The notes under the pieces were generated by a model. That model was not told where the DNA came from, made no database searches, and saw only the letters and a program-made list of their open reading frames with translations. Source: Christensenella timonensis (GTDB lineage: Bacteria > Bacillota > Clostridia > Christensenellales > Christensenellaceae). From it: a DNA stretch of 64,000 nucleotides. A program made the translations under genes and the position numbers. Where the stretch lies: assembly GCF_900087015.1 (NCBI RefSeq), contig NZ_FLKP01000002.1:310001-374000 (forward strand), given 5' to 3'. Below, in pieces: positions 1 to 64,000 of the stretch (within the stretch, counting starts at the first letter, position 1; each line of letters opens with the position of its first letter).

Positions 1-833
1 GATTTGCCGTATTTTGCGGCGCTGCTGCGAAGCGTGTCGCAGTCGATCCACCCTTTGCGAAACGCGATCTCCTCCGGCGCGGACATGACGATGCCTTGCC
101 GCTTTTGCAGCATGCGTACAAATTCCGCCGCCTCGATCAGCGAATCGAACGTCCCGGTGTCCAGCCACGCATAGCCGCGCCCCATCAGCTTGACGTCAAG
201 ATCGCCCTCTTTTAAATAGACTGCGTTCAGGTCTGTCACTTCGAGCTCGCCGCGCGCGCTTGGCTTTAACGCCTTGGCATATTTCGATACGCGGTTGTCG
301 TAGAAGTAAAGGCCGGTAATCGCATAGTTGGATTTTGGATCCTGCGGTTTTTCTTCCACAGAAAGCGCCTTGCCGTCCTGGTCGAACTCCACGATGCCAA
401 AACGCTCCGGGTCGTCCACGTAGTAACCAAATACGGTAGCCCGGCCGCTGTCCGCATTGGCTACCGCCTCCGCCATCAACTGGGAAAGCCCGTTCCCGTA
501 AAAGATATTGTCGCCTAAGATCATCGCGCACGTATCGCCCGCGATAAATTCCTCACCGATAATGAAGGCTTGCGCAAGGCCGTCCGGCGACGGCTGCTCC
601 TTATAGGAAAGCGAAATCCCGAACTGCGAACCGTCCCCCAGCAGGCTTTTAAAGCGCGGCAGGTCGACAGGCGTCGAAATGATCAGGATATCCTTGATGC
701 CCGCCAGCATGAGCGTGGAAAGCGGATAATAAATCATCGGCTTGTCGTAAACCGGCAAAAGTTGTTTGCTGGACATGATCGTGAGCGGATACAGGCGCGT
801 TCCCGAGCCTCCCGCAAGTATAATTCCCTTCAT
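1..833 (-). CDS. rfbA: Glucose-1-phosphate thymidylyltransferase, partial (3' end off window)
   Basis: The first step of dTDP-sugar (dTDP-rhamnose) synthesis: glucose-1-phosphate plus dTTP gives dTDP-glucose, in the cytosol. The start at 833 reads [18 protein letters not shown], the classic nucleotidyltransferase signature, followed by [26 protein letters not shown] at about residue 110 and a [21 protein letters not shown] block, all diagnostic of RfbA/RmlA. About 277 codons are visible and the family is usually 290-300 residues, so only the last 15-20 codons lie beyond base 1. A purine-rich AGGGGGAAG ribosome site precedes the ATG. The neighbouring glycosyltransferase on the same strand fits cell-wall or surface polysaccharide synthesis. 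Product assignment is firm. Confidence 0.95.
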
Positions 834-870
834 AGCTTCCCCCTTTTTCCATGGGTATTTTACTGCATTA

Positions 871-1668
871 TCATAACTTTTTTTGCTTCCCTGTGTCAAG
901 CGGCTGCGCTTTGCCGCGCCACTTCCAGAAGTACTTGAACATGGAACCGATGTGGATCAGTAAATAGCGCAAGCTGTGCGCGCTGCTGCGTGCATAATCG
1001 TGCACCACGTAATCGTACGGGTAAAAGACGACGCGCGCGATCTGAAGCGCCATGCGCGACAAATCCGCATCTTCAAAATACATGAAATACCGTTCGTCAA
1101 ATCCGCCGATCTGCTTAAAAAGCTCTGTGCGGACTAATAAAAAGCACCCGCTGGCAAATTCGATATCCGTGACCTCCGTGAGGTCTTCATCCAGCATCTT
1201 ATAATGCCTGCGCAGGTTCTCCCATTTTTTCCCGGGCGTACGGTTTGCGATCAAATATTTCAACTTGGGATTGCGTTTGGGCAAATACTGCGGGTCGCCG
1301 TTTGTGTAGCGTACCGCCGGGGTACACAGCCCGATATCCGGGTTTTTACGCAGGAAGCCCGTGAGCTCCGCCAGGATGTCGCTGTGCAGGATGATATCCG
1401 GGTTGACGATCGCGTGGAAATCCGAATCGATCAGGTCAAGAACCAGGTTATGTCCCGCGCCAAACCCCAGGTTTTTATCGCTGAACACAACGCCGATCGC
1501 CGAAAACTCATCCGCCAGGCGCACCGCGCTGTCGTCCTTGGACGCATTGTCGACCAAATAGATCTTCATGCGCACGCCGTGCGTATATTCAAGAAGCGTC
1601 CGGATGGCCTGGCGCGCTTTCTCATAGTTGTTATAGTTTACGATGCTGACCGTTACGTCATATTTCAA
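871..1668 (-). CDS. GT2 family glycosyltransferase (rhamnosyltransferase-like)
   Basis: A family 2 glycosyltransferase that would move a sugar from a nucleotide donor onto a surface glycan. The N-terminus [10 protein letters not shown], the VDNASKDDS loop, [12 protein letters not shown] and the metal-binding region IVNPDI are the usual order of GT-A motifs in WbbL-type rhamnosyltransferases; [12 protein letters not shown] supplies the ED acceptor-side motif. No membrane anchor is visible. I prefer a TTG start at 1668 because GGAGGGT lies seven bases upstream of it; the alternative ATG at 1695 has only a weak site. It runs just upstream of rfbA on the same strand, 37 bases away, so the donor may be dTDP-rhamnose. 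The specificity is inferred. Confidence 0.85.
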
Positions 1669-1819
1669 ATTCGCTACCCTCCGGCGAGCCTTCATGAACT
1701 CTGTAATATTATATCAATAAACCGCGGTATTTTCCATCTGTAATTTACGGGGATATGGATTGCGTATTCCGCAGGGCCGGTGTATAATAAAGGCAGGATC
1801 CAAAAAGGGTGGATTACTT

Positions 1820-2032
1820 ATGGAAAACGATTCAAAGAAACAAAAAAAGATACGCGGCAATGTGATCACGGTCGTTGTTGTGACGGCGTTGATTGTATTT
1901 TTTGTGCTCAGCATGGTGCAAATGTTCAATACAAAGGTAGCGGAGTACAAGTTATCGCCCCAGTATCAGGCATTCCAGGAGCGCTGGGCACAGCAGCACG
2001 ATCCTGCGCAGCCCACGGGATTATTTGACTGA
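1820..2032 (+). CDS. Small single-pass membrane protein, unknown function
   Basis: A 70-residue protein that I do not recognise. A lysine-rich cytoplasmic start (ENDSKKQKKIRGN) is followed by one hydrophobic segment, about residues 15-35 (VITVVVVTALIVFFVLSMVQMF), and a polar C-terminal tail. The topology suggests a type II membrane protein with the tail outside. GGGTGGA six bases before the ATG at 1820 supports this start, and a strong terminator follows 14 bases after the stop, so it looks like a self-contained transcription unit. It could be a small accessory factor or an orphan. Confidence 0.6.
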   Translation: MENDSKKQKKIRGNVITVVVVTALIVFFVLSMVQMFNTKVAEYKLSPQYQAFQERWAQQHDPAQPTGLFD

Positions 2033-2045
2033 ATTTTAAAAGGCA

Positions 2046-2073
2046 AAGCCCCGCCTTAAGGCGGGGCTTTTTT
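2046..2073. terminator. Bidirectional hairpin terminator
   Basis: A perfect ten-pair stem (2046-2055 with 2060-2069) with a TTAA loop is followed by a T run. It closes the small membrane protein gene and, read from the other side, the convergent alcohol dehydrogenase. Confidence 0.9.
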
Positions 2074-2088
2074 GTTGTATCTCTTGAA

Positions 2089-3264
2089 TCACATAGATTT
2101 CATATATACGTCGATGATATCCTGCCGTGTCATGGCTACGGGAGTTGCTTCAATCGCGCCGCGCATCGCAAACAGGGCGTCGTCTGCAAGGGACGGGATG
2201 GACTGCTCGGTAACGCCCAGCGACGAGATCGTGATGTCCCTGCCGAAGGCCGCCAAAAACGCACGGAGCTGATCCGCGCATCCGCGCGCGAGCTCTTCTT
2301 CCCCCTGCTGCGGGTCTGCGCCCAGCAACACTGCCACCTTGGCAAATTTGGGGATGTTCCCCTGGTAGGAATACTCTGTCAGCGCCGGCCCCAGCGCACA
2401 CAGCGTTTCGCCATGGATCGCGCCGAAATGTCCGCTGATGCTGTGCCCCATGCCATGGATCGCGAACGTGCCGCCGAGCGAAATCGCCGTGCCCGCAAGC
2501 ATATTGGCAAGGGACATCGCGCTGCGCGCTTCTAAGTCCTGCGGATTGTCCACGCATTTTTTCAGGTTGTCCACAACCAGCTCGATCGCGCGTTTGGCAA
2601 ACATATCCGCGTATTCGTTTGCATCCTTGCATACATAGGCCTCAAACGCATGGAAAAACACGTCAAGCCCGGTATTGACCGTCACCTTTTCGGGCAAGGT
2701 CAGCGTCAGCTCGGGATCGACGATGGAAACCGTCGGATACCAGAAATCGTGCCCCGTACCCGGTTTATTGCTGTTTTCCGGGTTTGTCACCACGGCGAAC
2801 GGCGTCGCCTCACTGCCCGTTCCCGAGGTCGTTGTGACCGCGATGATGGGCAGGCACTTAAGCTCCCTGTCGTCCGTATCGGCGAACTTCCCGCCCGGGA
2901 TATAATCAGCGGCGCTGCCGCCCGAAGCGGCAAGCAGGGCAATGAATTTGGAGGCGTCCATCGGGCTGCCCCCGCCTACTCCGACGACCACATCGCAGCC
3001 GCTTTCGCGCGCGAGGCGCGCACCGCGATCGCATGTGGTGGTGGTCGGGTTTTGTTCCACTTCCGCAAACAAAACCGTTTCCATGCCCGCCTGCTTAAGC
3101 TGCCCTTTTACGGTCTCAAGCAGCGCCGTTTTTTCCGGCCTCACGCTTTGTCCTGTCACGATAAACGCTTTCTTCCCCAGGCCTTCCGCGTATTTCCCCA
3201 GCTCGTGCAGCACGCCTGCGCCGAATACGATCTTTTCCGGAACTTCCGCTACAAAATTTTTCAT
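2089..3264 (-). CDS. Iron-containing alcohol dehydrogenase
   Basis: An NAD(P)-dependent group III alcohol dehydrogenase of 391 residues, the normal family length. It shows the cofactor motif GVGGGSPMDASKF (about residues 95-107), the TTSGTGSEATPFAV block, and metal ligands in VNTGLDVFFHAFEAYV and HGMGHSISGHFGAIHGE. It is transcribed away from the LacI-type regulator gene with a 131-base shared promoter region, so it is probably part of the same regulon as the kinase and importer genes downstream of that regulator. A role oxidising an imported polyol or reducing a ketose or aldehyde is inference. The exact substrate cannot be read from sequence. Confidence 0.9.
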   Translation of the reverse strand: MKNFVAEVPEKIVFGAGVLHELGKYAEGLGKKAFIVTGQSVRPEKTALLETVKGQLKQAGMETVLFAEVEQNPTTTTCDRGARLARESGCDVVVGVGGGSPMDASKFIALLAASGGSAADYIPGGKFADTDDRELKCLPIIAVTTTSGTGSEATPFAVVTNPENSNKPGTGHDFWYPTVSIVDPELTLTLPEKVTVNTGLDVFFHAFEAYVCKDANEYADMFAKRAIELVVDNLKKCVDNPQDLEARSAMSLANMLAGTAISLGGTFAIHGMGHSISGHFGAIHGETLCALGPALTEYSYQGNIPKFAKVAVLLGADPQQGEEELARGCADQLRAFLAAFGRDITISSLGVTEQSIPSLADDALFAMRGAIEATPVAMTRQDIIDVYMKSM

Positions 3265-3288
3265 TGATTCTCACTCCTTCATTTATTT

Positions 3289-3320
3289 GTTTAGTAAAAT
3301 ATATAAATTTTTTATTAAAC
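3289..3320. promoter_or_regulatory. Candidate LacI operator pair between dehydrogenase and regulator
   Basis: GTTTAGTAAA (3289-3298) and TTTATTAAAC (3311-3320) form an interrupted inverted repeat in an AT-rich promoter region. Very similar sites (GTTTAGTAAAC at 11098-11108 and others nearby) lie upstream of the sugar-binding protein gene. The repetition at the two edges of the module suggests operators for the LacI-type protein encoded at 3396. Confidence 0.5.
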
Positions 3321-3395
3321 AGTTGCCTTCTCGTTCACCAAATGGTATGATTATATATAATAAAGTAGAAAACTTTCATCAGGTAGGTTCTTATT

Positions 3396-4400
3396 ATGAC
3401 AATCCGGGAAATCGCACGCCTTGCGAACGTCTCGCCCGCTACGATCTCACTCGTATTAAACAATAAACCGGGCGTAGGCGACGAAACAAGAAAACGCATC
3501 CAGAACATATTAAAAGAATATGACTATAAGCTTCCGCCCAAAAACAAGGTTCCGATGAAGAATATCCGCTTCTTGAAGTACAAGGATCACAGTATGATCG
3601 TTGACGGGAATGCCGGCTTTATTTCAACGATCATCGACGCCGTGGAGGCCGAATGCCGTGAAATGGGGTATAACCTGATCATCACGACAGTAAAGGGCAA
3701 TTTCAAGCAGGCGCTGAAGATCCTTCAGGAGGACACCTCCGACGGTATCATCCTGCTTGGTACGGAGATCCCTCCTGCCGATTATCCGCTTTTGAAGACG
3801 ATCGCAACGCCGATGGTCATCGTGGACAACATCATGTCGCGCGAGCCTTATGAGTGCGTTGTGATGAACAACCAGGAAACCACCTATTTCGCGCTGAAGT
3901 ATCTCTCTGACCTTGGCCACAGCGAGGTGGCGTACTTCAAAAGCTCCACCGAAATCTCAAACTTCCATGAGCGAAGCCTGGCCTTTTACGATTGTTGCGG
4001 GGCCCTCGGCCTCACGTGCACCAATACCTTTGAGCTGACGCCCACGCTGGACGGCGCATATGATTCCATGAAGGAATACATCGGCAATGGCGCAAAATTC
4101 CCGACGGCAGCCTTTGCCGACAACGATACCATCGCGCTTGGCGCTATGAAAGCCTTGCAGGAGGCCGGGTATAAGATCCCGGACGATATTTCCATCATGG
4201 GCTTTGACGATATCCCCTATTGCACGATTTCCGACCCGCCGCTGACCACGATGCGCGTACCGCGGCGCAGGATCGGCCGCCGCGCTGTACGCAGGTTATG
4301 CGAACGGATGCAGGAAGACCCGATCAACAGCAATGTCAAAATACTTTTGGGGTCGCGCCTCGTAGAGCGGCAAAGCACCTGCCCGCCCAGGAAAAAATAA
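3396..4400 (+). CDS. LacI family transcriptional regulator
   Basis: A 334-residue LacI/GalR repressor. The N-terminal helix-turn-helix MTIREIARLANVSPATISLVLNNK and the hinge region around residues 40-55 are textbook, followed by a periplasmic-binding-protein-like effector domain with the usual MGFDDIPYCTISDPPLTTM segment near the C-terminus. It lies between a divergent alcohol dehydrogenase and a convergent DhaL/DhaK-importer operon, so it most likely senses the imported sugar or a phosphorylated product. Candidate operators are listed at 3289-3320 and 11098-11182. The start is preceded by AGGTAGG at suitable spacing. Confidence 0.93.
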   Translation: MTIREIARLANVSPATISLVLNNKPGVGDETRKRIQNILKEYDYKLPPKNKVPMKNIRFLKYKDHSMIVDGNAGFISTIIDAVEAECREMGYNLIITTVKGNFKQALKILQEDTSDGIILLGTEIPPADYPLLKTIATPMVIVDNIMSREPYECVVMNNQETTYFALKYLSDLGHSEVAYFKSSTEISNFHERSLAFYDCCGALGLTCTNTFELTPTLDGAYDSMKEYIGNGAKFPTAAFADNDTIALGAMKALQEAGYKIPDDISIMGFDDIPYCTISDPPLTTMRVPRRRIGRRAVRRLCERMQEDPINSNVKILLGSRLVERQSTCPPRKK

Positions 4401-4418
4401 TCTTCTTTTCTCTCCTTT

Positions 4419-4449
4419 AAGCGTGCTGCCTTCTGGCAGTACGCTTTTT
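4419..4449 (+). terminator. Terminator of the LacI-type gene
   Basis: Twelve-pair stem 4419-4430 with 4435-4446 (one G-T pair), TTCT loop, T run to 4449. Confidence 0.85.
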
Positions 4450-4493
4450 GTTGCGCTCGCAAGCGGGAACAGCAGCGGATTGTAACAAAGAGA

Positions 4494-4524
4494 GGAAAGG
4501 CAGACATTTCTGTCCGCCTTTTCC
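4494..4524 (-). terminator. Hairpin closing the DhaL-importer operon
   Basis: GGAAAGGCAGACA (4494-4506) pairs with TGTCCGCCTTTTCC (4511-4524) with one mismatch. It lies 30 bases after the DhaL stop on the minus strand. The following tract is only partly T-rich, so strength is uncertain. Confidence 0.6.
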
Positions 4525-4553
4525 ATCATCTATGCTTAGAAGCTATACCATTG

Positions 4554-5177
4554 TTATGCGACCGCGTCCGCAAAGCCTTCCATCAGCAGCTTTGCAACCG
4601 CCGCGCCCGGATCCAGGAGCTCGCGGGACGCTTCTCCGCGGGTCGCCGCACGTCCGTGTACTGCCAGCATCCCTTTTGTAGCGAGGAATCCTTCTTCCGC
4701 AGCCTTTTTCGCGTTTTCAGCCATCGTTTTGAGGTCTGCTCCCGCCGCTGCGTCCTTTTTCAGGGATTCGACCGCCGGATACAGCCCGTCGAGGAACGTT
4801 TTATCCCCCACCTTCGCGCTCCCGCGGTTCATGACGCCGTCAAGGTATGCCTGGAACAGCGCGGCCACATCCTGTGTATCCAGCTCTTCTTTTCCCTTCA
4901 GCACCTTGCCCGCATTCATGAGCCCGGACGCCATCAGCGTACCCATTGTGGACGGGACTGCCGTTGACATGGCCTTGCCGCCGAAATACAGCATCTTGCC
5001 AAGGTCTTTTTCTTCACCGGCCGCCACCGCATCGTATGCTGCGGCAAAACCGTCGCTCATCGTAAGGCCGAGATCGCCGTCGCCTACCACGCCATCGATC
5101 TCGATCAGGTAATCGCGGCTTTGCGCCATAATTTTTTTCCAGCACGCAAGCACGTTCAGTAAGTCTTTCTGATTCAT
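4554..5177 (-). CDS. DhaL-type kinase subunit (ATP-binding, dihydroxyacetone kinase family)
   Basis: The nucleotide-binding half of a dihydroxyacetone-kinase-like enzyme, 207 residues as in DhaL. The Mg-ATP aspartates are present in EIDGVVGDGDLG (D28, D33, D35); the histidine that follows them in the E. coli protein is leucine here. AVPSTMGTLMASGLMNAG and the C-terminal GRAATRGE...DPGA loop also match the family. It follows the DhaK subunit by 21 bases and shares its operon with a sugar ABC importer. No DhaM phosphoryl-transfer gene is nearby, so ATP is probably the direct donor. The substrate may be dihydroxyacetone or another ketose such as erythrulose; that is inference. Confidence 0.88.
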   Translation of the reverse strand: MNQKDLLNVLACWKKIMAQSRDYLIEIDGVVGDGDLGLTMSDGFAAAYDAVAAGEEKDLGKMLYFGGKAMSTAVPSTMGTLMASGLMNAGKVLKGKEELDTQDVAALFQAYLDGVMNRGSAKVGDKTFLDGLYPAVESLKKDAAAGADLKTMAENAKKAAEEGFLATKGMLAVHGRAATRGEASRELLDPGAAVAKLLMEGFADAVA

Positions 5178-5198
5178 TTCTATCGCCTCCTAAAGCCG

Positions 5199-6209
5199 CT
5201 ATATCTGTTTGAAGAAAGGTGTGTTGGCCGGTTTATCAACCAGTTTCTTCAGCTCGTCGTCCAGCTTTAACAGTGAAATGGACATACCTGCCATTTCAAG
5301 GGACGTCGCATATTCGCCGACATACACCTTATATGGTTTGATCCCCTTTGCTTTTAAGATCTCATCGACCTTGCGGTATACGACATACTGCTCTTCCAAA
5401 GGCGTGCCGCCGAGACCGTTGATAAGCACTGCCACTTCATCGCCCGATACATAGGGGATATCCGCGATGATGGGCTCCATCATTTCCGCAACGATTTCGT
5501 CTGCCGGCAAAAGCTTGCCGCGGCGGATACCCGGTTCGCCATGGATGCCCATGCCGATCTCCATCTCGTCGCCAGCGATCTCAAAGCTCGGTTTGCCTAC
5601 GCGCGGAACGACGCACGGCGTTAGGGCAACGCCCATCGTGCGCACGTTCGCACATGCTTTTTCCGCGATACGCTTGACTTCGTCAAGCGGCATCATTTCT
5701 TCTGCCGCCGCACCCGCGCATTTATAGACAAAGAAGATGCCCGCAACGCCGCGCCGCGTGTTTTTCGCCCCCGGGGCCGCCGGGCCCGCCGAAGCGACGT
5801 CCTCGCCCGCGACAACGCTCTGCACTTTGATATCCGCTTCAAAATCCGCCATTTCGGCCGCCATATCGAAGTTGAAAATATCGCCGTTGTAATTCCCGTA
5901 GATATACAGCACGCCCGCGCCTGAATCGATTTCTTTCGTCACCTCGAACATCTGTTCCGCACTCGGGGACTGGAATACGTCGCCGATGGAGCAGCCGTCG
6001 AGCATGCCCTCTCCGACATAGCCGAGGAACAGCGGCAGGTGTCCGCTGCCGCCGCCTGTGGCGATCCCGACCTTGCCCGGTTTTTTATATTTGCTGACAA
6101 GGCAGTGCAGGTCATTCCCCGCATAGCCGACCATGTCGCCATGCGCAAGGTAGATGCCCTCCAGCATTTCCTTGATAAAATCTTCCGATTTGTTGATTAT
6201 TTTCTTCAT
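5199..6209 (-). CDS. DhaK-type kinase subunit (substrate-binding, dihydroxyacetone kinase family)
   Basis: The substrate-binding subunit, 336 residues. The conserved GGGSGH (residues 52-57), NYNGDIFNF with D110, and GIHGEPG with H223, the histidine that forms a covalent hemiaminal with the ketose, are all intact, so the protein should be able to bind a short keto-sugar. Its ATG overlaps the stop of the upstream permease gene (ATGA at 6206-6209), so importer and kinase are translationally coupled. In this family some members phosphorylate tetruloses rather than dihydroxyacetone, and the importer context favours a sugar or polyol taken up from outside. Confidence 0.9.
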   Translation of the reverse strand: MKKIINKSEDFIKEMLEGIYLAHGDMVGYAGNDLHCLVSKYKKPGKVGIATGGGSGHLPLFLGYVGEGMLDGCSIGDVFQSPSAEQMFEVTKEIDSGAGVLYIYGNYNGDIFNFDMAAEMADFEADIKVQSVVAGEDVASAGPAAPGAKNTRRGVAGIFFVYKCAGAAAEEMMPLDEVKRIAEKACANVRTMGVALTPCVVPRVGKPSFEIAGDEMEIGMGIHGEPGIRRGKLLPADEIVAEMMEPIIADIPYVSGDEVAVLINGLGGTPLEEQYVVYRKVDEILKAKGIKPYKVYVGEYATSLEMAGMSISLLKLDDELKKLVDKPANTPFFKQI

Positions 6210-7219
6210 GACGTTTTCCTCACTTTTAATTTTTTAGGCCGTCCGCCGTATACCTCCGCGCCATACTGCACCATCATAACGCCGATCATGACAAGCCCGT
6301 ACACAAAGGTCTTCAGGTAGGAATCAAAGCGCAGGATGTTAAAGGCGCTGGAAATGATCTGCAGTACCAGGATGGAAAGCACCACCCCTGCCAGCTTTCC
6401 TTTGCCGCCCGACGGCGAGATACCCCCGAGGATAACGATCAGCAGCGTCAGCAGCTGGTAAGAGGTACCGTAGTCCGCCTTTGCCGAGCCATAGTGCGAA
6501 GCCACGATGATGCCCGCGACTGCCGCCATGATCCCGGACGCCATGTATGTTTTCATGGTCACGCCGAAATTGTTGATGCCGGAATACGCCGAAGCCGTCG
6601 GGTTTGCACCCATCAGGTACAGCTGCTGGCCATATACGGTAAAGCGCAATACCAGGAACAATACCACGACCACCGCGATGAAGATAAACAACGGGATCGG
6701 GATCGCATTGAACACCAGGCCGTTGGCGATCGCCGTGAAGCTTTCCGGCAGGCCGCTGATCGCAGGCCCTTTTGTAATCGCGATGCCCAGGCCCATAAAG
6801 ATCTGCTGCGAGGACAAGGTAACGAGCATTGCCGGGATACGCAGGTTGCCGATCATGATACCGTTGAACGCGCCCGCGCCCGCACCGACCGCCACCGCAA
6901 CCACGAGGGACGCCACGATGATACCGCCGCTCACGTTTTCTCCCGCAGCCTGCATAATGACCGCTGCCACGATGCCCGCAAGGTTGGAAATACCAACGAC
7001 GGACAGGTCGATCCCGCCGGCGATCATGCACAGCATCATACCCAGGGACATAATACCGAATTCCGGGAACTGGTAAGCCATGGACTGGAAGGTCGCGCCT
7101 TTCCAGAAATTGCTGGGAGCGGCTACCGTCATCCAGACCACGAGGCCAATGATGATCAGCGCCAACCACAGGATATTCTTATCGATGGATTTAAATACGT
7201 TAACTTTCGTCTTTTCCAT
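6206..7219 (-). CDS. Sugar ABC transporter permease (RbsC family)
   Basis: A 337-residue integral membrane subunit of a ribose/AI-2-type importer, with eight to ten hydrophobic segments beginning at NILWLALIIIGLVVWMTVA. The conserved GGIDLSV motif (CMIAGGIDLSVVGISNLAG) and the ATPase-contact region LGGISPSGGKGKLAGVVLSILVL are present. It is the second of two dissimilar permeases, so the channel is likely a heterodimer. GAGGGGGTG precedes the ATG. The stop overlaps the DhaK start. Confidence 0.9.
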   Translation of the reverse strand: MEKTKVNVFKSIDKNILWLALIIIGLVVWMTVAAPSNFWKGATFQSMAYQFPEFGIMSLGMMLCMIAGGIDLSVVGISNLAGIVAAVIMQAAGENVSGGIIVASLVVAVAVGAGAGAFNGIMIGNLRIPAMLVTLSSQQIFMGLGIAITKGPAISGLPESFTAIANGLVFNAIPIPLFIFIAVVVVLFLVLRFTVYGQQLYLMGANPTASAYSGINNFGVTMKTYMASGIMAAVAGIIVASHYGSAKADYGTSYQLLTLLIVILGGISPSGGKGKLAGVVLSILVLQIISSAFNILRFDSYLKTFVYGLVMIGVMMVQYGAEVYGGRPKKLKVRKTS

Positions 7220-7232
7220 AAGTCACACCCCC

Positions 7233-8240
7233 TCAAATCTTCGGGCTGAGCGCGATGCGCTTCGCCTTGATGGACGTAATCGAGCAGCCCACGATGATCA
7301 GGACGCCAATGACGAATGTCTGCCAATAGGTGGGAACCCCCAGCATGATCAGGTTGTTCTGCACAATACTGATCAGTGCCACGCCGAGTATCGTTCCGAG
7401 CACGCTGCCGTGCCCCCCTGTGATCCTCGCGCCGCCCAGAACGACAGCCGCAATGACCATCATTTCGCTGCCCATCAGGTTCATGGGGTTTGAGTTGCGG
7501 GCCAAAAGCGTATATGTCATACCTGTGATGCCCACAATGACGCCTACAAAAATATAAATGAAATATTGCGTCTTGACTACGTTGAAGCCAGCCCTGCGCG
7601 CCGAATTCTGGTCGCCGCCAATGGCGTAAATGGAACGGCCCAGCATCGTATATTTGAGCAGGAACCATACTACCACGCACAGCACGATCGGCAGGATGAT
7701 AAACACCGACATCGAAGATACCTTGTCCGCCGACCCTACCTGGAAGAGGAAGGATTTGGACGCGGCGTCGAGCTGAGACGGCAGGTTGGAAATTTCATTC
7801 GTACCCACAAAAGCCAGCAGCGCGCCGTTTATGAGGCTGCTCGTTCCCAAAGTCGCAATCAGCGTCGGGATTTTGAATGTGCCGACCAAAAAGGCGTTGA
7901 TCAATCCGAGTCCCGCACCGATGCCGGCCGCAATCAGGAACGCCGGCAAAACGCCGTCCCAGCCGTTGTCGATCATCATTTTGGTGGTCAAGTACATCGC
8001 AAACGACGCGAACGCCGGAAACGATACGTCGATCCCGCCGGAAATAATAACGATCATTTCACACATGGCGAACATCAGCATGGTCAGCATCGCGCGCGCC
8101 GTATCGACCGCGGTATTTGCGCTGAAAAATGCGTTGTTTGCGATGCCGATCATCAGGCACAGGCCGATAATGATATAGATAACAATCGCCTGGTTTGAAG
8201 TAAAAATATTATTTTTTACAAATTTATTTGATTTATCCAT
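7233..8240 (-). CDS. Sugar ABC transporter permease (RbsC family)
   Basis: First permease of the pair, 335 residues. It contains IISGGIDVSFPAFASFAMYL and the coupling segment VLGGARITGGHGSVLGTILGVAL, both family signatures, among many hydrophobic helices. The gap to the next permease is 13 bases and to the ATPase 15 bases, consistent with one operon. RBS GGAAGGGGG lies just before the ATG. Confidence 0.9.
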   Translation of the reverse strand: MDKSNKFVKNNIFTSNQAIVIYIIIGLCLMIGIANNAFFSANTAVDTARAMLTMLMFAMCEMIVIISGGIDVSFPAFASFAMYLTTKMMIDNGWDGVLPAFLIAAGIGAGLGLINAFLVGTFKIPTLIATLGTSSLINGALLAFVGTNEISNLPSQLDAASKSFLFQVGSADKVSSMSVFIILPIVLCVVVWFLLKYTMLGRSIYAIGGDQNSARRAGFNVVKTQYFIYIFVGVIVGITGMTYTLLARNSNPMNLMGSEMMVIAAVVLGGARITGGHGSVLGTILGVALISIVQNNLIMLGVPTYWQTFVIGVLIIVGCSITSIKAKRIALSPKI

Positions 8241-8255
8241 AACGATACCCCCTTC

Positions 8256-9743
8256 CTATGCCTGCTCGCTCAACAGAGCGGCCAGCTTCGTTTCGTCGAG
8301 ATCTTCCGCATCCATACTTGCAGCCAGCTTGCCGCCGCGCATGATCACGATCTTGTTACAGTTCTGGATGAGCTCCGGCAGGTCGTCCGAAATGATGATG
8401 ACGCCCACGCCGTCCTCTACGAGACTGTGCAGTATTTTATGGATATCCGATTTGGAACCGATGTCCACGCCTACGGTAGGGCCGTTTAAGATCAGCAGCT
8501 TCGGGCTGGTGTTCAGCCACTTGGCAAGCACGACCTTCTGCTGGTTCCCGCCGGAGAGCGTCTTGATGGGCGGCTGGGGCGAAGGAGCGGCAATGGACAG
8601 CTTTTTGATCCATTCCCACATAGATTCTTTCATGCCCTTATAATCGATCCTGCCGCCTTTCAGGTAATTCTTGATCGAGGCGGCCACTGTGTTGGTACCG
8701 ATCGGGATTTCGAGGAACAAACCTTCCGTAAGGCGATCCTCCGGCACGTAGCCAATGTTGTTTTTCATCGCATCGGCAACGCTTTTGATCTTGATCTCCT
8801 TGCCATCAAGGAATATCTTACCGCCGGTCGGCGGCGCCATACCGAACAGCGCTTCGCCGATTTCTCCGCGGCCGGAACCCAGAAGGCCGGTAATGCCGAG
8901 CACATCCCCTTCGCACAGCGTGAAACTGACGTCGGAAAATTCCCCGGTACGCTCCAAGTCCCGTACCTCGAGGATTTTTCTTTCCTTTTGCTGCGGGCGG
9001 TAGAAAACGTCTTCAATTTCCCTGCCCGTCATTGCTTTGACAAAGCGCGCGCGGTCGAATTCGTTGATGGGGCCGTCCGCCACGTTTTCGCCGTTGCGCA
9101 GGATGGTGAGCGTCTGGGCGATGTCGTATACCTCGTCCAGTTTATGGTTAACGATGAGTACCGCAATCCCCTGGGATTGCAGCATTTTGATGATTTCGAA
9201 TAATTTCGCAACTTCTTTTGCAGTTAGGGCCGTAGTCGGCTCGTCCATGATGACCAGTTTTGCGTCATTTAAAAGCGCACGGCAGATGGCGACCATCTGT
9301 CTGTTCGCTACGGACAAGCGTTCCACCAAAACGTCAAGCGGGATCTTTGCGCCGATTTTTTCCATCGCTTGTTTGGCGATACTGCGCACGTCTTTCCAAT
9401 TGACAATTTTTTTACCGGAATTGAGTTCACTGTTAAGAGCGATATTTTCAGCGACGGTCATGTTCGGAAAAACTGAAAAGTCCTGATAAATGACCTGGAT
9501 GCCCATTTTGATCGCTTCCATGGGCGTCAATGATTTGAATGTTTTTCCGTCGATGTAGATCTCACCTTCGTCGGCGTCGTGAGCGCCGGAAATGACTTTG
9601 ATCAGCGTGGATTTGCCGCAGCCGTTTTCTCCGGCCAGGCAGCGAACCTCGCCTTTATTGATCGTCAGGTCAACGCCTTTTAAAGCCTTTACACCGCCAA
9701 AGGATTTTTTGATTCCTGTTACTTTCAAGAATACCTCTGACAT
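8256..9743 (-). CDS. Sugar ABC transporter ATPase (RbsA family, two nucleotide-binding domains)
   Basis: A 495-residue double ATPase that powers the importer. Domain 1 has Walker A GENGCGKST, and Walker B LVIMDEPTTAL. Domain 2 has the usual weak Walker A (GLLGSGRGE), an intact LSGGNQQK signature, but a Walker B that reads LLILNGPT: the aspartate and the catalytic glutamate are both replaced. This suggests that only one site hydrolyses ATP. The ATG at 9743 has AAAGGTGG upstream; a longer in-frame extension would run through the upstream hairpin and is unlikely. It lies between the binding-protein and permease genes. Confidence 0.92.
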   Translation of the reverse strand: MSEVFLKVTGIKKSFGGVKALKGVDLTINKGEVRCLAGENGCGKSTLIKVISGAHDADEGEIYIDGKTFKSLTPMEAIKMGIQVIYQDFSVFPNMTVAENIALNSELNSGKKIVNWKDVRSIAKQAMEKIGAKIPLDVLVERLSVANRQMVAICRALLNDAKLVIMDEPTTALTAKEVAKLFEIIKMLQSQGIAVLIVNHKLDEVYDIAQTLTILRNGENVADGPINEFDRARFVKAMTGREIEDVFYRPQQKERKILEVRDLERTGEFSDVSFTLCEGDVLGITGLLGSGRGEIGEALFGMAPPTGGKIFLDGKEIKIKSVADAMKNNIGYVPEDRLTEGLFLEIPIGTNTVAASIKNYLKGGRIDYKGMKESMWEWIKKLSIAAPSPQPPIKTLSGGNQQKVVLAKWLNTSPKLLILNGPTVGVDIGSKSDIHKILHSLVEDGVGVIIISDDLPELIQNCNKIVIMRGGKLAASMDAEDLDETKLAALLSEQA

Positions 9744-9778
9744 GATCTTGTCCACCTTTCCCCCGTTATCATATGCAA

Positions 9779-9800
9779 GGCTCCCCTTTTCGGGGGAGCC
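9779..9800 (-). terminator. Stem-loop between binding protein and ATPase genes
   Basis: GGCTCCCC (9779-9786) pairs perfectly with GGGGAGCC (9793-9800). There is no good T run on the minus strand, so it is more likely an RNA-stabilising or partial-termination hairpin that lets the binding protein be made in excess over the membrane subunits. Confidence 0.6.
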
Positions 9801-9830
9801 CAACATACTTTATTAAAGATTCGTTGTGTC

Positions 9831-10988
9831 TTAGAAGTTGTACAGCGGATCGTCCACGTTGGATTTGTCAACGTCGATCCAAGCCTGTGCAAGCAGGGTC
9901 TTGTCGTTTGCACTGTCAAGCGCCAGCTTCTCGTAGCCCTGTACCGTCAGCGCTGTGCCGGCACCGATCTCTTCGCCGTTCAAGATACGCAGAGCCAGTT
10001 CATTCATCGCGTAACCAGCAGCAGCCGGATCCCAGAAGGAGATCATGTCGATGACGCCGTCACGTACATATTTACCGGAAACGGATACGAGGGACGTACC
10101 AACGATATGCACCTTGCCGGTCATACCCATTTCGTCAACCGCCCTTGCGATACCGGCCGGGTCAGCCATGGAAGAACCCTGGAAGCCTGTGATGTTGGCA
10201 TTTGCCGTCAGGGCTTCTTTGGTCTTGTTGTAAGCTTGTTCCTGGTCTTCTGCGGACTCGATCTTGTCCATAGCCAGTTTCATGTCAGGATAGTTCTGCT
10301 CCTGGTAAGCGATGGAAGAATCCACCCAGGTGTTGTGGGAAGCGGATGTCAGATAGCCAACCATCATCGCGTACTCACCCTTTTCGCCCATGAGCTCTGC
10401 CAGCTTCATCATGAAGTGCTCGCCGTAAGCAACGTTGTCAAACGCTTCGATGTCCCAGTCAACGTTCGTCATGCCAGCAGCCTCGTGCGAAATAACTACG
10501 ATACCGGCATCTTTTGCCCTTTTCAGGACTTCTTCAAGGGACGTCGGGTCGTTCGGAACCACGCAGATCGCGTCTACGCCAGCGGCGATCGCTTCTTCCA
10601 CATACTGGGCCTGCTGGGCAGCGTCGGCTTCAGCCGGGCCGTTCTGGTAAGCGTCTACGCCCGTATCGGCAGCGAACTGCTTAACGCCTTCGTCCATTCT
10701 CTGGAACCAGGCAAGGCCCGTTGCTTTGGGGATCGTAACGATCGTGTAGTCCGTCTTGAGTTCCTTCAGGGACGCATGGTCTCCGGGAACGATCTGGTCG
10801 CTTGCCGGCGCTGCGGACGCGGATTCGCTTGCAGCAGCCGATTCGCTTGCAGCGGGCGTTGCGGATTCACTTGCAGCAGCCGATTCGCTCGGAGCTGCGG
10901 ATTCGCTTGCAGCAGGAGCCGGGCTCGAGCATGCGAACAGTGAGAACACCATTACCACAGCAAGAACTGCGATGACAATTTTTTTCAT
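9831..10988 (-). CDS. Sugar-binding lipoprotein of the LacI-controlled importer (RbsB/LsrB-like)
   Basis: A 385-residue substrate-binding lipoprotein. The signal peptide ends in a lipobox, VFSLFAC, with the lipidated Cys at 20. It is followed by about 45 residues of Ser-Glu-Ser-Ala repeats, an unstructured tether to the membrane. The type I periplasmic-binding fold begins at YTIVTIPKATGLAWFQRMDEGVKQFA and includes AAGVDAICVVPNDPTSL and the hinge segment ITGFQGSSMADPAGIARAVDEMG. These resemble LsrB and rhamnose/ribose-binding proteins. It is the first gene of the importer operon, with RBS AGGAGG and a promoter region carrying candidate LacI operators. The ligand is unknown. Confidence 0.92.
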   Translation of the reverse strand: MKKIVIAVLAVVMVFSLFACSSPAPAASESAAPSESAAASESATPAASESAAASESASAAPASDQIVPGDHASLKELKTDYTIVTIPKATGLAWFQRMDEGVKQFAADTGVDAYQNGPAEADAAQQAQYVEEAIAAGVDAICVVPNDPTSLEEVLKRAKDAGIVVISHEAAGMTNVDWDIEAFDNVAYGEHFMMKLAELMGEKGEYAMMVGYLTSASHNTWVDSSIAYQEQNYPDMKLAMDKIESAEDQEQAYNKTKEALTANANITGFQGSSMADPAGIARAVDEMGMTGKVHIVGTSLVSVSGKYVRDGVIDMISFWDPAAAGYAMNELALRILNGEEIGAGTALTVQGYEKLALDSANDKTLLAQAWIDVDKSNVDDPLYNF

Positions 10989-11097
10989 TTTTGTTTCCTC
11001 CTAGGTTTTTATACATTTCGTTTTCACGAAAAACTTATTTAAAATCTTTTTGATCTTTCATTTTTAAAGTGAGATTGCGATATCTATTCAACACTTA

Positions 11098-11182
11098 GTT
11101 TAGTAAACGATTGATTGTTTTTATTAAAACTACCACTTACGTTTAGCATTGTCAAGTCGTTTCCAGTGGTAAACTACTAAAC
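11098..11182 (-). promoter_or_regulatory. Candidate LacI operator cluster upstream of the importer operon
   Basis: GTTTAGTAAAC (11098-11108) is palindromic apart from its central base. An inverted GTTTTTATTAAAAC lies at 11117-11130, another GTTTAG at 11141-11146, and ACTAAAC (the same half-site reversed) at 11176-11182. Related sites lie next to the LacI gene at 3289-3320. The surrounding 10989-11400 stretch is AT-rich and holds no gene. Confidence 0.5.
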
Positions 11183-11409
11183 AAATTGCCTTTGCGAAAA
11201 GAAAAACACTTTGTGAACAAAATGCTACCGGTTTTTCTTTTTATCTTCATATTTTTGTAAAAAAATAACGTCTGCTTTGTACATGTTTTTATATATACCC
11301 TGTTTTCCACAAAATATTCATTTTTCTGTTTTAAATCGTATCCATATACCGCCCGGCAATTTTATTTCCTTATAATAATAGAAACATTCACAAAGTCATA
11401 CGATAACTA

Positions 11410-11438
11410 TTGACAGTCATATGACCGCATACTATAAT
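11410..11438 (+). promoter_or_regulatory. Consensus promoter with a palindrome in the spacer
   Basis: TTGACA (11410-11415), a 17-base spacer and TATAAT (11433-11438) match the sigma-A consensus exactly. The spacer contains the perfect palindrome GTCATATGAC (11416-11425), and AGTCATA is repeated 22 bases upstream, so a dimeric regulator may bind there. It drives the ABC exporter genes at 11526. Confidence 0.75.
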
Positions 11439-11525
11439 GAGGGTGTCTTAAGACAGGGGGATTATGATATAATGAATCCCATCGGCACAAACGAAAATTT
11501 GTATCCACTCGAAAGGAGCACCAGC

Positions 11526-12236
11526 GTGTTAACAATCAAGCATTTTACCAAAAGCTACAAAGGCGGCAAAAAGGCGGTCGACGACCTGTCGCTTACCGTA
11601 GAGGACGGAGATATCTACGGGTTTATCGGCCATAACGGCGCAGGTAAAACGACGACCATCAAAGCTGTGGTCGGCATTTTGGATTTTGACGGCGGCCAGA
11701 TCGAAATAGACGGCATGTCCATCAAGGAACAGCCCGTGGAATGCAAGCGGATTACGGCTTATATCCCGGACAACCCTGATCTTTACGACAGCCTCACCGG
11801 CATCCAGTACCTGAATTTTATCGGCGATATTTTTGCGATCCCCAAAGCGGAACGCGAGGCGCTGGTGAAGCAATACGCCGACCTTTTTGAAATCACAGTA
11901 AGCTTAGGCGACCTCATCTCTTCTTATTCCCACGGGATGAAGCAGAAGCTGGCCCTGATCTCCGCCCTCATCCACAAGCCGAAGCTGCTTGTTTTAGACG
12001 AACCGTTCGTGGGCCTTGACCCCAAAGCTGCGCACACAGTGAAACAGATCATGCGTGAGATGTGCGAAAACGGCAGCGCGATCTTCTTTTCCACGCATGT
12101 GCTGGAGGTGGCGGAAAAGCTGTGCAACAAGATCGCCATCATCAAGAACGGCAAGCTCCTGCGCGCGGGAACGATCGAGGAAGTCAAGGGCGACGAAAGC
12201 CTGGAAGACGTATTTTTGGAGTTAATCGATGAATAA
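11526..12236 (+). CDS. ABC transporter ATP-binding protein (ABC-2 type exporter)
   Basis: A 236-residue ATPase. It has Walker A GHNGAGKTTTIK, Q-loop region YIPDNPDLYDSLTG, signature YSHGMKQKLALISAL, Walker B LLVLDEPFVGLDPKA and the H-loop FFSTHVLEVAEKLC. I take the GTG at 11526 as start because AAAGGAG sits eight bases before it; the in-frame ATG upstream at 11421 overlaps the promoter. The stop overlaps the start of the permease gene by eight bases, so the pair is co-translated. The family exports lipids, peptides or antibiotics; the cargo is unknown. Confidence 0.9.
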   Translation: MLTIKHFTKSYKGGKKAVDDLSLTVEDGDIYGFIGHNGAGKTTTIKAVVGILDFDGGQIEIDGMSIKEQPVECKRITAYIPDNPDLYDSLTGIQYLNFIGDIFAIPKAEREALVKQYADLFEITVSLGDLISSYSHGMKQKLALISALIHKPKLLVLDEPFVGLDPKAAHTVKQIMREMCENGSAIFFSTHVLEVAEKLCNKIAIIKNGKLLRAGTIEEVKGDESLEDVFLELIDE

Positions 12237-13821
12237 TCTTGGTTTATTATTAAAAACATATACGCGCACTTCGTTTGGCTTTAACAAGGCGAAGTATTCG
12301 CACGATAAAAAGGCAAAGTCAAAAGGTATGACCGTGCTCCTTACCTTCTGTTATATTATGATCGTTTTTGCCGTATTCGGCATGTGTATCGGTATGATGG
12401 ACAGCCTTTCTGCGATCCACGCAGAATACATCGTTCTAAACATCATCATGATGGCCGCTTCCATTATGACGCTGTTTACGACGATCTATAAGGTAAACGG
12501 TACGCTGTTCGGGTTTGGCGATTATGATATGCTAATGTCGCTGCCCATCAAGACGGGCACGCTGATCACGAGCAGGATCCTGATCCTTTACGGGCTTAAC
12601 TTCCTGTTTGTCTTAGGCGTTATGGTTCCCGCGGCCGTTGCCTACGCGATCATTGCCCAGCCTGCGGCTGCGTTTTATCCGCTTTACATTGTGATGATGC
12701 TGGCCACGCCCCTGCTGCCCATTATCATCGCTACGGTGATCGGCACACTGGTTGCGACGGCGGCCTCCCGCTTCAAGCGTAAAAACGGTATGAACGTTAT
12801 TTTGACGGTCGCCGCATTTATAGTCTTCATGGTCGTATGGATGGGCTTCTGGACAAATTCCGGCGATATCATCGTCAATTTCGCGGACATCGGCGGTTCC
12901 ATCAATCAGGTACTGATGAATATCTATCCCCTGGTCGGTTTGTTTGGAAGTGCGGTAGCGGATTTCAACATTCTTTCCTTCCTGCTCTTCCTGCTGATTT
13001 CGTTGGGCGCGTTCGCTGTCTTTGTGGTTGTGATCGCCAAGCTGTTCAAAAAGATCAACACTTCCATTACTACCACGCGTACGGCATCGAACTACAAGAT
13101 GACGGAGCTGAAAACGGCTTCGCCAAAAAAAGCGCTTTACAAGAGGGAAATGAAACGGTATCTTTCCTCTTCGCGGTACGTCCTCAATACCGCGGTCGGT
13201 CCGCTTCTGCTGATCGTGTTCGGCATCATCCTGCTGGTTTCGGGCGTTGACGGTTTCGGCGTCTATTCGGAGATACCGCAGTTTTCGACGCTGGTCGCGG
13301 TCGCCGCCCCGATGGGAATCTCGTTCTTTTTGGTCATTGCCTCTCCGTCGGCTTCCTCCGTTTCGCTTGAAGGAAGGAACCTGTGGATCGTGCGTTCGCT
13401 GCCTGTGGACACGCGGCTGGTGTTAAAGGCCAAGATCAACGTGACGATGACGCTTTTCTACCCGTCGGTGATCATTTGCGGCACGCTGTTTAACCTCGCG
13501 GTCAAGCCCGACCTTCCGCTGGCGATCGGCATGTACCTGATTCCGCTTGCGTACAGCTATTTCGCGGCGCTGCTCGGCCTCAAGTGCAACCTCAATTCTC
13601 CAAATTTTGACTGGACGAACGAGGTGACGGTCGTCAAGCAGAGCAAGCCGGTCCTGATCACCATGCTGGCCGGTATGCTGCTCACCATCGTCCCCGCGTT
13701 CCTCGCCCTTTTCATGGGGCCGGTCATTATGCTCATCATGTTTGTGGCGGTCACGGCATTGGACATCGTCTTGTACCGCAACCTGATGACCAAAGGCGTA
13801 AAACAATTTGAAAGTTTCTGA
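12229..13821 (+). CDS. ABC-2 type exporter permease, large subunit
   Basis: A 530-residue integral membrane protein with about twelve hydrophobic segments (for example MTVLLTFCYIMIVFAVFGMCIGM, TGTLITSRILILYGLNFLFVLGVMVPAAVAYAI, PVLITMLAGMLLTIVPAFLALFMGPVIMLIMFVAVTA). A charged loop of about 50 residues in the middle (KLFKKINTSITTTRTASNYKMTELKTASPKKALYKREMKRYL) splits the halves. The size and the ATPase in front of it fit the duplicated ABC-2 permeases of Clostridia. Cargo cannot be predicted. Confidence 0.8.
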   Translation: MNNLGLLLKTYTRTSFGFNKAKYSHDKKAKSKGMTVLLTFCYIMIVFAVFGMCIGMMDSLSAIHAEYIVLNIIMMAASIMTLFTTIYKVNGTLFGFGDYDMLMSLPIKTGTLITSRILILYGLNFLFVLGVMVPAAVAYAIIAQPAAAFYPLYIVMMLATPLLPIIIATVIGTLVATAASRFKRKNGMNVILTVAAFIVFMVVWMGFWTNSGDIIVNFADIGGSINQVLMNIYPLVGLFGSAVADFNILSFLLFLLISLGAFAVFVVVIAKLFKKINTSITTTRTASNYKMTELKTASPKKALYKREMKRYLSSSRYVLNTAVGPLLLIVFGIILLVSGVDGFGVYSEIPQFSTLVAVAAPMGISFFLVIASPSASSVSLEGRNLWIVRSLPVDTRLVLKAKINVTMTLFYPSVIICGTLFNLAVKPDLPLAIGMYLIPLAYSYFAALLGLKCNLNSPNFDWTNEVTVVKQSKPVLITMLAGMLLTIVPAFLALFMGPVIMLIMFVAVTALDIVLYRNLMTKGVKQFESF

Positions 13822-13836
13822 TACACTTATGGCTTA

Positions 13837-13864
13837 GGCCGTCCCAAACCCGGGGCGGCCTTTT
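13837..13864 (+). terminator. Terminator of the ABC exporter operon
   Basis: GGCCGTCCC (13837-13845) pairs with GGGGCGGCC (13852-13860), with one T-G pair, then TTTT. Confidence 0.85.
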
Positions 13865-13887
13865 CAGGAGTGCTCCTGCCATGTTAA

Positions 13888-14022
13888 AAGAACTCGCCCT
13901 TTCCAAAACAGTATACGAATACGGATTTTGCGCCCTGGCATGCAGTCGCATCCAACAATAAATATGATGCCCGTTTAAAGACGATCGAAACCATGATTGA
14001 AGCCATCGAAAACAGGTTATAA
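13888..14022 (+). pseudogene. C-terminal remnant of a polyphosphate kinase 2 family gene
   Basis: In this frame the DNA reads KNSPFPKQYTNTDFAPWHAV, then ASNNKYDARLKTIETMIEAI ending ENRL and a stop. The pattern T-x-APW-x-x-x-ASN(N/D)K-x-x-AR and a helical end is what I know from the C-terminus of PPK2 / polyphosphate:AMP phosphotransferases. Only about 44 codons remain, with a stop just upstream in frame and no start, so this is a decayed fragment. No transposon end is visible beside it. The rest of the stretch 14023-14191 shows no other gene. Confidence 0.55.
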
Positions 14023-14191
14023 ATTGGCCATGGAATATTTTTCCTGCAAACGGAACGCCCGTTCACTTTAGGAAACGGCGTTATCCATTTGTTTGAAACA
14101 TATTTACTATTCCATGCGAAACGTTTACGCTTATGTTACATCCGGTATATTCATTTCGCAGCCAAGTTTTTGACGAACGAGGGCAGGCCCT

Positions 14192-15595
14192 ATGGCAACG
14201 AAAAAGCTTCGATTGTTTGACGCTATCCTCGCGGCAGTGTGTATTGTGCTCACGATCGACGCAGTCGCGCCGGCAGCCGCGATCGGCAATTCCCAGTATT
14301 TTTGGTGGATCCTTCTTCTCTTGGGATTCTTTATTCCCTATGGCCTCGTCAACGCGGAGCTGGGGACGGCCTATGAGGATGAGGGAGGACTGTGCGACTG
14401 GGTCAAACGCGCCTTTGGCATCCGTACCGGTTCGCGGGCGGCATTTTATTACTGGATCAACTTCCCCATTTGGGTAACTTCCACACTCGTGATGTTTACA
14501 CAGGTTTTTACCGCGGCGACAGGGATTCCCGTACCGCCCCTGACCGCGCTCTTTGTGCAACTGGGCGTAGTATGGCTGGTGATCTTCCTCTCCAACTACC
14601 GCATCAGCGAAAGCAAATGGCTGGTGAATATCGGCGCGCTTTTAAAGACCGGCCTCATCCTTCTGCTGGGCTGCCTGGGCATATACGCGGCGCTCACGCG
14701 CGGGGTCGCCAATCCCGCAAATTCCTTTGCTGATTTTCTTCCCAGCGCCTCCGGGCTTTCGTATATTTCCATTATCATCTTCAACTTCATCGGCTTTGAG
14801 GTGGTCACCACCTATGCCAGCGACATGCAGAACGCAAAAAAAGAGATCCCGCGAGCTATCATTTTGAGCGGCATCCTCATTACTGCGTTCTATTTATTTG
14901 CCTCTTTTGGGATCGGCGTAGCCATCCCCACAGCCGAACTTTCCAAAGCCAGCGGCTTTATCGACAGCCTACGCATCCTCCTTGGGTCTACCGGCGGTAT
15001 CCTGCTCGTCACCTGCGGCGCGCTTTTTATGTTCACGCTCGTCACCAACATGATGACCTGGTCGCTGGGCGTCAATTATGTGACCCAGCATGCGGCGCAA
15101 TATGGGACGCTTCCAAAATTCCTTGCCAGCAAAAGCAAAAAGCAAAAAATGCCGCTGGGAGCGAACATCACCAATGGAGTGATCATCACCATCATGCTGG
15201 TCGCCGCCGCTATCCTCGAGCTTTCCGGCAGCGGCACGGACGTATTCTGGATGTTCTTTGCGCTCAATGTCGATTTGCTGCTTGCATGTTACCTGTTTTT
15301 ATTCCCTTCTTTCTGGAAACTGCGCAAGATCAATCCCGACCGGGCCCGGCCTTACCGCGTCAAGGGCGGGAAAGTCCGCATTTTCCTGACGGCGCTGATT
15401 CCCTTTGCGCTTTTGTGTATGACGCTTTTCTTCACTTTCTTCGACCAGCAGCCGGACGGCTCGCTCGCCGTCAACCTGCCGATCGTCATTGGGGTGGCGA
15501 TCGCTGTAGCCGTGGGAGAGATTGTCGCCTGGCACAGCATCTCCAAATACAGGAAAAAACAGGCCGCGGCAAAATCTGCGCAGCCTGTGGAATGA
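14192..15595 (+). CDS. APC superfamily amino acid permease
   Basis: A 467-residue transporter with twelve hydrophobic segments. The first helix LFDAILAAVCIVLTIDAVAPAAAIGN, the glycine-rich break GLVNAELGTAYEDEGGLCDWVKRAFG and FIGFEVVTTYASDMQNAKKEIPRAI (helix 6 region with the conserved ANPK/ARK-like loop) mark the amino acid-polyamine-organocation family, closest in feel to glutamate/GABA-type members. The C-terminus is a lysine-rich cytoplasmic tail. It stands alone. A GAGGGCAGG ribosome site lies before the ATG. The substrate is not determinable. Confidence 0.88.
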   Translation: MATKKLRLFDAILAAVCIVLTIDAVAPAAAIGNSQYFWWILLLLGFFIPYGLVNAELGTAYEDEGGLCDWVKRAFGIRTGSRAAFYYWINFPIWVTSTLVMFTQVFTAATGIPVPPLTALFVQLGVVWLVIFLSNYRISESKWLVNIGALLKTGLILLLGCLGIYAALTRGVANPANSFADFLPSASGLSYISIIIFNFIGFEVVTTYASDMQNAKKEIPRAIILSGILITAFYLFASFGIGVAIPTAELSKASGFIDSLRILLGSTGGILLVTCGALFMFTLVTNMMTWSLGVNYVTQHAAQYGTLPKFLASKSKKQKMPLGANITNGVIITIMLVAAAILELSGSGTDVFWMFFALNVDLLLACYLFLFPSFWKLRKINPDRARPYRVKGGKVRIFLTALIPFALLCMTLFFTFFDQQPDGSLAVNLPIVIGVAIAVAVGEIVAWHSISKYRKKQAAAKSAQPVE

Positions 15596-15622
15596 GTTTT
15601 GCTTTTTTTCACCAGGGGCGGC

Positions 15623-15991
15623 TTATTTTTGGGGCAGGACTTCCATCCAGTAGCCGTCCGGGTCTTCGATGAAATAGATCCCCATGGCCTCGTTTTCAAA
15701 ACAGATACAACCCATTTCCTGATGCAGCTTATGCGCCGCCTCGTAATCGTCCGTTTCAAAGGCCAGGTGTATCTCGTTATCCCCCAGGTCATACGGGGTG
15801 TCTTTTTCCCGCAGCCATGTGAGCTCCAACTGGTGCGGCGCCTGCTCGTTCGCCAAATATACGATGGTAAAGCTTCCGTCCCCCGCTTCCTTGCGGCGCA
15901 CTTCTTTTAAGCCCAGCGCCTTTTCATAAAATGCAAGGGACTTCTGCAAGTCGAATACGTTTAAATTATTGTGGATCATTTTGAACTTCAT
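15623..15991 (-). CDS. VOC/glyoxalase I family protein
   Basis: A 122-residue single vicinal-oxygen-chelate protein with two beta-alpha-beta-beta-beta repeats. The start MKFKMIHNNLNVFDLQKSLAFYEKALGL, the QLELTWL strand, NEIHLAFETDD and IYFIEDPDGYWMEVL contain the four expected metal ligands (His, Glu, His, Glu) of lactoylglutathione lyases. It may detoxify methylglyoxal, a by-product of triose metabolism, but other small-molecule lyases look similar. The stop-to-start distance from mscL is one base, so the two genes are probably co-transcribed. Confidence 0.85.
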   Translation of the reverse strand: MKFKMIHNNLNVFDLQKSLAFYEKALGLKEVRRKEAGDGSFTIVYLANEQAPHQLELTWLREKDTPYDLGDNEIHLAFETDDYEAAHKLHQEMGCICFENEAMGIYFIEDPDGYWMEVLPQK

Positions 15992-15992
15992 C

Positions 15993-16499
15993 TCAGCTGT
16001 TCTCCCCTACTTTACGTCCGTATGCTTTTTTACCCTCTTCCACCGCTTCGTCTATACAAACGTCTTCCGGCAATACGGAGGTACAGTGCGGGCAGCGCGT
16101 CGCGTCGTCCGCGATCTCGCCTTTACAGTACGGGCATAAGCGCGGCGCCTTTTCCGGCTCCGGTTCCGGCTTCCTGTTTAAGCTGTTGAGCCCCTTGATC
16201 AGCAGGAAAATTACCAGTGCGATGATCAGGAAATTAATGACCGCATTGATAAACGCCCCAATCTGTATTGCCGCGCCCGCCGGGTCTGCACTGAGCGGAA
16301 TCTTCAGATTGGAAAAATCCATCATGCCTCCGGTCACCAGGCCGATGATCGGGTTGAGGATGTTTTCTACCAGGGCGTTGACGATTGCAGTAAACGCGCC
16401 GCCGATGATCACGCCGACTGCCAGATCCATTACGCTCCCGCGCGAGATAAATTCCTTAAACTCCTGTAATAAGCCTTTTCCTTTTTTCTTTTTTTCCAT
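15993..16499 (-). CDS. mscL: Large-conductance mechanosensitive channel with C-terminal zinc ribbon
   Basis: A 168-residue MscL. LLQEFKEFISRGSVMDLAVGVIIGGAFTAIVNALVENILNP is the near-invariant amphipathic helix and pore helix, and a second membrane segment runs about residues 80-103. Instead of the usual short cytoplasmic helix, the tail continues into a proline-rich linker and a zinc-ribbon module with C122, C125, C136 and C139 (CPYCKGEIADDATRCPHC), followed by an acidic end. The channel releases osmolytes on hypo-osmotic shock. The added ribbon could bind metal or sense redox state; that is speculation. RBS GGAGG supports the start. Confidence 0.92.
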   Translation of the reverse strand: MEKKKKGKGLLQEFKEFISRGSVMDLAVGVIIGGAFTAIVNALVENILNPIIGLVTGGMMDFSNLKIPLSADPAGAAIQIGAFINAVINFLIIALVIFLLIKGLNSLNRKPEPEPEKAPRLCPYCKGEIADDATRCPHCTSVLPEDVCIDEAVEEGKKAYGRKVGENS

Positions 16500-16548
16500 C
16501 CCTTACCTCTCCTCCCGGTTATGGTTTTGATTTATGATTCCATGGCGG

Positions 16549-16875
16549 CTAGGCATCCCAGCCAAACCGTTTCATGTCCACATAGCCATCGCTGCTGACG
16601 CATACCCCTTCCGCAGCGAGCATGCTTTTTTGCGCATCCAGGCCGCCGAACGCAAAGGCGGGGGCAAGCCGCCCCTGCCGGTTTACGACCCTGTGGCAGG
16701 GGACGACCCCCGGCTGCTTGTTTACGTGCAGCGCATATCCCACAGCCCGCGACGCGCGCGGATTGCCCGCAAGACGCGCGACCTGTCCGTAGGACGCGAC
16801 TTTTCCGCACGGTATCTGCTTGACGATCTCGTAGACCTGCTGAAAAAAATTCACGTACTTTGCGTTTCCTTTCAT
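16549..16875 (-). CDS. MGMT family protein (methylated-DNA cysteine methyltransferase domain)
   Basis: A 108-residue protein consisting only of the DNA-binding/catalytic domain of O6-alkylguanine-DNA alkyltransferases. It has the helix-turn-helix PCGKVASYGQVARLAGNPRASRAVG and the active-site PCHRVV with the acceptor Cys at 60, so it is not the catalytically dead alkyltransferase-like type with Trp at this place. The N-terminal domain of full-length Ogt is absent, as in many short bacterial members. It is divergent from the glutaredoxin gene, with 54 bases between them. Confidence 0.87.
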   Translation of the reverse strand: MKGNAKYVNFFQQVYEIVKQIPCGKVASYGQVARLAGNPRASRAVGYALHVNKQPGVVPCHRVVNRQGRLAPAFAFGGLDAQKSMLAAEGVCVSSDGYVDMKRFGWDA

Positions 16876-16929
16876 GAAATCCGGTTATCAATATTATATC
16901 ATTAAATTTTCCAAAAGAAAGGGAAAACA

Positions 16930-17196
16930 ATGTCTAGGCATGTAAAAATGATGATGCTGGATACCTGTCCGCACTGCAAACGCGCGTTTGAACTGATGGA
17001 CGAACTGAAAAAGGAACACCCGGAATATAACCAGGTGGACATCGAAACCATCGAAGAACGCCGAGAGCCTGAAAAGACAAAGGGCTACGATTACTGGTAT
17101 GTCCCCTGCTTTTTTGTGGATGGCGTCAAAGTACATGAAGGGGTGCCTTCCAAAGAAAAGATCGAGCAGGTCTTTATCGAGGCGCTCAAACCGTAA
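16930..17196 (+). CDS. Glutaredoxin/thioredoxin-fold protein
   Basis: An 88-residue thioredoxin-fold protein. The redox motif CPHC sits after the first strand (MMMLDTCPHCKRAFELMDEL), and a cis-proline is present in YWYVPCFFVDGVKVHEG, where an additional Cys follows the proline. The C-terminal helix SKEKIEQVFIEAL completes the fold. It is likely a general thiol-disulfide reductase in the cytosol. AAGAAAGGG precedes the ATG. Confidence 0.85.
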   Translation: MSRHVKMMMLDTCPHCKRAFELMDELKKEHPEYNQVDIETIEERREPEKTKGYDYWYVPCFFVDGVKVHEGVPSKEKIEQVFIEALKP

Positions 17197-17231
17197 AGCC
17201 TATATCACTCTTCACTATATCTGTTTCTTAT

Positions 17232-17264
17232 AACAAAAGAGAGCGCATAGCGCCCTCTTTTGTT
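17232..17264. terminator. Bidirectional terminator between glutaredoxin and GH4 genes
   Basis: A long stem, 17232-17246 with 17250-17264, with one A-C mismatch and an ATA loop, is flanked by A-rich and T-rich tracts. It can end both converging transcripts. Confidence 0.85.
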
Positions 17265-17280
17265 ATTTTATGTCGGATGC

Positions 17281-18645
17281 TTAGAACCGCGTATCGTACT
17301 GTTTGTTTTCCTGCAGGATATCTTCCAGGATATTTTTTGCCACTGTTTCGCTGTGCACGAACGGATCGATGAGCAGCGACTGCAACGCCAGCGTTTTGTC
17401 GCCTGTTGCGGTCGCGTCCGCTGCCAGCAGCGCCATACGGCCGTTGAGCTCGCAGATCGCGGCAGCCGCGTCAGGCAGCCGGCCGATCTTTGTCTGGGCC
17501 ACGTAATCCGGGCCGATCACGCCGCACGTCTCAACGATGAGGTCAGGAGACAGGTTTTCGATCGTGCCGCCGTTCACCGCATTGAAAGCCGGAAAATAGG
17601 TGGGGTCTCCGCCGAACATATAGCGGCTGATCTGTGTGCTCATCCAGCCTGTCCTCCTCTGTTTGATAAACGCCTGCGCACTTTCCTTGCCTGTGATCTT
17701 TGCTGCGATCTGCGCCCATGCGTCCTTGTCGCGGCCCCCGAACCAGTCTTTTACCGGGAAGGGATAAAGGCCGCAGCGTTCCTGGTTGCCTTTATCGGAC
17801 GACCAGCAATAATCCGCTACGTGGCTGTCGGCCGGGGAACCGAACAGCCCGAACAATTTATAGACCTCCGTGCAGTAACGGTAGCCTGCCGGGATATCCG
17901 AAAGCGGCACGCTGTCGAGGATCGACTTGAGTTTCGGGTACAGGTCTTCGCCTGTCTTTTTGTCGCGTACGTCGAGGATCCACATCATGTGGTTGACGCC
18001 TGCCTGCCGCAGCGTGATGTTGTCCGCCGGGCACATGAATTCGCGTTCCACAGGGTCTGCAAGCTTGGTGCTTTCGTCCCTGTCCGTCATACCTAAAATC
18101 TGTTCGAGCGCCATTTGTACGAGCTCGTGCCCATAGCAGTAGCCCACTACTTTTGTTTTGCTGTGGCGCGTGACCGCCGCCTGGATCCTTGCGAGCGGGT
18201 TGTTGTCGAGCACCAGCCATGCCTGCGGGCACAGCTCTTCCATATCCGCCGCGATATCGAGCGCGAGCGGTACGTGGCGCATTGCCATCGAAAGCCCTGC
18301 CGGGCCTGTCGTATGGAATTCATACGGGTTGAGGCCGTGTTTCTGGCAGATCTCCAGCTCCCTGGCCCACGCGTGCATGTAATTGACCGCTGCGAACATG
18401 TAGACGACCTTTGCGCCGGGAAGCATGTCCCTGCGGTCGGGACTGCCGATAAATTCCACGTCCCAGTCCATGATCTCGTTTAATTTCTTGCCGATATTCA
18501 GCACTTCTTCGAGGCGCTCCGGACGCCTGTCCACCAGAGCGACCGTGCAGCCCCTGAATTCTTCATATTTGAAGATCTCCTGTAAAAAGAACTCCGTATA
18601 CTGGCTTCCCGAGCCGATCAATACGATTTTGTTTTCTCTTGCCAT
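17281..18645 (-). CDS. Glycoside hydrolase family 4 enzyme (NAD and metal dependent)
   Basis: A 454-residue GH4 glycosidase. This family cleaves alpha- or beta-glycosides by transient oxidation at C3 using tightly bound NAD and Mn(II). The Rossmann start KIVLIGSGSQYTEFF, the NNP motif (N149), the metal ligands C170 (GYCYGH) and H219 (GVNHMMWILDV), and GEDLYPKL all match the family. The start at 18645 is set by AAGGAGG nine bases upstream. It is the last gene of the ROK-controlled importer operon and so probably hydrolyses the imported glycoside inside the cell. Whether it acts on phosphorylated or free sugar is not visible; alpha-galactosidase-like members are its nearest look-alikes. Confidence 0.9.
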   Translation of the reverse strand: MARENKIVLIGSGSQYTEFFLQEIFKYEEFRGCTVALVDRRPERLEEVLNIGKKLNEIMDWDVEFIGSPDRRDMLPGAKVVYMFAAVNYMHAWARELEICQKHGLNPYEFHTTGPAGLSMAMRHVPLALDIAADMEELCPQAWLVLDNNPLARIQAAVTRHSKTKVVGYCYGHELVQMALEQILGMTDRDESTKLADPVEREFMCPADNITLRQAGVNHMMWILDVRDKKTGEDLYPKLKSILDSVPLSDIPAGYRYCTEVYKLFGLFGSPADSHVADYCWSSDKGNQERCGLYPFPVKDWFGGRDKDAWAQIAAKITGKESAQAFIKQRRTGWMSTQISRYMFGGDPTYFPAFNAVNGGTIENLSPDLIVETCGVIGPDYVAQTKIGRLPDAAAAICELNGRMALLAADATATGDKTLALQSLLIDPFVHSETVAKNILEDILQENKQYDTRF

Positions 18646-18661
18646 GATAGTTTCCTCCTTG

Positions 18662-19627
18662 CTATCTCTTCGCATTCTTTCTTGCATAGTTGATCAATAT
18701 CAAAAGCACCACCGCGCCGTAAATGATTTTGCGCACGGGCTCTCCCATCTGTATCGTCATCAGCAGGGACTCCAAGATGGTCAGGAAAATAACGCCCGTG
18801 ACCGCCCCGCCGTAGTTGCCCTGCCCGCCGGTAAGCGATATCCCGCCGACGACCGCCGCCGCAATGGACGGCATGACATAGGCACCGCCGGTCTCTAAAT
18901 TGTTCGGGGTAGACATATACCCGAGCAGGAACATGCCCGCGATGCCGCATACAAGGCCGCCCGCGCCGTACGCCAGTACCCGCACAAGGCGCGTATCCAC
19001 GCCTGAGAGTTCCGCCGTCATGCGGTTTGCACCTACGCCGTAGAGCATACTTCCCAGTTTGGTTTTTTTCGTGATCAGCATCACCGCCACAATGATGAGC
19101 GCCCATACCCAGATCATGTTAGGAATGCCGGCGACATTGCCGTATACGAAGCTGTACAATATGCTGGGCGCCATGCCGTTCGGGAACCCCCCGGTATAAA
19201 GCAGCATAAAACCAATGATGACGCTGCTCATGGAAAGCGTCATGATGAGCGGCGGTATTTTCAGGATTGCTACGCCCAGGCCGTTGATGAGGCCGAAGCC
19301 CACGCTTACTGCAAGCGCAACGATAATGGCGAGCGCTAAATGATTGGTATCCGTATTGATTTGCGCGATCAGGATCATCGCAAATTGCAGGATGGAACCG
19401 ACCGACAGGTCTATTCCCCCGCTGTCCACGACCATGACGATCGTCTGCGCCAGGGTAATGATGCCCAGGAAGGCCGCGATCATCAGGAGGTTCAGTATGT
19501 TGGATGGCGCTGCAAATCCCGGAGATATGATTTGTCCGGCTACTAACAGTATAACAGATAACAGGATCGCCATAAATGTATTTGACTGGATCCCTTTTTT
19601 TAATGCCAGTGTTTTACTCGTATTCAT
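18662..19627 (-). CDS. Sugar ABC transporter permease (RbsC family)
   Basis: A 321-residue membrane subunit with the family motif VVDSGGIDLSVGSILQFAM and the coupling segment VVGGISLTGGQGNYGGAVTGVIFLTIL. The ATG at 19627 has GAGGTGG seven bases upstream, and this ribosome site overlaps the stop codon of the preceding permease, so translation is coupled. An in-frame GTG at 19636 is less likely. It forms a heterodimeric channel with the neighbouring permease. Confidence 0.9.
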   Translation of the reverse strand: MNTSKTLALKKGIQSNTFMAILLSVILLVAGQIISPGFAAPSNILNLLMIAAFLGIITLAQTIVMVVDSGGIDLSVGSILQFAMILIAQINTDTNHLALAIIVALAVSVGFGLINGLGVAILKIPPLIMTLSMSSVIIGFMLLYTGGFPNGMAPSILYSFVYGNVAGIPNMIWVWALIIVAVMLITKKTKLGSMLYGVGANRMTAELSGVDTRLVRVLAYGAGGLVCGIAGMFLLGYMSTPNNLETGGAYVMPSIAAAVVGGISLTGGQGNYGGAVTGVIFLTILESLLMTIQMGEPVRKIIYGAVVLLILINYARKNAKR

Positions 19628-19637
19628 GTTCGCCACC

Positions 19638-20600
19638 TCAACTCGTCCGTTTCTTTAGGTTCGGGATCGCTGCGATAAAAAGTGCGATGATCACGATCAA
19701 TCCCCTGATCATATCCTGGTAAAAGGACGGGATGCCGGCAAAATAAATGATATTGGTGATCAGTATCATGATGGAGCCGCCGAGCGCCGCGCCAAGCATT
19801 TTTCCTGTGCCGCCCATAAGGGAGATACCGCCCATGATCGCCGCGGCGACCGTTGTGAGCTGGTATGTATTTCCAACCCTGAAATCCCCGGCGCCCGTCT
19901 GCCCCGAGACGATGATGCCTACGATCCAGATGAAGAAGCCGGAAAGCAGGAACGCGCAGAACTTGATGCGTTTGGCGTTGATGCCGCTCGCTTCCGCGGC
20001 AGCCTCGTTGCCGCCTACGGCATAGATATATTTTCCGAATTTTGTTTTGGAGATGATCCACCACAGCACGCCCACTGCCGCCAGTAGCAGCACGGTGGCA
20101 GGCAATACGCCGCCGATACTGGCCGAGTAAAGCCCGGGCAGCCATTTGGGGATGTACCCGCCCGGTACCGGGAGTACCAACAGGGAAATGCCTATCAGCA
20201 TCATGGATACGGCAAAGGTCGCGACCATGGAGGGCAGCCGCAGATATGCGACCAGCACGCCATTTAGTGCGCTTACCGCAAGCGCCGCCAGCAGGCTCAC
20301 CGCAAAGGCGAACATCACCGATTCGGGCGTATCGCCCATCGTCGTTGCCAACATGCAGTTGACCAGCGAGATGGCTGCGCCGATGGACAGGTCTATGCTG
20401 CCGCTGATGATGACGATACTTTGCGCGATCGTCGCTACCACAATGGGGGTGATGACCGACAGGTTCCCGTAGATCGTGCCTGCGGAAAAGAACCGCTGGT
20501 CGAGAATCACGTTTAAACCGAATATAATGATAAAAATCGTAACGCCGGCAAACAGAGAACTTTTTGTGATCGACTTGAGATTAATCTGTGCTTTTTCCAT
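19638..20600 (-). CDS. Sugar ABC transporter permease (RbsC family)
   Basis: A 320-residue membrane subunit. It has IISGSIDLSIGAAISLVNCML (the GGIDLS motif with Ser for the second Gly) and IMGGISLMGGTGKMLGAALGGSIM for ATPase contact. Its start lies 20 bases inside the end of the ATPase gene, with GGAGGCGGAG before the ATG. Its closest partner is the permease immediately downstream. Confidence 0.9.
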   Translation of the reverse strand: MEKAQINLKSITKSSLFAGVTIFIIIFGLNVILDQRFFSAGTIYGNLSVITPIVVATIAQSIVIISGSIDLSIGAAISLVNCMLATTMGDTPESVMFAFAVSLLAALAVSALNGVLVAYLRLPSMVATFAVSMMLIGISLLVLPVPGGYIPKWLPGLYSASIGGVLPATVLLLAAVGVLWWIISKTKFGKYIYAVGGNEAAAEASGINAKRIKFCAFLLSGFFIWIVGIIVSGQTGAGDFRVGNTYQLTTVAAAIMGGISLMGGTGKMLGAALGGSIMILITNIIYFAGIPSFYQDMIRGLIVIIALFIAAIPNLKKRTS

Positions 20601-22110
20601 TTTCTCCGCCTCCTTCGTTATGCATGTGCAGCGCTTCTTCCACCAGCCGCGCGTCGCTCAGCTCTTCGCGCGGCACTTCCGCGACGACCTTCCCCTCGAA
20701 CATGACCAATACCCGGTTGCAGATATCGACCAGCTCGTGGTTATCGCTTGCATAGAGCAGCACCGCTTTGCCTTCCTGCGCAAAGCCCCGGCATATTTCG
20801 TAAAGCTCCCTGCGCGCTTCCACGTCGATCCCTTTGGCAGGGTCGGACATCAGCAGCACGTTGGGCTTACGGTTGATCCACTTTCCGACGACGACCTTTT
20901 GCTGGTTGCCTCCTGACAGGTTCCCTACGTTCATGGATGGATCACGCGGCGTGAGCGATATTTTGTCCATCAGCTCGTCCGTCTTTTTTTTGAGCGCGCG
21001 GTGTTTCAATATAAAGGGCGATTTTCGACTGCAAAATTCCGGATACAGCAGGTTGTCAAAAACGGTGTGCTGCAGAAACAAACCTTCCTTGTTGCGGTCT
21101 CCGGGCACCAGCACCACGCCCGCGTCGATCGCTTTTTTGGCGCTGTTCCACTTTGTTTTTTCGTTTTTGAAATAGATTTCCCCGGACGTCTTGGGCAAAA
21201 AGCCCGAGATGGCCAGCAGCAGTTCTTCCTGTCCCATCCCCTGCAGCCCGGATATCCCCACGATCTCGCCTTCTTTCACCTCAAAATTGATATCGTGCAG
21301 GATATTTTTGATGCATAAATTTTCTACCTTGAGCATGGCAGCGCCCAGCTTCGCACCGGAGGCGTGTACCTGCGTTTCTTCCTCTTTTCCGGTGATCTCG
21401 CGAAGGATCTTTTTGTTGTGTTCCTCCGGGTCGATCTCCCGCAGGTCAAGCGTACTCACTGTTTTTCCGTTTCTTAAAACCACGACCTTATCGCACAATT
21501 GTGTCACCTCCCACATCCTGTGGGAGATGAACACAATCGATGTGCCTTGTTCTTTCAGCTCTGCTACGATCTCAAAGAGCATGTTTACCTGTGCAAATTC
21601 CAAAGATGCAGTCGGTTCATCCAGTATGAGCAGCTTTGGCTTTAAGGATACCGCTTTACATATTTCCACCAGTTGCTTCTGGGATGGGGAAAGTTCGCTG
21701 ACCTTGCACATTTCGAGCCCTTGTAAGCCGAACCGTTCAAGCGCCTGTTTTGCCTGCGCAAGCAGTGTGCGGCTGTCGATCAGTATCCCCTTTTTTTGTT
21801 CGTTGCCCATGCAGATGTTTTCCCACACCGTCATGTCGTTCACAAGGCTTAAATTCTGATGCGCCATGGCGATGCCGATCTTAAGCGCCTGCTTTGTGGA
21901 ATGGATCGTCACGGGCTTCCCTTCAAAGAGGATCTCCCCGCTGTCCGCGCAGTAAAGGCCCGAAATCACGCGGGACAGCGTTGTCTTTCCCGAACCGTTG
22001 GCCCCGAGCAGCCCGCATACCGTACCTTGCTCGATCTTTATGCTGGCTTCGCTTAAGGCGACCACGCCCCCGAAATGCTTGCTGATCCCTTTCACCTCTA
22101 ATGTGTTCAT
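20581..22110 (-). CDS. Sugar ABC transporter ATPase (RbsA family, two nucleotide-binding domains)
   Basis: A 509-residue double ATPase. Domain 1 is canonical: GLLGANGSGKTTLSRVISG, signature region LSPSQKQLVEICKAV, and LLILDEPTASLE. Domain 2 has a natural glycine-rich but weak Walker A (GLQGMGQEE), LSGGNQQKVVVGKWI, and a Walker B of VLLMSDPAKGID in which the aspartate is serine and the glutamate aspartate. As in the first importer of this window, the second site looks hydrolysis-poor. RBS GGAGGGT precedes the ATG at 22110. Confidence 0.92.
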   Translation of the reverse strand: MNTLEVKGISKHFGGVVALSEASIKIEQGTVCGLLGANGSGKTTLSRVISGLYCADSGEILFEGKPVTIHSTKQALKIGIAMAHQNLSLVNDMTVWENICMGNEQKKGILIDSRTLLAQAKQALERFGLQGLEMCKVSELSPSQKQLVEICKAVSLKPKLLILDEPTASLEFAQVNMLFEIVAELKEQGTSIVFISHRMWEVTQLCDKVVVLRNGKTVSTLDLREIDPEEHNKKILREITGKEEETQVHASGAKLGAAMLKVENLCIKNILHDINFEVKEGEIVGISGLQGMGQEELLLAISGFLPKTSGEIYFKNEKTKWNSAKKAIDAGVVLVPGDRNKEGLFLQHTVFDNLLYPEFCSRKSPFILKHRALKKKTDELMDKISLTPRDPSMNVGNLSGGNQQKVVVGKWINRKPNVLLMSDPAKGIDVEARRELYEICRGFAQEGKAVLLYASDNHELVDICNRVLVMFEGKVVAEVPREELSDARLVEEALHMHNEGGGENGKSTD

Positions 22111-22144
22111 GTCATACCCTCCATGCCTGCATCCTCCGGCATTT

Positions 22145-23302
22145 TTACTTGCTGAATAAAGCGTCCAGGTCTTCTTCGCCCATCCATTCGTCCGGATAAT
22201 AAGAGTCCGGGCGGCCTTCTGTTTCTACATACTGTGTATAGAATTCGTCAAAATTGTTTTCGTCCACTTTGACCGAAACATCGTACAGATAGGTATTCCC
22301 ATCTACCCATTCGCCCTGGAATTCCTTGCCCTGTGCGATACGCACCGCAAAGCCGAGCGCCGTCGCGCCGATTCCCGGCGGGTTTACAAGGCCAAAGGAT
22401 ACAAAATCCGGATGTTCGTCGCGGATCGTTTTCCATTCCTTCAGCCCCGCGACCTGCGTCTCCCCTGTGGATACGATATCGTCCAGTTTGTTTGCGGATT
22501 TCATAGCATTGTAGATCCCTACCGCCATACCGTCCATGGAAAGGATGCCCTTGAGGTTCGGGTTAGTGGCAATGAGCTGCGAAGCGGCTTTCTGTCCGCC
22601 CGGGTTGTCCCAGTTTCCTACTGCCGTTCCCACGATCTTGATATCGGGATACTGTGCGAGCGCGTCTTTCCAGCCGGCAACGCGCTGGTCGTTTGCGGGC
22701 ATGCCCGGCGTTCCCTCGATGTACGCGACTTCGCCTTCTTTGCCGATCGCATTCGCCAGCCAGTCGGCATACTGGTATCCCCAGGTATAGTGGTCGATCG
22801 TTACATTGTGTACCCCTTCTGCGGAGATCGCCTGGTCAAAAGCAACGACCGTAACGCCTTTTGCAACCGCTTCTTCCGCCACTTCGTTGAGGCCGTCCGC
22901 GGAGATAGGGTTGATGAGCAGTACGTCGATGCCATCGTTCACCATGTTACGGATCTGTGCGATCTGTGCGTTCGTATCCGTTCCGGCATGCTGTACGATG
23001 AGGTCTCCTTCTACCCAGCCTTTGCCTTTGTAGTTTTCAAACACACGCAACACATCGTCGATCATCTGTGCGCGCCATGGATACATGAACGTGTTTGAAA
23101 GGCCTACTTTAAGCGGCTTTACCTGTGCGCCTTCCGCCGGTGCGGAAGCTTCTTCACCGGCAGCGCCCGATTCGGACGCTGCCGCGGACTCGCTTGCCGC
23201 GGGCACATCGGACGCGGATTGCTGTGCCGGAGCAGGTGCGCATGCCACAGCGACCATGGCCACTGCCAGCAACATGACTACTGCAAATGTAATTTTTTTC
23301 AT
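22145..23302 (-). CDS. Sugar-binding lipoprotein of the ROK-controlled importer
   Basis: A 385-residue lipoprotein. The signal peptide ends at the lipobox VAVAC with Cys 21, followed by an Ala/Ser/Glu tether. The mature domain is a type I periplasmic-binding fold: KVGLSNTFMYPWRAQMIDDVLRV, GIDVLLINPISADGLNEVAEEAVAKGVTVVAFDQ, and GVHNVTIDHYTWGYQYADWLANAIG. The aromatic residues in the binding cleft suggest a sugar or glycoside. Its DNA sits between the kinase and ATPase genes, and RBS GAGAGGA is upstream. The ligand is unknown. Confidence 0.92.
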   Translation of the reverse strand: MKKITFAVVMLLAVAMVAVACAPAPAQQSASDVPAASESAAASESGAAGEEASAPAEGAQVKPLKVGLSNTFMYPWRAQMIDDVLRVFENYKGKGWVEGDLIVQHAGTDTNAQIAQIRNMVNDGIDVLLINPISADGLNEVAEEAVAKGVTVVAFDQAISAEGVHNVTIDHYTWGYQYADWLANAIGKEGEVAYIEGTPGMPANDQRVAGWKDALAQYPDIKIVGTAVGNWDNPGGQKAASQLIATNPNLKGILSMDGMAVGIYNAMKSANKLDDIVSTGETQVAGLKEWKTIRDEHPDFVSFGLVNPPGIGATALGFAVRIAQGKEFQGEWVDGNTYLYDVSVKVDENNFDEFYTQYVETEGRPDSYYPDEWMGEEDLDALFSK

Positions 23303-23347
23303 TTTCTTTCCTCTCTTCTTCTTTATGTTTTATTGATTTTGGAATGT

Positions 23348-24445
23348 CTATTCCAAACTGTTGTACCATTGCGTGATGTGTTCTTTTAGCTGCATTATGT
23401 TGGGGCTTTCCCCGTGCATGATGTAATAGCTGGACATGGCATTGCCATAGACATTGCATACATCGCTCGGTGCGCCGCACAGCCTTCCCAGCGCATACCC
23501 TGCATTGAAATTATCGCCCGCGCCGGTCAGCAGCTTGGGCGCTTCGTTGAATTGCGTGGGCAGGGAATATATCTTATGGCCGATGCAGGAATGGCAATCT
23601 TTGCAGCTGTGCAGCACGATACCTGCGACAGCGATCTCGTTCCCCAGTCTCCCGCACAACTGCCTGTAATCGGAAATTTCCTCCGAAAAGAGCATCTTTC
23701 CCACTTCCATCGCTTCGTTTTCATTGAGGCTCAATACCACCGTTCTCACGGTAGCCAGCTGCTCCAGAATCCCGAGCATCTCGCGGATATCCGCTTTTGA
23801 GCGGCGCGAACAGTCCGCCAGATCCACAAAAATTTCTTTGGACTTATCGGGCGTTTGCGCAAGATAGGCGTACAATTTTTCCCAAAGGCAGGAAGCATAT
23901 TCGAGCTCGCTCCAATTGACGAGCGCCAGCATATCGGCGTCTGCAAATACGGTTTCCAGTTTTTCCTCGCCGATACATGCAACGATCTGTGCCCATGCGT
24001 CGTGCTCCATCTTTACATTGGGGGAAAGCATTACCTTCCCGTCTTTAAATTCCAGCGACATGGCGATCGCGTTGTTCCCATAGCTGTACAGCTCGCACTT
24101 TTCGCGCATCCCGTCGAACACTTCATTGATTTGGTTTTTCCCGAACAGGCCGATCACCGATGTATTCACGCCGCATTCGCTGACCGCGTTTGCAAAAATC
24201 GCGCAGTTCCCACCGGGTTTGCGGATGCTTTCATCGAGCTCGATGCTGCAGCTTACCCCGCTTTTGGAGGAAAGGTAATCGCCAAACTCCGCCATCGTTT
24301 CAAAAAATTCCACCGTTTCCCGGTCTTTTTTGCGTACCGCCCTGCAGATGGAATCCGAGCAGCCGTCAAACCCGAGGGTGATCGTTTTTTGGTTTGGTTG
24401 CGCATATTCTAAATTTTGAATTGCTTGTTCCAACAGGTTTTTCAT
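23348..24445 (-). CDS. PfkB family carbohydrate kinase
   Basis: A 365-residue ribokinase-fold enzyme. It shows RKPGGNCAIFANAVSECG, the first PfkB signature with the GGN substrate loop, and LLTGAGDNFNAGYALGRLC, the second signature with the catalytic Asp of GAGD. It is longer than typical PfkB kinases (about 310) because of an insert around residues 60-90. The ATG at 24445 follows AAGGAAC, which overlaps the nagB stop, so the two are coupled. In context it probably phosphorylates the monosaccharide released by the GH4 enzyme, or one imported directly. An amino sugar is plausible because of NagB next to it. Confidence 0.87.
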   Translation of the reverse strand: MKNLLEQAIQNLEYAQPNQKTITLGFDGCSDSICRAVRKKDRETVEFFETMAEFGDYLSSKSGVSCSIELDESIRKPGGNCAIFANAVSECGVNTSVIGLFGKNQINEVFDGMREKCELYSYGNNAIAMSLEFKDGKVMLSPNVKMEHDAWAQIVACIGEEKLETVFADADMLALVNWSELEYASCLWEKLYAYLAQTPDKSKEIFVDLADCSRRSKADIREMLGILEQLATVRTVVLSLNENEAMEVGKMLFSEEISDYRQLCGRLGNEIAVAGIVLHSCKDCHSCIGHKIYSLPTQFNEAPKLLTGAGDNFNAGYALGRLCGAPSDVCNVYGNAMSSYYIMHGESPNIMQLKEHITQWYNSLE

Positions 24446-24458
24446 ATGAAGTAGTTCC

Positions 24459-25190
24459 TTAAACGATTTTTTTTGCGGCTGCTTTGTCGAAATAGAATGT
24501 GATGTCCGCATGGCCGCGGATGAGCGTTACCGGGCAATCCTCTGTTTTTTCGCCCCTGACCGCCTGCTCCACGATATCGGCCTTGTGCTCTCCGAACGCC
24601 ATGACGATCACCTTTTTCGCCTGCATGATCTGCGGAATGCCGATCGTGATGCCCGAAGTGAGCGCATAGTCCTTATCGAAATATTTGGCGCCTACCGTTT
24701 TGCTCGTCTGGCTTAAAGGTACAACGCGGATGCCGTCCGTTTCTTTTGTGCCCGGCTCGTTGAAGCCGATGTGCCCGTTCATGCCGATGCCGAGCAGGAT
24801 AACGTCGATCGCCCCGCCGTTTTGTTCAATGAATTGCGCCGCGCCGTTGCATTCCTTTTTGAGGTCTTCGCTTTGCCCATCAAAGAAGAACATCCGCTCG
24901 CCACGCTCGATTTTGAGTGGCTTTAAAAAATATTTGGATACGTCGTGGATGCAGCTGCCCGGGTCGCCTATGCCGAGGCCGACCCATTCGTCGAGGGAAA
25001 GGAAGCGGAAAGAATCCGCAGGATATTTATTTTCCTGTGCATCGCTCACCAGCCGCTTCATGACCCGAACGGGGGAATGTCCCGCGCACAGGCACATCAG
25101 GGCGTCCTCTTTTTCCCTGACCACATTTTCGATTTCCCCTGCGATTGCCGCGGAGAGCTTCTTTTCGTTTTCTACGATTTGAATGTTCAT
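24459..25190 (-). CDS. nagB: Glucosamine-6-phosphate deaminase family protein
   Basis: A 243-residue NagB-type isomerase/deaminase that would turn glucosamine-6-phosphate into fructose-6-phosphate and ammonia. Catalytic regions are intact: FLSLDEWVGL with the general-base Asp, and GIGMNGHIGFNEPG with the catalytic His and Glu. Asn in place of the Asp before GH is also seen in Bacillus NagB/GamA. It is the first gene of the operon below the ROK regulator, and a 25-base candidate ROK operator (25211-25235) lies immediately upstream. A galactosamine-6-phosphate deaminase is an alternative. No nagA deacetylase is present in the window. Confidence 0.87.
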   Translation of the reverse strand: MNIQIVENEKKLSAAIAGEIENVVREKEDALMCLCAGHSPVRVMKRLVSDAQENKYPADSFRFLSLDEWVGLGIGDPGSCIHDVSKYFLKPLKIERGERMFFFDGQSEDLKKECNGAAQFIEQNGGAIDVILLGIGMNGHIGFNEPGTKETDGIRVVPLSQTSKTVGAKYFDKDYALTSGITIGIPQIMQAKKVIVMAFGEHKADIVEQAVRGEKTEDCPVTLIRGHADITFYFDKAAAKKIV

Positions 25191-25210
25191 ATTATCTTAT
25201 TGCCTCCTAT

Positions 25211-25235
25211 TTAATTAGCTAACTTTGTTAATTAA
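25211..25235 (-). promoter_or_regulatory. Candidate ROK operator upstream of nagB
   Basis: TTAATTAG (25211-25218), nine bases CTAACTTTG, then TTAATTAA (25228-25235): an inverted repeat 21 bases upstream of the nagB start. A near-identical element (TTAATTAG, nine bases, CTAATTAA) lies upstream of the ROK gene at 26457. The half-site and nine-base spacing resemble NagC/Mlc-type operators. Confidence 0.7.
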
Positions 25236-25248
25236 TTGGTGAAAAAAT

Positions 25249-26355
25249 TTACAGGATGTCGCCGATCCTTTTTTCGCACACCATGATGGCGCTTCCTACA
25301 AGCTCAGGCAGCTTGGAACTGGCAAGTTCGCAATTTATTTTTAAAAGGCTGATCTTCTCCAGGTTATTTTGTATCTCCCTTAACAGTTCTCCGCCGAAAT
25401 GGCTGACCAGCAGCCCGCCGACCACAACGAGGTCAAAATCAAGGAGCACCGATACATTTGAGATCGTGAGCGCCAGCGTCTTTGAGATGCGCTCGATGTA
25501 TGCCCGGCTCTTTTGCGGGTCATCCATGCCGCTTTTCATAAATTCCGCTGTATTGACCGTGCTTTCCAACCAACCGATATGCCCTTCCTTGGTGGGAAAA
25601 TCTTCATCGAAGGAAGTGTATGCGATTTCACCGGCAAAGTGATGGATCCCGTGGCGGAGCTCCCCGTTGAGTACCACGCCTGCGCCAAGGCCCGTACCCA
25701 GCGAAATATAAATCAGGTCCTCGTTTTTATCCAGCCGGCGCATTTTGAACTCGCCTACGGCGGCGGCATTGATATCGTTTTCCATGAACACCGGTACGCT
25801 GAGCTTTCCTTCCAACTGCGCCAGCATTTCCGTACAGTCTGTTTTTTCCTTCATACCCACGGTAAAAGCATATTCCACCGTGTTTTTCTGCGTATCCACG
25901 ACGCCCGGCATCCCCAGCCCCACGCCCAGTATCCTCGGCTGCGGGATCTCGTTGCGCTGCGCCAACTGCCGGATGGCTTCCACGATCTCTTTGCCCAGCA
26001 TATCCTGCAGGGGTAAACGCAGGGACATTTGTACATAATCTATGATATCGCCATTTAGGTCGACCAGCGCGATCCTCACGTTTTCGTCCTGGAAGTCGAC
26101 GCCGAAAGCATAAAACGCTTTTTCATTGCGCTTCAAAAGGTTTGGCCTGCGGCCTACGGCGGCCTCCCCTTCACCGGCGTGCAACAATATCCCCTTCTCA
26201 ATGAAGGAATCGATGATCTTGATGACCGTCGGCGCGCTGATTCCCGTCATCCGGCTGATGTCGGCTTTGGAGTAGCTGTTTCCGTCTTGGAACAGGTCAT
26301 AGATGACTTTGCTGTTGTTTTTTTTCAAATGGGAAGGAACGTAAACGTTCATCAT
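25249..26355 (-). CDS. ROK family transcriptional regulator (NagC/XylR-like)
   Basis: A 368-residue ROK regulator. The N-terminal winged helix-turn-helix reads NNSKVIYDLFQDGNSYSKADISRMTGISAPTVIKIIDSFIEKGIL, and the sugar-kinase-like domain follows with GRRPNLL, FGVDFQDENVRIALVDLNG, VGLGMPGVVDTQKNTV, the ROK signature region ENDINAAAVGEF, and a phosphate-binding GTGLGAGVVLNGEL. The zinc-cluster Cys residues typical of NagC are not conserved. It is upstream of the importer and catabolic genes on the same strand and has its own copy of the operator, so it probably represses itself and the operon until a sugar ligand binds. GAGGAATC supports the ATG at 26355 or the next ATG. Confidence 0.92.
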   Translation of the reverse strand: MMNVYVPSHLKKNNSKVIYDLFQDGNSYSKADISRMTGISAPTVIKIIDSFIEKGILLHAGEGEAAVGRRPNLLKRNEKAFYAFGVDFQDENVRIALVDLNGDIIDYVQMSLRLPLQDMLGKEIVEAIRQLAQRNEIPQPRILGVGLGMPGVVDTQKNTVEYAFTVGMKEKTDCTEMLAQLEGKLSVPVFMENDINAAAVGEFKMRRLDKNEDLIYISLGTGLGAGVVLNGELRHGIHHFAGEIAYTSFDEDFPTKEGHIGWLESTVNTAEFMKSGMDDPQKSRAYIERISKTLALTISNVSVLLDFDLVVVGGLLVSHFGGELLREIQNNLEKISLLKINCELASSKLPELVGSAIMVCEKRIGDIL

Positions 26356-26456
26356 GATTCCTCTTTGTTATCTTATTCGGGTTCCATTTCCATTTTAACA
26401 CAGATTTTGTCTTCTACAACCATCTTTCTGTTTTATGGATCGTATGTCGCGGTTTT

Positions 26457-26481
26457 TTAATTAGTTAACTTTACTAATTAA
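26457..26481 (-). promoter_or_regulatory. Candidate ROK operator upstream of the ROK gene
   Basis: TTAATTAG (26457-26464), TTAACTTTA, CTAATTAA (26474-26481) is a perfect 8-base inverted repeat with a 9-base centre, about 100 bases before the ROK start. It matches the element at 25211-25235. Confidence 0.7.
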
Positions 26482-26534
26482 TATAATCCCTACCCACCTA
26501 TCTGTCAATCCCTTTTTTAAAAAATTCTTCAAAC

Positions 26535-26560
26535 AAAAAAGGAGCGATTCCCGCCCCTTT
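26535..26560 (-). terminator. Terminator of glycogen phosphorylase gene
   Basis: On the minus strand AAAGGGGCG pairs with CGCTCCTTT (positions 26552-26560 with 26538-26546), then six T. Confidence 0.85.
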
Positions 26561-26582
26561 CCCGCCAGACATGGTCAACAGC

Positions 26583-28904
26583 CTAAGATATGCCCCATAT
26601 CTCCCGCGCATATTCCCCGACCGTGCGGTCGCTGGAGAAAAACGCGCTGCGCGCCACATTGTAGAGGCACTTGCGGCCGAACGCCATAGCGTCCTTCGTA
26701 TCGTAGATCGCGCGCAGCTTCTGGTTGACGTAATCCTCAAAGTCGAGCAGCAGCCTGTACTTATCCGCCTGCTGGCAGTAAGAACCGTGCAGCAGCATAT
26801 CGTAGATCGCGCGGAACATGCCCGTGTCCCCATCCGAAAACGTTCCATCCACAAGCGTATCGATCACGCGCCTAAGCCGTGCATTGTTTTCGTAGATCTC
26901 CATTGGGTTGTACGTTCCCTCGATCCGCGCGAGATCCTCGACCCGCGCCCCGAAGATATAATTGTTCTCCTCGCCGGCTTGCGCTGCAATCTCGATGTTC
27001 GCGCCGTCGTACGTGCCCAGCGTGACTGCGCCGTTGAGCATGAACTTCATGTTGCCCGTGCCCGACGCCTCCATGCCCGCGGTGGATATCTGCTCGGAAA
27101 TGTCCGCCGCTGTCACAAGCTTCTCCGCATAGGAAACATCGTAGTTGGAAACGAACACGACCTGCAAAATATCGTTTACCGCAGGGTCATTCTCTATCAT
27201 GCGCCCGATCTCGTTGATGAATTTAATGACCCCTTTGGCAATATAATACCCCGGCGCCGCCTTGGAGCCGAAAATAAACGTTGTCCGCGGGAAATCCGTG
27301 AGCTCCCCGCTTTTGAGGCGGAAATAGATATCCAGGATGGAAAACGCGTTCAAAAGCTGCCGCTTGTATTCGTGCAGCCGCTTGATCTGGATATCGAACA
27401 CCGAATCCGAACGCACGGCGATCCTGTCGCGCTTGTAAATATATTGCGCCAGCTTGTCCTTGCGCACCTGCTTGGCCTGGTTGAAGCGCTGCACAAAGCT
27501 GTCGTCCCCAATATACGGCTCAATGCCCCTGATCTGCTCCAAATCCTTGACCCAGCCCCAGCCGATCTTTTCGGAAATGAGCTCGGAAAGCTCCGGATCG
27601 CAAAGCGCAAGCCACCGGCGCTGCGTCACCCCATTCGTTTTATTGAGGAAGCGTTCGGGGAACCATTCATACCAGCTGCGCAAGACCTTGTCCTTTAAAA
27701 GCTCGGTGTGGATCGCCGCTACGCCATTGACCTTTTTGGAAGCGTACACGGCAAGGCGCGCCATGTGCACCGCGCCGCCGCACAAAATTTCGAGCTCATC
27801 CCTGTTTCTGTTGCCGATCTCCGAGAGCAGCCGGTCGTTTAAAAGCACGACGATCTCATAAAGGTCGGGCAACAAGCCACGGAACAATTCAATATCCCAT
27901 GTTTCGAGCGCCTCGGTCATGATCGTATGGTTGGTGTAGGCAAATACATCGCGCGCCATCAAAAACGCGTCCTCAAATTCCACGCCCATATCCCCCAGCA
28001 ATCGGATGAATTCCGGGATCGCGATCACCGGGTGCGTGTCGTTTAGCTGGATCGTATGGTATTTGGCAAAATCGCGGATATCACATTCGTAGTCGCGCCG
28101 ATACCTGCGCAGTAAGTCCTGCAAGGACGCGCTGGTAAAGAAATACTCCTGCTTTAGGCGCAGCTCCTTGCCTTCACGTGTGCTGTCGTTGGGATACAGC
28201 ACACGCGTGATCATCTCCGCGTTATTTTTCTCCGCAACCGCACCAGTATAATCCCCATCGTTGAATTTCCGGAAATCGAATTCGTTTAAAGCTTCCGACT
28301 GCCACAAGCGCAGCGTATTGACCTGCCCGCCTTCGTAGCCGATGACCGGCATATCGTAAGGTACGGCCTTTACCTCCTGATTATGGAATTTGACGACCAC
28401 GCATTCGTCTTCCTTGCGCAAGAACCACGGGTCTGTATCGCTTTTCCAGTCGTCCGCGATTTCTATCTGGAACCCGTTTTCAAACTTCTGGCGGAAGAGG
28501 CCGTTTTTATACTTGATGCCGTAGCCGATGAGCGGCAGGCCCATCGTGGCCGCGGAATCCAGAAAGCAAGCCGCCAGCCTTCCAAGGCCGCCGTTGCCCG
28601 TCGCAGCGTCTTCCAAATCTTCCATTTTCTTGATATCCACACCGCGCGCAAGCAGCTCCGCCTTCAATTCCTTCAGCCAGCCCAGTGCATACAGGTTGTT
28701 GAACACCATGCGCCCGATCAGGTATTCCGCCGAAAAATAATACGCTTTGCGTTTCTGCGCGTCCCGTTCTTCGTTCCAAACGGGCGAGACTTCCTCTATG
28801 ACTGCTTTTGCGATCGCGGCGTTCAGCTCCGCAGCCGTCGTATCGCACAATCGTTTTTGCATATCGTCCTCTATGATATGCTCTATCCTATCTAACGCTC
28901 TCAT
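26583..28904 (-). CDS. glgP: Glycogen/starch alpha-glucan phosphorylase
   Basis: A 773-residue GT35 phosphorylase that releases glucose-1-phosphate from glycogen or maltodextrins with a pyridoxal-phosphate cofactor. YYFSAEYLIGRMVFNNL, LEDAATGNGGLGRLAACFLDSAATMGLP, FNDGDY, IQLNDTHP, KRLHEYKRQLLN and the PLP-lysine block EASGTGNMKFMLNGA (Lys near residue 620) are family hallmarks. It is about 25-60 residues shorter than E. coli GlgP/MalP, mainly at the N-terminus. The gene stands alone with RBS AAGGAG and its own terminator; no glgABC genes are nearby. Confidence 0.96.
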   Translation of the reverse strand: MRALDRIEHIIEDDMQKRLCDTTAAELNAAIAKAVIEEVSPVWNEERDAQKRKAYYFSAEYLIGRMVFNNLYALGWLKELKAELLARGVDIKKMEDLEDAATGNGGLGRLAACFLDSAATMGLPLIGYGIKYKNGLFRQKFENGFQIEIADDWKSDTDPWFLRKEDECVVVKFHNQEVKAVPYDMPVIGYEGGQVNTLRLWQSEALNEFDFRKFNDGDYTGAVAEKNNAEMITRVLYPNDSTREGKELRLKQEYFFTSASLQDLLRRYRRDYECDIRDFAKYHTIQLNDTHPVIAIPEFIRLLGDMGVEFEDAFLMARDVFAYTNHTIMTEALETWDIELFRGLLPDLYEIVVLLNDRLLSEIGNRNRDELEILCGGAVHMARLAVYASKKVNGVAAIHTELLKDKVLRSWYEWFPERFLNKTNGVTQRRWLALCDPELSELISEKIGWGWVKDLEQIRGIEPYIGDDSFVQRFNQAKQVRKDKLAQYIYKRDRIAVRSDSVFDIQIKRLHEYKRQLLNAFSILDIYFRLKSGELTDFPRTTFIFGSKAAPGYYIAKGVIKFINEIGRMIENDPAVNDILQVVFVSNYDVSYAEKLVTAADISEQISTAGMEASGTGNMKFMLNGAVTLGTYDGANIEIAAQAGEENNYIFGARVEDLARIEGTYNPMEIYENNARLRRVIDTLVDGTFSDGDTGMFRAIYDMLLHGSYCQQADKYRLLLDFEDYVNQKLRAIYDTKDAMAFGRKCLYNVARSAFFSSDRTVGEYAREIWGIS

Positions 28905-29028
28905 CGTTTCTCCTTACTGTATTCGCAATGAAAATATGCGAATTATAGCATTTATAAACCCTTTTGTCAAACCCGTCACGCCCCGCTTCCCACTCTTCAC
29001 AAAACTTTTATAAAAGATATGATTTTGG

Positions 29029-29081
29029 TTGACGAAACGTCCTCAAATGCTATAATAAGGAATGTGACTGACTGGTCAGTC
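29029..29081 (+). promoter_or_regulatory. Pump promoter with a perfect TetR-type operator
   Basis: TTGACG (29029-29034), a 16-base spacer and TATAAT (29051-29056) form the promoter. Starting ten bases after the -10 box is the perfect palindrome GACTGACTGGTCAGTC (29066-29081), which covers the likely transcription start. Its form is typical of TetR-family operators, and a TetR gene closes the operon. Confidence 0.8.
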
Positions 29082-29140
29082 TCTTTTATTCAACACTATT
29101 ATGACCAACATACGGCCAATGACGGAAGGGATTTACATCT

Positions 29141-32100
29141 ATGTCAAAATTCAGCGTAAAAAAACCAATGACCATCTTCGTGGCGGTCGTCCTCGTGTGT
29201 ATCCTGGGGTTCATTTCCTTTACGAGCATGCGCACCGACCTGCTTCCCAAGATGGATCTTCCTTATGTAATGGTACTGACGACCTATCCGGGCGCGAGCC
29301 CTGAAAAGATCGAGCAGACCGTGACGAGGCCGCTCGAGCAGACGCTTGCCACCACAAGCGGTATCAAGAACGTAACGAGCACCTCCAACGAGAACAGCAG
29401 TATGGTACTGCTTGAATTCACGCAGGGAACAAACATGGATAGCGTGATGATCGAGATGAGCGGTAAGATCGACATGGTCAAGGGGAACCTCGACGATGCG
29501 GTGGGTACGCCCACGCTTTTAAAGATCAATCCTGATATCATGCCCGTCATGATCGCAAGCGTCGATATAGAAGGGCAGGATATTACGCAGACCTCCAAGG
29601 CGGTGGAGGAAACGATCCTCCCTGAGTTCGAGCGCATCGACGGGGTCGCCTCCGTTACCGCGGCGGGGCTGGTGGAGGAATCCGTCAAGGTGACGCTCGA
29701 CCAGGATAGGATCGACGAACTGAACCGCCGCGTGCTCGCTTCCGTGGATGAAAAGCTGGCCGAGGCGCAGGAGAAGATCGACGAGGCCAAGGACAAGATT
29801 GCAAGCGGCAAGGAGCAGCTTAATAGTATGAGCCAGACGCAGGCACAGCAACTTGTGGATGCGGGGCTCCAGCTTGACGCCGGACGGGAGCAGCTGCAGG
29901 GCGCGCTCGCGAGCTTGCCGCAAATGCAGCAGGAGCTTGAGGCGCAGCTTGCGGATTTAAAGGCGCAGCGCGATGGCCTTACCTCCCAGCTCGCGGATGC
30001 GACGGCAGGACGCGACGCGCTTGCCGCGCAGATCGCCGCCCTCGTGGCCGCGGGACAAAGCGTTCCCGATACGCTGACCGGGCAGCTTGATACGCTGGAA
30101 GCCGGAATCGCGCAGCTGCAGGACGGCCTCGCGCAGGTGGAAGCCGGAATCGCGCAACTGCAGGACGGCCTCGCGCAGATTCCCGACCAAAAGGCACAGC
30201 TTGAGGCCAAACTAAGCGAGCTTGACGAAGGGGAACGGCAGGTCGAGACCGGCAAGATGGCCCTTACCACAGGCATCGCGGAGGCGTCCGGCCAGCTTGC
30301 GGGCGGAGAGGCGCAGCTCAGCGCGCAGGAGCAGGAATTTGAGGCACAAAAGGACGCGGCCTACAAGCAGGCCGGCCTTGACGGTAAGATCACGCAGGAG
30401 ACGGTGGGCCAGATCCTGTCTGCGGAAAATTTTTCCATGCCTGCTGGTTACATCAGGGACGGGGATGAGAATTTCCTTGTCAAGGTAGGCGACCAGTTCA
30501 AAGATATCGATGAAATCAGGAACCTTGTCGTGTTCGACATTCCCACGGGCGACATCGGACAGGTCAAGCTTTCGGACATCGCGACCGTTGAAATGACAGA
30601 CAATAAGGATGACCTTTACGCAAAGATCAACGGCAACGACGGTATTCTTCTGACCTTCCAGAAACAGAGCACAGCTTCTACCACAGAGGTCTCCGAGCGG
30701 TTGGGCGAAACGATCAAGGCATTGGAGGCGCAAAACCCTAACTTGCACATCACGACCTTAAACGACCAGGGCGTATACATCAACATCGTACTGGATTCCG
30801 TGCTCAATAACCTTTTGCTGGGCGGTATTCTGGCGATCCTGATCCTGTTCCTCTTTTTAAAGGATATCAAACCGACGATCATCGTGGCGATCAGCATCCC
30901 GTTCAGCCTTTTGGCGGCGCTCACGCTGATGTATTTTGCCGGCGTTACCTTGAACGTCATCTCGCTTGCGGGCCTGGCCCTCGGCGTGGGTATGCTGGTG
31001 GATAACAGCATCGTCGTCATCGAGAATATTTACCGCCTGCGCGCGCTGGGCGTTTCAGCCGCCAAGGCGGCCGTCAAGGGCGCGTCACAGGTTGCTGGCG
31101 CGATCGCCGCTTCCACGCTGACCACAGTGTGCGTGTTCCTGCCCATTGTATTTACGGAAGGGCTGACACGCCAGCTGTTCGAGGATATGGGCCTTACCAT
31201 TGCCTTTTCGCTGCTTGCGAGCCTGGTCATTGCGCTCACGCTTGTTCCGGCGATGGGTTCTACCATGATGAAAAACACCAAAGAGAAGCAGCATAAATGG
31301 TTTGATCAATTTACCGCCGGATATGAAAAGCTTTTGTCCGGGGCATTAAAGCGCAAATGGATCGTCGTCGTTTTGGTTGTCGGCCTGTTCGTATTCAGTG
31401 TCGCCAACATCTTTACGATGGGCACGTCCCTGATGCCTAAAATGGACAGCAGCGAAATCATGATCACCATGAACATGCCCAAGGACAGCACGACGCAGCA
31501 GACGCGCGATATGAGCGATGAGATTCTCGCGCGCCTGACAACAGTACCGGATGTAAAAACCATCGGCGCCATGGAAGGCGGAACCATGTCCATCCTCGGC
31601 GGCGGCAGTTCTGCCGGGGGCAACAACACCAGCATGATGATGTATGCCGTTTTGGAGGAGGAAAAAACGCATACCAGCGCGCAGGTTGCGCAGATGATGC
31701 GCGACCAGGTCGCCGATCTCCCCGCAACGGTGGAAATCAGCGATTCCACGATGGATATGTCCGCGCTTTCGGGCTCCGGCCTGGAGGTCGTTTTGAAGGG
31801 CGACGACCTGGATACCTTAAAAACCATCGCGCAGGACATGACCGGCCTGATGGAGCAGACGGAGGGCCTGACGAACATTGACAACGGCCTTAACGAATCC
31901 TCGCAGGAAACGCGTATCGTCGTCGACAAAAACAAGGCGATGGCCTACGGCCTGACGGTCGCGCAGGTATACCAACAGGTCGCCGCAGAGCTTGCGGCCG
32001 GCAAGACGGCGACTACCGTGACGTTTGAAACGCAGGATTACCCTGTGATCGTAGAAAACAGCCCGCAGGACAGCATTTCGCTGGACAAACTGAACGACTT

Positions 32101-32899
32101 CCCGCTAAAAGGGACAAAGGACGGCGAGGAGGAGGAAGTAAAGCTTTCGGATATCGCACAGGTATCGCAGGAACAGAGCCTGACCTCCATCAACCACGAC
32201 GGGCAGGTGCGTACAATGTCTATCACGGCGGAAGTGGATGCAGACCACAACATCGGCCTTGTCAGCCGCGAGTTCTCGCAGAAGTTGGGCGGCTACCAGG
32301 TACCGGACGGCTACAGCGTGGAAATCGCCGGGGAAAACCAGACGATAACGGATACGTTCAGCAACCTGATCTATATGTTCATGCTTGCGGTCGTGCTCAT
32401 TTACCTGATCATGGTGGCCCAGTTCCAGTCCCTAAAATCGCCGTTCATCATCCTGTTCACCATACCCCTCGCGTTTACGGGCGGCCTGCTTGCTCTGCTG
32501 CTGACGGGCATGGAGCTTAGCATGATCGCCCTGCTGGGATTTTTGATCCTTGCGGGCATCGTGGTCAACAATGGGATCGTGTTCGTGGATTACGTCAACC
32601 AGCTGCGCCTTGCGGGCATCGAAAAGAACGAAGCGCTGCTGCGCGCAGGCAAGGCGCGTATCCGTCCGATTTTAATGACGGCCTTAACGACCGTACTCGG
32701 CCTTGTACCGCTCGGATTCGGTATGGGCCAGGGTGCGGAAATGCTCCAGCCTATGGCGGTCGTGACGATCGGCGGGTTGATCTACGCGACATTCATGACG
32801 CTGTTCTTTGTTCCCGTGATGTATGACGGGATGAACAAAAGGCCGATCAAGCAGGTTCTTTTGGAGGAGGGTCTTGACGATGATATCCCCGAAATATAA
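29141..32899 (+). CDS. RND-family efflux transporter with coiled-coil insertion
   Basis: A 1252-residue resistance-nodulation-division pump (AcrB/SwrC type). The first membrane helix is at about residues 12-30, the second block at about 550-700 with LAGLALGVGMLVDNSIVVIENIYR (the conserved VDNSI motif with the proton-relay Asp), the third from about 738, and the last block from about 1075 with AGIVVNNGIVFVDYVNQLR. Between residues about 195 and 410 the extracytoplasmic domain carries a long Ala/Gln/Leu-rich coiled coil (LAEAQEKIDEAKDKIASGKEQL and onwards), absent from Gram-negative AcrB. In monoderms such pumps move drugs or lipids. The promoter has a TetR operator, and the TetR gene overlaps the end of this gene. 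Confidence 0.92.
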   Translation: MSKFSVKKPMTIFVAVVLVCILGFISFTSMRTDLLPKMDLPYVMVLTTYPGASPEKIEQTVTRPLEQTLATTSGIKNVTSTSNENSSMVLLEFTQGTNMDSVMIEMSGKIDMVKGNLDDAVGTPTLLKINPDIMPVMIASVDIEGQDITQTSKAVEETILPEFERIDGVASVTAAGLVEESVKVTLDQDRIDELNRRVLASVDEKLAEAQEKIDEAKDKIASGKEQLNSMSQTQAQQLVDAGLQLDAGREQLQGALASLPQMQQELEAQLADLKAQRDGLTSQLADATAGRDALAAQIAALVAAGQSVPDTLTGQLDTLEAGIAQLQDGLAQVEAGIAQLQDGLAQIPDQKAQLEAKLSELDEGERQVETGKMALTTGIAEASGQLAGGEAQLSAQEQEFEAQKDAAYKQAGLDGKITQETVGQILSAENFSMPAGYIRDGDENFLVKVGDQFKDIDEIRNLVVFDIPTGDIGQVKLSDIATVEMTDNKDDLYAKINGNDGILLTFQKQSTASTTEVSERLGETIKALEAQNPNLHITTLNDQGVYINIVLDSVLNNLLLGGILAILILFLFLKDIKPTIIVAISIPFSLLAALTLMYFAGVTLNVISLAGLALGVGMLVDNSIVVIENIYRLRALGVSAAKAAVKGASQVAGAIAASTLTTVCVFLPIVFTEGLTRQLFEDMGLTIAFSLLASLVIALTLVPAMGSTMMKNTKEKQHKWFDQFTAGYEKLLSGALKRKWIVVVLVVGLFVFSVANIFTMGTSLMPKMDSSEIMITMNMPKDSTTQQTRDMSDEILARLTTVPDVKTIGAMEGGTMSILGGGSSAGGNNTSMMMYAVLEEEKTHTSAQVAQMMRDQVADLPATVEISDSTMDMSALSGSGLEVVLKGDDLDTLKTIAQDMTGLMEQTEGLTNIDNGLNESSQETRIVVDKNKAMAYGLTVAQVYQQVAAELAAGKTATTVTFETQDYPVIVENSPQDSISLDKLNDFPLKGTKDGEEEEVKLSDIAQVSQEQSLTSINHDGQVRTMSITAEVDADHNIGLVSREFSQKLGGYQVPDGYSVEIAGENQTITDTFSNLIYMFMLAVVLIYLIMVAQFQSLKSPFIILFTIPLAFTGGLLALLLTGMELSMIALLGFLILAGIVVNNGIVFVDYVNQLRLAGIEKNEALLRAGKARIRPILMTALTTVLGLVPLGFGMGQGAEMLQPMAVVTIGGLIYATFMTLFFVPVMYDGMNKRPIKQVLLEEGLDDDIPEI
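30096..30179 (+). repeat. 42-bp tandem duplication inside the pump's coiled coil
   Basis: Two adjacent 42-base units (30096-30137 and 30138-30179) differ at few positions and encode LEAGIAQLQDGLAQ and VEAGIAQLQDGLAQ. The in-frame 14-residue duplication equals two heptads, so it lengthens the coiled coil without breaking its register. Confidence 0.85.
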
Positions 32900-33488
32900 A
32901 GAAAAAGAGCTCACCATCATGCGCGCGCTTTTGGATCTCATCAGCGGCGGCGCAAGCATTGCCGAGATCAAGGCTTCGGATATCGCGGATGCAGCGGGGA
33001 TCGGCAAGGGGACGCTGTACAATTATTTCACATCCAAGGAAGATATCTTCGCAAAGACGATCATGTACAGCATTAAGACACAGCTTTTTACGATCTTTGA
33101 GCAAATGCGGCAGGCGGAAGGGTTTCAGGAAAAATGTTATACCGTGCTGCGCATCGTAAACGGGATCATCATGAACAAAAACTCCGACTTCCACCTTGTC
33201 CTGTTCAACGTAGGCGGCAAGGATATGGAGCACTTTTTTAACGGCGACCTTGCCTTTGTGCAGGAATACCTCTCTATGATCCATAAGCGGGTGCTGCTGC
33301 TGGCAGACCTTGGCGCACGCGAGGGGGTGATCCCGCCGTATACGGATGAAGAATATACTTACAGTGCGTTTGCAGGCGCGCTGATGAGCTTTATCCATGC
33401 GCGCTGCCGCAGGGAGGATATGGACGGTGATATGCTGCAGGCCGCCATGGACAATGCTTACCGGCTGCTTGTAAAGGCGCTTTCTTAA
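32880..33488 (+). CDS. TetR family transcriptional regulator
   Basis: A 202-residue TetR repressor. The helix-turn-helix is IKASDIADAAGIGKGTLYNYFTSKEDIFAKTI, a classic TetR_N domain, followed by a helical ligand domain. GGAGGAGGG lies nine bases before the ATG at 32880, which is 20 bases inside the pump gene, so pump and regulator are translated together. A TTG six bases upstream is an alternative start. It most likely binds the palindrome at 29066-29081 and controls its own operon, with a pump substrate as inducer. Confidence 0.92.
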   Translation: MISPKYKEKELTIMRALLDLISGGASIAEIKASDIADAAGIGKGTLYNYFTSKEDIFAKTIMYSIKTQLFTIFEQMRQAEGFQEKCYTVLRIVNGIIMNKNSDFHLVLFNVGGKDMEHFFNGDLAFVQEYLSMIHKRVLLLADLGAREGVIPPYTDEEYTYSAFAGALMSFIHARCRREDMDGDMLQAAMDNAYRLLVKALS

Positions 33489-33500
33489 AGCCAGGCATCA

Positions 33501-33534
33501 AAAAAGGCTGTGCAAATATCTGCACAGCCTTTTT
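33501..33534. terminator. Bidirectional terminator between TetR and HAD genes
   Basis: A perfect 14-pair stem (33501-33514 with 33521-33534), loop AATATC, with A5 and T5 tracts on the two sides, serves both converging genes. Confidence 0.92.
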
Positions 33535-33546
33535 ACTGCTTTGCTT

Positions 33547-34200
33547 TCAATCCAATATCGAAAGGAGCTCCGGAAATTCGCGGATCACATGCGTGGGGCG
33601 GTACCTTTCGATCACACTCTGCGGATCGCGCGCCCACGAGATATCCGTGACCGCGAGGCAGCAATCCCAACCTGCGTCTTTGGCAATCTCCATGTCGCGT
33701 CCCGCGTCCCCGATCAATAGTACGCTCCCCTTTTTACAGTGCGCCCGGTAGACATCCATGCAACGCCGTTCCTTATCCGATTCCTGCTGCGTCGCACCCT
33801 CCACCGTTATGAAATAATCCTTAAGATTGTGCAGCATAAGAATTCGATCCGCAACCGGCTGCAGGCTGTTTGTGACAACACCCATCGGATATCCGCGCTG
33901 TTTGAGCGCCGTAAAAACTTCGTTGGCGCCGTCGATCAGCGGGATCTTTTCAATAAGGTCGTCCGCCCCGCTCCGGTAAAACGCCGCCAGCTTTTCGTAA
34001 ACTTCATCGACACGTTCTTCGGGAAGCCCGATATTGCGGAACATATCTTCGATCGTGAACCCCAGTCCCAAAATCGTATCTCCCATGCTGACGTTGATTT
34101 CGTGCATGTTAAAAAAGCGGTGGTAGGCAGCGATATGAAAAGGGGCGGAATCGATGAACGTCCCGTCCATATCAAAGATCAAAAAGTCATATTTGGACAT
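33547..34200 (-). CDS. HAD superfamily hydrolase (phosphoglycolate phosphatase-like)
   Basis: A 217-residue haloacid-dehalogenase-type phosphatase. Motif I is FLIFDMDGTFIDSAP, motif II GVVTNSLQP, a lysine in the motif III region, and motif IV GDAGRDMEIAKDAG. The helical cap (residues about 16-85) places it in subfamily IA with Gph and beta-phosphoglucomutases. It would dephosphorylate a small phosphorylated metabolite in the cytosol. AGAGGAG precedes the ATG. The substrate is not predictable. Confidence 0.88.
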   Translation of the reverse strand: MSKYDFLIFDMDGTFIDSAPFHIAAYHRFFNMHEINVSMGDTILGLGFTIEDMFRNIGLPEERVDEVYEKLAAFYRSGADDLIEKIPLIDGANEVFTALKQRGYPMGVVTNSLQPVADRILMLHNLKDYFITVEGATQQESDKERRCMDVYRAHCKKGSVLLIGDAGRDMEIAKDAGWDCCLAVTDISWARDPQSVIERYRPTHVIREFPELLSILD

Positions 34201-34340
34201 CGTTTCTCCTCTTTTTCAAAAAAAACATACAAGCGTACCATAACACAGCACGCCTCGTCCGTCAACCTTGCCGCGCGCGTTGCTTCTGCTTTCCGGCTGG
34301 TATATAATGATGCCATGCACACGTTTACGGAGGTATTGGG

Positions 34341-34871
34341 ATGCAATATACGGATATCGATTCCCTTTCACGGGAAAAGCTGCTTGAGCTTTGCAGGATA
34401 TATGCAAAAAACTGGCTGGCACACGATGGCTGCTGGTTTTTGTCCATCGAGCAAAAGCGCGGCATAAAGGAAGCTATGGAGCACGACGCGAATGCCTGGC
34501 GGCAGTTCACCGCTATCGAGGCGCGGCGCTTAAAAGAATTTTTGGGCCTTGGGGAATATGCGGGGACGGAAGGCCTTGCGCTTGCTTTCCGTTTCCGGCT
34601 GCAAGCCTCGCTCAACCAGCCGGAGATTACGATCGACGGTAACACCGTTACTTACCGCGCGCGTCATTGCCGCACGCAGGATGCGCGTAAGCGCAAAGGC
34701 CTCGATGATTTTCCGTGCCTGAGCGTTGGGCTGGAGGAATACTCCGGGTTCGCAAAAGCAATCGACCCACGCTTTGAGACGGAGGTTGTAAGCTGCCCGC
34801 CCAACCTCACCGAAGAGGGAGCGTGGTGCGTATGGAAATTTACGTTAAAAGAAGACCCTGCGGCGGTTTGA
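34341..34871 (+). CDS. DUF6125-like protein
   Basis: A 176-residue protein of unknown function. The segment CRIYAKNWLAHDGCWFLSIEQKRGIKEAMEHDANAWRQFTAIEARRLKEFLGLG resembles the family I know as DUF6125, where NWLAHDG and EA(K/R)R are conserved; the C-terminal half has several cysteines (CRTQDARKRKGLDDFPC...VVSCPPNLTEEGAWCVWKF) that might bind a cofactor. GGAGGTATTGGG is a strong ribosome site and a TATAAT lies shortly upstream. No function is assigned. Confidence 0.65.
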   Translation: MQYTDIDSLSREKLLELCRIYAKNWLAHDGCWFLSIEQKRGIKEAMEHDANAWRQFTAIEARRLKEFLGLGEYAGTEGLALAFRFRLQASLNQPEITIDGNTVTYRARHCRTQDARKRKGLDDFPCLSVGLEEYSGFAKAIDPRFETEVVSCPPNLTEEGAWCVWKFTLKEDPAAV

Positions 34872-34955
34872 TCCCGCAGCGGGGCCTTTTGCCGCATGGT
34901 TCGTTTTTTCAAACGTTTCCCTGATCCCCAAATTCCACTTCCTTTTTGCAACATA

Positions 34956-35600
34956 TTATAACAGGAATTTTCTTGATGGTGCAAAAGCTGTCTGGAAGCC
35001 GGGCCTTTTATCGATCGCGGTCACCGGGCACGTTTCTGCGCACAGCCCGCAATGCAGGCAGTTTTCCTGCCGGATCACGTAGGGCGTACCTGCCTTGATA
35101 CACTGCTGCGGACATACCGATGCGCATGTCCCGCATTCGATACATCCGTCGGTGATCAGGAAACCTTTGTATGTTTCCTCCTGTTTGCCGACCAAAAACG
35201 TTTCGCGGAATACCGGCGTTTGGGAAAGGTTGAAATATTCGCCCTGCCCTTCGTACAAGCAGAAGACCTCTAAGATGTTGCGGCTGTCGCCCGGATAGAC
35301 CTCGTTCATGGAGGGGTTTTGTTCAAAGATGGGCCGCAGGTAGTCCTGCTCCACCTGTTTTACCTTGCCGCGCAAACAGAGCATCTCCCAGTTTTTCGTC
35401 AGTCCCGTGAGCGCAACGAATTCCTGGTCTAAAAGCTGCCGGTAAAAGTTCTTCCCGCGCGCCGTCAAAAAATACAGGCAATCGTCCTCCACCATCATGA
35501 CGTCGATGATGCGCACCTCCGGTTTTCCCGACTCATCTACGGTGGCAAAGGCGCAATCCTTCACTTCACGTATCATTTGCAAATATTCTTTTGTTTCCAT
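34956..35600 (-). CDS. Pyridoxamine-phosphate-oxidase-like flavoprotein fused to a 2[4Fe-4S] ferredoxin
   Basis: A 214-residue two-domain redox protein. Residues 1-140 form a split-barrel FMN-binding domain (YLQMIREVKDCAFATVDESGKPEVRIIDVMMVEDDCLYFLTARGKNFYRQL), and residues 150-200 carry two ferredoxin motifs with C153, C156, C159, C163 and C181, C184, C187, C191. Such fusions are common in anaerobes and probably pass electrons between ferredoxin-type clusters and bound flavin; the partner is unknown. The start at 35600 follows GGGGGGAAAG. It is divergent from fabV with 91 bases between them. Confidence 0.85.
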   Translation of the reverse strand: METKEYLQMIREVKDCAFATVDESGKPEVRIIDVMMVEDDCLYFLTARGKNFYRQLLDQEFVALTGLTKNWEMLCLRGKVKQVEQDYLRPIFEQNPSMNEVYPGDSRNILEVFCLYEGQGEYFNLSQTPVFRETFLVGKQEETYKGFLITDGCIECGTCASVCPQQCIKAGTPYVIRQENCLHCGLCAETCPVTAIDKRPGFQTAFAPSRKFLL

Positions 35601-35691
35601 GGTCTTTCCCCCCAATATTTCTTGCTGAAAAATCCAGCGTACTATGGTAAAATAAACGCGTATCTTAATTTTGAAACAAAGGAGCTTCATC

Positions 35692-36873
35692 ATGATAGTA
35701 GAACCAAAAGTCAGGGGCTTTATCTGTACGACGGCGCATCCTGCGGGCTGCCGTGAAAATGTGCGGCGGCAGATCGAATACGTGAAGGGGCAACCGAAAA
35801 CACCGGGCGCAAAAAATGTGCTGGTGATCGGTTCGTCCACCGGATACGGCCTTTCGTCCCGTATTGCGGCTGCATATTCGTGCGGCGCATCGACGGTCGG
35901 CGTAATGTTCGAGCGTCCGGCAAACGGCAAGCGCACCGCTTCTTCCGGCTGGTACAACACCGCCGCCTTTGAAGAATTTGCCCACGCAGACGGTCTCTAT
36001 GCAAAGACCATCAACGGCGACGCATTCTCCAGGGAGATCAAGGAACAGGCCATAGGCCTGATCCGTCGCGACTTAGGGCAGGTGGATATGGTCGTTTACA
36101 GCCTTGCCTCCCCGCGCAGGACGGTCGCGGACGGCACGACTTATTCCTCCGTCCTCAAGACGACGGACAGCGACTATACCAACAAGACCATCGACCTGAA
36201 TACCCGGAAAATATCCGAGGTCACCGTTACCCCCGCAACGCAGCAGGAGATAGACGATACCGTCAAAGTCATGGGCGGTGAGGACTGGAAAGACTGGATC
36301 GCCGCATTGGGCAGCGCGGGCGTCCTTGCAGGGGGCGCGACCACGGTCGCCTATTCTTATATCGGGCCGGAGCTGACCTACCCGATGTACACCAACGGCT
36401 CCATCGGCAAGGCAAAGGAACACTTGTTTGCGACGTCGCAGGAGATCGCGCGGGAGTTCCCCGGCGTTTCCGCTTATATTTCCGTCAACAAAGGGCTTGT
36501 AACACAGTCTTCTGCCGCGATCCCCATCGTCCCGCTTTACATCTCCATCCTTTACCGGGTCATGAAAGACATGGGACTGCATGAGGGCTGCATCGAGCAA
36601 ATGTACCGTATGCTGCACGACCGCCTGCTTGCAAAGGACGTTCCCACGGACGAACGCGGCATGATCCGTTTGGACGACTGGGAAATGCGCAAAGACGTGC
36701 AGGACGCGGTGAGCGCGGCGTGGGATAAGATCTCCGATGAAAATTTGGAGCAGCTCGCGGACGTTGCCGGATACTGGGAGGATTTTTACCAGATGTTCGG
36801 CTTTGATATCCCAGGGGTAGATTACAGCGCGGACGTTAATACGGAAGTCAGCGTGCCGAGCATCGGCGAATGA
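35692..36873 (+). CDS. fabV: Enoyl-[acyl-carrier-protein]/trans-2-enoyl-CoA reductase (FabV)
   Basis: A 393-residue NADH-dependent enoyl reductase of the FabV/TER family, the final reduction step of fatty-acid elongation or of crotonyl-CoA to butyryl-CoA. The start MIVEPKVRGFICTTAHPAGC, the NAD loop GSSTGYGLSSR (48-58), YSLASPRR, and the active-site pair Y233-x8-K242 in PMYTNGSIGKAK are diagnostic. AAAGGAG nine bases before the ATG at 35692 fixes the start. The transaldolase-like gene follows by 13 bases and may be co-transcribed. Confidence 0.95.
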   Translation: MIVEPKVRGFICTTAHPAGCRENVRRQIEYVKGQPKTPGAKNVLVIGSSTGYGLSSRIAAAYSCGASTVGVMFERPANGKRTASSGWYNTAAFEEFAHADGLYAKTINGDAFSREIKEQAIGLIRRDLGQVDMVVYSLASPRRTVADGTTYSSVLKTTDSDYTNKTIDLNTRKISEVTVTPATQQEIDDTVKVMGGEDWKDWIAALGSAGVLAGGATTVAYSYIGPELTYPMYTNGSIGKAKEHLFATSQEIAREFPGVSAYISVNKGLVTQSSAAIPIVPLYISILYRVMKDMGLHEGCIEQMYRMLHDRLLAKDVPTDERGMIRLDDWEMRKDVQDAVSAAWDKISDENLEQLADVAGYWEDFYQMFGFDIPGVDYSADVNTEVSVPSIGE

Positions 36874-36886
36874 GGGGGGACGAACC

Positions 36887-37564
36887 ATGCTTGTATTGAT
36901 CGATCATGCCAATATTGACGAAATCCGGAAGCTATACGACAGCTTCCCTTATGACGGGGTCACCACCAACCCGTCCATCCTGTTGAAGGAACACCAGAAC
37001 ATTTTCCATGTATTAAAGGAGATCCGCTCGTTTATTCCCAAGGAATCCATGCTGCACGCGCAGCTTATTTCCGACACAGCGGAAAAAATGGTGGACGAAG
37101 CGCATTTCATGCTGCGGGAATTAGGGGACGACCTGTTCGTCAAGGTGCCGGTCACCCCCGAAGGGCTGCGCGCCATCCGCCTGCTGAAAAAGGAAGGCAT
37201 CAACATCACGGCGACCGTCGTCTATAACGCCATGCAGGCCTTTATGGCGGCCAAGGCGGGCGCGCGTTTTGCCGCGCCGTACATCAACCGCCTCGATAAC
37301 ATGGGCGCGGACGGGATCCAGGTGGCAAAGGACATCCACGACATTTTCCGCATCCACAACTTAGAGGCGCAGGTCATTGCGGCAAGCTTCCGCAATTCGC
37401 ACCAGGTGCTGAGCCTGTGCAAATATGGCGTAGGCGCGGTCACTGCGGGGCCGGACGTGCTGCGTGCGCTCACTTACCACGACGCAACGATGTGCGCGGA
37501 CGAAAACTTCGGACAAGATTTCCTGGCGCTGGTGAACGAAGTAGAGGGAACGCACCTGAAGTAA
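36887..37564 (+). CDS. Transaldolase / fructose-6-phosphate aldolase family protein
   Basis: A 225-residue class I aldolase of the small transaldolase (FSA/TalC) group. DGVTTNPSILLKE, the Schiff-base lysine in DLFVKVPVTPEGLRAI, the INITATVVYNAMQAFMAAKAGARFAAPYINRLDNMGADG block, and AASFRNSHQV are conserved. It transfers or cleaves dihydroxyacetone units of sugar phosphates, so it could join the pentose phosphate pathway or act on products of the window's sugar modules. It follows fabV closely and ends in a strong terminator. Confidence 0.9.
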   Translation: MLVLIDHANIDEIRKLYDSFPYDGVTTNPSILLKEHQNIFHVLKEIRSFIPKESMLHAQLISDTAEKMVDEAHFMLRELGDDLFVKVPVTPEGLRAIRLLKKEGINITATVVYNAMQAFMAAKAGARFAAPYINRLDNMGADGIQVAKDIHDIFRIHNLEAQVIAASFRNSHQVLSLCKYGVGAVTAGPDVLRALTYHDATMCADENFGQDFLALVNEVEGTHLK

Positions 37565-37572
37565 GCAATAGG

Positions 37573-37606
37573 AAAAAAGGACTGCCATCAAAAGCAGTCC
37601 TTTTTT
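37573..37606. terminator. Bidirectional terminator
   Basis: Stem AAAAAAGGACTGC (37573-37585) with GCAGTCCTTTTTT (37594-37606), eight-base loop. It ends the fabV-transaldolase unit and the convergent isomerase gene. Confidence 0.92.
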
Positions 37607-37613
37607 GTATCGT

Positions 37614-38297
37614 TTACAGGAACTTGTCGTACTCGTTGCACAAAAGGTGCAGCGGCTGCTCGTCTTCTTCGATGCCCGAAAAACGGCTGGCGTCTTCCGC
37701 CCAGTAATTATCCGTGTTGTCGTCGTTGACGGAGGATACCTCCCAGGCGATCAGGTCTCCCGTTCCCTTTTCCGCGCCGAAGGTATGGAGCGAATACGGC
37801 GCTAAGGTGATGCTGTTGCCGCGCGTGATCAGGAACTTTTCACCCGCCTTGACTGTCCTGGGGATCCCGTCGCAATAGAACGTAACGTCACTTTCGGTGT
37901 CCGGCTGCAAGTCCTTCGTTACATTGTAAAGGATCATGAACATATCCCCGCCGCCGCGGTTGATGATATCTTCCGTTTTTGTAACGTGGTAATGGAGCGG
38001 CAGCCTCTGGCCGTCCTTTACAAAAAGCATTTTTTCAGCGTACGGCGTGCCTACGCCCGGCTCATCCTGCAAACCGTTACGGATGGTGAAAAGGACTGCC
38101 CCTATTTCGTCAAAATTCTTCATGCCGAAATCGGTCAAGTCCCATCCCTGCATCACGCGGCGGATGCGGCTTGTATCTTCCTTACTGTTCTTCCAGTCGT
38201 CGAGCGTCCAATAAGCAAAATCCGGCAGGCGGATCATATGCGCCTCAAGCGCCTCTTTCGTTTTCTGCAAAATCTGGTTCACTTCTGATCTTTTCAT
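37614..38297 (-). CDS. D-lyxose ketol-isomerase family cupin
   Basis: A 227-residue cupin-fold sugar isomerase. The metal site lies in QRLPLHYHVTKTEDIINRGGG (His, His, Lys, Glu) and a second-motif His in LAPYSLHTFGAEKG; both match the D-lyxose isomerase family (formerly DUF1498), which interconverts D-lyxose with D-xylulose or D-mannose with D-fructose. A xylulokinase gene 1.6 kb away on the same strand could use its D-xylulose product. RBS AAAGGTAA lies upstream. No transporter is adjacent. Confidence 0.87.
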   Translation of the reverse strand: MKRSEVNQILQKTKEALEAHMIRLPDFAYWTLDDWKNSKEDTSRIRRVMQGWDLTDFGMKNFDEIGAVLFTIRNGLQDEPGVGTPYAEKMLFVKDGQRLPLHYHVTKTEDIINRGGGDMFMILYNVTKDLQPDTESDVTFYCDGIPRTVKAGEKFLITRGNSITLAPYSLHTFGAEKGTGDLIAWEVSSVNDDNTDNYWAEDASRFSGIEEDEQPLHLLCNEYDKFL

Positions 38298-38381
38298 CGC
38301 GTTACCTTTCCCCTCATGTAATCGTTCTTTCCCTATGATAGCACCTGCTGCAAAAGCGTGTCAATTCACTCGTGCTTATTT

Positions 38382-39203
38382 TCACGCGACCGCCTGGTTG
38401 AGCACATACTCGACCCGGTCAAAGGCGGTTCCCCCGTCCTTTAATTCCTGCGGCAGCAAAAAGGAGAGCACTACGCTTTCGCCCGGCCCAATAGGTTCCT
38501 GCATTGCGCGCATCTGTGCATAAACGATATCCGTATTATTTGCAAATTTTACCGTGATATTCAATAGCTTACAGGCTTGCGCCGCCCCGTTGCTGACCGT
38601 AAGCTGTGCGCCGCTGTCCACCTGCTCGACGCTGACGCTGACCTGCTTTGTAATATCGACATATTCGTTTTCCTCCATCGATACGCTGACTTCCGCATTG
38701 ACGGCGGGCGGCAGCTCGTTCGGTTTTTTTTCGATGGGGATCGAAATACTTTTCCCTGCGCTCACCTGGTAGAATACCAGCTCGTAGCTGTCTTCCGGCG
38801 AATTGAGCGCCACCGTGACTTTGGGTATCGTAATTTCGTTCGTATTCCTGACCTGCACGATCATATTGTTGCCCGCAATGATCGTCGAGGTACACTTGAC
38901 CCCTTTCCCATATTCATCCGCCTGCGCCTGCGTCTCTTTTTCATCATGGAGGATATCGCTGCTCCCGTTTTCCTCCGTTGCGGCGCCCTGCGCCTCCGTG
39001 CTTTCCGCAGCGGGCTTCCCTGCCCCATCCGGCGTTTCCTCTCCCTCGTCAGAAGGGGCTGAAGATACCTCCGGCGTGCTTGCGGTTCCTGCAGGCTCGG
39101 GCGATGCTATGACCTGCACCTTGCCCGCATTGGGCAGGGCGCATGCGTTTAAGGTGCATATAAGCGTGAAAGCGCCTATCATAACCACCAGTATTTTTTT
39201 CAC
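38382..39203 (-). CDS. Putative lipoprotein, unknown function
   Basis: A 273-residue exported lipoprotein. The signal peptide KKILVVMIGAFTLICTLNAC gives a lipobox with Cys 21. Then comes a 75-residue acidic, Ser/Thr/Pro/Glu-rich tether, followed by a beta-rich domain of two similar halves (IIAGNNMIVQVRNTNEITIPKVTVALN... and ...LLNITVKFANNTDIVYAQMRAMQEPIGPGESV), which look like two immunoglobulin-like modules of the kind that bind or present surface structures. The start codon is GTG at 39203, with AAGGA upstream. I cannot name a function. Confidence 0.75.
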   Translation of the reverse strand: MKKILVVMIGAFTLICTLNACALPNAGKVQVIASPEPAGTASTPEVSSAPSDEGEETPDGAGKPAAESTEAQGAATEENGSSDILHDEKETQAQADEYGKGVKCTSTIIAGNNMIVQVRNTNEITIPKVTVALNSPEDSYELVFYQVSAGKSISIPIEKKPNELPPAVNAEVSVSMEENEYVDITKQVSVSVEQVDSGAQLTVSNGAAQACKLLNITVKFANNTDIVYAQMRAMQEPIGPGESVVLSFLLPQELKDGGTAFDRVEYVLNQAVA

Positions 39204-39333
39204 GTTCCACAGTCCTTTTCTAAGAATACTGCCATTATAGCAGAACTATGGAAAAGGTGTGGAAAACCGGCAAAATATTAACAGATTGTTTACGGTTCCG
39301 CCATATCTGGGGCCGGGATATCCTGCCGCCTTA

Positions 39334-39362
39334 TTGACGGGGCAGCGGCCTCCTGTTAAAAT
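39334..39362 (+). promoter_or_regulatory. Promoter of the fluoride-responsive unit
   Basis: TTGACG (39334-39339), a 17-base spacer and TAAAAT (39357-39362). The predicted start about seven bases later coincides with the first base of the riboswitch aptamer. Confidence 0.75.
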
Positions 39363-39368
39363 AAGTAT

Positions 39369-39427
39369 GAGGGAATGAAGTTCTCCCGTGGGAAACCAAA
39401 ACTGCTTTTTGAGCTGATGACTTCTGC
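39369..39427 (+). ncRNA. Fluoride riboswitch (crcB motif)
   Basis: The layout matches the fluoride aptamer: a first hairpin GGGAATGAAGTTCTCCC (39371-39387), then AAACTGC, a short variable loop and GCTGATGACTTCTGC (39413-39427). The T. petrophila element has the same order (hairpin with GATGAGG, AAACTGCCC, GGGCTGATGGCCTC). The 3' half forms a pseudoknot with the first loop when fluoride is bound. The downstream gene encodes a FluC/CrcB fluoride channel, the standard partner. Confidence 0.92.
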
Positions 39428-39455
39428 AGGACACGCAGGAGTCGCCAGCTTTTTT
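39413..39455 (+). terminator. Expression-platform terminator of the fluoride riboswitch
   Basis: GCTG-AT-GACTTCTGC (39413-39427) pairs with GCAGGAGTC-GC-CAGC (39435-39449), followed by six T. The left arm is the same RNA that closes the aptamer pseudoknot, so ligand binding and termination exclude each other: fluoride should turn the channel gene on. Confidence 0.9.
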
Positions 39456-39478
39456 ATTGACGGAAAGGAAATGGATCT

Positions 39479-39868
39479 ATGATTGAATTTTTAGTAGTGG
39501 GGGCGGGCGGCTTTATCGGCTGCTGCCTGCGTTTTTTGATCACCAAGCTGATGATGCCCCTGCCTGTGCAAATGCCGCTGGCAACACTTTTTTCCAACAT
39601 CATCGCCGGTTTCCTGGTCGGCTTCCTGGCAGGTATGGAAAAACAGACTTCCTTCATCACGCCGCGCGCAAAGCTCTTTTTGACGACGGGTATGCTCGGC
39701 GGGCTTTCCACCTTTTCCACCTTCAGCATGGAAACGATCAATTTATTTTTGGCCTCCGACTATGCCCGCGCGTTCGGCAACATCGTCTTTAACCTTATTT
39801 TCAGTTTCCTTGGCGTCATCCTCGGTATGTCCGTTTCAAAATTGCTGTTCAAAAGCAGCGCCGCCTGA
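39479..39868 (+). CDS. fluC: Fluoride ion channel FluC (CrcB)
   Basis: A 129-residue, four-helix membrane protein that expels fluoride as a dual-topology dimer. GAGGFIGCCLRFLI, the polar-track Asn in ATLFSNIIAGFLVGFL, and the signature GMLGGLSTFSTFSMETINL (Phe box and sodium-site region) are conserved. AAAGGA lies nine bases before the ATG at 39479; an earlier ATG at 39471 runs into a stop after two codons. It is controlled by the riboswitch immediately upstream. Only one copy is present, as expected for a homodimer. Confidence 0.96.
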   Translation: MIEFLVVGAGGFIGCCLRFLITKLMMPLPVQMPLATLFSNIIAGFLVGFLAGMEKQTSFITPRAKLFLTTGMLGGLSTFSTFSMETINLFLASDYARAFGNIVFNLIFSFLGVILGMSVSKLLFKSSAA

Positions 39869-39883
39869 CCGCCGCGGCATCAA

Positions 39884-39910
39884 AAAAGACCGGCAGATCG
39901 CCGGTCTTTT
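39884..39910. terminator. Bidirectional terminator between fluC and xylB
   Basis: AAAAGACCGGC (39884-39894) pairs with GCCGGTCTTTT (39900-39910), loop AGATC. Confidence 0.9.
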
Positions 39911-39924
39911 CCTATATACCGCTT

Positions 39925-41448
39925 TCAGATGCCGGCCAATTTTTTGTATTCCTCTTTTAAGCACCCATAAAGGTCGTTGTATATCTCATAATATTTGGGG
40001 TATTCCCTCTGGTTTTCCGGGATGGGCGGGCAGCTCTGGTCTGTTTTAACCGCTTTTGCGCATGCCGCCGGGACGTCGCTGTAGAGCCCTGCGCCCACTG
40101 CGGCAAGAATCGCCACGCCGAGGGCCGGCCCCTCCTGCGACACGATCGTTTTGACATCGCAGCCATAGAGGTCGGCAAGCATCTGCCGCCACACCGGGCT
40201 GGTTCCTCCGCCGCCGCATGCCATCATCTCGTCGATCGTAACGCCCATGCCGTCCAGGATATCCGCACAATTTTTCAGCGAAAAAGAAACGCCCTCCATG
40301 ACCGCACGGATCATGTCTTTTTTGGTATGGATGGCGGACAGCCCAAAAAATACGCCGCGGCAGTCGGGATCTAGGTGCGGCGTACGCTCCCCCATCAGGT
40401 AGGGGAGATAAATCAGTTTATGGCTGCCTACAGGAACGCCCGCCGCGTCTTTTCCCATCAGGTCGTAAACGTTCGCGCCCTGTTTTTTCGCCTGCTCAAC
40501 ATAATCCTGGCAGAACTGGTCGCGGAACCATTTGAGCGAGAGCCCCGCGCCCTGCGTCACGCCCATCACATGCCAACAGCCCGGGACTGCACAGCAAAAG
40601 GTATGTACGCGGCCTTTAGGGTCTATGGTGACCTTTGAACTATGCGCATAGACAACGCCGCTGGTACCGATCGTCGTAAACGCACGCCCGTCCTGCACAA
40701 TGCCCGTACCTACAGCCGCTGCCGCATTGTCGCCCGCGCCGCCTACAACGACCGTTTTTTCCGAAAGCCCCGTTTCTTTGGCGACCTCCGGCAGGATGGC
40801 GCCCGTGACCTCGGGCGATTCATATACCTTTGCCAGCAGCGAGGGGTCGATATCCAGTTTTTCCAGCACCTCTGCCGACCACTGCCGTTTGGGTACGTCG
40901 AGAAGCTGCATCCCGCTCGCATCCGACACTTCCGTCGCGTATTCCCCGGTCAGGATAAAGCGGATATAATCCTTGGGCAGCAGGATATGGCGGCATTTCG
41001 CATAGTTTTCCGGTTCATTGTTGCGCACCCACAAAATCTTGGAGGCGGTAAAGCCTGTAAGCGCAGGGTTGGCTGTGATCTCAATGAGCCGCTGTGCCCC
41101 TACCTTTTGCGTGATCTCCTCACATTCCTTTGCCGTGCGCTGGTCGCACCAGATGATGGACGGCCGGATGACTTCGTTTTGTTCGTCCAGCATCACCAAT
41201 CCGTGCATCTGGCCCGAAAGCCCGACGCCGGAGATATCCCCGCCCTGCACGCCGGATGTGCTGACTACATCTTTTATCGTTTTTAACACCGCGTCGCGCC
41301 AATCTTCCGCGCGCTGCTCCGCCCAGCCGTTGTGCGGCTGGTACATCGGATATTCCTGCGAGCTGGAAGCGACCACCTGGAACGCCTCGTCAAAAAGCAC
41401 GGTTTTTGTGGCCGACGTGCCGATATCGATCCCAATCAAATATTTCAT
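39925..41448 (-). CDS. xylB: Xylulokinase (FGGY family)
   Basis: A 507-residue sugar kinase that phosphorylates D-xylulose to xylulose-5-phosphate. YLIGIDIGTSATKTVLFD is the first phosphate loop, VGLSGQMHGLVMLDEQNEVIRPSIIWCDQRT the substrate and catalytic region typical of XylB, and VVVGGAGDNAAAAVGTGIV and CGGGGTSPVWRQMLADLYG close the ATP site. RBS GGGAGGAT precedes the ATG. No xylose isomerase is adjacent; the lyxose-isomerase-family gene at 37614 is the nearest possible source of D-xylulose. Confidence 0.93.
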   Translation of the reverse strand: MKYLIGIDIGTSATKTVLFDEAFQVVASSSQEYPMYQPHNGWAEQRAEDWRDAVLKTIKDVVSTSGVQGGDISGVGLSGQMHGLVMLDEQNEVIRPSIIWCDQRTAKECEEITQKVGAQRLIEITANPALTGFTASKILWVRNNEPENYAKCRHILLPKDYIRFILTGEYATEVSDASGMQLLDVPKRQWSAEVLEKLDIDPSLLAKVYESPEVTGAILPEVAKETGLSEKTVVVGGAGDNAAAAVGTGIVQDGRAFTTIGTSGVVYAHSSKVTIDPKGRVHTFCCAVPGCWHVMGVTQGAGLSLKWFRDQFCQDYVEQAKKQGANVYDLMGKDAAGVPVGSHKLIYLPYLMGERTPHLDPDCRGVFFGLSAIHTKKDMIRAVMEGVSFSLKNCADILDGMGVTIDEMMACGGGGTSPVWRQMLADLYGCDVKTIVSQEGPALGVAILAAVGAGLYSDVPAACAKAVKTDQSCPPIPENQREYPKYYEIYNDLYGCLKEEYKKLAGI

Positions 41449-41504
41449 GTCCTATCCTCCCGGTTTTCTTGATTCCCTATCCCCTATTATACCTGAACTG
41501 GGAA

Positions 41505-41533
41505 TAAAAAAACCACTCCTTTTGCAGGAATGG
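41505..41533 (-). terminator. Terminator of the GDPD gene
   Basis: On the minus strand CCATTCC (41533-41527) pairs with GGAGTGG (41519-41513), loop TGCAAAA, then eight T. Confidence 0.8.
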
Positions 41534-41551
41534 CCTGTTATTCTTTTTCCG

Positions 41552-42409
41552 TTACCGGATATCCTTAGGGCGGAACCCTTCAAAAATCACGGAATCCGTA
41601 TATTGCTTCGCATCGTCATACTGTTCGTGGTTGCGTACCGTCCAGGCGAAGATCGGCGCGCCTTTCCTGCGCAGCCGCCTGATCAGCCGCGAATTAACCT
41701 TATGCAGCTCGTAGCTGATAAAATTGGGCTTACAGATAAAATTCACACCCAGCTTCTGGACGATGAACAACAGGTTCGCAATCAAAAACCGTTTGATCCT
41801 GCTGACTGTAAACTCGTTACATTTCCAAAAATTACAGGCAAGCTGCCCGCGGTAGATATGCGGCGCGTTTCGCCGAAACCACCTGACGGAAAACGGCGAA
41901 AACGACTGGATCGCGTATTTTCCTTCATAGTCGAACAGTATCCGGTAAAGCTTTCTTTCCAATTCGCCCGCCATACCGTGGTTTTTGATCTCGATCAGCA
42001 GCGGGACTTTCCCCCCGACCACTGTGAGCGCTTCTGCAAGCGTGGGGATCTTCTGTCCAGTCCCTTTAAGCCGCAAATTCCGCAGCTCGCGGTAGGTACG
42101 GTCCCTGAGCCTTCCCGTTACGCCTGTCATACGTTCTAAATCCCTGTCATGGAACACCATGACCTGGCCGTCCTTTGAAAGCTGCACGTCGAGCTCGATC
42201 GCAAAACCTGCATCCACCGCACTTTGAAAAGCGGGAAGGGAATTTTCCGGAACCGCATCATCATGCAGTCCCCTGTGTGCATATTGGAACTCCGTCAGCC
42301 ATGTCTTTTCCTGCGGCGGGGATACGACCGTCATGATCCGGTTTAAGATCAGTACGGCAACGGCTCCCAGCCCGATGACGATCAGGCAAGCTGTTAAGTC
42401 TGAAACCAT
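41552..42409 (-). CDS. Membrane-anchored glycerophosphodiester phosphodiesterase
   Basis: A 285-residue GDPD enzyme that hydrolyses glycerophosphodiesters to glycerol-3-phosphate and an alcohol. The catalytic signature is complete: YAHRGLHDDAVPENSLPAFQSAVDAGFAIELDVQLSKDGQVMVFHD (both catalytic His and the Glu/Asp metal ligands), with LLIEIKNH later. One membrane helix (LTACLIVIGLGAVAVLILN) at the N-terminus anchors it. The start at 42409 has GGAAGTGAG upstream; an in-frame ATG at 42439 is an alternative. It may recycle lipid headgroups or teichoic-acid breakdown products. Confidence 0.9.
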   Translation of the reverse strand: MVSDLTACLIVIGLGAVAVLILNRIMTVVSPPQEKTWLTEFQYAHRGLHDDAVPENSLPAFQSAVDAGFAIELDVQLSKDGQVMVFHDRDLERMTGVTGRLRDRTYRELRNLRLKGTGQKIPTLAEALTVVGGKVPLLIEIKNHGMAGELERKLYRILFDYEGKYAIQSFSPFSVRWFRRNAPHIYRGQLACNFWKCNEFTVSRIKRFLIANLLFIVQKLGVNFICKPNFISYELHKVNSRLIRRLRRKGAPIFAWTVRNHEQYDDAKQYTDSVIFEGFRPKDIR

Positions 42410-42670
42410 GTGTGTTTTCTCACTTCCTTTTGTTACCATGCCTATTATAATCGAAAACATATAAATAGGAAATAGAAATCTTCGTAAAACTTTCTTAAAA
42501 ATAAATGAATTTTGCTCCGCTGCGGTTGTTTTTACGCATGGTTCCTTTCTCTCGCAGATATCCTCTCGTTTTTGCCCGTTTATGGATATTTTCATTTTTT
42601 ATGTTTCATTTCAAAAAAATACTTTATTAATATAATATATCCCTATAAAAATGAAAGAAGGTGTGTATTG

Positions 42671-43111
42671 ATGTTAACGACATTCAAAGCTACCGCAAAA
42701 AAACTGCCGGGTGGGCTGCAGGTGGAAACAGATTCTCGTGGTTTTAAGATTCTTTTGGACGAGCCAGCAGAGCTCGGCGGGACGAACAAGGGGCTTAATC
42801 CCGTAGAAGCCGTTTTATGTGCGCTCGGCGCATGCCAGACCATTTGCGCCGCTGCTTTTGCGCAAAAATGCGGCGTAGACCTGGAAGATTTCCACGTGGA
42901 AATGGAAGGCGACCTCGATCCGGATGGCTTTTTGGATCTCGCAGACGTACGGAACGGTTTCCAGGAGATCCGTTTCACGATGCATTTCAAAACCAAATCC
43001 GGGCAGGCTGCTGCTGAAAAGCTTGCGGACTACATCGAAAGCCATTGTCCGGTGGGCGACTGCCTGGAAAACGGCGTGAAGCTGGTACGGGCAGGCGTTG
43101 TCGTAGAGTAA
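42671..43111 (+). CDS. OsmC family peroxiredoxin-like protein
   Basis: A 146-residue OsmC/YhfA-type protein. It has NPVEAVLCALGACQTICAAAFAQKCGV and SHCPVGDCLENGVKL, the two segments bearing the redox cysteines of OsmC proteins (GAC and SHCP). OsmC members reduce organic hydroperoxides; the subgroup here could also act on other thiols. The ATG at 42671 is preceded by AAGAAGGTG. It forms a single-gene unit with a strong terminator. Confidence 0.88.
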   Translation: MLTTFKATAKKLPGGLQVETDSRGFKILLDEPAELGGTNKGLNPVEAVLCALGACQTICAAAFAQKCGVDLEDFHVEMEGDLDPDGFLDLADVRNGFQEIRFTMHFKTKSGQAAAEKLADYIESHCPVGDCLENGVKLVRAGVVVE

Positions 43112-43117
43112 CGTTTT

Positions 43118-43152
43118 TTTAAAAGAGCGGGCTGCCTGCCCGCTCTTTTAAA
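43118..43152. terminator. Strong hairpin terminator after osmC-like gene
   Basis: TTTAAAAGAGCGGGC pairs with GCCCGCTCTTTTAAA around a five-base loop. Confidence 0.92.
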
Positions 43153-43176
43153 TTGCGTATTTTCATGTTATGCGTC

Positions 43177-43206
43177 TTGACAGCCGCGATATCTTGCGCG
43201 TATCAT
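43177..43206 (+). promoter_or_regulatory. Promoter of a small transcription unit
   Basis: TTGACA (43177-43182), an 18-base spacer and TATCAT (43201-43206). It follows a strong terminator and precedes a small open frame with its own ribosome site, so it should give an independent short transcript. Confidence 0.65.
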
Positions 43207-43230
43207 AAAAGGACGAAAGGCGATAGCCAT

Positions 43231-43335
43231 ATGAAATTTTGTATCCTAAGAAGCTCTGTGCAAATGGACAGGATGAGACATTGCATAGAGCCTAATCCGG
43301 CCGCAAAGGGCCGCCTCGTCCGCAAAGCGTATTGA
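43231..43335 (+). CDS. Possible 34-residue peptide
   Basis: A short frame starting MKFCILRSSVQMDRMRHCIE and ending RKAY, basic and with two cysteines. AAAGGACGAAAGG stands upstream, and a consensus-like promoter at 43177 and a terminator-like hairpin (43339-43359) flank it, giving a transcript of about 145 bases. I do not recognise the peptide. The same RNA has a GC-rich hairpin (CGGCC/GGCCG) and could instead be a regulatory RNA. The remaining bases up to the MATE start hold a second weak hairpin with seven T (around 43399-43427). Confidence 0.35.
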   Translation: MKFCILRSSVQMDRMRHCIEPNPAAKGRLVRKAY

Positions 43336-43338
43336 CGC

Positions 43339-43359
43339 GCGCATGAATGCGCTCTTTTT
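43339..43359 (+). terminator. Terminator-like hairpin of the small unit
   Basis: GCGC (43339-43342) pairs with GCGC (43349-43352) with an ATGAAT loop, followed by TCTTTTT. The stem is short, so termination may be partial. Confidence 0.5.
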
Positions 43360-43467
43360 GTGATACGGTTTGCCGGATGATTTTGATGATAGGGCCGCAG
43401 GCAATGTCCCGCGGTTTTTTTGTGCCGCGAAATGGCTTTTTATGGCTCAAAAAAGGAAAATATCATC

Positions 43468-44820
43468 ATGAATCAGACAATACAAGATTTCACGTCGGGC
43501 AACATGGCCCGGCAAATGCTCCGCTTTGCATGGCCTCTGTTTTTGGCGAACCTCCTGCAAACCCTGTACAGTATCGTGGATATGGTCGTGGTCGGGCAGT
43601 TCGTGGGCAGCGGGGGACTGGCGGCCCTGAGCAGCGCTTCCATGATCGTTTTTGTGATCACGTCTCTTTGTACGGGCATCACCACCGGCGGCGCGGTGCT
43701 CGTCGCACAATATGAAGGCGCGCACAAAAAGCAGCGGCGCGTGCATACCATTGGTACGCTGTTCACGCTTTCCATGCTCCTCTCCGTGCTGGTTACGGTA
43801 TCAAGCCTACTTCTCTACCACCCGCTTCTCGAACTGATGCAGCTCCCCAAAGAAGCGATGCAGTACGCGGACGATTATATGGGCATCGTCTGTATGGGCA
43901 CGGTATTTGTGTTTGGCTATAACGCTGTGTGCGCTGTGCTGCGCGGCCTGGGGGATTCCAGGCGCCCCCTCTATTTTGTGCTGGCGGCGGCAATCGCCAA
44001 TATCGTGCTCGACCTGCTGCTGGTCGGCGTGTTCCGCATGGATACCCGCGGCGCCGCGATCGCCACTGTCGTTTCACAGGGGATATCGTTTTTTGTGGCG
44101 GCCGTATCCTTAAAGCGGTCGAGATTGGCGGTGGGGGCGTACTCTGCGGGCCTGTTCCTTTCCAAAACGGCAAAGCTGATCTTAAAGATCGGCCTGCCGA
44201 CCGCCGGGCAGATGGCGATCCTCAACCTTTCCTATCTGATCGCAACGGGGATGCTCAATGTATTCGGCGTAGCAGTCGCCGCTGCGTCGGGCATCGGCCT
44301 CAAGCTCAACACTGTCGCAGCCATGCCGATCTGGGCAGTAGGGCAGGCGGTCACCACCATTGCCGGACAGATGATGGGCGCGGGGGATATGCAGCGCGCG
44401 CAAATCACCGGAAAGACGGGCGCTCAGCTGTGCATTGCCGCGGCTGTGATCACTACGATCCTGTTCCAGCTGTTTGCCGGGCCGCTTGTCATGCTTTTCA
44501 ACGCCGACCCGGACGTCGTCCGCGAAGGTATCCTTTACCTGCGGATATGCTGCTCTCTAAACTGCATCGTTTATGCCGTCATGTACGCGTACAATTCTTT
44601 TGCGACAGGCGTGGGCGACGCTATGTTCTCGTTTCTGAACTCCATGCTCGATTGCGTGGTCATCCGTATTTTGGGCAGCTTCCTTTTGGGGTTTTCCTTT
44701 GGCTGCGGCTTTATCGGCATCTATATCGCGGAATCCTTCGCCCCCGTCCTGCCGGCGATCGTTGCGGGCATCTATTTTACGCGCAGGCGGTGGATGGCAA
44801 AACGGCTGGTCGGTACTTAA
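43468..44820 (+). CDS. MATE family efflux transporter
   Basis: A 450-residue multidrug and toxic-compound extrusion protein with twelve hydrophobic segments in two six-helix halves. FTSGNMARQMLRFAWPLFLANLLQTLYSIVDMVVVGQFVG is the typical first-helix block and the middle repeat begins LILKIGLPTAGQMAILNLSYLI. The subfamily resembles the DinF/NorM-like pumps of Clostridia that use a sodium or proton gradient. The ATG at 43468 follows AAAAGGAAAA. Substrate unknown; a preceding short transcription unit may regulate it. Confidence 0.9.
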   Translation: MNQTIQDFTSGNMARQMLRFAWPLFLANLLQTLYSIVDMVVVGQFVGSGGLAALSSASMIVFVITSLCTGITTGGAVLVAQYEGAHKKQRRVHTIGTLFTLSMLLSVLVTVSSLLLYHPLLELMQLPKEAMQYADDYMGIVCMGTVFVFGYNAVCAVLRGLGDSRRPLYFVLAAAIANIVLDLLLVGVFRMDTRGAAIATVVSQGISFFVAAVSLKRSRLAVGAYSAGLFLSKTAKLILKIGLPTAGQMAILNLSYLIATGMLNVFGVAVAAASGIGLKLNTVAAMPIWAVGQAVTTIAGQMMGAGDMQRAQITGKTGAQLCIAAAVITTILFQLFAGPLVMLFNADPDVVREGILYLRICCSLNCIVYAVMYAYNSFATGVGDAMFSFLNSMLDCVVIRILGSFLLGFSFGCGFIGIYIAESFAPVLPAIVAGIYFTRRRWMAKRLVGT

Positions 44821-44823
44821 AAA

Positions 44824-44848
44824 GACGGCATAGATAAGCTATGCCGTC
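44824..44848 (-). terminator. Hairpin downstream of a decayed minus-strand gene
   Basis: GACGGCATAG pairs with CTATGCCGTC around a five-base loop. The T run (TTTTTAAG) is on the minus-strand side, so it ends a minus-strand transcript, probably the DsrE/DUF488 unit through the decayed gene after it. It can also hinder read-through from the MATE gene. Confidence 0.7.
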
Positions 44849-44882
44849 AAACTGTCTGCGACGTGCGGGAAAACGAACGGTA

Positions 44883-45113
44883 TTAACCTTCAACCACAAT
44901 TTTTATCGGGGAACATCTGCCGGAATTGCATTTGCTTTCCCAGACGCTGCAAGCGGCTACACCTAGCCGTACATCCATCAGCGCTTTCAATGTCACGCTG
45001 TCCCCCGGTTTAGAAAGAGGCGCCTCGACAGAATCATCATATCATTCAGCTTTCATCGGTTCAAGCGATAGCCGCAAACGATTGCCTGATCGGATTTTGT
45101 ACCGCCAGGATGC
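44883..45113 (-). pseudogene. Decayed gene tail resembling the DUF1989 (urea carboxylase-associated) family
   Basis: On the minus strand the frame reads YKIRSGNRLRLSLEPMKAE, a TGA stop, then YDDSVEAPLSKPGDSVTLKA LMDVRLGVAACSV and a tail ending SPIKIVVEG with a stop at 44883. The segment from PGDSV to the end resembles the C-terminus of DUF1989 proteins (PGD-x-V-x-L-x-A-x-MD ... C ... P(I/L)K(V/I)). The internal stop (45042-45044) and the absence of an upstream domain indicate decay. It lies directly behind the DsrE-like gene and ahead of a terminator on the same strand. Confidence 0.45.
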
Positions 45114-45464
45114 TTATGGCTTTACATAGGCATAGCCGTCCTCCTGTTTATCCACGATTTCAGCGATCCCCGCCGGTACGACCTCCACAAAGGGGATCAA
45201 GCTGCCTTCCATGATCGAATTTGCCTTGAGCGCGTTCCTGCACGCCACAAACGCGACGGCCTGGATCGCCAGATCCTCCATATCTGCAAAGAGCCCTTCT
45301 TCTTTGGCCCTTGCCTGCGTAAGCGACGTGACCGCCGCGCTGTTTGCCAAAATTTCGACCACATATTCCTTACCGAATTCTTCCCCGTATTTCAACAGGT
45401 TTTTGGCATTGCCCAATGCCAGTTTCCATTTTTCCGCTTCGTCTACATGTAACAATACTTTCAT
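45114..45464 (-). CDS. DsrE/DsrF-like family protein
   Basis: A 116-residue protein of the DsrE/F fold. It has the typical start MKVLLHVDEAEKWKLALGNAKNLLKYG, a central LANSAAVTSLTQA helix and AIQAVAFVACRNALKANSI, where the conserved C-x-N/NAL pattern occurs. The family is linked to sulfur relay or small-molecule binding. Its start overlaps the stop of the DUF488 gene by four bases (ATGA), so the pair is translationally coupled. No partner sulfur-transfer genes are present. Confidence 0.82.
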   Translation of the reverse strand: MKVLLHVDEAEKWKLALGNAKNLLKYGEEFGKEYVVEILANSAAVTSLTQARAKEEGLFADMEDLAIQAVAFVACRNALKANSIMEGSLIPFVEVVPAGIAEIVDKQEDGYAYVKP

Positions 45465-45844
45465 TGTTTTTCCTTTCCGGCCATGGCGGCCAACCTCTGT
45501 TCCAAAAATGCTTCCAGTACGACAGCATCGTTATGCCGGGTATCTTTGGCGCCGTATACCAGCGTAACGTCCCCTTGCGCCAGCTTTTCCCTGACAACAG
45601 AGACAAACGCCTCTGTGGAAGGATTGCCCATGAGCTCCTCTTTGTATTGCTCCGAAAACGCAGGAAACTTTTCCGGCTCGTGGCCAAACGACTTGCGCAA
45701 CTGCGGCGTGGGCGCAATATCCCTTGCCCACAAACCGATCGCTGCTTTTTCCTTTGAAACGCCCCGCGGCCACAGCCGGTCTACCAGGATACGGTATCCG
45801 TCCTGCTGCTCCGCACTGTCGTATACCCGCTTGATTTTCAGCAT
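45461..45844 (-). CDS. DUF488 family protein
   Basis: A 127-residue DUF488 protein. RILVDRLWPRGVSKEKAAIGLWARDIAPTPQLRKSFGHEPEKFPAF and VTLVYGAKDTRHNDAVVLEAFLE are the conserved ends of the family, whose function is not established; the Arg-rich and Asp/His residues suggest a nucleic-acid or phosphate ligand. The ATG at 45844 is supported by GAGGTGATC seven bases upstream. First gene of the unit with the DsrE-like gene. Confidence 0.88.
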   Translation of the reverse strand: MLKIKRVYDSAEQQDGYRILVDRLWPRGVSKEKAAIGLWARDIAPTPQLRKSFGHEPEKFPAFSEQYKEELMGNPSTEAFVSVVREKLAQGDVTLVYGAKDTRHNDAVVLEAFLEQRLAAMAGKEKQ

Positions 45845-45905
45845 ATCGATCACCTCTTATGCTTACTTATAAGCCAATGATACCTCCCCAAACATAAAAA
45901 TAGCG

Positions 45906-45939
45906 CAACAAAATCTTAAGAGTGTCCTAAGATTTGTTG
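45906..45939. repeat. 34-bp inverted repeat
   Basis: CAACAAAATCTTA (45906-45918) pairs with TAAGATTTGTTG (45928-45939) with one bulged A and a nine-base loop. It has no T run beyond it, so it is not an obvious terminator. Its right arm overlaps a TTGACA promoter box at 45937-45942, so it may be an operator. Confidence 0.6.
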
Positions 45940-46175
45940 ACATCGTTTTTGATCGGCGTTAGTATGGACATGCGAAGATAAAAACACAGTCCCGGTCGGT
46001 AGTCCGGGCGCAGGCCTACGCCTGCCATGAACAGGCAACCGCCACACGCAAGGTGGAGCACCGCCTGCACAGGGCGCAAAAAGCAGAGCAAGCTTTTTTG
46101 CTGCGGCAGCAAAAGAAAAAAGAAAAGCACAGGGGCAGGTGAAAAAAAGGACGGGTCATTTTCCGTCCTTTTTTT
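45937..46175 (+). ncRNA. Candidate structured non-coding RNA
   Basis: TTGACA (45937-45942), a 17-base spacer and TAGTAT (45960-45965) give a plausible promoter. The RNA that follows is dense in GC hairpins: CCCGG/CCGGG, GCAGGC/GCCTGC, GCCTG/CAGGC, CCGCC/GGTGG and AGCAA/TTGCT, and a strong terminator stands at 46142-46175. No convincing protein frame exists on either strand. I do not recognise a known RNA family. This 311-base gap has no other content I can see. Confidence 0.35.
46142..46175. terminator. Bidirectional terminator holding the mscS stop codon in its loop
   Basis: AAAAAAAGGACGG (46142-46154) pairs with CCGTCCTTTTTTT (46163-46175). The mscS stop (46156-46158) is in the loop. Confidence 0.9.
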
Positions 46176-47049
46176 CTTCCAACAGAATCGTCTGGGTCTG
46201 GTAAGGGATCGTGATCCCCTGTTCGTCAAATTGTTTTTTGATCGTATAGCGCAGGTCGGACAGAACCTGGTTTCCGGTCACAAGGTCTTTGGTCCATATA
46301 AAGGCGCGCAGCATGACGGCCGACGGCGCAAAGTCCGTGATGCGGATCAGTATTTTGGGCGTGCCGTTTTTCTTTTCCTCGTCCGTGCGCCGGTCGATGG
46401 TATCCGTATGTGCATAGGCTGCGTCGGAAATGATCTTTATGGCAAGATCGATATCGCTGTCGTAGGAGATCCCTACATTGAGCTGGTTGTTCACAGCCTG
46501 GTCGGGCAGGCCGTGCGACGTTAAGACCATATCCTTATCCAGCACACCGTTGGGAATGACCACGTGCTTGTTATCCAGCGTACGGATCACCGTGTGGCGC
46601 AGGCCGATATCGTCCACCACGCCCGCTACGTTCTGGCCTATGATCTCCACATAATCTCCCAGTTCAAACGGCTTGCTCACACCGATGGAAATCCCGCTGA
46701 ATACATTCCCCAGCGTTGTCTGTGCCGCAAGGCCGATCACCACGCCCGCAATCCCCGAGCTTGCAAGGATGACCGTTGCAAATTGTTTTAGGGGCTCGAT
46801 CGTCATCAGCACCGAAAAGACCGCGATCACAATGACGACCACATAAATGAGCCGGTAAAAAATACGCATGTTGCCGGTCAGGTGCTTTTTCAGAAATTTG
46901 GACAATAGTTTCAGGATGATAAACGTAATCCCCGCGACGACCGCCGCGAAAATCAGCGTGTTCCAAAAACCCAATGAGAACATCTTTTCAAAGTTTTCAA
47001 AAAAATCTTTGGTTTTATCCACAATCTGTGTGGTGGTATCACCGTTCAT
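46156..47049 (-). CDS. mscS: Small-conductance mechanosensitive channel
   Basis: A 297-residue MscS-type channel. Three membrane helices lie in residues about 25-125, with the pore-lining TM3 FATVILASSGIAGVVIGLAAQTTLGNVFSGISIGVSKPFELGDYVEI showing the Gly/Ala packing surface, followed by the beta domain (VVDDIGLRHTVIRTLDNKHVVIPNGVL) and an alpha/beta cytoplasmic vestibule. It releases solutes under osmotic down-shock and complements mscL elsewhere in the window. Length is normal for the family. Confidence 0.95.
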   Translation of the reverse strand: MNGDTTTQIVDKTKDFFENFEKMFSLGFWNTLIFAAVVAGITFIILKLLSKFLKKHLTGNMRIFYRLIYVVVIVIAVFSVLMTIEPLKQFATVILASSGIAGVVIGLAAQTTLGNVFSGISIGVSKPFELGDYVEIIGQNVAGVVDDIGLRHTVIRTLDNKHVVIPNGVLDKDMVLTSHGLPDQAVNNQLNVGISYDSDIDLAIKIISDAAYAHTDTIDRRTDEEKKNGTPKILIRITDFAPSAVMLRAFIWTKDLVTGNQVLSDLRYTIKKQFDEQGITIPYQTQTILLEEKKDGK

Positions 47050-47184
47050 ACGTTTACCTCATCCGTTTTTTGTTACATGTCATTGATAACCAGTTCCCGT
47101 CTTTTATAAAACGCACGGTATTTTCTCTTTCTTTTTTTATGGTTATATATTATAGTATACAAAAACATCCCGGAGGGCAACAAT

Positions 47185-47565
47185 TTGATTTCTTACGAAG
47201 CAATGGGGCAAATGCTGGACGAGCTCGCAGAGGAGCTCCCGCAGGAATTTTTTACGGAACTCAATGGCGGGATCCTGCTTTTGCCGCAGGAGGAAATGCA
47301 CCCAAAAAGCAGGGATAACGATTTATATGTTCTGGGGCGTTATTACCGCAGCAGCGATATGGGAAACCATATCGAAATTTATTATGGCTCTTTTGCCCGG
47401 CTCTACGGCAATTCTCCGGAGGAAAAGCTACGGGAGGAGCTGCGCAAAACGCTGCGCCATGAGTTCCGCCACCATTTGGAAGGGCTTTCGGGCGAGCGCG
47501 GCCTGGAGGTGGAGGATGAGGAATATATTTCCCAATACCTGCAGTCCCATCCCGGCAACCATTAA
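47185..47565 (+). CDS. Metallopeptidase-like zincin protein
   Basis: A 126-residue protein with a single HExxH zinc-binding motif, TLRHEFRHHLEGLSGERG, the Glu being catalytic. Small bacterial zincins of this form (formerly DUF1025) are annotated as metallopeptidase family proteins, without proven substrates. The start is TTG at 47185, fixed by GGAGGG seven bases upstream; the first in-frame ATG (47203) has no ribosome site. It is single-domain, without signal peptide, hence cytosolic. Confidence 0.8.
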   Translation: MISYEAMGQMLDELAEELPQEFFTELNGGILLLPQEEMHPKSRDNDLYVLGRYYRSSDMGNHIEIYYGSFARLYGNSPEEKLREELRKTLRHEFRHHLEGLSGERGLEVEDEEYISQYLQSHPGNH

Positions 47566-47582
47566 AATTCCTGTAACTTAAC

Positions 47583-47612
47583 TTGTTTTTTATGCCTGTT
47601 TTTTACTATACT
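47583..47612 (+). promoter_or_regulatory. Promoter directly in front of the DUF5131 gene
   Basis: TTGTTT (47583-47588), an 18-base spacer and TATACT (47607-47612). Its predicted transcription start falls at or next to the ATG at 47619, and no ribosome binding site lies between. Confidence 0.55.
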
Positions 47613-47618
47613 GTTCTT

Positions 47619-48341
47619 ATGAACGCATGGAACCCGTGGCACGGCTGCCACAAAACAAGCCCCGGCTGCCAGAATTGTTATATGTACCGGCGGGATGAAT
47701 CCGTTGGCAAAGACCCAAGTGTCGTTTGCAGGACGGCGTCTTTTGATTTGCCCGCAAAGCGCAAGCGCGACGGGAGCTACAAGCTGGCCGGGGGCCGTGA
47801 GGTGTTCACCTGTGGCACTTCGGATTTTTTCATCGAAGAAGCGGACGAATGGCGCGATGATGCGTGGCGCTTGATCCGCGAGCGGCCAGATATCTCGTTT
47901 TTGATCATCACCAAGCGCATCCACCGCTTGCGTGTTGGCCTGCCCCGCGACTGGGGCGAGGGCTATGCGAACGTGCGCATCGGCTGTACGGTGGAAAACC
48001 AGGAGATGGCCGATAAACGTTTGCCCATATTCATGCAGATGCCCGCGGCCCACCGCATCGTTATCTGCGAGCCTATTTTAGAGCACATCGACGTATCGCC
48101 CTACCTTGCGAGCGGCAAATTCGAGTATGTCGTCGCGGGGGGTGAATCGGGCATGGAGGCGCGCACATGCGATTACCGCTGGATCTTATCGCTGCACGCC
48201 CAATGCTGGGAGCACCGCGTTTCCTTCTGGTTCAAGCAGACCGGGCGCAATTTCTTAAAGGACGGCAAACGCTATACGATTTTAAAACGCCTGCAACATT
48301 CGCAGGCGCGTAAAGCCGGGCTGAATTTTACCGTAAAATAA
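47619..48341 (+). CDS. DUF5131 (phage Gp37/Gp68-like) family protein
   Basis: A 240-residue protein of the DUF5131 family. NAWNPWHGCHKTSPGCQNCYMYRRDESVGKD bears a C-x6-C-x2-C cysteine group that may bind an iron-sulfur cluster, followed by TIM-barrel-like blocks GVFLIITKRIHRL-type, VRIGCTVENQEMADKRLPIF, VICEPILEHIDVSPYL and VVAGGESGMEARTCDYRWILSL. It is often found in phages and mobile DNA, but nothing mobile is visible here. The ATG at 47619 has no ribosome site; the promoter six bases upstream suggests a leaderless mRNA. Function unknown. Confidence 0.82.
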   Translation: MNAWNPWHGCHKTSPGCQNCYMYRRDESVGKDPSVVCRTASFDLPAKRKRDGSYKLAGGREVFTCGTSDFFIEEADEWRDDAWRLIRERPDISFLIITKRIHRLRVGLPRDWGEGYANVRIGCTVENQEMADKRLPIFMQMPAAHRIVICEPILEHIDVSPYLASGKFEYVVAGGESGMEARTCDYRWILSLHAQCWEHRVSFWFKQTGRNFLKDGKRYTILKRLQHSQARKAGLNFTVK

Positions 48342-48386
48342 AAAGCTGTCCTTCCCCAGAGGGTTCGATGGGAGACAGCTTTTTTT
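48341..48386. terminator. Terminator between DUF5131 and GH3 genes
   Basis: AAAAGCTGTC (48341-48350) pairs with GACAGCTTTT (48374-48383) across an imperfect inner stem; A and T tracts flank both sides. Confidence 0.85.
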
Positions 48387-48395
48387 ATCCGCTCT

Positions 48396-49808
48396 TTATT
48401 CCATCAGTCCCAGCGAGAGCTTCCAGCACAGCACGCGCACGACCGCTTCGTCGATCGCTTCTTCGTCGATCGTCCCGTCCTCAAGCGCGTCTAGCACCCC
48501 CTTTAGTTGTTCCTCCGGCTGGGAGGAGACCAACATGTCGTTGCCCGCCAAAACGGCCATCACCGCCGCTTGCCCAGCGCCGTATTCGTCCTTGATCGCA
48601 TCCATATAGAGGTCGTCCGTCATGATTACGCCGGCAAAGCCCTGCTCCGCCCGCAGTATTTCGTGCACCTTTTTGGAAAGTGACGCGGGATGCTCCTCGT
48701 CCATGCTCTCTACAATGTTGTGGTTCACCAGGATGCTGGGGGCGCCCGCCTGCATACCCGCAACAAAGGGTATAAAATCACTGTCTTGAAAAGTATCCAG
48801 GCTGCGCGTGTCGTGCGCGATGCCCGTGTGGGTATCCGCATTGGAGCCATAGCCGGGATAATGCTTCATCACGCTGCCCATCCCGCTTTCGTTCATAGCG
48901 GAAATAACGGCCTCAACATACTCCGACGTTTGCCCGGCATCCTTGCCGAACGCGCGCGGATAGATGAAATCGTCCGGGTCTGTGGATACGTCGCACACCG
49001 GCGCCAGATTGACATTGATTCCGAGGCTTTTTAACAGCTCCGATTTTTCCTGCGTATCCTCTGTGATCCGCTCCAGCCCACCCTGTGCATACAGCTCCTG
49101 CGGCGACAAAAACGGCTCGTCGCGCAGCGCCTCAAACCCGCTGAGGCGCGTGACGGTTCCGCCCTCCTCGTCCACGCCGATAAGCATGGGTATCTTTGCC
49201 GCTTGCTGGTAGCTCCTGATGTCGCCCTGCACCCCTGTTTTCGTCTTTCCTTCAAAGTCGCGTTTGAACAGGATATAGCCGCCGAACTGGAATTGCTCTT
49301 CCAACTGGGCCGCGTCCGTTTCCGGGCAGCGCGCAAAAAACATCTGCGCCGCCTTTTCTTCCGCCGTCATACCTGCAAGGATCTCTTTTGCGCGGTCTTC
49401 GTACAGGAAAAAATCCAGCGCCGGCGCTTCTTCTTTTAATACCAGCTTTTGCGCCGCGGGGATCTCGCCTTCCCCGCCTTTTGTATAGGTCACATCGATC
49501 ACAGAACCTACCGCCAGCCCGTTTTCACCCAATTCTGTTTGCGCATCGCCAATGGCGAACGTCAGCTCCGTCCCATCCTCCGCTTTCAAAAACAGCGTAG
49601 ACATCGTCGCATCGGTAACGGTTCCGGTGACCGTTTCTGCCGGCTTAGGCGTTGGCTGCACATTCGCGCTTGCTTCCGGCGTAACCACCGCATCCTCTGT
49701 GGAAACCACCTGCGTGGGCACGGCTGCCGGCGCATCCGTTTTGGCGGTACACGCACCGAGCAGCAAAAGGCCGCACAGCAACATAGCTGCAATCGATTTT
49801 GTCTTCAT
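48396..49808 (-). CDS. GH3 beta-N-acetylhexosaminidase-like lipoprotein
   Basis: A 470-residue exported lipoprotein. The lipobox LLLLGAC (Cys 20) is followed by a Pro/Thr tether, a small beta domain (about residues 60-125, VTGTVTDATMSTLFLKAEDGTELTF...), and a NagZ-type GH3 catalytic domain. The active-site features are IGVDEEGGTVTRLSGF, the KHYPGYGSNADTHTG loop with the catalytic Asp-His dyad used by NagZ enzymes, and GVIMTDDLYMDAI with the nucleophile Asp. It likely trims N-acetylglucosamine from peptidoglycan fragments outside the membrane. The stop is at the convergent terminator after DUF5131. Confidence 0.92.
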   Translation of the reverse strand: MKTKSIAAMLLCGLLLLGACTAKTDAPAAVPTQVVSTEDAVVTPEASANVQPTPKPAETVTGTVTDATMSTLFLKAEDGTELTFAIGDAQTELGENGLAVGSVIDVTYTKGGEGEIPAAQKLVLKEEAPALDFFLYEDRAKEILAGMTAEEKAAQMFFARCPETDAAQLEEQFQFGGYILFKRDFEGKTKTGVQGDIRSYQQAAKIPMLIGVDEEGGTVTRLSGFEALRDEPFLSPQELYAQGGLERITEDTQEKSELLKSLGINVNLAPVCDVSTDPDDFIYPRAFGKDAGQTSEYVEAVISAMNESGMGSVMKHYPGYGSNADTHTGIAHDTRSLDTFQDSDFIPFVAGMQAGAPSILVNHNIVESMDEEHPASLSKKVHEILRAEQGFAGVIMTDDLYMDAIKDEYGAGQAAVMAVLAGNDMLVSSQPEEQLKGVLDALEDGTIDEEAIDEAVVRVLCWKLSLGLME

Positions 49809-49938
49809 GGAAACCCCCTCCGTTTACGATCCTGCTTCTATTATAAAGCAGGACGCGCCCGGTGTATACAACGGTTCCCAAAATAAGGACAGGAAAACGC
49901 AACTTGCCATATGCATCGTGCAGCTTGCGGAAAATGCG

Positions 49939-49966
49939 TTGACGCAGTTTTTGGGCCGCTTATACT
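49939..49966 (+). promoter_or_regulatory. Promoter of the ABC exporter pair
   Basis: TTGACG (49939-49944), 16-base spacer, TATACT (49961-49966), 25 bases before the ATG of the ATPase gene. Confidence 0.7.
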
Positions 49967-49991
49967 GATAGTCAGAAGGGAGGTGGCCTTT

Positions 49992-50870
49992 ATGCTTACC
50001 ATAGAACATCTGGAAGTGACTTATAAAAAACGGGCAGCGCTTTCGATCACCCATCCCATTACGATCAAGAAGAGCGACCGGATCGGCATCATCGGTTCCA
50101 ACGGCGCGGGCAAGACGACTCTTCTCAAATCCGTTCTGGGGCTGACGCGCTATACCGGGCGCATCAGCACCCGGCTGCGGCCGGAGGACATTGCCGCGCA
50201 CATGCAGCAAAACAATTACGTGAAGACCATGCCCGTGCGCTATATCATGGAGACCATCCTCGGCACAGGCATCAAAAACGATCGAAAGCTGCAAGGGCTG
50301 GTCGACTTTTTTGATTTCGGCGGCTGCCTTAATAAGCGCTTTCAAATCCTTTCCGGCGGCGAAAAACAGCGCTTTACCATCATCCTCGTGCTCATGCAGG
50401 ACGCGCCGCTCACCTTTTTTGACGAGGTGACTTCCGGGCTCGATTTTGAAACGCGCCAAAAGCTGATGGATAAACTCGCCAGCTGGTATACGGATAAAAC
50501 GACGGCGCTGTGCATCGTTTCGCACTACTATGACGAACTGGAGCGCATCGCGGACAAATTGCTGATCTTAGAGGACGGCTTTGTGGTGGATTTCGGAAGT
50601 ACGCACGACCTGTTTTCAAAATATTGCGGGAACGCGATCATGACGATCGAAAATACGCAGCGAAACCGCGTTATCACGAAAGGCTTTCCTACCATAGAAT
50701 CCCCGCGGCATCTGCTCTCCTTCTCCTGTCCGGATGAGGCGGCGGAAGCGGCGCTTTCTTCCCTGCTGATCCGCCATGATATCAACTATAAGCGGAGCAA
50801 CCAGGATATTGAAAGCATCTTCACCAATGCTGTGAAGCATTTTTATGAGGCGAAGGGAGAAACGGTATGA
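49992..50870 (+). CDS. ABC transporter ATP-binding protein
   Basis: A 292-residue exporter ATPase. Walker A GSNGAGKTTLLK, signature LSGGEKQRFTIILVL, Walker B PLTFFDEVTSGLDFETRQ and H-loop CIVSHYYDELERI are intact. A C-terminal extension of about 60 residues (after RNRVITKGFPTIESPRH) resembles the regulatory tail seen in drug exporters. The ATG at 49992 has GGGAGGTGG six bases ahead. Its stop overlaps the permease start (ATGA at 50867-50870). Confidence 0.9.
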   Translation: MLTIEHLEVTYKKRAALSITHPITIKKSDRIGIIGSNGAGKTTLLKSVLGLTRYTGRISTRLRPEDIAAHMQQNNYVKTMPVRYIMETILGTGIKNDRKLQGLVDFFDFGGCLNKRFQILSGGEKQRFTIILVLMQDAPLTFFDEVTSGLDFETRQKLMDKLASWYTDKTTALCIVSHYYDELERIADKLLILEDGFVVDFGSTHDLFSKYCGNAIMTIENTQRNRVITKGFPTIESPRHLLSFSCPDEAAEAALSSLLIRHDINYKRSNQDIESIFTNAVKHFYEAKGETV

Positions 50871-51637
50871 ATGCAAAGAAATTGAGCCTGCGGCTGGTCG
50901 GGTACGAGCTGCGCAACACGGCGGGCAACTGGTTCACGATCTTTTTCGGCATCGCTTTCCCCATTTTGATGTCCCTGCTCATTGCCAATGTTTTTGTGGG
51001 ACAAATCCCCACCTCGGCGATCCCTGCGGCAAATACGGGCGTTTTCATCACCATGAGCCTGATCATCCCGCTGGCGACGCTGCTGATCGGCTATGCGGCA
51101 AATTATTCGCAGGAGCTCGAAAACGAAGTGCCGCTGCGCTTCCGCCTGTTTGGCTTTCGCGAGCAAAGCATGCTGGGTGCAAAAATGATCGCCAACCTGA
51201 TTTTTATGACGATCGCCCTCGCGATTTATACCGTTGCGGACTATCTTTTGCTTGATATTCAGGTGCCGCAGCTTTCCTCCGCGCTGATCCTGATCGCCGC
51301 GCTTTACGTCCTCGCCGTCATTTTGTTTGTGCTGGCGCACGCGATCTCCTCCCTGACCGGGAAATTCGGCCCTACCTACGGCATCACGATGACCTTGTAT
51401 TTTGGTTTTATGGTGATCTGCGGCATGATGGGCGTAAGCGTCGACCGCTTGCCCGAAGGTTTGCAGGCTGTGGCGGGTGCTTTGCCCATGACGTATATCA
51501 GCCGCGATTTTGCAGGCTTCTGGCAGGGCGGCAGCTACGATTTCACGCCGCTGCTGTCGTCCTTCCTGCTGCTTGGCCTGATCGCCTGCGCGTTCCTCTT
51601 TGCAAGCATCTGGAAAAACAAACGCAAGATCAGTTAA
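50867..51637 (+). CDS. ABC-2 type transporter permease
   Basis: A 256-residue membrane protein with six hydrophobic segments (for example NWFTIFFGIAFPILMSLLIANVFV, TGVFITMSLIIPLATLLIGYAANY, and a last one LLSSFLLLGLIACAFLFASIW). It has the size and order of ABC-2 permeases of the drug-export type and pairs with the ATPase before it. A decayed MerR-type regulator (TipA-like) overlaps its 3' end on the opposite strand, a common genetic neighbour of such exporters. Confidence 0.87.
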   Translation: MNAKKLSLRLVGYELRNTAGNWFTIFFGIAFPILMSLLIANVFVGQIPTSAIPAANTGVFITMSLIIPLATLLIGYAANYSQELENEVPLRFRLFGFREQSMLGAKMIANLIFMTIALAIYTVADYLLLDIQVPQLSSALILIAALYVLAVILFVLAHAISSLTGKFGPTYGITMTLYFGFMVICGMMGVSVDRLPEGLQAVAGALPMTYISRDFAGFWQGGSYDFTPLLSSFLLLGLIACAFLFASIWKNKRKIS

Positions 51638-51736
51638 GGCAATAGATCCTAATTGCCTCGCTCATGAATTCGGCGAGACCGGGGGCGTGTGCACGCTGAC
51701 CCCTGCGCAAAGCGAAACTTCGTGTACTGTTTTCAT
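51630..51736 (-). pseudogene. Internally deleted MerR/TipA-type regulator gene
   Basis: On the minus strand, an ATG with GGAGGCG upstream begins MKTVHEVSLCAGVSVHT, the opening of a MerR DNA-binding domain. After about 17 codons the sequence shifts frame and reads PGLAEFMSEAIRIYCLN and a stop, which is like the end of the TipAS ligand-binding domain. About 200 codons in between are missing and the frame is broken. Upstream, TTGACC and TATAGG with an 18-19 base spacing and the palindrome TAACGTTA form a MerR-type promoter that has survived. The regulator is therefore lost, while its promoter and both gene ends remain. Confidence 0.6.
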
Positions 51737-51799
51737 GCCACGCCTCCTTTCTGGCTTTTATCCTATACTATGACGTAACGTTATGGTCAAGCAAAATTT

Positions 51800-52585
51800 T
51801 TAGATTTTGATGGGCAGCAGCATGGCAGGGTCTGTTTCGACCGCGAACTCTGTCATATTGACCCAGTAACGCTTGGGCATCATGCTCATGCGGCAGCGCG
51901 GGTTTTCGCGCTCCTTGATGGCGATCGTATCATAAAACATCTTCCACAGCCTGCGGAACTGCCGTTCCTCTTCGCTGGGGGCGGGCATACTGAAATGTTC
52001 GACCGCGTTGATCTGCATCTTCCCTTTTTCGTAAGTAAGCGCCATCCCGTGCGTCGTATCGTAGATCAAAAAGGCCTCGTTTGGGAAACGCTCCGCAAAA
52101 TGTTGTCCCAAAAAAGGCAGCACAAAATTTTTGGGTGTGACCTGCGTGGCCAGCACCTGGTCGTATACGGAAAAGCGGATAAACTCCTTTAAGAGGTGCG
52201 CTTCGTTGCCCAGGCGTTTCACCGCCTTGAAAAGCACGTTCACCACGTCGTCCGATAAGAGCCGCATGACCTTTGCGCCCATGCGGAACCCTTTGTGTAA
52301 AAAGAGGAGGATATAGCGCTCCTTTTGCGGCAGGCAGGTGAGGTAGGCGCGCCGGATGAAGGAAAGCGCCTCTGCGTTGATTTTTTTGGGGATGGCTGCG
52401 AGCACGCGTTTTGCCTTTGCCCCGTCCGTCAAGATCTCCTTTTCCGCAAACAGGCTCATTTGCCCCGCGCCCGGCCCGTTTATTTCCTGCGGAATCTCTT
52501 TTTTCTCAAAACTTTCAAACACGCAGGTAAGAAGCCCGTCGAAGCTCCCGTCGTAGCGGTAATTTATAACTGTCCCGTCAGGCAT
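51800..52585 (-). CDS. TIGR03915 family DNA metabolism/repair protein
   Basis: A 261-residue protein of the TIGR03915 group. It shows the conserved start PDGTVINYRYDGSFDGLLTCVFESFEKKEIPQEI and the segment PKNFVLPFLGQHFAERFPNEAFLIYDTTHGMALTYEKG. The family always pairs with the radical-SAM protein encoded next to it, and fused forms carry uracil-DNA-glycosylase domains, so DNA repair is inferred. GGAGGAGATG precedes the ATG at 52585; the start lies 22 bases inside the end of the radical-SAM gene. Confidence 0.85.
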   Translation of the reverse strand: MPDGTVINYRYDGSFDGLLTCVFESFEKKEIPQEINGPGAGQMSLFAEKEILTDGAKAKRVLAAIPKKINAEALSFIRRAYLTCLPQKERYILLFLHKGFRMGAKVMRLLSDDVVNVLFKAVKRLGNEAHLLKEFIRFSVYDQVLATQVTPKNFVLPFLGQHFAERFPNEAFLIYDTTHGMALTYEKGKMQINAVEHFSMPAPSEEERQFRRLWKMFYDTIAIKERENPRCRMSMMPKRYWVNMTEFAVETDPAMLLPIKI

Positions 52586-53886
52586 TTCTGCATCTCCTCC
52601 CCCAATAGTCCGTTTTGCTCGAACAGTGAAAGCTGCTTGCTTCCATTGGGGCAATACGGGCTTAGCTTGTATTGCGCAAGCGTCTTTTTGGACATCATCG
52701 AAACGAGCACATCCTCCTGCGTGAAGCGCGCGGTGTCATGCATTTTTCCGCCGCAGGTAAGGAAATATTTCGCACGTTTCAAAACAACGCCCAGCTTTTT
52801 CAGCCCGTCAAAATTCAGCGAACACGCGCGGCGCGCGTACAAAATGCGCTTTGCGCTGCGTACGCCGATACCCGGCACGCGCAGCAGCTCTTCATAGGGC
52901 GCGCGGTTGACCTCTATGGGAAAGCGGTCCATATTGTGCAGCGCCCAATTGCATTTTGGGTCGATGAACGGGTTGAAGTTCGGATTCTTCTCGTCCAGTA
53001 TTTCGCTTGCGGAAAACTGGTAAAAGCGCAGCAGCCAGTCCGCCTGGTAAAGCCTGTGCTCGCGCAGCAAAGGCGGCTTGGTATCGAGCGAAGGCAGCAG
53101 TGTGTTTTCCACCACCGGGATATAGGCGGAAAAGAACACGCGCTTCAACTGGTATTTTTTATATAAGCCCTCCGTGAGGTTCAAGATCTGGAAGTCCGTT
53201 TCGGGCGTCGCGCCGACGATCATCTGTGTGCTCTGCCCTGCGGGGACAAATTTGGGCGCGTGCTTATACACCGTTATCTCCTGCTTGTTTTCCCGCTTGC
53301 GGTCGCGGATAAATTCCATTGGCTTTAGTACCGCGTCCCTGGTCTTGTCGGGCGCCAATAATTGCAGGCTGCCTGACGAAGGCATCTCGATGTTGACGCT
53401 CATCCTGTCCGCGAGCATCCCCAGCCGTTCGATCAGGCCTGCCGACGCGCCGGGGATCGCCTTGGCATGGATATAGCCGTAAAACTTATACTCCTCGCGC
53501 AAAATGCGCAATGTTTCGATCATCAGCTCGCAGGTATAATCAGCGCTTTTGGCAACGCCCGAACTCAAAAACAATCCTTCGATGTAATTCCGTTTATAGA
53601 AATGGATGGTCAGGTCGGCAAGCTCGCGCGGCGTGAACATGGCGCGCGGCACATCGTTGGAAACCCGGTTTACACAGTATTTACAATCGTATACGCATAC
53701 GTTTGTCATCAGCACCTTGAGCAGCGAGATACAGCGGCCGTCCGCCGCAAAGCTGTGGCAGATACCGCACGAAACACTGCTGCCGATGCCGCCCGGCCCC
53801 GCTTTCCTGTCCACGCCGCTCGACGTACACGCAACATCGTATTTTGCCGAATCCGCAAGGATCTCCAGCTTTTCAAAAATATCCAT
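52564..53886 (-). CDS. Putative DNA modification/repair radical SAM protein (TIGR03916)
   Basis: A 440-residue radical SAM enzyme. The 4Fe-4S motif is C64-x3-C68-x2-C71 in MTNVCVYDCKYCVNRV, with extra cysteines at 40, 43 and 52 that may bind a second cluster. A helix-hairpin-helix DNA-binding element, LLRVPGIGVRSAKRIL, is at about residues 355-370. It acts with the TIGR03915 partner downstream; the reaction is unknown. The start at 53886 follows GGGAGGCG. Gene order radical-SAM then TIGR03915 is the usual one. Confidence 0.9.
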   Translation of the reverse strand: MDIFEKLEILADSAKYDVACTSSGVDRKAGPGGIGSSVSCGICHSFAADGRCISLLKVLMTNVCVYDCKYCVNRVSNDVPRAMFTPRELADLTIHFYKRNYIEGLFLSSGVAKSADYTCELMIETLRILREEYKFYGYIHAKAIPGASAGLIERLGMLADRMSVNIEMPSSGSLQLLAPDKTRDAVLKPMEFIRDRKRENKQEITVYKHAPKFVPAGQSTQMIVGATPETDFQILNLTEGLYKKYQLKRVFFSAYIPVVENTLLPSLDTKPPLLREHRLYQADWLLRFYQFSASEILDEKNPNFNPFIDPKCNWALHNMDRFPIEVNRAPYEELLRVPGIGVRSAKRILYARRACSLNFDGLKKLGVVLKRAKYFLTCGGKMHDTARFTQEDVLVSMMSKKTLAQYKLSPYCPNGSKQLSLFEQNGLLGEEMQKCLTGQL

Positions 53887-53968
53887 ACCGCACACGCCTC
53901 CCGGGGATTTGTTCCAGTATATCACACCCATATGCCAGATCCGGTCTATGAAAAAAATTTTAATTTTT

Positions 53969-55360
53969 TCAGGTATCCCTTCCCAGCTTGTCAAGCGGGA
54001 AAGGCGGCAACGCCAGCGGTTTTACCGCGATCGACATGAGCAGGGCGGGGTTATCGTCTGCCGCCACCCTGTTGGAGCTCAGCGCGCCACACGTCCGGCA
54101 GCGGTGTATGAGCGCCCATTCGCCGTTTTTACGAACCCACACGCCGATCGGTTCCATCACGCCTTTACACAAAGACGCCCTGTCTCCCGGTTCGTTATCC
54201 ACATGGATACTGGACAAGCAGTTTGGGCAATGGTTGCGGTGCCCGCTGCCTGCGCCTTCAGCAGCGACATGTGTCCCACACACCTTGCAGGTGAATGTTT
54301 CCAGACAGGGCGTGTGTCGGTAATCCGTCTTTTTGGCTTGTCTTACAATTTGGGCGATTTGTTTATGCCGCTGTTTTTTCTGCTTCAGATACGCTTCTTT
54401 ATCATCGGAATACCTGGCCTCAGCTTTCAGCGCAACATAGCTCTCCCATCGTTTCAGGGACAGCGCTCCCTTTGCAATCGCCGCCTTGACCGCGCAACCC
54501 GGCTCGCTCTGGTGGCTGCAATCGGCAAATTTGCAACTGCCGAGGTACTGCTCCACATCTGCAAACGCCTCGTCAAGCCCTGCCCTCACATCCCACATGC
54601 CAAGCTCGCGCATACCGGGCGTATCGATCACCATCACACCGCTTTCCAGCATAAAAAGCTGACGGGCCGTGGTGGTGTGACGGCCCTTGCCGTCGCTCTT
54701 CCTGATATCATTTACCGCCATAACCTTTTTACCTGAAAGCCTGTTTAACAGGCTTGACTTTCCCACCCCCGACGAGCCGAGAAGCACGATCGTTTTGCGC
54801 GGCTTTAGGTAGTCCGCCAACGCATCGAAGCCAAAGCCCGTTTTCGTACTGACTGCAAACGCATCCACTCCCGCGGCTACCCTCTGAACGGCGCGCAGGT
54901 AGCTGCTGTGGTCTTCCGCCAAATCTGCCTTGGTCAACAGGATGACAGGGATTGCGTTTGATTGCCGGGATAGCGTTAAATACCGCTCCAAACGTTTTGG
55001 ATTAAAATCATGATTTAAGGACTGCATGATAAAAACATAGTCAAAGTTAGCGGCGACCGCCTGTTCGCCACGCCCGGGCGTAGGATCCCTACGGGAAAAA
55101 TATGTCCTGCGGGGTAACGTGCCGATAATTCGGCTGTCTCCGTCCGGTACATAGTCGATCTGTACAAAATCCCCCACTGTGGGGAAGCTCTCTCCGCCTT
55201 TTCCATAATAAACGCTTGCTTTCAGCCTTCCATAGAGCTCTCCGTGCCCGCTTATGAGGGCATACCGCTCCTTATAGACGGCAGTTACTCTTGCCGGAAT
55301 CCCTTTGATCGGTTCCTGCAGCATATTTGGTGTCAGACCGTAGTCTGTTAAATTCATCAT
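53969..55360 (-). CDS. rsgA: Ribosome small-subunit GTPase RsgA with C-terminal RNHCP domain
   Basis: A 463-residue protein. Residues 1-70 form the OB fold. The circularly permuted GTPase follows with G4 LLTKADL (141-147), G1 GSSGVGKSS (195-203), G2-like TTTAR and G3 DTPGM (246-250), then the zinc knuckle with C276, C281, H283 and C289. This is normal RsgA, which checks maturation of the 30S subunit. Unlike E. coli RsgA (about 350 residues), it continues from about residue 354 into an RNHCP domain, named for the RNHCP motif, with Cys at 358, 361, 378, 381, 421 and 424. AAGGAG supports the start at 55360. Confidence 0.92.
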   Translation of the reverse strand: MMNLTDYGLTPNMLQEPIKGIPARVTAVYKERYALISGHGELYGRLKASVYYGKGGESFPTVGDFVQIDYVPDGDSRIIGTLPRRTYFSRRDPTPGRGEQAVAANFDYVFIMQSLNHDFNPKRLERYLTLSRQSNAIPVILLTKADLAEDHSSYLRAVQRVAAGVDAFAVSTKTGFGFDALADYLKPRKTIVLLGSSGVGKSSLLNRLSGKKVMAVNDIRKSDGKGRHTTTARQLFMLESGVMVIDTPGMRELGMWDVRAGLDEAFADVEQYLGSCKFADCSHQSEPGCAVKAAIAKGALSLKRWESYVALKAEARYSDDKEAYLKQKKQRHKQIAQIVRQAKKTDYRHTPCLETFTCKVCGTHVAAEGAGSGHRNHCPNCLSSIHVDNEPGDRASLCKGVMEPIGVWVRKNGEWALIHRCRTCGALSSNRVAADDNPALLMSIAVKPLALPPFPLDKLGRDT

Positions 55361-55409
55361 TTGGAATCTCCTTGTTGATTCAGCGAAAATTGAAAACAGG
55401 CATAAAAAT

Positions 55410-55449
55410 ACCGCAGGAAGCAGCCTTTTTTTGTGGCTCAAACTGCGGT
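55410..55449. promoter_or_regulatory. Stem-loop in the rsgA leader
   Basis: ACCGCAG (55410-55416) pairs with CTGCGGT (55443-55449), with an inner AGCC/GGCT pair. On the minus strand a T run follows, so it may be a leader attenuator of rsgA. Between here and 55895 I see no convincing gene; the only frames are short, without ribosome sites. Confidence 0.45.
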
Positions 55450-55719
55450 TTTTCCATAAAAATAACACACCCCGCGGTGTGCTACAACAGACAGTTATAG
55501 TATTCACAAAAGGTTACCTTGTACGGCATGGCAAACCGGGGATAATTGCTCCCGCGCTTACGCAGCCCATATTCAATTTTAGAAAACAGCCTCCACATAG
55601 ATGGCCGACATCAACATGCAACTCCTTTTGTTCCGCATTCTGCGGAATAATTTTTTATATCATAACATATGTTCCTCCCCAATGCAATGAAAAAAAGAAT
55701 CGCCCTTATTTTTTCCTTT

Positions 55720-55820
55720 TGTGACCGGTATTGTGACCAAAAACAAAAATATTTCCCAAAGTCTCACGTTTCGCGAAATATCTGCGACGCCAAACTCTTT
55801 TTGTGACCATTCGTGTGACC
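55720..55820 (+). promoter_or_regulatory. Two pairs of TGTGACC direct repeats
   Basis: TGTGACC occurs at 55720-55726 and 55732-55738, and again at 55802-55808 and 55814-55820, each pair with a 12-base period and the pairs 82 bases apart. Direct repeats one helical turn apart are typical of OmpR/PhoB-type or similar response-regulator sites. They lie upstream of the surface-protein gene starting at 55896. A palindrome TTTCGCGAAA stands between them. Confidence 0.55.
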
Positions 55821-55895
55821 TGCGATGGTTAAAATGAGGTCAATGCAAAATCAATAACAAATGAAATCAATGCCGTATTGACGGAGGATGAGCAA

Positions 55896-58520
55896 ATGTG
55901 TACGAACAAAAAAACAGCAAGAAAAAATAGAAAGGGATGCAAGGCCTTTCTGTGTGCAGTCCTTGCAGGCGTGATGGTCTTTGGCGTCTCCGGCGTGGCT
56001 TTCGCGGCGGACTGGTACATTGACAACGGCGATATCACCGTGGAGGCCGGCGAGGGCGGCCACAACGTCACGCAGTCCGGCAGCACCACATGGGACGATA
56101 CGGAAGTGGTCATCAAACAAAACGACCAGGAAAACGCGACCAGCAATACCGTCACGGTAAAGGGCGACGAAAACAACAAAGCGGAAGTAACGCTGGACGG
56201 TGTGAATATCGAGGCGGAAAGCGGCAAGGCAGGCGTCAAGGTGGAAGGCGAGGCCGATATCACGCTTGCGGAAGGTTCGGAAAACAAAGTGACCGGCGGC
56301 AGCGGCGCGGCAGGCGTCGAAGTGGAAGCAGGCGACAGCGTAACCATCAGGGGCGAAGGCAGCCTTGAGGCAAACGGCGGGCTCAACGGCGCGGGCATCG
56401 GCAGCGGAGAACGCCAGCACGCGGGCGACATCACGATCGAAGGCGGAACGGTCAACGCGAACGGCGGCGGATATATCCAGGGCAATGGCGGCGGCGCGGG
56501 TATCGGCGGCGGCAATAACGGCCATGGAGGAAACGTAACCATCAATGGCGGCGATGTGACGGCAACCGGCCAGGGCGGCGGCGCAGGCATCGGCGGCGGT
56601 AGCAATGGCTATAACGCGGCGACGGGAAACGGCGCGACCGTAACGGTCAATGACGGCAAAGTAAACGCGACCGGCGGTAACCAGGGTGCGGGCATCGGCG
56701 GCGGGTTCCAGCGGACAGGCGACGTAACGGTCACCGGCGGCGACATAACGGCGCAGGGCGGCAGCACGGGCGGCGCGGGCATCGGCGGCGGGCTTTACGG
56801 TTGGGGCGAGGCCAACACAGTAACGATCACAGGCGGAAAAATTGACGCGACGGGCGGCGGTTCTGCAAGCCTTGGCGGCGCAGGCATCGGCACGGGCGGC
56901 AGAGGTAGCAGCGTGGCGGGCGGTACGATCACCATTACAGGCAATGCGGAAATCACCGCACAAGGCGGCTCCGGCGCAGCCGGTATCGGCGGCGGCGATA
57001 AACAAAACAGCGGTACGATCACTATTGACGGCGCGGCCGTCAGCGCTTCAGGCGGTAACAACGGCGCAGGGATCGGCAGCGGCGCAGACGGCGCCATTGG
57101 CGTCATCACAATAAACAGCGGCAAAATAAATGCGGTAGGCGGCCAGGGCGGCGCAGGCGTTGGCGGCGGCGCGAGAAACCAGGGCGGCACGGTTGAAATA
57201 GGCGAAAACGCATCCGTAACGGCAATCGCGGGAACGGGCGCAGCCGGTGTTGGCGGCGGCACTTATGGCAAGGCCGGAACCATCATCATCAAGCAGGGCG
57301 CAAAGGTCTACGCATTTTCGGACGGCACAAGAAAATGGGCGATCGATATCGATAACGGCACATTATCGCAGATCGAAGGCATGCTGAACGGAAGATTCGA
57401 GGGGATCAGCGACAAAGGCAAGGTAGACGATACCACGGCTCTTCCCCTTGGGACAGAGGTCACGCTCAATATCGTCGATGCGGACGGCAATGTGATCGAT
57501 ACGATCACGCTTCCGGTCTTTTATGAAAACAAAGTCTTAAAGGACGAAAACGGCAAAACCATATGGGACGAAAATGGCAATCCGAAGGTTGAAAAAGTAT
57601 GGCACACCTATCATTCCTTCGCATTGCAGCTTCCGGACGGCGAATACTATATCCAGAACAGCGACAACCAGTATCGCAACCAGTTTACGGATTATCCGTA
57701 CGACGTGGCGGATCTTTCGGACAGGGGCATGCTGTTCGTGGTAAAAGACGGGCAGATGCTGAATTACGACGAAATCAACTGGACGGATACCAATCCGCTC
57801 CCGACACCTGAGCCGAAGCCCGATCCTGAAAATCCGGGCGGTACGGTCGATCCTGGCCCTGGGCAGCCGGATGTATCGCCGGGAGAGCCTGTCGTTCCAG
57901 AAAATCCAGATAACGGCGGCACGATAACGCCGGATGTACCTGCGATCACGCCTGATACTCCTGGCGTCATCACCCCGGCAACGCCCGACGCGGTTGTCCC
58001 GGTAGCGCAGGTTTTGACAGATACCCCTGCGGCGGCAAACCCGCAGGCGGTAACGATCCCTGAGCAGCAGGCCCCGCTTGCTTCCGGGCAAGCGCAGGGA
58101 CAGGAAGGCCAGGACGATGTGCAGATTAAAGACCCCCAGGTACCGCTTGCATCCGGGAACGGTTCACTGGGCGACGCGCACTGGGCACTTTTGAACCTGA
58201 TCCTGATGCTCGCGACGGCGGTCATCATGATCGTGCTGCTCGTCGGTTATTTCACCGGTAAAAAGCACAAGGACAAGCAGACGCAGCAAAAAGGCGAGCT
58301 CAAACGGCGCGGCGTCGCGCGGCTGCTGAGCATCCTGCCGGGCGTTGGCGCGGTGATCGCTTTCCTGCTCACGGAGAACATGCGCCTGTCCATGCAGTTT
58401 ACGGACGAATGGACGCTGCTGATGGCAGTCATTGCCATCGTGCAGGCAGTCATCATATTCTTCACCTTCAAAAAACACAAGGATGGGGAAACGCAGGTAC
58501 CCGAAACACAAAACGTATAA
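55896..58520 (+). CDS. Large glycine-rich repeat surface protein with C-terminal membrane domain
   Basis: An 874-residue exported protein of unknown function. The signal peptide (residues 1-38, basic start then AVLAGVMVFGVSGVAFA) is followed by a region of repeats from about residue 120 to 465 with a recurring GGAGIGGG ... VTINGGDVTATGG pattern of roughly 25-35 residues, the type that forms a parallel beta-helix or beta-roll. A globular stretch, a proline-rich spacer (PKPDPENPGGTVDPGPG, about 630-700), and a C-terminal domain with about three membrane helices (from residue 762) come after. There is no LPXTG motif. GGAGG nine bases upstream fixes the ATG at 55896. Adhesin or polysaccharide binding is a guess. 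Confidence 0.85.
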   Translation: MCTNKKTARKNRKGCKAFLCAVLAGVMVFGVSGVAFAADWYIDNGDITVEAGEGGHNVTQSGSTTWDDTEVVIKQNDQENATSNTVTVKGDENNKAEVTLDGVNIEAESGKAGVKVEGEADITLAEGSENKVTGGSGAAGVEVEAGDSVTIRGEGSLEANGGLNGAGIGSGERQHAGDITIEGGTVNANGGGYIQGNGGGAGIGGGNNGHGGNVTINGGDVTATGQGGGAGIGGGSNGYNAATGNGATVTVNDGKVNATGGNQGAGIGGGFQRTGDVTVTGGDITAQGGSTGGAGIGGGLYGWGEANTVTITGGKIDATGGGSASLGGAGIGTGGRGSSVAGGTITITGNAEITAQGGSGAAGIGGGDKQNSGTITIDGAAVSASGGNNGAGIGSGADGAIGVITINSGKINAVGGQGGAGVGGGARNQGGTVEIGENASVTAIAGTGAAGVGGGTYGKAGTIIIKQGAKVYAFSDGTRKWAIDIDNGTLSQIEGMLNGRFEGISDKGKVDDTTALPLGTEVTLNIVDADGNVIDTITLPVFYENKVLKDENGKTIWDENGNPKVEKVWHTYHSFALQLPDGEYYIQNSDNQYRNQFTDYPYDVADLSDRGMLFVVKDGQMLNYDEINWTDTNPLPTPEPKPDPENPGGTVDPGPGQPDVSPGEPVVPENPDNGGTITPDVPAITPDTPGVITPATPDAVVPVAQVLTDTPAAANPQAVTIPEQQAPLASGQAQGQEGQDDVQIKDPQVPLASGNGSLGDAHWALLNLILMLATAVIMIVLLVGYFTGKKHKDKQTQQKGELKRRGVARLLSILPGVGAVIAFLLTENMRLSMQFTDEWTLLMAVIAIVQAVIIFFTFKKHKDGETQVPETQNV

Positions 58521-58526
58521 ATCAAC

Positions 58527-58563
58527 AACCAAAGGCAATGCGCAACGCATTGCCTTTTTGGTT
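58527..58563 (+). terminator. Terminator of the surface-protein gene
   Basis: AACCAAAGGCAATGCG pairs with CGCATTGCCTTTTTGGTT, loop CAA, with a T5 inside the right arm. Confidence 0.9.
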
Positions 58564-58625
58564 GTTTGTACCTTTCTAAAACCTGTTATAATTGAATCAA
58601 ATATATGACCAGGGGGAAACGCCGT

Positions 58626-59261
58626 ATGGCACAGGAAAAGCTCGATTACAAAAAAGAATATAAGGATCTGTATCTTCCGAAAGCAAAGCCCATGCTGATC
58701 GAAGTACCTGCCATGAATTTTATTATGGTGGATGGTAAAGGCGCCCCCGAAGGGGAGGAATATCCGCAGGCGATGCAGGCGCTCTATTCCTTAAGTTTTA
58801 CCATCAAAATGAGCAAGATGGGCGGCAAACAGCCGGACGGATACTTTGAATATGTCGTGCCCCCGCTGGAAGGCCTGTGGTACGGTGACAAAGGCTCCTT
58901 TGAACAAAACGACCGCGACGCCTGGCTGTGGACGTCCATGATCCGCCAGCCGGAATTCGTAACACAGGAAGTTTTCGACTGGGCCGTCGCGCAATGCCGC
59001 GCCAAAAAGCCGGATACAGACGTTTCCAAAGCTCGTTTTGAGACCTTTACCGAGGGCCTGTGCGTACAAATGATGCACATAGGGCCTTACGCTAAGGAAC
59101 CGGTTACCATCGAGGCGATGCACCGCTTTATGGATGACAGCGGCCTTGATAACATGACGGGCAACGTACGCAAGCACCACGAAATCTATCTGAGCGACCC
59201 GCGCCGGGTCGCGCCGGAAAGGCTGAAGACCGTGCTCCGCCTGCCTGTGGCGAAAAAATAA
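58626..59261 (+). CDS. GyrI-like small-molecule-binding domain protein
   Basis: A 211-residue protein of the GyrI-like/SOUL-type family (COG4832). LDYKKEYKDLYLPKAKPMLIEVPAMNFIMVDGKGAPEGEEYPQAMQALYSLSFTIKMSK is its typical start, LCVQMMHIGPYAKEPVTIEAMHRFM the second strand-helix with the MHIGPY motif, and HHEIYLSDPRR the end. Such proteins bind or hydrolyse cationic or hydrophobic small molecules and are often stress-induced. The start at 58626 has AGGGGGAAA upstream; an ATG at 58605 is possible. Confidence 0.85.
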   Translation: MAQEKLDYKKEYKDLYLPKAKPMLIEVPAMNFIMVDGKGAPEGEEYPQAMQALYSLSFTIKMSKMGGKQPDGYFEYVVPPLEGLWYGDKGSFEQNDRDAWLWTSMIRQPEFVTQEVFDWAVAQCRAKKPDTDVSKARFETFTEGLCVQMMHIGPYAKEPVTIEAMHRFMDDSGLDNMTGNVRKHHEIYLSDPRRVAPERLKTVLRLPVAKK

Positions 59262-59300
59262 GCCGGGAGGAAAGCACAAGTTAGGGATCACTTTTGTGCA

Positions 59301-59798
59301 TCATCGCCGCCGGGCTGATACAATCCCTATGCTGTGCAGCCACGCGGAAACCTCTTGGCGCGCTTTGGCGCTGCCGTTTCCGTAGATGCCAAAGGCGGGC
59401 AGCAATGTGGACTGCGGACACCGTTTTTCCACATCCTGTGCAAGCCGGGCAAGCCCTCCGCCCCCATGCGTACAAAAGGGGATCACCGTTTTTCCATCCA
59501 GGTCGTATTGCTTTAAAAAGGCCGCGACAGGAGGCGCAATGGTGCTCCACCAGTTCGGCGAACCGATAAAGACCGTGTCGTATTGTTCCAATTTTATGTG
59601 CCGCGTTTCCAGCTCGGGCAGGAATCCTGCGCCGATTTCCTGTTTCGCCTGTTTTACGACCGCATCGTAGGCTTGCGGGTACGGCGTTTTGGGTTTGATC
59701 TCTAAAACCTCCCCGCCTGTTTCCCCGCTGATCAGCTGTGCGATCTTTTGCGTATTGCCCGAATGGGAATAGTATACGATCAAAGTGTTGTTTTTCAT
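59301..59798 (-). CDS. Flavodoxin
   Basis: A 165-residue FMN-binding electron carrier. The phosphate loop YYSHSGNTQKIAQLI and the isoalloxazine loops VFIGSPNWWSTIAPPV and PFCTHGGGGLARL are those of long-chain or NADPH-linked flavodoxins (the GGGG loop is seen in the flavodoxin group of MerR-controlled stress genes). GAAGGAATACC precedes the ATG at 59798. Its promoter has a 19-base spacer (see 59858-59888), implying MerR-type control. Confidence 0.9.
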   Translation of the reverse strand: MKNNTLIVYYSHSGNTQKIAQLISGETGGEVLEIKPKTPYPQAYDAVVKQAKQEIGAGFLPELETRHIKLEQYDTVFIGSPNWWSTIAPPVAAFLKQYDLDGKTVIPFCTHGGGGLARLAQDVEKRCPQSTLLPAFGIYGNGSAKARQEVSAWLHSIGIVSARRR

Positions 59799-59857
59799 TG
59801 GTATTCCTTCTTTCTTTTTTTCCGGCGGTATTGTTCCGGTCTTCCGCCGTTCTATTG

Positions 59858-59888
59858 AGCATACACCCTGGAGTCCACTCCAAGTCAA
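59858..59888 (-). promoter_or_regulatory. MerR-type promoter of the flavodoxin gene
   Basis: On the minus strand TTGACT (59883-59888), a 19-base spacer and TATGCT (59858-59863). The spacer holds the dyad TGGAGTGGACTCCA. A 19-base spacer instead of 17 is the hallmark of promoters activated by MerR proteins. A very similar promoter stands at 61244-61274. Confidence 0.75.
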
Positions 59889-59943
59889 GCGCTTTTTCAG
59901 GCAAACAAAAAGCCGCTGCATGAGCGGCTTTTGATTGTTTTTC

Positions 59944-60750
59944 TTATTTCATCAACGATTTCATATAATTCGCATAGCCCGCAAACGCGATTCCCGGTTC
60001 CTCTAAAGAAAGGTCCCAGCGCTTCAGCCATTCCAGCGAATAATATCCGTCGTAGCCGATTTTTTCCAGCTGCTCGATACATGCCCGGACAGGAAGGTCG
60101 CCATAGCCCACCATCGTATACTTCAGTTTCCCATCTTCGTAGGTGGAATCTTTGATGTGTACATGGCGGATCAGGTCGCCGACCAGCCCCACCGTATCCT
60201 GCGGCGTTTCGCCGAAGTAACGGTACGGGTGGTGGATATCCCACAGCACGCCGATATTTGTTTCCCCGGCGGTATCTATGAGCTCCGCCATCCGTTTGGA
60301 ATCGGCAAAGAAGCCGTTCGTTTCCACCAGCACATCCACGCCCAGCGGTTTTGCATACTGTGCGACCGCCCTCACCTGGCCGGCAATCGCCGGGATATTG
60401 AGTTCACTGCTCTGCTCCGGCCCAAAATCGCCCAACACGCGGATGTATTTGATGCCCATATCGCTGGCCGTATCCGCATACGCTTTTGCAAGGTATACCA
60501 CGTCGTCGATGTGGTTCAAATCGTTCATATAACAAGCCGACGTCAGACAGGCGATCGTAAGGCCTTTTTCCGTCAACAGCTTTTTCGTTTTTTCAGCGTT
60601 TGCGGGAGAAAATTCCGGAATACGCGTCCCGTCGATCACATTTCCAACGCCGCGGATCTCGATCCCGCCGTACCCTAAATCGCACGCTGTGGATATAATA
60701 TCTGAAAAGCTCCATTCGGGGCATCCCAGTGTTGAAAAACAAAGTTTCAT
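59944..60750 (-). CDS. Sugar phosphate isomerase/epimerase (xylose-isomerase-like TIM barrel)
   Basis: A 268-residue TIM-barrel enzyme of the AP-endonuclease-2 superfamily. The opening MKLCFSTLGCPEWSFSDIISTACDLGYGGIEIRG, metal-ligand segments DVLVETNGFFA, VLWDIHHPY, HVHIKDST and DGYYSLEWL give the Glu/Asp/His/Glu site of isomerases such as hydroxypyruvate or inosose isomerase-like proteins. GGAGGAAACG supports the start at 60750. It lies next to a MerR regulator on the same strand, 61 bases away. Substrate unknown. Confidence 0.85.
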   Translation of the reverse strand: MKLCFSTLGCPEWSFSDIISTACDLGYGGIEIRGVGNVIDGTRIPEFSPANAEKTKKLLTEKGLTIACLTSACYMNDLNHIDDVVYLAKAYADTASDMGIKYIRVLGDFGPEQSSELNIPAIAGQVRAVAQYAKPLGVDVLVETNGFFADSKRMAELIDTAGETNIGVLWDIHHPYRYFGETPQDTVGLVGDLIRHVHIKDSTYEDGKLKYTMVGYGDLPVRACIEQLEKIGYDGYYSLEWLKRWDLSLEEPGIAFAGYANYMKSLMK

Positions 60751-60811
60751 AGTCGTTTCCTCCATCGCTATCTTACCAATATTTTAACATAAGGATTTCC
60801 TGTTTGCAATT

Positions 60812-61216
60812 CTAGGCTTCGCAATCGATCACGCCCTCGCAAGCCTTGGCGCTGCCCGCTTTGCATGCATATTCGTAGTATTTGATTTTTTGGTTGATCT
60901 TTTTCAAGTGCCCGTTTAGCTGTTTCATCTGCTCCTCTACGGCCTCCTTCTGCTTTTTGAAAAGTTCCAGCCGTTTATGAAGCGTCGCATCGCCCTCCTG
61001 GTACCAGTCGATGTAGGTGCGTATCTCCTTGATCTGCATGCCCGTGCTTTTTAAACAATTGATGATGGCGAGCATCTCCAGGTCGTGGTCGCAAAAAGCG
61101 CGCTTGCCCGACTTTGAGCGCCCGACAAAGGGCAGCAGCCCTTCCTTTTCATAATACCGTAGCGTATAAACCGATAAACCGGAAAGGCCGGCAGCCTGCG
61201 AAATTGAATAAGTCAT
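60812..61216 (-). CDS. MerR family transcriptional regulator
   Basis: A 134-residue MerR activator. The winged helix YSISQAAGLSGLSVYTLRYYEKEGLLPFVGRSKSGKRAFCDHDLEMLAIINCLKSTGMQIKEI is followed by a long dimerising coiled coil (about residues 78-115) and a short C-terminus with Cys residues (CKAGSAKACEGVIDCEA) that may sense aldehydes, thiols or metals. It is divergent from the alcohol dehydrogenase, with the shared promoter region 61217-61310. Similar to AdhR-type regulators. It may also control the flavodoxin promoter. Confidence 0.92.
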   Translation of the reverse strand: MTYSISQAAGLSGLSVYTLRYYEKEGLLPFVGRSKSGKRAFCDHDLEMLAIINCLKSTGMQIKEIRTYIDWYQEGDATLHKRLELFKKQKEAVEEQMKQLNGHLKKINQKIKYYEYACKAGSAKACEGVIDCEA

Positions 61217-61243
61217 TTTTGTTACCTCCGCAAAAAATTATGC

Positions 61244-61274
61244 TTGACTTCGAGCTAACTCTAAGTTGTATGAT
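61244..61274 (+). promoter_or_regulatory. MerR-type promoter of the dehydrogenase
   Basis: TTGACT (61244-61249), a 19-base spacer and TATGAT (61269-61274). The spacer contains the dyad TCGAGCTAACTCTAAGT. It faces the dehydrogenase at 61311; the MerR gene lies in the opposite direction. Confidence 0.8.
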
Positions 61275-61310
61275 AGTATTATATCATAAAAGCTGAAGGA
61301 GTGACACACG

Positions 61311-62483
61311 ATGCAACAGTTCAATTATTTTATCCCAACACGTATCCTATTCGGGGCCGGTAAGCTTGGCCGCCTTCATGAACAGGAGCTTCCGGGCAAG
61401 CGCGCGCTCATCGTAACGACCGGCGGGAAATCCGTGATCAAATACGGATACCTGGACCGGCTGAAGGAGCAGCTCGACCTGGCGGGAGTGTCTTACGTTA
61501 TATTCAACAAGATCCTGCCCAACCCCATCAAGGAGCACGTCATGGAGGGCGCGCTGGCCTGCAGGGAAAACGACCTTGATTTTGTGATCGGCCTCGGGGG
61601 CGGCAGCAGCATCGACGCTGCAAAGGCCATTGCCGTCATGGCCAACAACCCCGGCGACTATTGGGATTATGTGGGCGGCGGCTCCGGCAAAGGACTCCCT
61701 GTACCCAACGATCCGCTCCCCGTTGTGGCGATCACAACGACAGCGGGTACGGGCACGGAGGCCGATCCATGGACGGTCACCACCAAAACGGATACCAACG
61801 AAAAAATTGGTTTTGGCTATGACAAGACCTTTCCCGTGCTTGCCGTCGTAGACCCGGAGCTTATGGTCAGCGTTCCGCCCTACCTCACGGCCTGCCAGGG
61901 CTTCGATGCTTTGTTCCACAGTACGGAAGGTTACCTCAACAAGACGAGCTATGTGATGAGCGACCTTTATGCCTTAACAGCAATCGAGCTGATCGGCAAA
62001 AGCCTTGCAAAAGCGGTAGCGGACGGCCAGGACATACAGGCGCGCGAAGACGTGGCGCTTGCGAACTCGCTTGCAGGTATGGTGGAATCCACCTCGGGCT
62101 GTATTTCCGAACACAGCTTAGAGCACGCTTTGAGCGCCTATCACCATAACCTCGAGCATGGCGCGGGCCTGATCGCAATCAGCCGGGAATATTACGCCTT
62201 CTTCGCACGGACAGGGCAATGCGAGCAGCGTATGATCGACATGGCAAAAGCGCTTGGCAGGGCCGATGCAACCTCCTCTATGGATTTCGTAGATGCATTG
62301 GTTGAGCTGCAAAAGGCATGCGGCGTGGATGATATCAAGCTAAGCGAATACGGCGTCACCGAGGAGGAATTGCCCAAATGCGTACAAAACGCGCGAGAGA
62401 CAATGGGCGGACTGTTTGAGGTCGATCCGGTGGAGTTAAGCGATGAGGATGCGCTTGCGATCTACCAAAAATCTTTCCGTTAA
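61311..62483 (+). CDS. Iron-containing alcohol dehydrogenase (butanol dehydrogenase-like)
   Basis: A 390-residue group III alcohol dehydrogenase. FNYFIPTRILFGAGKLGRL, the cofactor loop GLGGGSSIDAAKAIAVM, TTTAGTGTEADPWTVTT and metal ligands in GFDALFHSTEGYL, EHSLEHALSAYHHNLEHGAGLIAI are conserved. It resembles BdhA/YqhD-type enzymes that reduce aldehydes. It is likely induced by the adjacent MerR protein, consistent with aldehyde detoxification as in AdhR systems, which is inference. Strong terminator at 62498-62526. Confidence 0.92.
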   Translation: MQQFNYFIPTRILFGAGKLGRLHEQELPGKRALIVTTGGKSVIKYGYLDRLKEQLDLAGVSYVIFNKILPNPIKEHVMEGALACRENDLDFVIGLGGGSSIDAAKAIAVMANNPGDYWDYVGGGSGKGLPVPNDPLPVVAITTTAGTGTEADPWTVTTKTDTNEKIGFGYDKTFPVLAVVDPELMVSVPPYLTACQGFDALFHSTEGYLNKTSYVMSDLYALTAIELIGKSLAKAVADGQDIQAREDVALANSLAGMVESTSGCISEHSLEHALSAYHHNLEHGAGLIAISREYYAFFARTGQCEQRMIDMAKALGRADATSSMDFVDALVELQKACGVDDIKLSEYGVTEEELPKCVQNARETMGGLFEVDPVELSDEDALAIYQKSFR

Positions 62484-62497
62484 ACTGCGGATGGACG

Positions 62498-62526
62498 GAG
62501 GCTCCTTTGACGGAGCCTCTTTTTTC
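62498..62526 (+). terminator. Terminator of the dehydrogenase gene
   Basis: GAGGCTCC (62498-62505) pairs with GGAGCCTC (62512-62519), loop TTTGAC, T run. Confidence 0.9.
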
Positions 62527-62637
62527 GCGCTTTGTTTTTAAGTTGTTTTTAAAAAGGAAAAGTGCTAACATAAATATAACCGAATGACTTTTGAGGTATA
62601 CTGAGAAGAAACGGCTATTCGCAGAGTGAAAAAAACT

Positions 62638-64000
62638 ATGAAACAAGAAGAGAAAAATGTGTCCGATTTTTCAGCCGATGAATACAGCCTGCTGATGAAT
62701 TCTTTCGGCGCCAGCGTGAGCAAGCATTTGCTGGACGAGCACTATACCGTCGTCTGGGCGAACGATCGTTATTACGAGATGTTCGGCTATACCAAGGAAG
62801 AGTATGAATCGCTTTTCCACAACCAGTGCGATCTGTTTTTCAAACATAATCCGAAGGATTGGCAGGACATGGTGGAGTATATCACCGAGGTCTTTTCTAC
62901 CGGTGCGACGCGGTATGAATATGTCTGCCGGATGCCCCACCGCAGCGGAAAAAAACTGTGGATCAAGCTGGTCGGCAACCTCACGGGAGAGATCGTAAAT
63001 GGTTGTCCGATCTCTTATTCTGTGATGATGGATATCACCGAGCAGATGCAGCTCCAGGTCGAACAGACCATTACCTACAACAATTTTCCGGGGCTGATCG
63101 CCAAATATAAAATAACCGAAAGCGGTATTTGGTTTATTGACGCAAACACCAAATATTTCCAGAAGCTAAAACGACATTCCGATTTTTCCCTTGCCGACCT
63201 GACGCCGGAAAGCGGCCTTGGCGCTATCGTTCCTCTTTGGCCGGATATCCGCCAGGGGAAACCGATATCCTTTACCATCTCCCCGCCCGGCGTTGACGGA
63301 AAGCCGCTTTATATGCGTGTAACGGCCGAATGTGTGGATTGGGAAAAAGAGGATCCCGTTTATCTTTTGATTTACGACGACATCACGCAGCTCACCGAGC
63401 AGCAGGAGCTTTTGCAGCAAACCAATATCGAGCTGGAGAGGCTCGCCTACGAGGATCCTGTTACAGGCGGCATGAACCGTATGCGGTTCGATATGGTCGC
63501 CGGCGAAGCGATCCGCCGTGCAAGCGCGGGTTCGTACGCGCTCGTGTGGCTCAATATGCAACGGTTCAAGCTGATCAACGACATTGCCGGAAACGAAATG
63601 GGCGACTCTGTCCTGCGTTACGTATACGAAAAAATCAGCCTGTATCTGCAGGAGGGGGAGTTTCTTGCGCGGATCACCGCCGATAATTATTCCCTGCTGA
63701 TAAGAAATGCAGACGACGCGACGATCCGGAACCGGATAGGTGAAATTGTTACAGAGGTAAACCATTTCAATCAGCAGCGTAAAAACCAATATTTCCTTCC
63801 TTTTACCGCGGGTATCTACCGCATCGACGACCCGTCTCTTGAGATCACGCAGATACAGGACCGGGCGCACGTAGCACGCAAGGCGATCCGCAAAAAAGAA
63901 ACAGACAGCCTGTACAGCCTCCGCTTCTACAGCGAAGCTGACCGTAAAAAACTTGTCATTGAAAAGAATATAGAAAACAAGATGCATGCAGCGTTGGAGA
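62638..64000 (+). CDS. PAS-GGDEF domain signalling protein, partial (3' end off window)
   Basis: A cytosolic cyclic-di-GMP-type signalling protein. From the ATG at 62638, residues about 15-125 form a PAS domain (LLMNSFGASVSKHLLDEHYTVVWANDRYYEMFGYTKEEYESLF), then a second PAS-like part (about 130-255), then a GGDEF domain from YEDPVTGGMNRMRFD. The GGDEF active site is degenerate: ARITADNYSLL, so it probably does not make c-di-GMP and may instead bind GTP or regulate. The final visible residues (KLVIEKNIENKMHAALE) resemble the linker leading into an EAL phosphodiesterase domain beyond base 64000. No clear ribosome site, only GAGTGAAAA. Confidence 0.88.
   Translation, partial: MKQEEKNVSDFSADEYSLLMNSFGASVSKHLLDEHYTVVWANDRYYEMFGYTKEEYESLFHNQCDLFFKHNPKDWQDMVEYITEVFSTGATRYEYVCRMPHRSGKKLWIKLVGNLTGEIVNGCPISYSVMMDITEQMQLQVEQTITYNNFPGLIAKYKITESGIWFIDANTKYFQKLKRHSDFSLADLTPESGLGAIVPLWPDIRQGKPISFTISPPGVDGKPLYMRVTAECVDWEKEDPVYLLIYDDITQLTEQQELLQQTNIELERLAYEDPVTGGMNRMRFDMVAGEAIRRASAGSYALVWLNMQRFKLINDIAGNEMGDSVLRYVYEKISLYLQEGEFLARITADNYSLLIRNADDATIRNRIGEIVTEVNHFNQQRKNQYFLPFTAGIYRIDDPSLEITQIQDRAHVARKAIRKKETDSLYSLRFYSEADRKKLVIEKNIENKMHAALE

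Follow-up and report, generated by a model that had tools for sequence, protein, structure and literature searches.

Background

In the chb system of E. coli, the GH4 enzyme ChbF cleaves glycosides of glucosamine-6P and the product is handed to NagB, according to the part of the source available to us (PMC12791066). This system depends on PTS uptake of the phosphorylated sugar and on the deacetylase ChbG, and its NagB is encoded elsewhere. Cleavage by redox elimination is also found in the lgd (levoglucosan) and 3-keto-glycoside pathways. In the lgd pathway, four proteins split the work of a single GH4 enzyme and an ABC importer adjoins the genes; the accessible sections of the report name no kinase/NagB-like pair for it (PMC7676230). 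Haloarchaeal members of the kinase family PF25270 are ketohexokinases that convert fructose into fructose-1-phosphate in mannitol and sorbitol use. Glucose, galactose and the other aldoses listed in the available portion of that study are not phosphorylated, and amino sugars are not named there (PMC11519228). The Aga/Gam system (AgaI, AgaS, KbaY) contains PTS genes, and E. coli AgaI has only an auxiliary role in the deamination of galactosamine-6P, as described in the accessible part of the source (PMC12118421).

In the present study, we analyzed an operon in a window of 64,000 nucleotides from Christensenella timonensis (contig NZ_FLKP01000002.1, positions 310,001 to 374,000), whose genome assembly is 2.65 Mb and 97.7% complete. 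The original prediction read the operon as a ROK-controlled route by which an imported amino-sugar glycoside is cleaved, phosphorylated and deaminated to fructose-6-phosphate. We found that its kinase and its NagB-like gene form a pair that recurs in many bacteria, mostly beside genes for redox-type glycoside cleavage.

Methods

A contig scan with the single kinase sequence gave zero relatives. An alignment-based scan gave at least 484, from which the best 80 named loci, chosen by kinase similarity alone, were kept and read. Redox-cleavage genes were defined as GH4; MocA, either alone or accompanied by an IolE-like TIM barrel; or GMC together with 3-keto-disaccharide hydrolase. The kinase, NagB and GH4 trees were quick trees, in which long rows of unsure place (the window NagB, E. 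coli NagB, AgaI, ChbF and several kinases) were flagged. Rows were left out by length in the case of the kinase tree (2 of 106), the GH4 tree (L164, L194 and L218) and the NagB tree (L218, with an ORF of 786 aa). The TIGR00221 search for NagA gave matches in all 14 control genomes, above the cut-off in seven. Residues of NagB-like proteins are given in E. coli NagB numbering.

Results and discussion

Gene calls and Pfam matches placed eight genes, all on the minus strand, in one compact operon between 17281 and 26355 of the window. Their coordinates give the predicted one-directional order of ROK regulator, NagB, kinase, binding protein, double ATPase, two permeases and GH4. Pfam also bore out the superfamilies proposed for all eight genes, except that the kinase belongs to the family PF25270 ('Khk') and its PfkB match is below the cut-off. 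Two genes have likely starts other than that of the longest ORF, each preceded by an AAGGA-type ribosome site: the kinase at 24445, 13 nt past the NagB-like stop, and the GH4 gene at 18645, 16 nt past the permease stop. The terminator scan did no better than shuffles (12 found, 11.4 expected). A foreign origin was considered and rejected, as the G+C content gives no contrast.

The operon encodes a full CUT2 ABC importer set by Pfam: a sugar-binding lipoprotein (22145 to 23302, minus strand; PF13407, Peripla_BP_4, 168.7 bits), an RbsA-type double ATPase (20581 to 22110, minus; two ABC_tran stretches) and two permeases of PF02653 (BPD_transp_2) at 19638 to 20600 (minus, 105 bits) and 18662 to 19636 (minus, 93 bits). 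Sugar-binding proteins for ribose/monosaccharide-type ligands are the solved structures nearest to the binding protein; the substrate cannot be inferred from them because many sugar-binding structures score comparably. The ATPase matches the AraG, xylose and RbsA models of NCBIfam, each under its equivalog cut-off.

The last gene (17281 to 18645, minus strand; longest ORF from 18687) is the sole PF02056 match in the genome. Its product has both GH4 domains above the cut-off (PF02056, 123.3 bits; PF11975, 90.2 bits), and in a structure search the first 49 of the 50 matches listed were GH4. G25, G27, S28, N163, C184 and H233 are invariant across 12 aligned GH4 proteins. We take the GxGS motif to be NAD-binding and the Cys and His to be the Mn ligands; with these residues kept, the protein is probably an NAD/Mn redox hydrolase, as the original prediction had it. 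The usual GH4 motifs after the Mn cysteine, CHS, CHG, CDMP and CN-P, mark classes of the family, and the window protein has none of them at this site. Its motif is CYGHE, that of its ortholog at L126 is CNGHE, and the other 41 rows of the GH4 tree have CH (40 rows) or CN (ChbF). We assign the window protein to a CYGHE-motif subgroup; its substrate class cannot be read from NCBIfam because the two matching models are far under their cut-offs. The motif aligns with CHGH of AglA, and not with CDMP or CNVP of the phospho-glycosidases. Taking this alignment together with the ABC importer, the best reading is that the GH4 substrate would be unphosphorylated. The closest GH4 protein (55% identical) is encoded in genome G038, with a NagB gene about 7 kb away. 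A kinase of the PF25270 kind was absent from the 19 kb read around that GH4 gene, and the kinase of G038 is on another contig; thus, we did not count G038 as having the same operon.

We also considered a chb-type chitobiose pathway, since both systems would apply GH4 to a glucosaminide and pass the product to NagB, and rejected it. ChbF stands apart on a long branch and has CNIP at the Mn cysteine in place of CYGHE, the NagB-like protein of the window is of another subfamily than E. coli NagB, and the window operon has ABC uptake and a separate kinase, with neither PTS nor deacetylase genes among its eight genes by Pfam.

The kinase gene (23348 to 24445, minus strand; longest ORF from 24511) scores 132.1 bits to PF25270 (cut-off 35) and 23.8 bits to PF00294 (PfkB; cut-off 25.8). 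In its GAGDNFNAG motif, G330, G332, D333 and N336 are invariant in 22 sequences. The model (pLDDT 93.3) has the ribokinase fold by Foldseek and VIA-align; no enzyme stands out as the nearest, with Z 29.5 for ADP-dependent glucokinase and Z 28.9 for ribokinase, a tie. The window kinase shares its Pfam family with the haloarchaeal ketohexokinases, whose reported substrate range counts against an aldose as its substrate; unlike them, it has a NagB-like gene and GH4 as partners. Within the class, 22 of 391 genomes contain matches to the kinase alignment. In the kinase tree, the window kinase is in a set of 18 rows (SH-aLRT 99), 16 of which, itself included, are NagB-linked.

The original prediction suggested searching genomes for conserved neighborhoods of GH4, NagB and kinase; what recurs is the kinase with the NagB-like gene, and GH4 or other redox genes stand beside most of these pairs. 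Among the 80 named loci, the best of at least 484, a NagB-family gene lies within 5 kb of the kinase in 46, nearly all in Bacillota or Bacteroidota, and in 37 it is on the same strand within 150 nt; one pair is from a spirochaete. Mucilaginibacter, Dyadobacter and Butyricicoccus are among the carriers that can be cultured. A SIS protein takes the place of NagB in six of these 80 loci, and the remaining 28 have neither within 5 kb, seven of them with GH4. Redox-cleavage genes lie within 5-6 kb in 42 of the 46 NagB-linked loci versus 8 of the 28 without NagB or SIS (Fisher p 3e-8, with rows that are not independent). These genes include 3-keto systems adjoining the pair in Bacteroidota. As in the lgd and 3-keto-glycoside pathways, relatives of the pair share operons with MocA plus TIM-barrel or 3-keto hydrolase genes. 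The 28 loci with neither NagB nor SIS count against the best reading of the operon, as does L127, where a GDPD phosphodiesterase occupies the glycosidase's position.

Amadori products offer another way to view the pair. Fructoselysine is handled by the kinase FrlD and the deglycase FrlB. By analogy, the pair could act on a ketosamine of this type or on another ketose, with a ketohexokinase-like kinase and the NagB-like protein as a deglycase or isomerase. The SIS partners in some kinase loci may resemble FrlB, a likeness that we assume, and the tested PF25270 members are ketohexokinases in the available text (PMC11519228). This view is nevertheless improbable, as a glycosidase would be superfluous for Amadori products and yet redox glycoside enzymes accompany nearly all of the NagB-linked loci among the best 80 of at least 484. 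Moreover, the one SIS protein scanned, that of L143, scores best to GlmS, then to GlmD and NagB-II, all below the cut-off. Returning to glycoside breakdown, our searches of open-licence papers turned up no pathway described for this set of genes, in agreement with the original prediction, and the pair, common to many bacteria with no assigned job that we could find, seems unstudied.

A broader proposal, which we put forward tentatively and consider rather doubtful, is that redox (3-keto) breakdown of glycosides may, in different phyla, share this pair as its general lower half. The cut itself would fall to GH4, to MocA together with an IolE-like eliminase, or to GMC dehydrogenase acting with 3-keto-disaccharide hydrolase. 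The pair would channel the unusual sugar set free, whether amino or derived from a 3-keto form, into glycolysis, and the NagB-like proteins would not be GlcN6P deaminases but a new class of enzymes. What becomes of a sugar freed by 3-keto cleavage is described as unknown for at least 3-ketogalactose in the accessible part of the source (PMC9007349).

The NagB-like gene (24459 to 25190, minus strand; PF01182, 75.3 bits) is the sole PF01182 match in the genome. Its product has positions D72, N141, H143, E148 and K208 as in relatives, and Lys in place of R172. We take D72, H143 and E148 to be functional positions of the NagB deaminase and Arg172 to be a phosphate contact. Lys occurs at position 172 in 47 of 48 kinase-linked NagB-like sequences, whereas 27 unlinked rows (26 among the best matches of one order plus L126, and thus not a sample of all NagB) have Arg in 20, Lys in three and another residue in four. 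The window protein and E. coli NagB share 23% identity and lie on opposite sides of a supported branch, both as long branches. AgaI is on the same side as the kinase-linked proteins, a kinship that is loose because AgaI is itself a long branch. Given the place of the window protein away from E. coli NagB and its Lys at Arg172, GlcN6P and fructose-6-phosphate cannot be read from the sequence. Of the predicted amino-sugar route, import, GH4 cleavage, phosphorylation and a NagB step therefore stand as the best reading, and these two named metabolites do not.

Whether an amino group is involved at all is less certain, and we give about even odds that the released sugar is an amino sugar; the GH4 and kinase sequences show no direct sign of one. 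The same operon logic could operate without it, with the NagB-like protein as a plain aldose-6-phosphate/ketose-6-phosphate isomerase and an uncommon hexose coming from GH4. We regard this as a possible, on balance unlikely, alternative. R172K and the tree place away from E. coli NagB favor it, and the protein reaches none of the NCBIfam cut-offs (best NF001684, 172 versus 326; TIGR00502, 144 versus 236.9). The SIS partners of sister loci could equally be isomerases, and the available text reports the 3-keto systems that adjoin the pair in Bacteroidota as serving ordinary glycosides, lactose among them (PMC9007349). On the other hand, the D72, H143, E148 and K208 positions are kept in all 48 kinase-linked proteins, and a second, unrelated fold (SIS), which has amino-sugar-phosphate members, partners the same kinase family. 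The predicted absence of NagA also extends to the whole genome, as TIGR00221 had no match in the operon or in the 97.7% complete assembly; with no NagA, a free amino sugar would need exactly the set of the operon.

The ROK gene (25249 to 26355, minus strand) has PF00480 (104.2 bits) and the HTH domain PF13412 above the cut-off, and its product is 32-36% identical to the ROK proteins of the kinase loci L127, L163, L164, L180, L182 and L192. A promoter-like site before the gene, with TTGACA at 26508 and TATATT ending at 26480, has 11 of 12 matches, which is a consensus match only. Two operator-like palindromes of 25 bp flank the gene on the minus strand: TTAATTAGTAAAGTTAACTAATTAA at 26457 to 26481, overlapping the end of the -10 box, and TTAATTAACAAAGTTAGCTAATTAA at 25211 to 25235, between the ROK and NagB-like genes. 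They are the only two sites in the genome at three or fewer mismatches, and the reversed control gave 0. The position of the gene between two candidate operators is consistent with the predicted ROK control of the operon. Of 105 loci scanned for operators, 12 scored above every one of the 40 shuffles. ROK is present at the six strongest, and the rest are L170 and L194 (with ROK), L209 and L178 (with GH4), L186 and L196, the best site of L196 being weak (7.7) with no listed gene start downstream. Similar boxes lie ahead of kinase, ROK, MttB or NagB genes in distant ROK-bearing loci, for example in Robinsoniella.

The MttB genes raise the idea that the substrate could be a glycoside of an N-methylated or quaternary amino sugar, or of a quaternary amine, which in relatives a corrinoid methyltransferase would demethylate first. 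MttB, URO-D/MtaA-type or RACo genes adjoin the kinase/GH4 sets of L163, L164, L178 and L192 and the kinase/NagB set of L127, and a ROK-like box precedes MttB by 16 nt (L163) and 33 nt (L164). We consider this highly improbable for the window: its genome has no MTTB-family match, and MttB is within 5 kb in only four of the 80 named loci, the best of at least 484.

Conclusions

The reading that we favor, with a probability of about 0.5, is of an operon that is inducible and dedicated to a single small glycoside. In the mechanism that we infer as part of it, the CUT2 importer would take up the glycoside unphosphorylated. GH4 would oxidize C3 with bound NAD, eliminate the aglycone with the aid of Mn, add water and re-reduce the product to a free aldose, which the PF25270 kinase would phosphorylate, most likely at O6. 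The NagB-like protein would convert the aldose-6-phosphate into the ketose-6-phosphate, most likely releasing ammonia from a 2-amino-2-deoxyhexose of the glucosamine or galactosamine type. Until bound by the sugar or a product, the ROK protein would use the two palindromes as operators to repress both its own promoter and the operon. Overall, the compact operon, the GH4 site residues, the recurrent pair, the palindrome-flanked ROK gene and the lack of NagA agree with the original prediction; a canonical NagB and the PfkB label had to be given up.

Routine annotation may name the pair PfkB/ketohexokinase and glucosamine-6-phosphate deaminase, and both names may be wrong. The shared ROK box makes the regulon testable. 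Once the substrate is named, dozens of operons and one side of the NagB family tree would gain an assigned function.

Operon and genome context

The operon (17281-26355) is compact and one-directional, as in the original prediction: a ROK regulator (25249-26355), a NagB-like protein (PF01182, 24459-25190), a kinase (23348-24445), a CUT2 binding protein, a double ATPase, two permeases, and GH4 (17281-18645) follow one another, all on the minus strand. The likely starts of the kinase (24445) and GH4 (18645), both on this strand, have good ribosome sites ahead of them. A phosphorylase gene (PF00343, 26583-28904) lies 227 nt upstream on the same strand, and a promoter-like site ahead of ROK agrees with the consensus at 11 of 12 positions, a consensus match alone. 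The genome (2.65 Mb, 97.7% complete) contains one PF02056 match, the GH4 gene, and one PF01182 match, the NagB-like gene; no NagA was found in it. At 1e-30, none of the five other genomes of the genus gave a NagB match, and thus the operon was not seen elsewhere in the genus; three of the five have a kinase, at 27-30% identity.

At 2089-10988, a DhaK-type gene (Dak1) stands with a second importer set of the CUT2 type, made up of a binding protein, a double ATPase, and two permeases; a LacI regulator and an iron alcohol dehydrogenase lie beside them, and this is perhaps a polyol or triose operon. A 1252-aa protein (29141-32899, plus strand) has, by eye, the appearance of an RND-type efflux pump.

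Kinase and GH4

The kinase had been called PfkB. Its model has a ribokinase fold (pLDDT 93.3), but its score for the classical PfkB family was below the cut-off, and it matches PF25270 instead (132.1 bits). A haloarchaeal ketohexokinase that has been tested yields fructose-1-phosphate and is reported to be inactive on the aldoses named with it (PMC11519228). A second PF25270 kinase of the same genome (L052 9643-10752, or C2:1051642-1052751; 30% identity) is near a sugar-epimerase-like gene, a MocA gene, and a URO-D-like gene, named by eye and BLAST.

Both GH4 domains exceed the Pfam cut-off, and GH4 enzymes make up the first 49 entries in the list of 50 structural matches to the model (pLDDT 82.5). 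Cys184 and His233, which we take to be the Mn ligands, are invariant across 12 aligned GH4 proteins. In the motif CYGHE, Tyr follows Cys; of the 42 other rows of the GH4 tree, 40 have His at this position, and the remaining two, ChbF and the ortholog in L126, have Asn. In the HMMER alignment, the motif falls opposite CHGH of AglA (1obb) rather than the CDMP or CNVP found in phospho-glycosidases; therefore, the substrate is likely to be unphosphorylated. Only one clear ortholog (in G038, 55% identity) was found among 101 related genomes. In the tree, a 15-row set (SH-aLRT 88, not starred) unites the window pair with GH4 genes of other kinase loci, and three kinase loci (L132, L134, and L217) have MelA-type GH4. 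Proteins of about 430 aa, 29% identical to each other, lie close to GH4 in two genomes (L126 4846-6132 and L163 16689-18002); searches of Pfam and NCBIfam gave no match for them.

Recurrence of the kinase and the NagB-like gene

Named genomes scanned with a four-kinase alignment yielded at least 484 relatives, of which the best 80 were retained. In 46 of these 80 loci, the kinase has a NagB-family gene no more than 5 kb away, and in 37 that gene is on the same strand at a distance of at most 150 nt, so that the pair recurs. Other neighbours in the 80 loci are MocA (29), IolE-like TIM (15), GH4 (14), ROK (7), and SIS (6). The 46 NagB-linked loci are from Bacteroidota (23), Bacillota (22), and Spirochaetota (1). 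In a phylum sample, in which 16 of 20 places above the PF25270 cut-off were read with the own genome left out, there were three SIS, two GH4, and no NagB neighbours; therefore, the NagB link is confined to one part of the PF25270 family. In the kinase tree, the window belongs to an 18-row set (SH-aLRT 99), of which 16 rows, the window counted, are NagB-linked and 14 have a TIM gene. Six TIM-bearing loci of this set (Oscillibacter, Butyricicoccus, Sinanaerobacter, a Dysosmobacter, a Family XIII bacterium, and a spirochaete), read gene by gene, have importer genes, then MocA, TIM, NagB, and the kinase.

MocA-type dehydrogenases of Mucilaginibacter (L150 8102-9238) share 67-71% identity with one from a genome of the window's taxonomic order (L126 12411-13493), and in both a NagB-like gene adjoins; this cassette is likely to have moved between phyla.

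Link to redox glycoside cleavage

Genes for GH4, MocA, TIM, GMC, or 3-keto-disaccharide hydrolase lie within 5-6 kb in 42 of the 46 NagB-linked loci, versus 8 of the 28 without NagB or SIS (Fisher p 3e-8, which is too small as the rows are related, and MocA is a common family). By Pfam, L150 has a GMC oxidoreductase and a 3-keto-disaccharide hydrolase (PF06439), and L203, another kinase locus, has PF06439 and MocA. The IolE-like protein of locus L159 belongs to the xylose-isomerase-like TIM barrel family (PF01261). Published eliminases have the same fold. GH4 enzymes are described as acting by oxidation, elimination, water addition, and reduction (PMC10628242). The levoglucosan pathway carries out the same chemistry stepwise with separate proteins, namely a dehydrogenase, a pair of proteins whose annotation is sugar phosphate isomerase, and a reductase of the MocA family, and its authors compare it to GH4 (PMC7676230). 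Thus, one kinase/NagB-like pair adjoins three different oxidative ways of cutting glycosides. This is the strongest argument for the proposed order, in which the glycoside would be cleaved first, the released sugar phosphorylated, and the product then isomerised.

Is the sugar an amino sugar?

For the amino-sugar substrate of the original prediction, we put the probability at about one half; the remainder of the route, the amino group aside, is firmer. In its favour, the NagB-like protein retains D72, N141, H143, E148, and K208 (E. coli NagB numbering), although Lys replaces Arg172, and no NagA was found. A SIS protein takes NagB's place in six of the best 80 loci (of at least 484 relatives); one such partner, when scanned, was closest to GlmS, GlmD, and NagB-II, with all scores under the cut-off. 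E. coli ChbF is a precedent for GH4 able to act on glucosaminides (PMC12791066). On the other hand, the protein and E. coli NagB are of different subfamilies: 47 of 48 kinase-linked proteins fall on one side of a branch with SH-aLRT 100, whereas 24 of 27 unlinked proteins share the other side with E. coli NagB. AgaI, which is reported to have an auxiliary role only (PMC12118421), is on the kinase-linked side; several rows, including some of those named, are long, which makes individual placements unsure. Furthermore, the tested PF25270 kinases act on fructose.

Regulation

With up to three mismatches allowed, the palindromes TTAATTAGTAAAGTTAACTAATTAA (26457-26481) and TTAATTAACAAAGTTAGCTAATTAA (25211-25235) are the only sites of their kind in the genome; the reversed control gave none there. 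A weight matrix built from these two alone was run over 105 kinase loci. All six top loci (L127, L164, L180, L192, L163, and L182) have a ROK gene, 32-36% identical to that of the window. The best boxes, measured from the site centre, lie 13-165 nt ahead of ROK, 17-38 nt ahead of the kinase (L127, L163, L164, and L182), and 16-35 nt ahead of MttB or NagB (L163, L164, L182, and L192); L180 has boxes ahead of ROK and, by eye, ahead of importer genes. The box ahead of the kinase in Robinsoniella peoriensis is TTAATTAACAAAGTTAGTTAATTAA. Among the 12 loci beating shuffles, no such box was found for the ROK genes of L056 and L049. As matching boxes occur in ROK loci with differing importers and cleaving enzymes, one ROK regulon seems to be conserved, with a variable transporter (CUT1 or CUT2) and a variable cleaving enzyme, either GH4 or, in L127, a GDPD phosphodiesterase.

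This glycerophosphodiester phosphodiesterase (L127 8671-9411) occupies the place that GH4 has in other ROK/kinase/NagB loci; therefore, the bond cut there may be a phosphodiester. Corrinoid methyltransferase genes lie by the kinase in L163 (7032-8477 and 11026-12081), L164 (7062-8459), L178 (6913-9503), L192 (8093-9646 and 14887-15891), and L127 (10134-11522). Pfam identified MTTB in L163, URO-D in L163, L164, L178, and L192, and RACo in L192; the MttB genes of L164 and L178 were recognized by BLAST to that of L127, itself named by eye. In L163 and L164, MttB has a ROK-like box ahead of it. The methyltransferase genes suggest methylated substrates in these relatives.

Novelty

The original prediction knew of no described pathway with this combination, and we found none in the open-licence literature. 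Each kind of enzyme is already known; as far as could be seen, the gene set, the non-canonical NagB-like clade, and the link of this clade to redox cleavage are undescribed.
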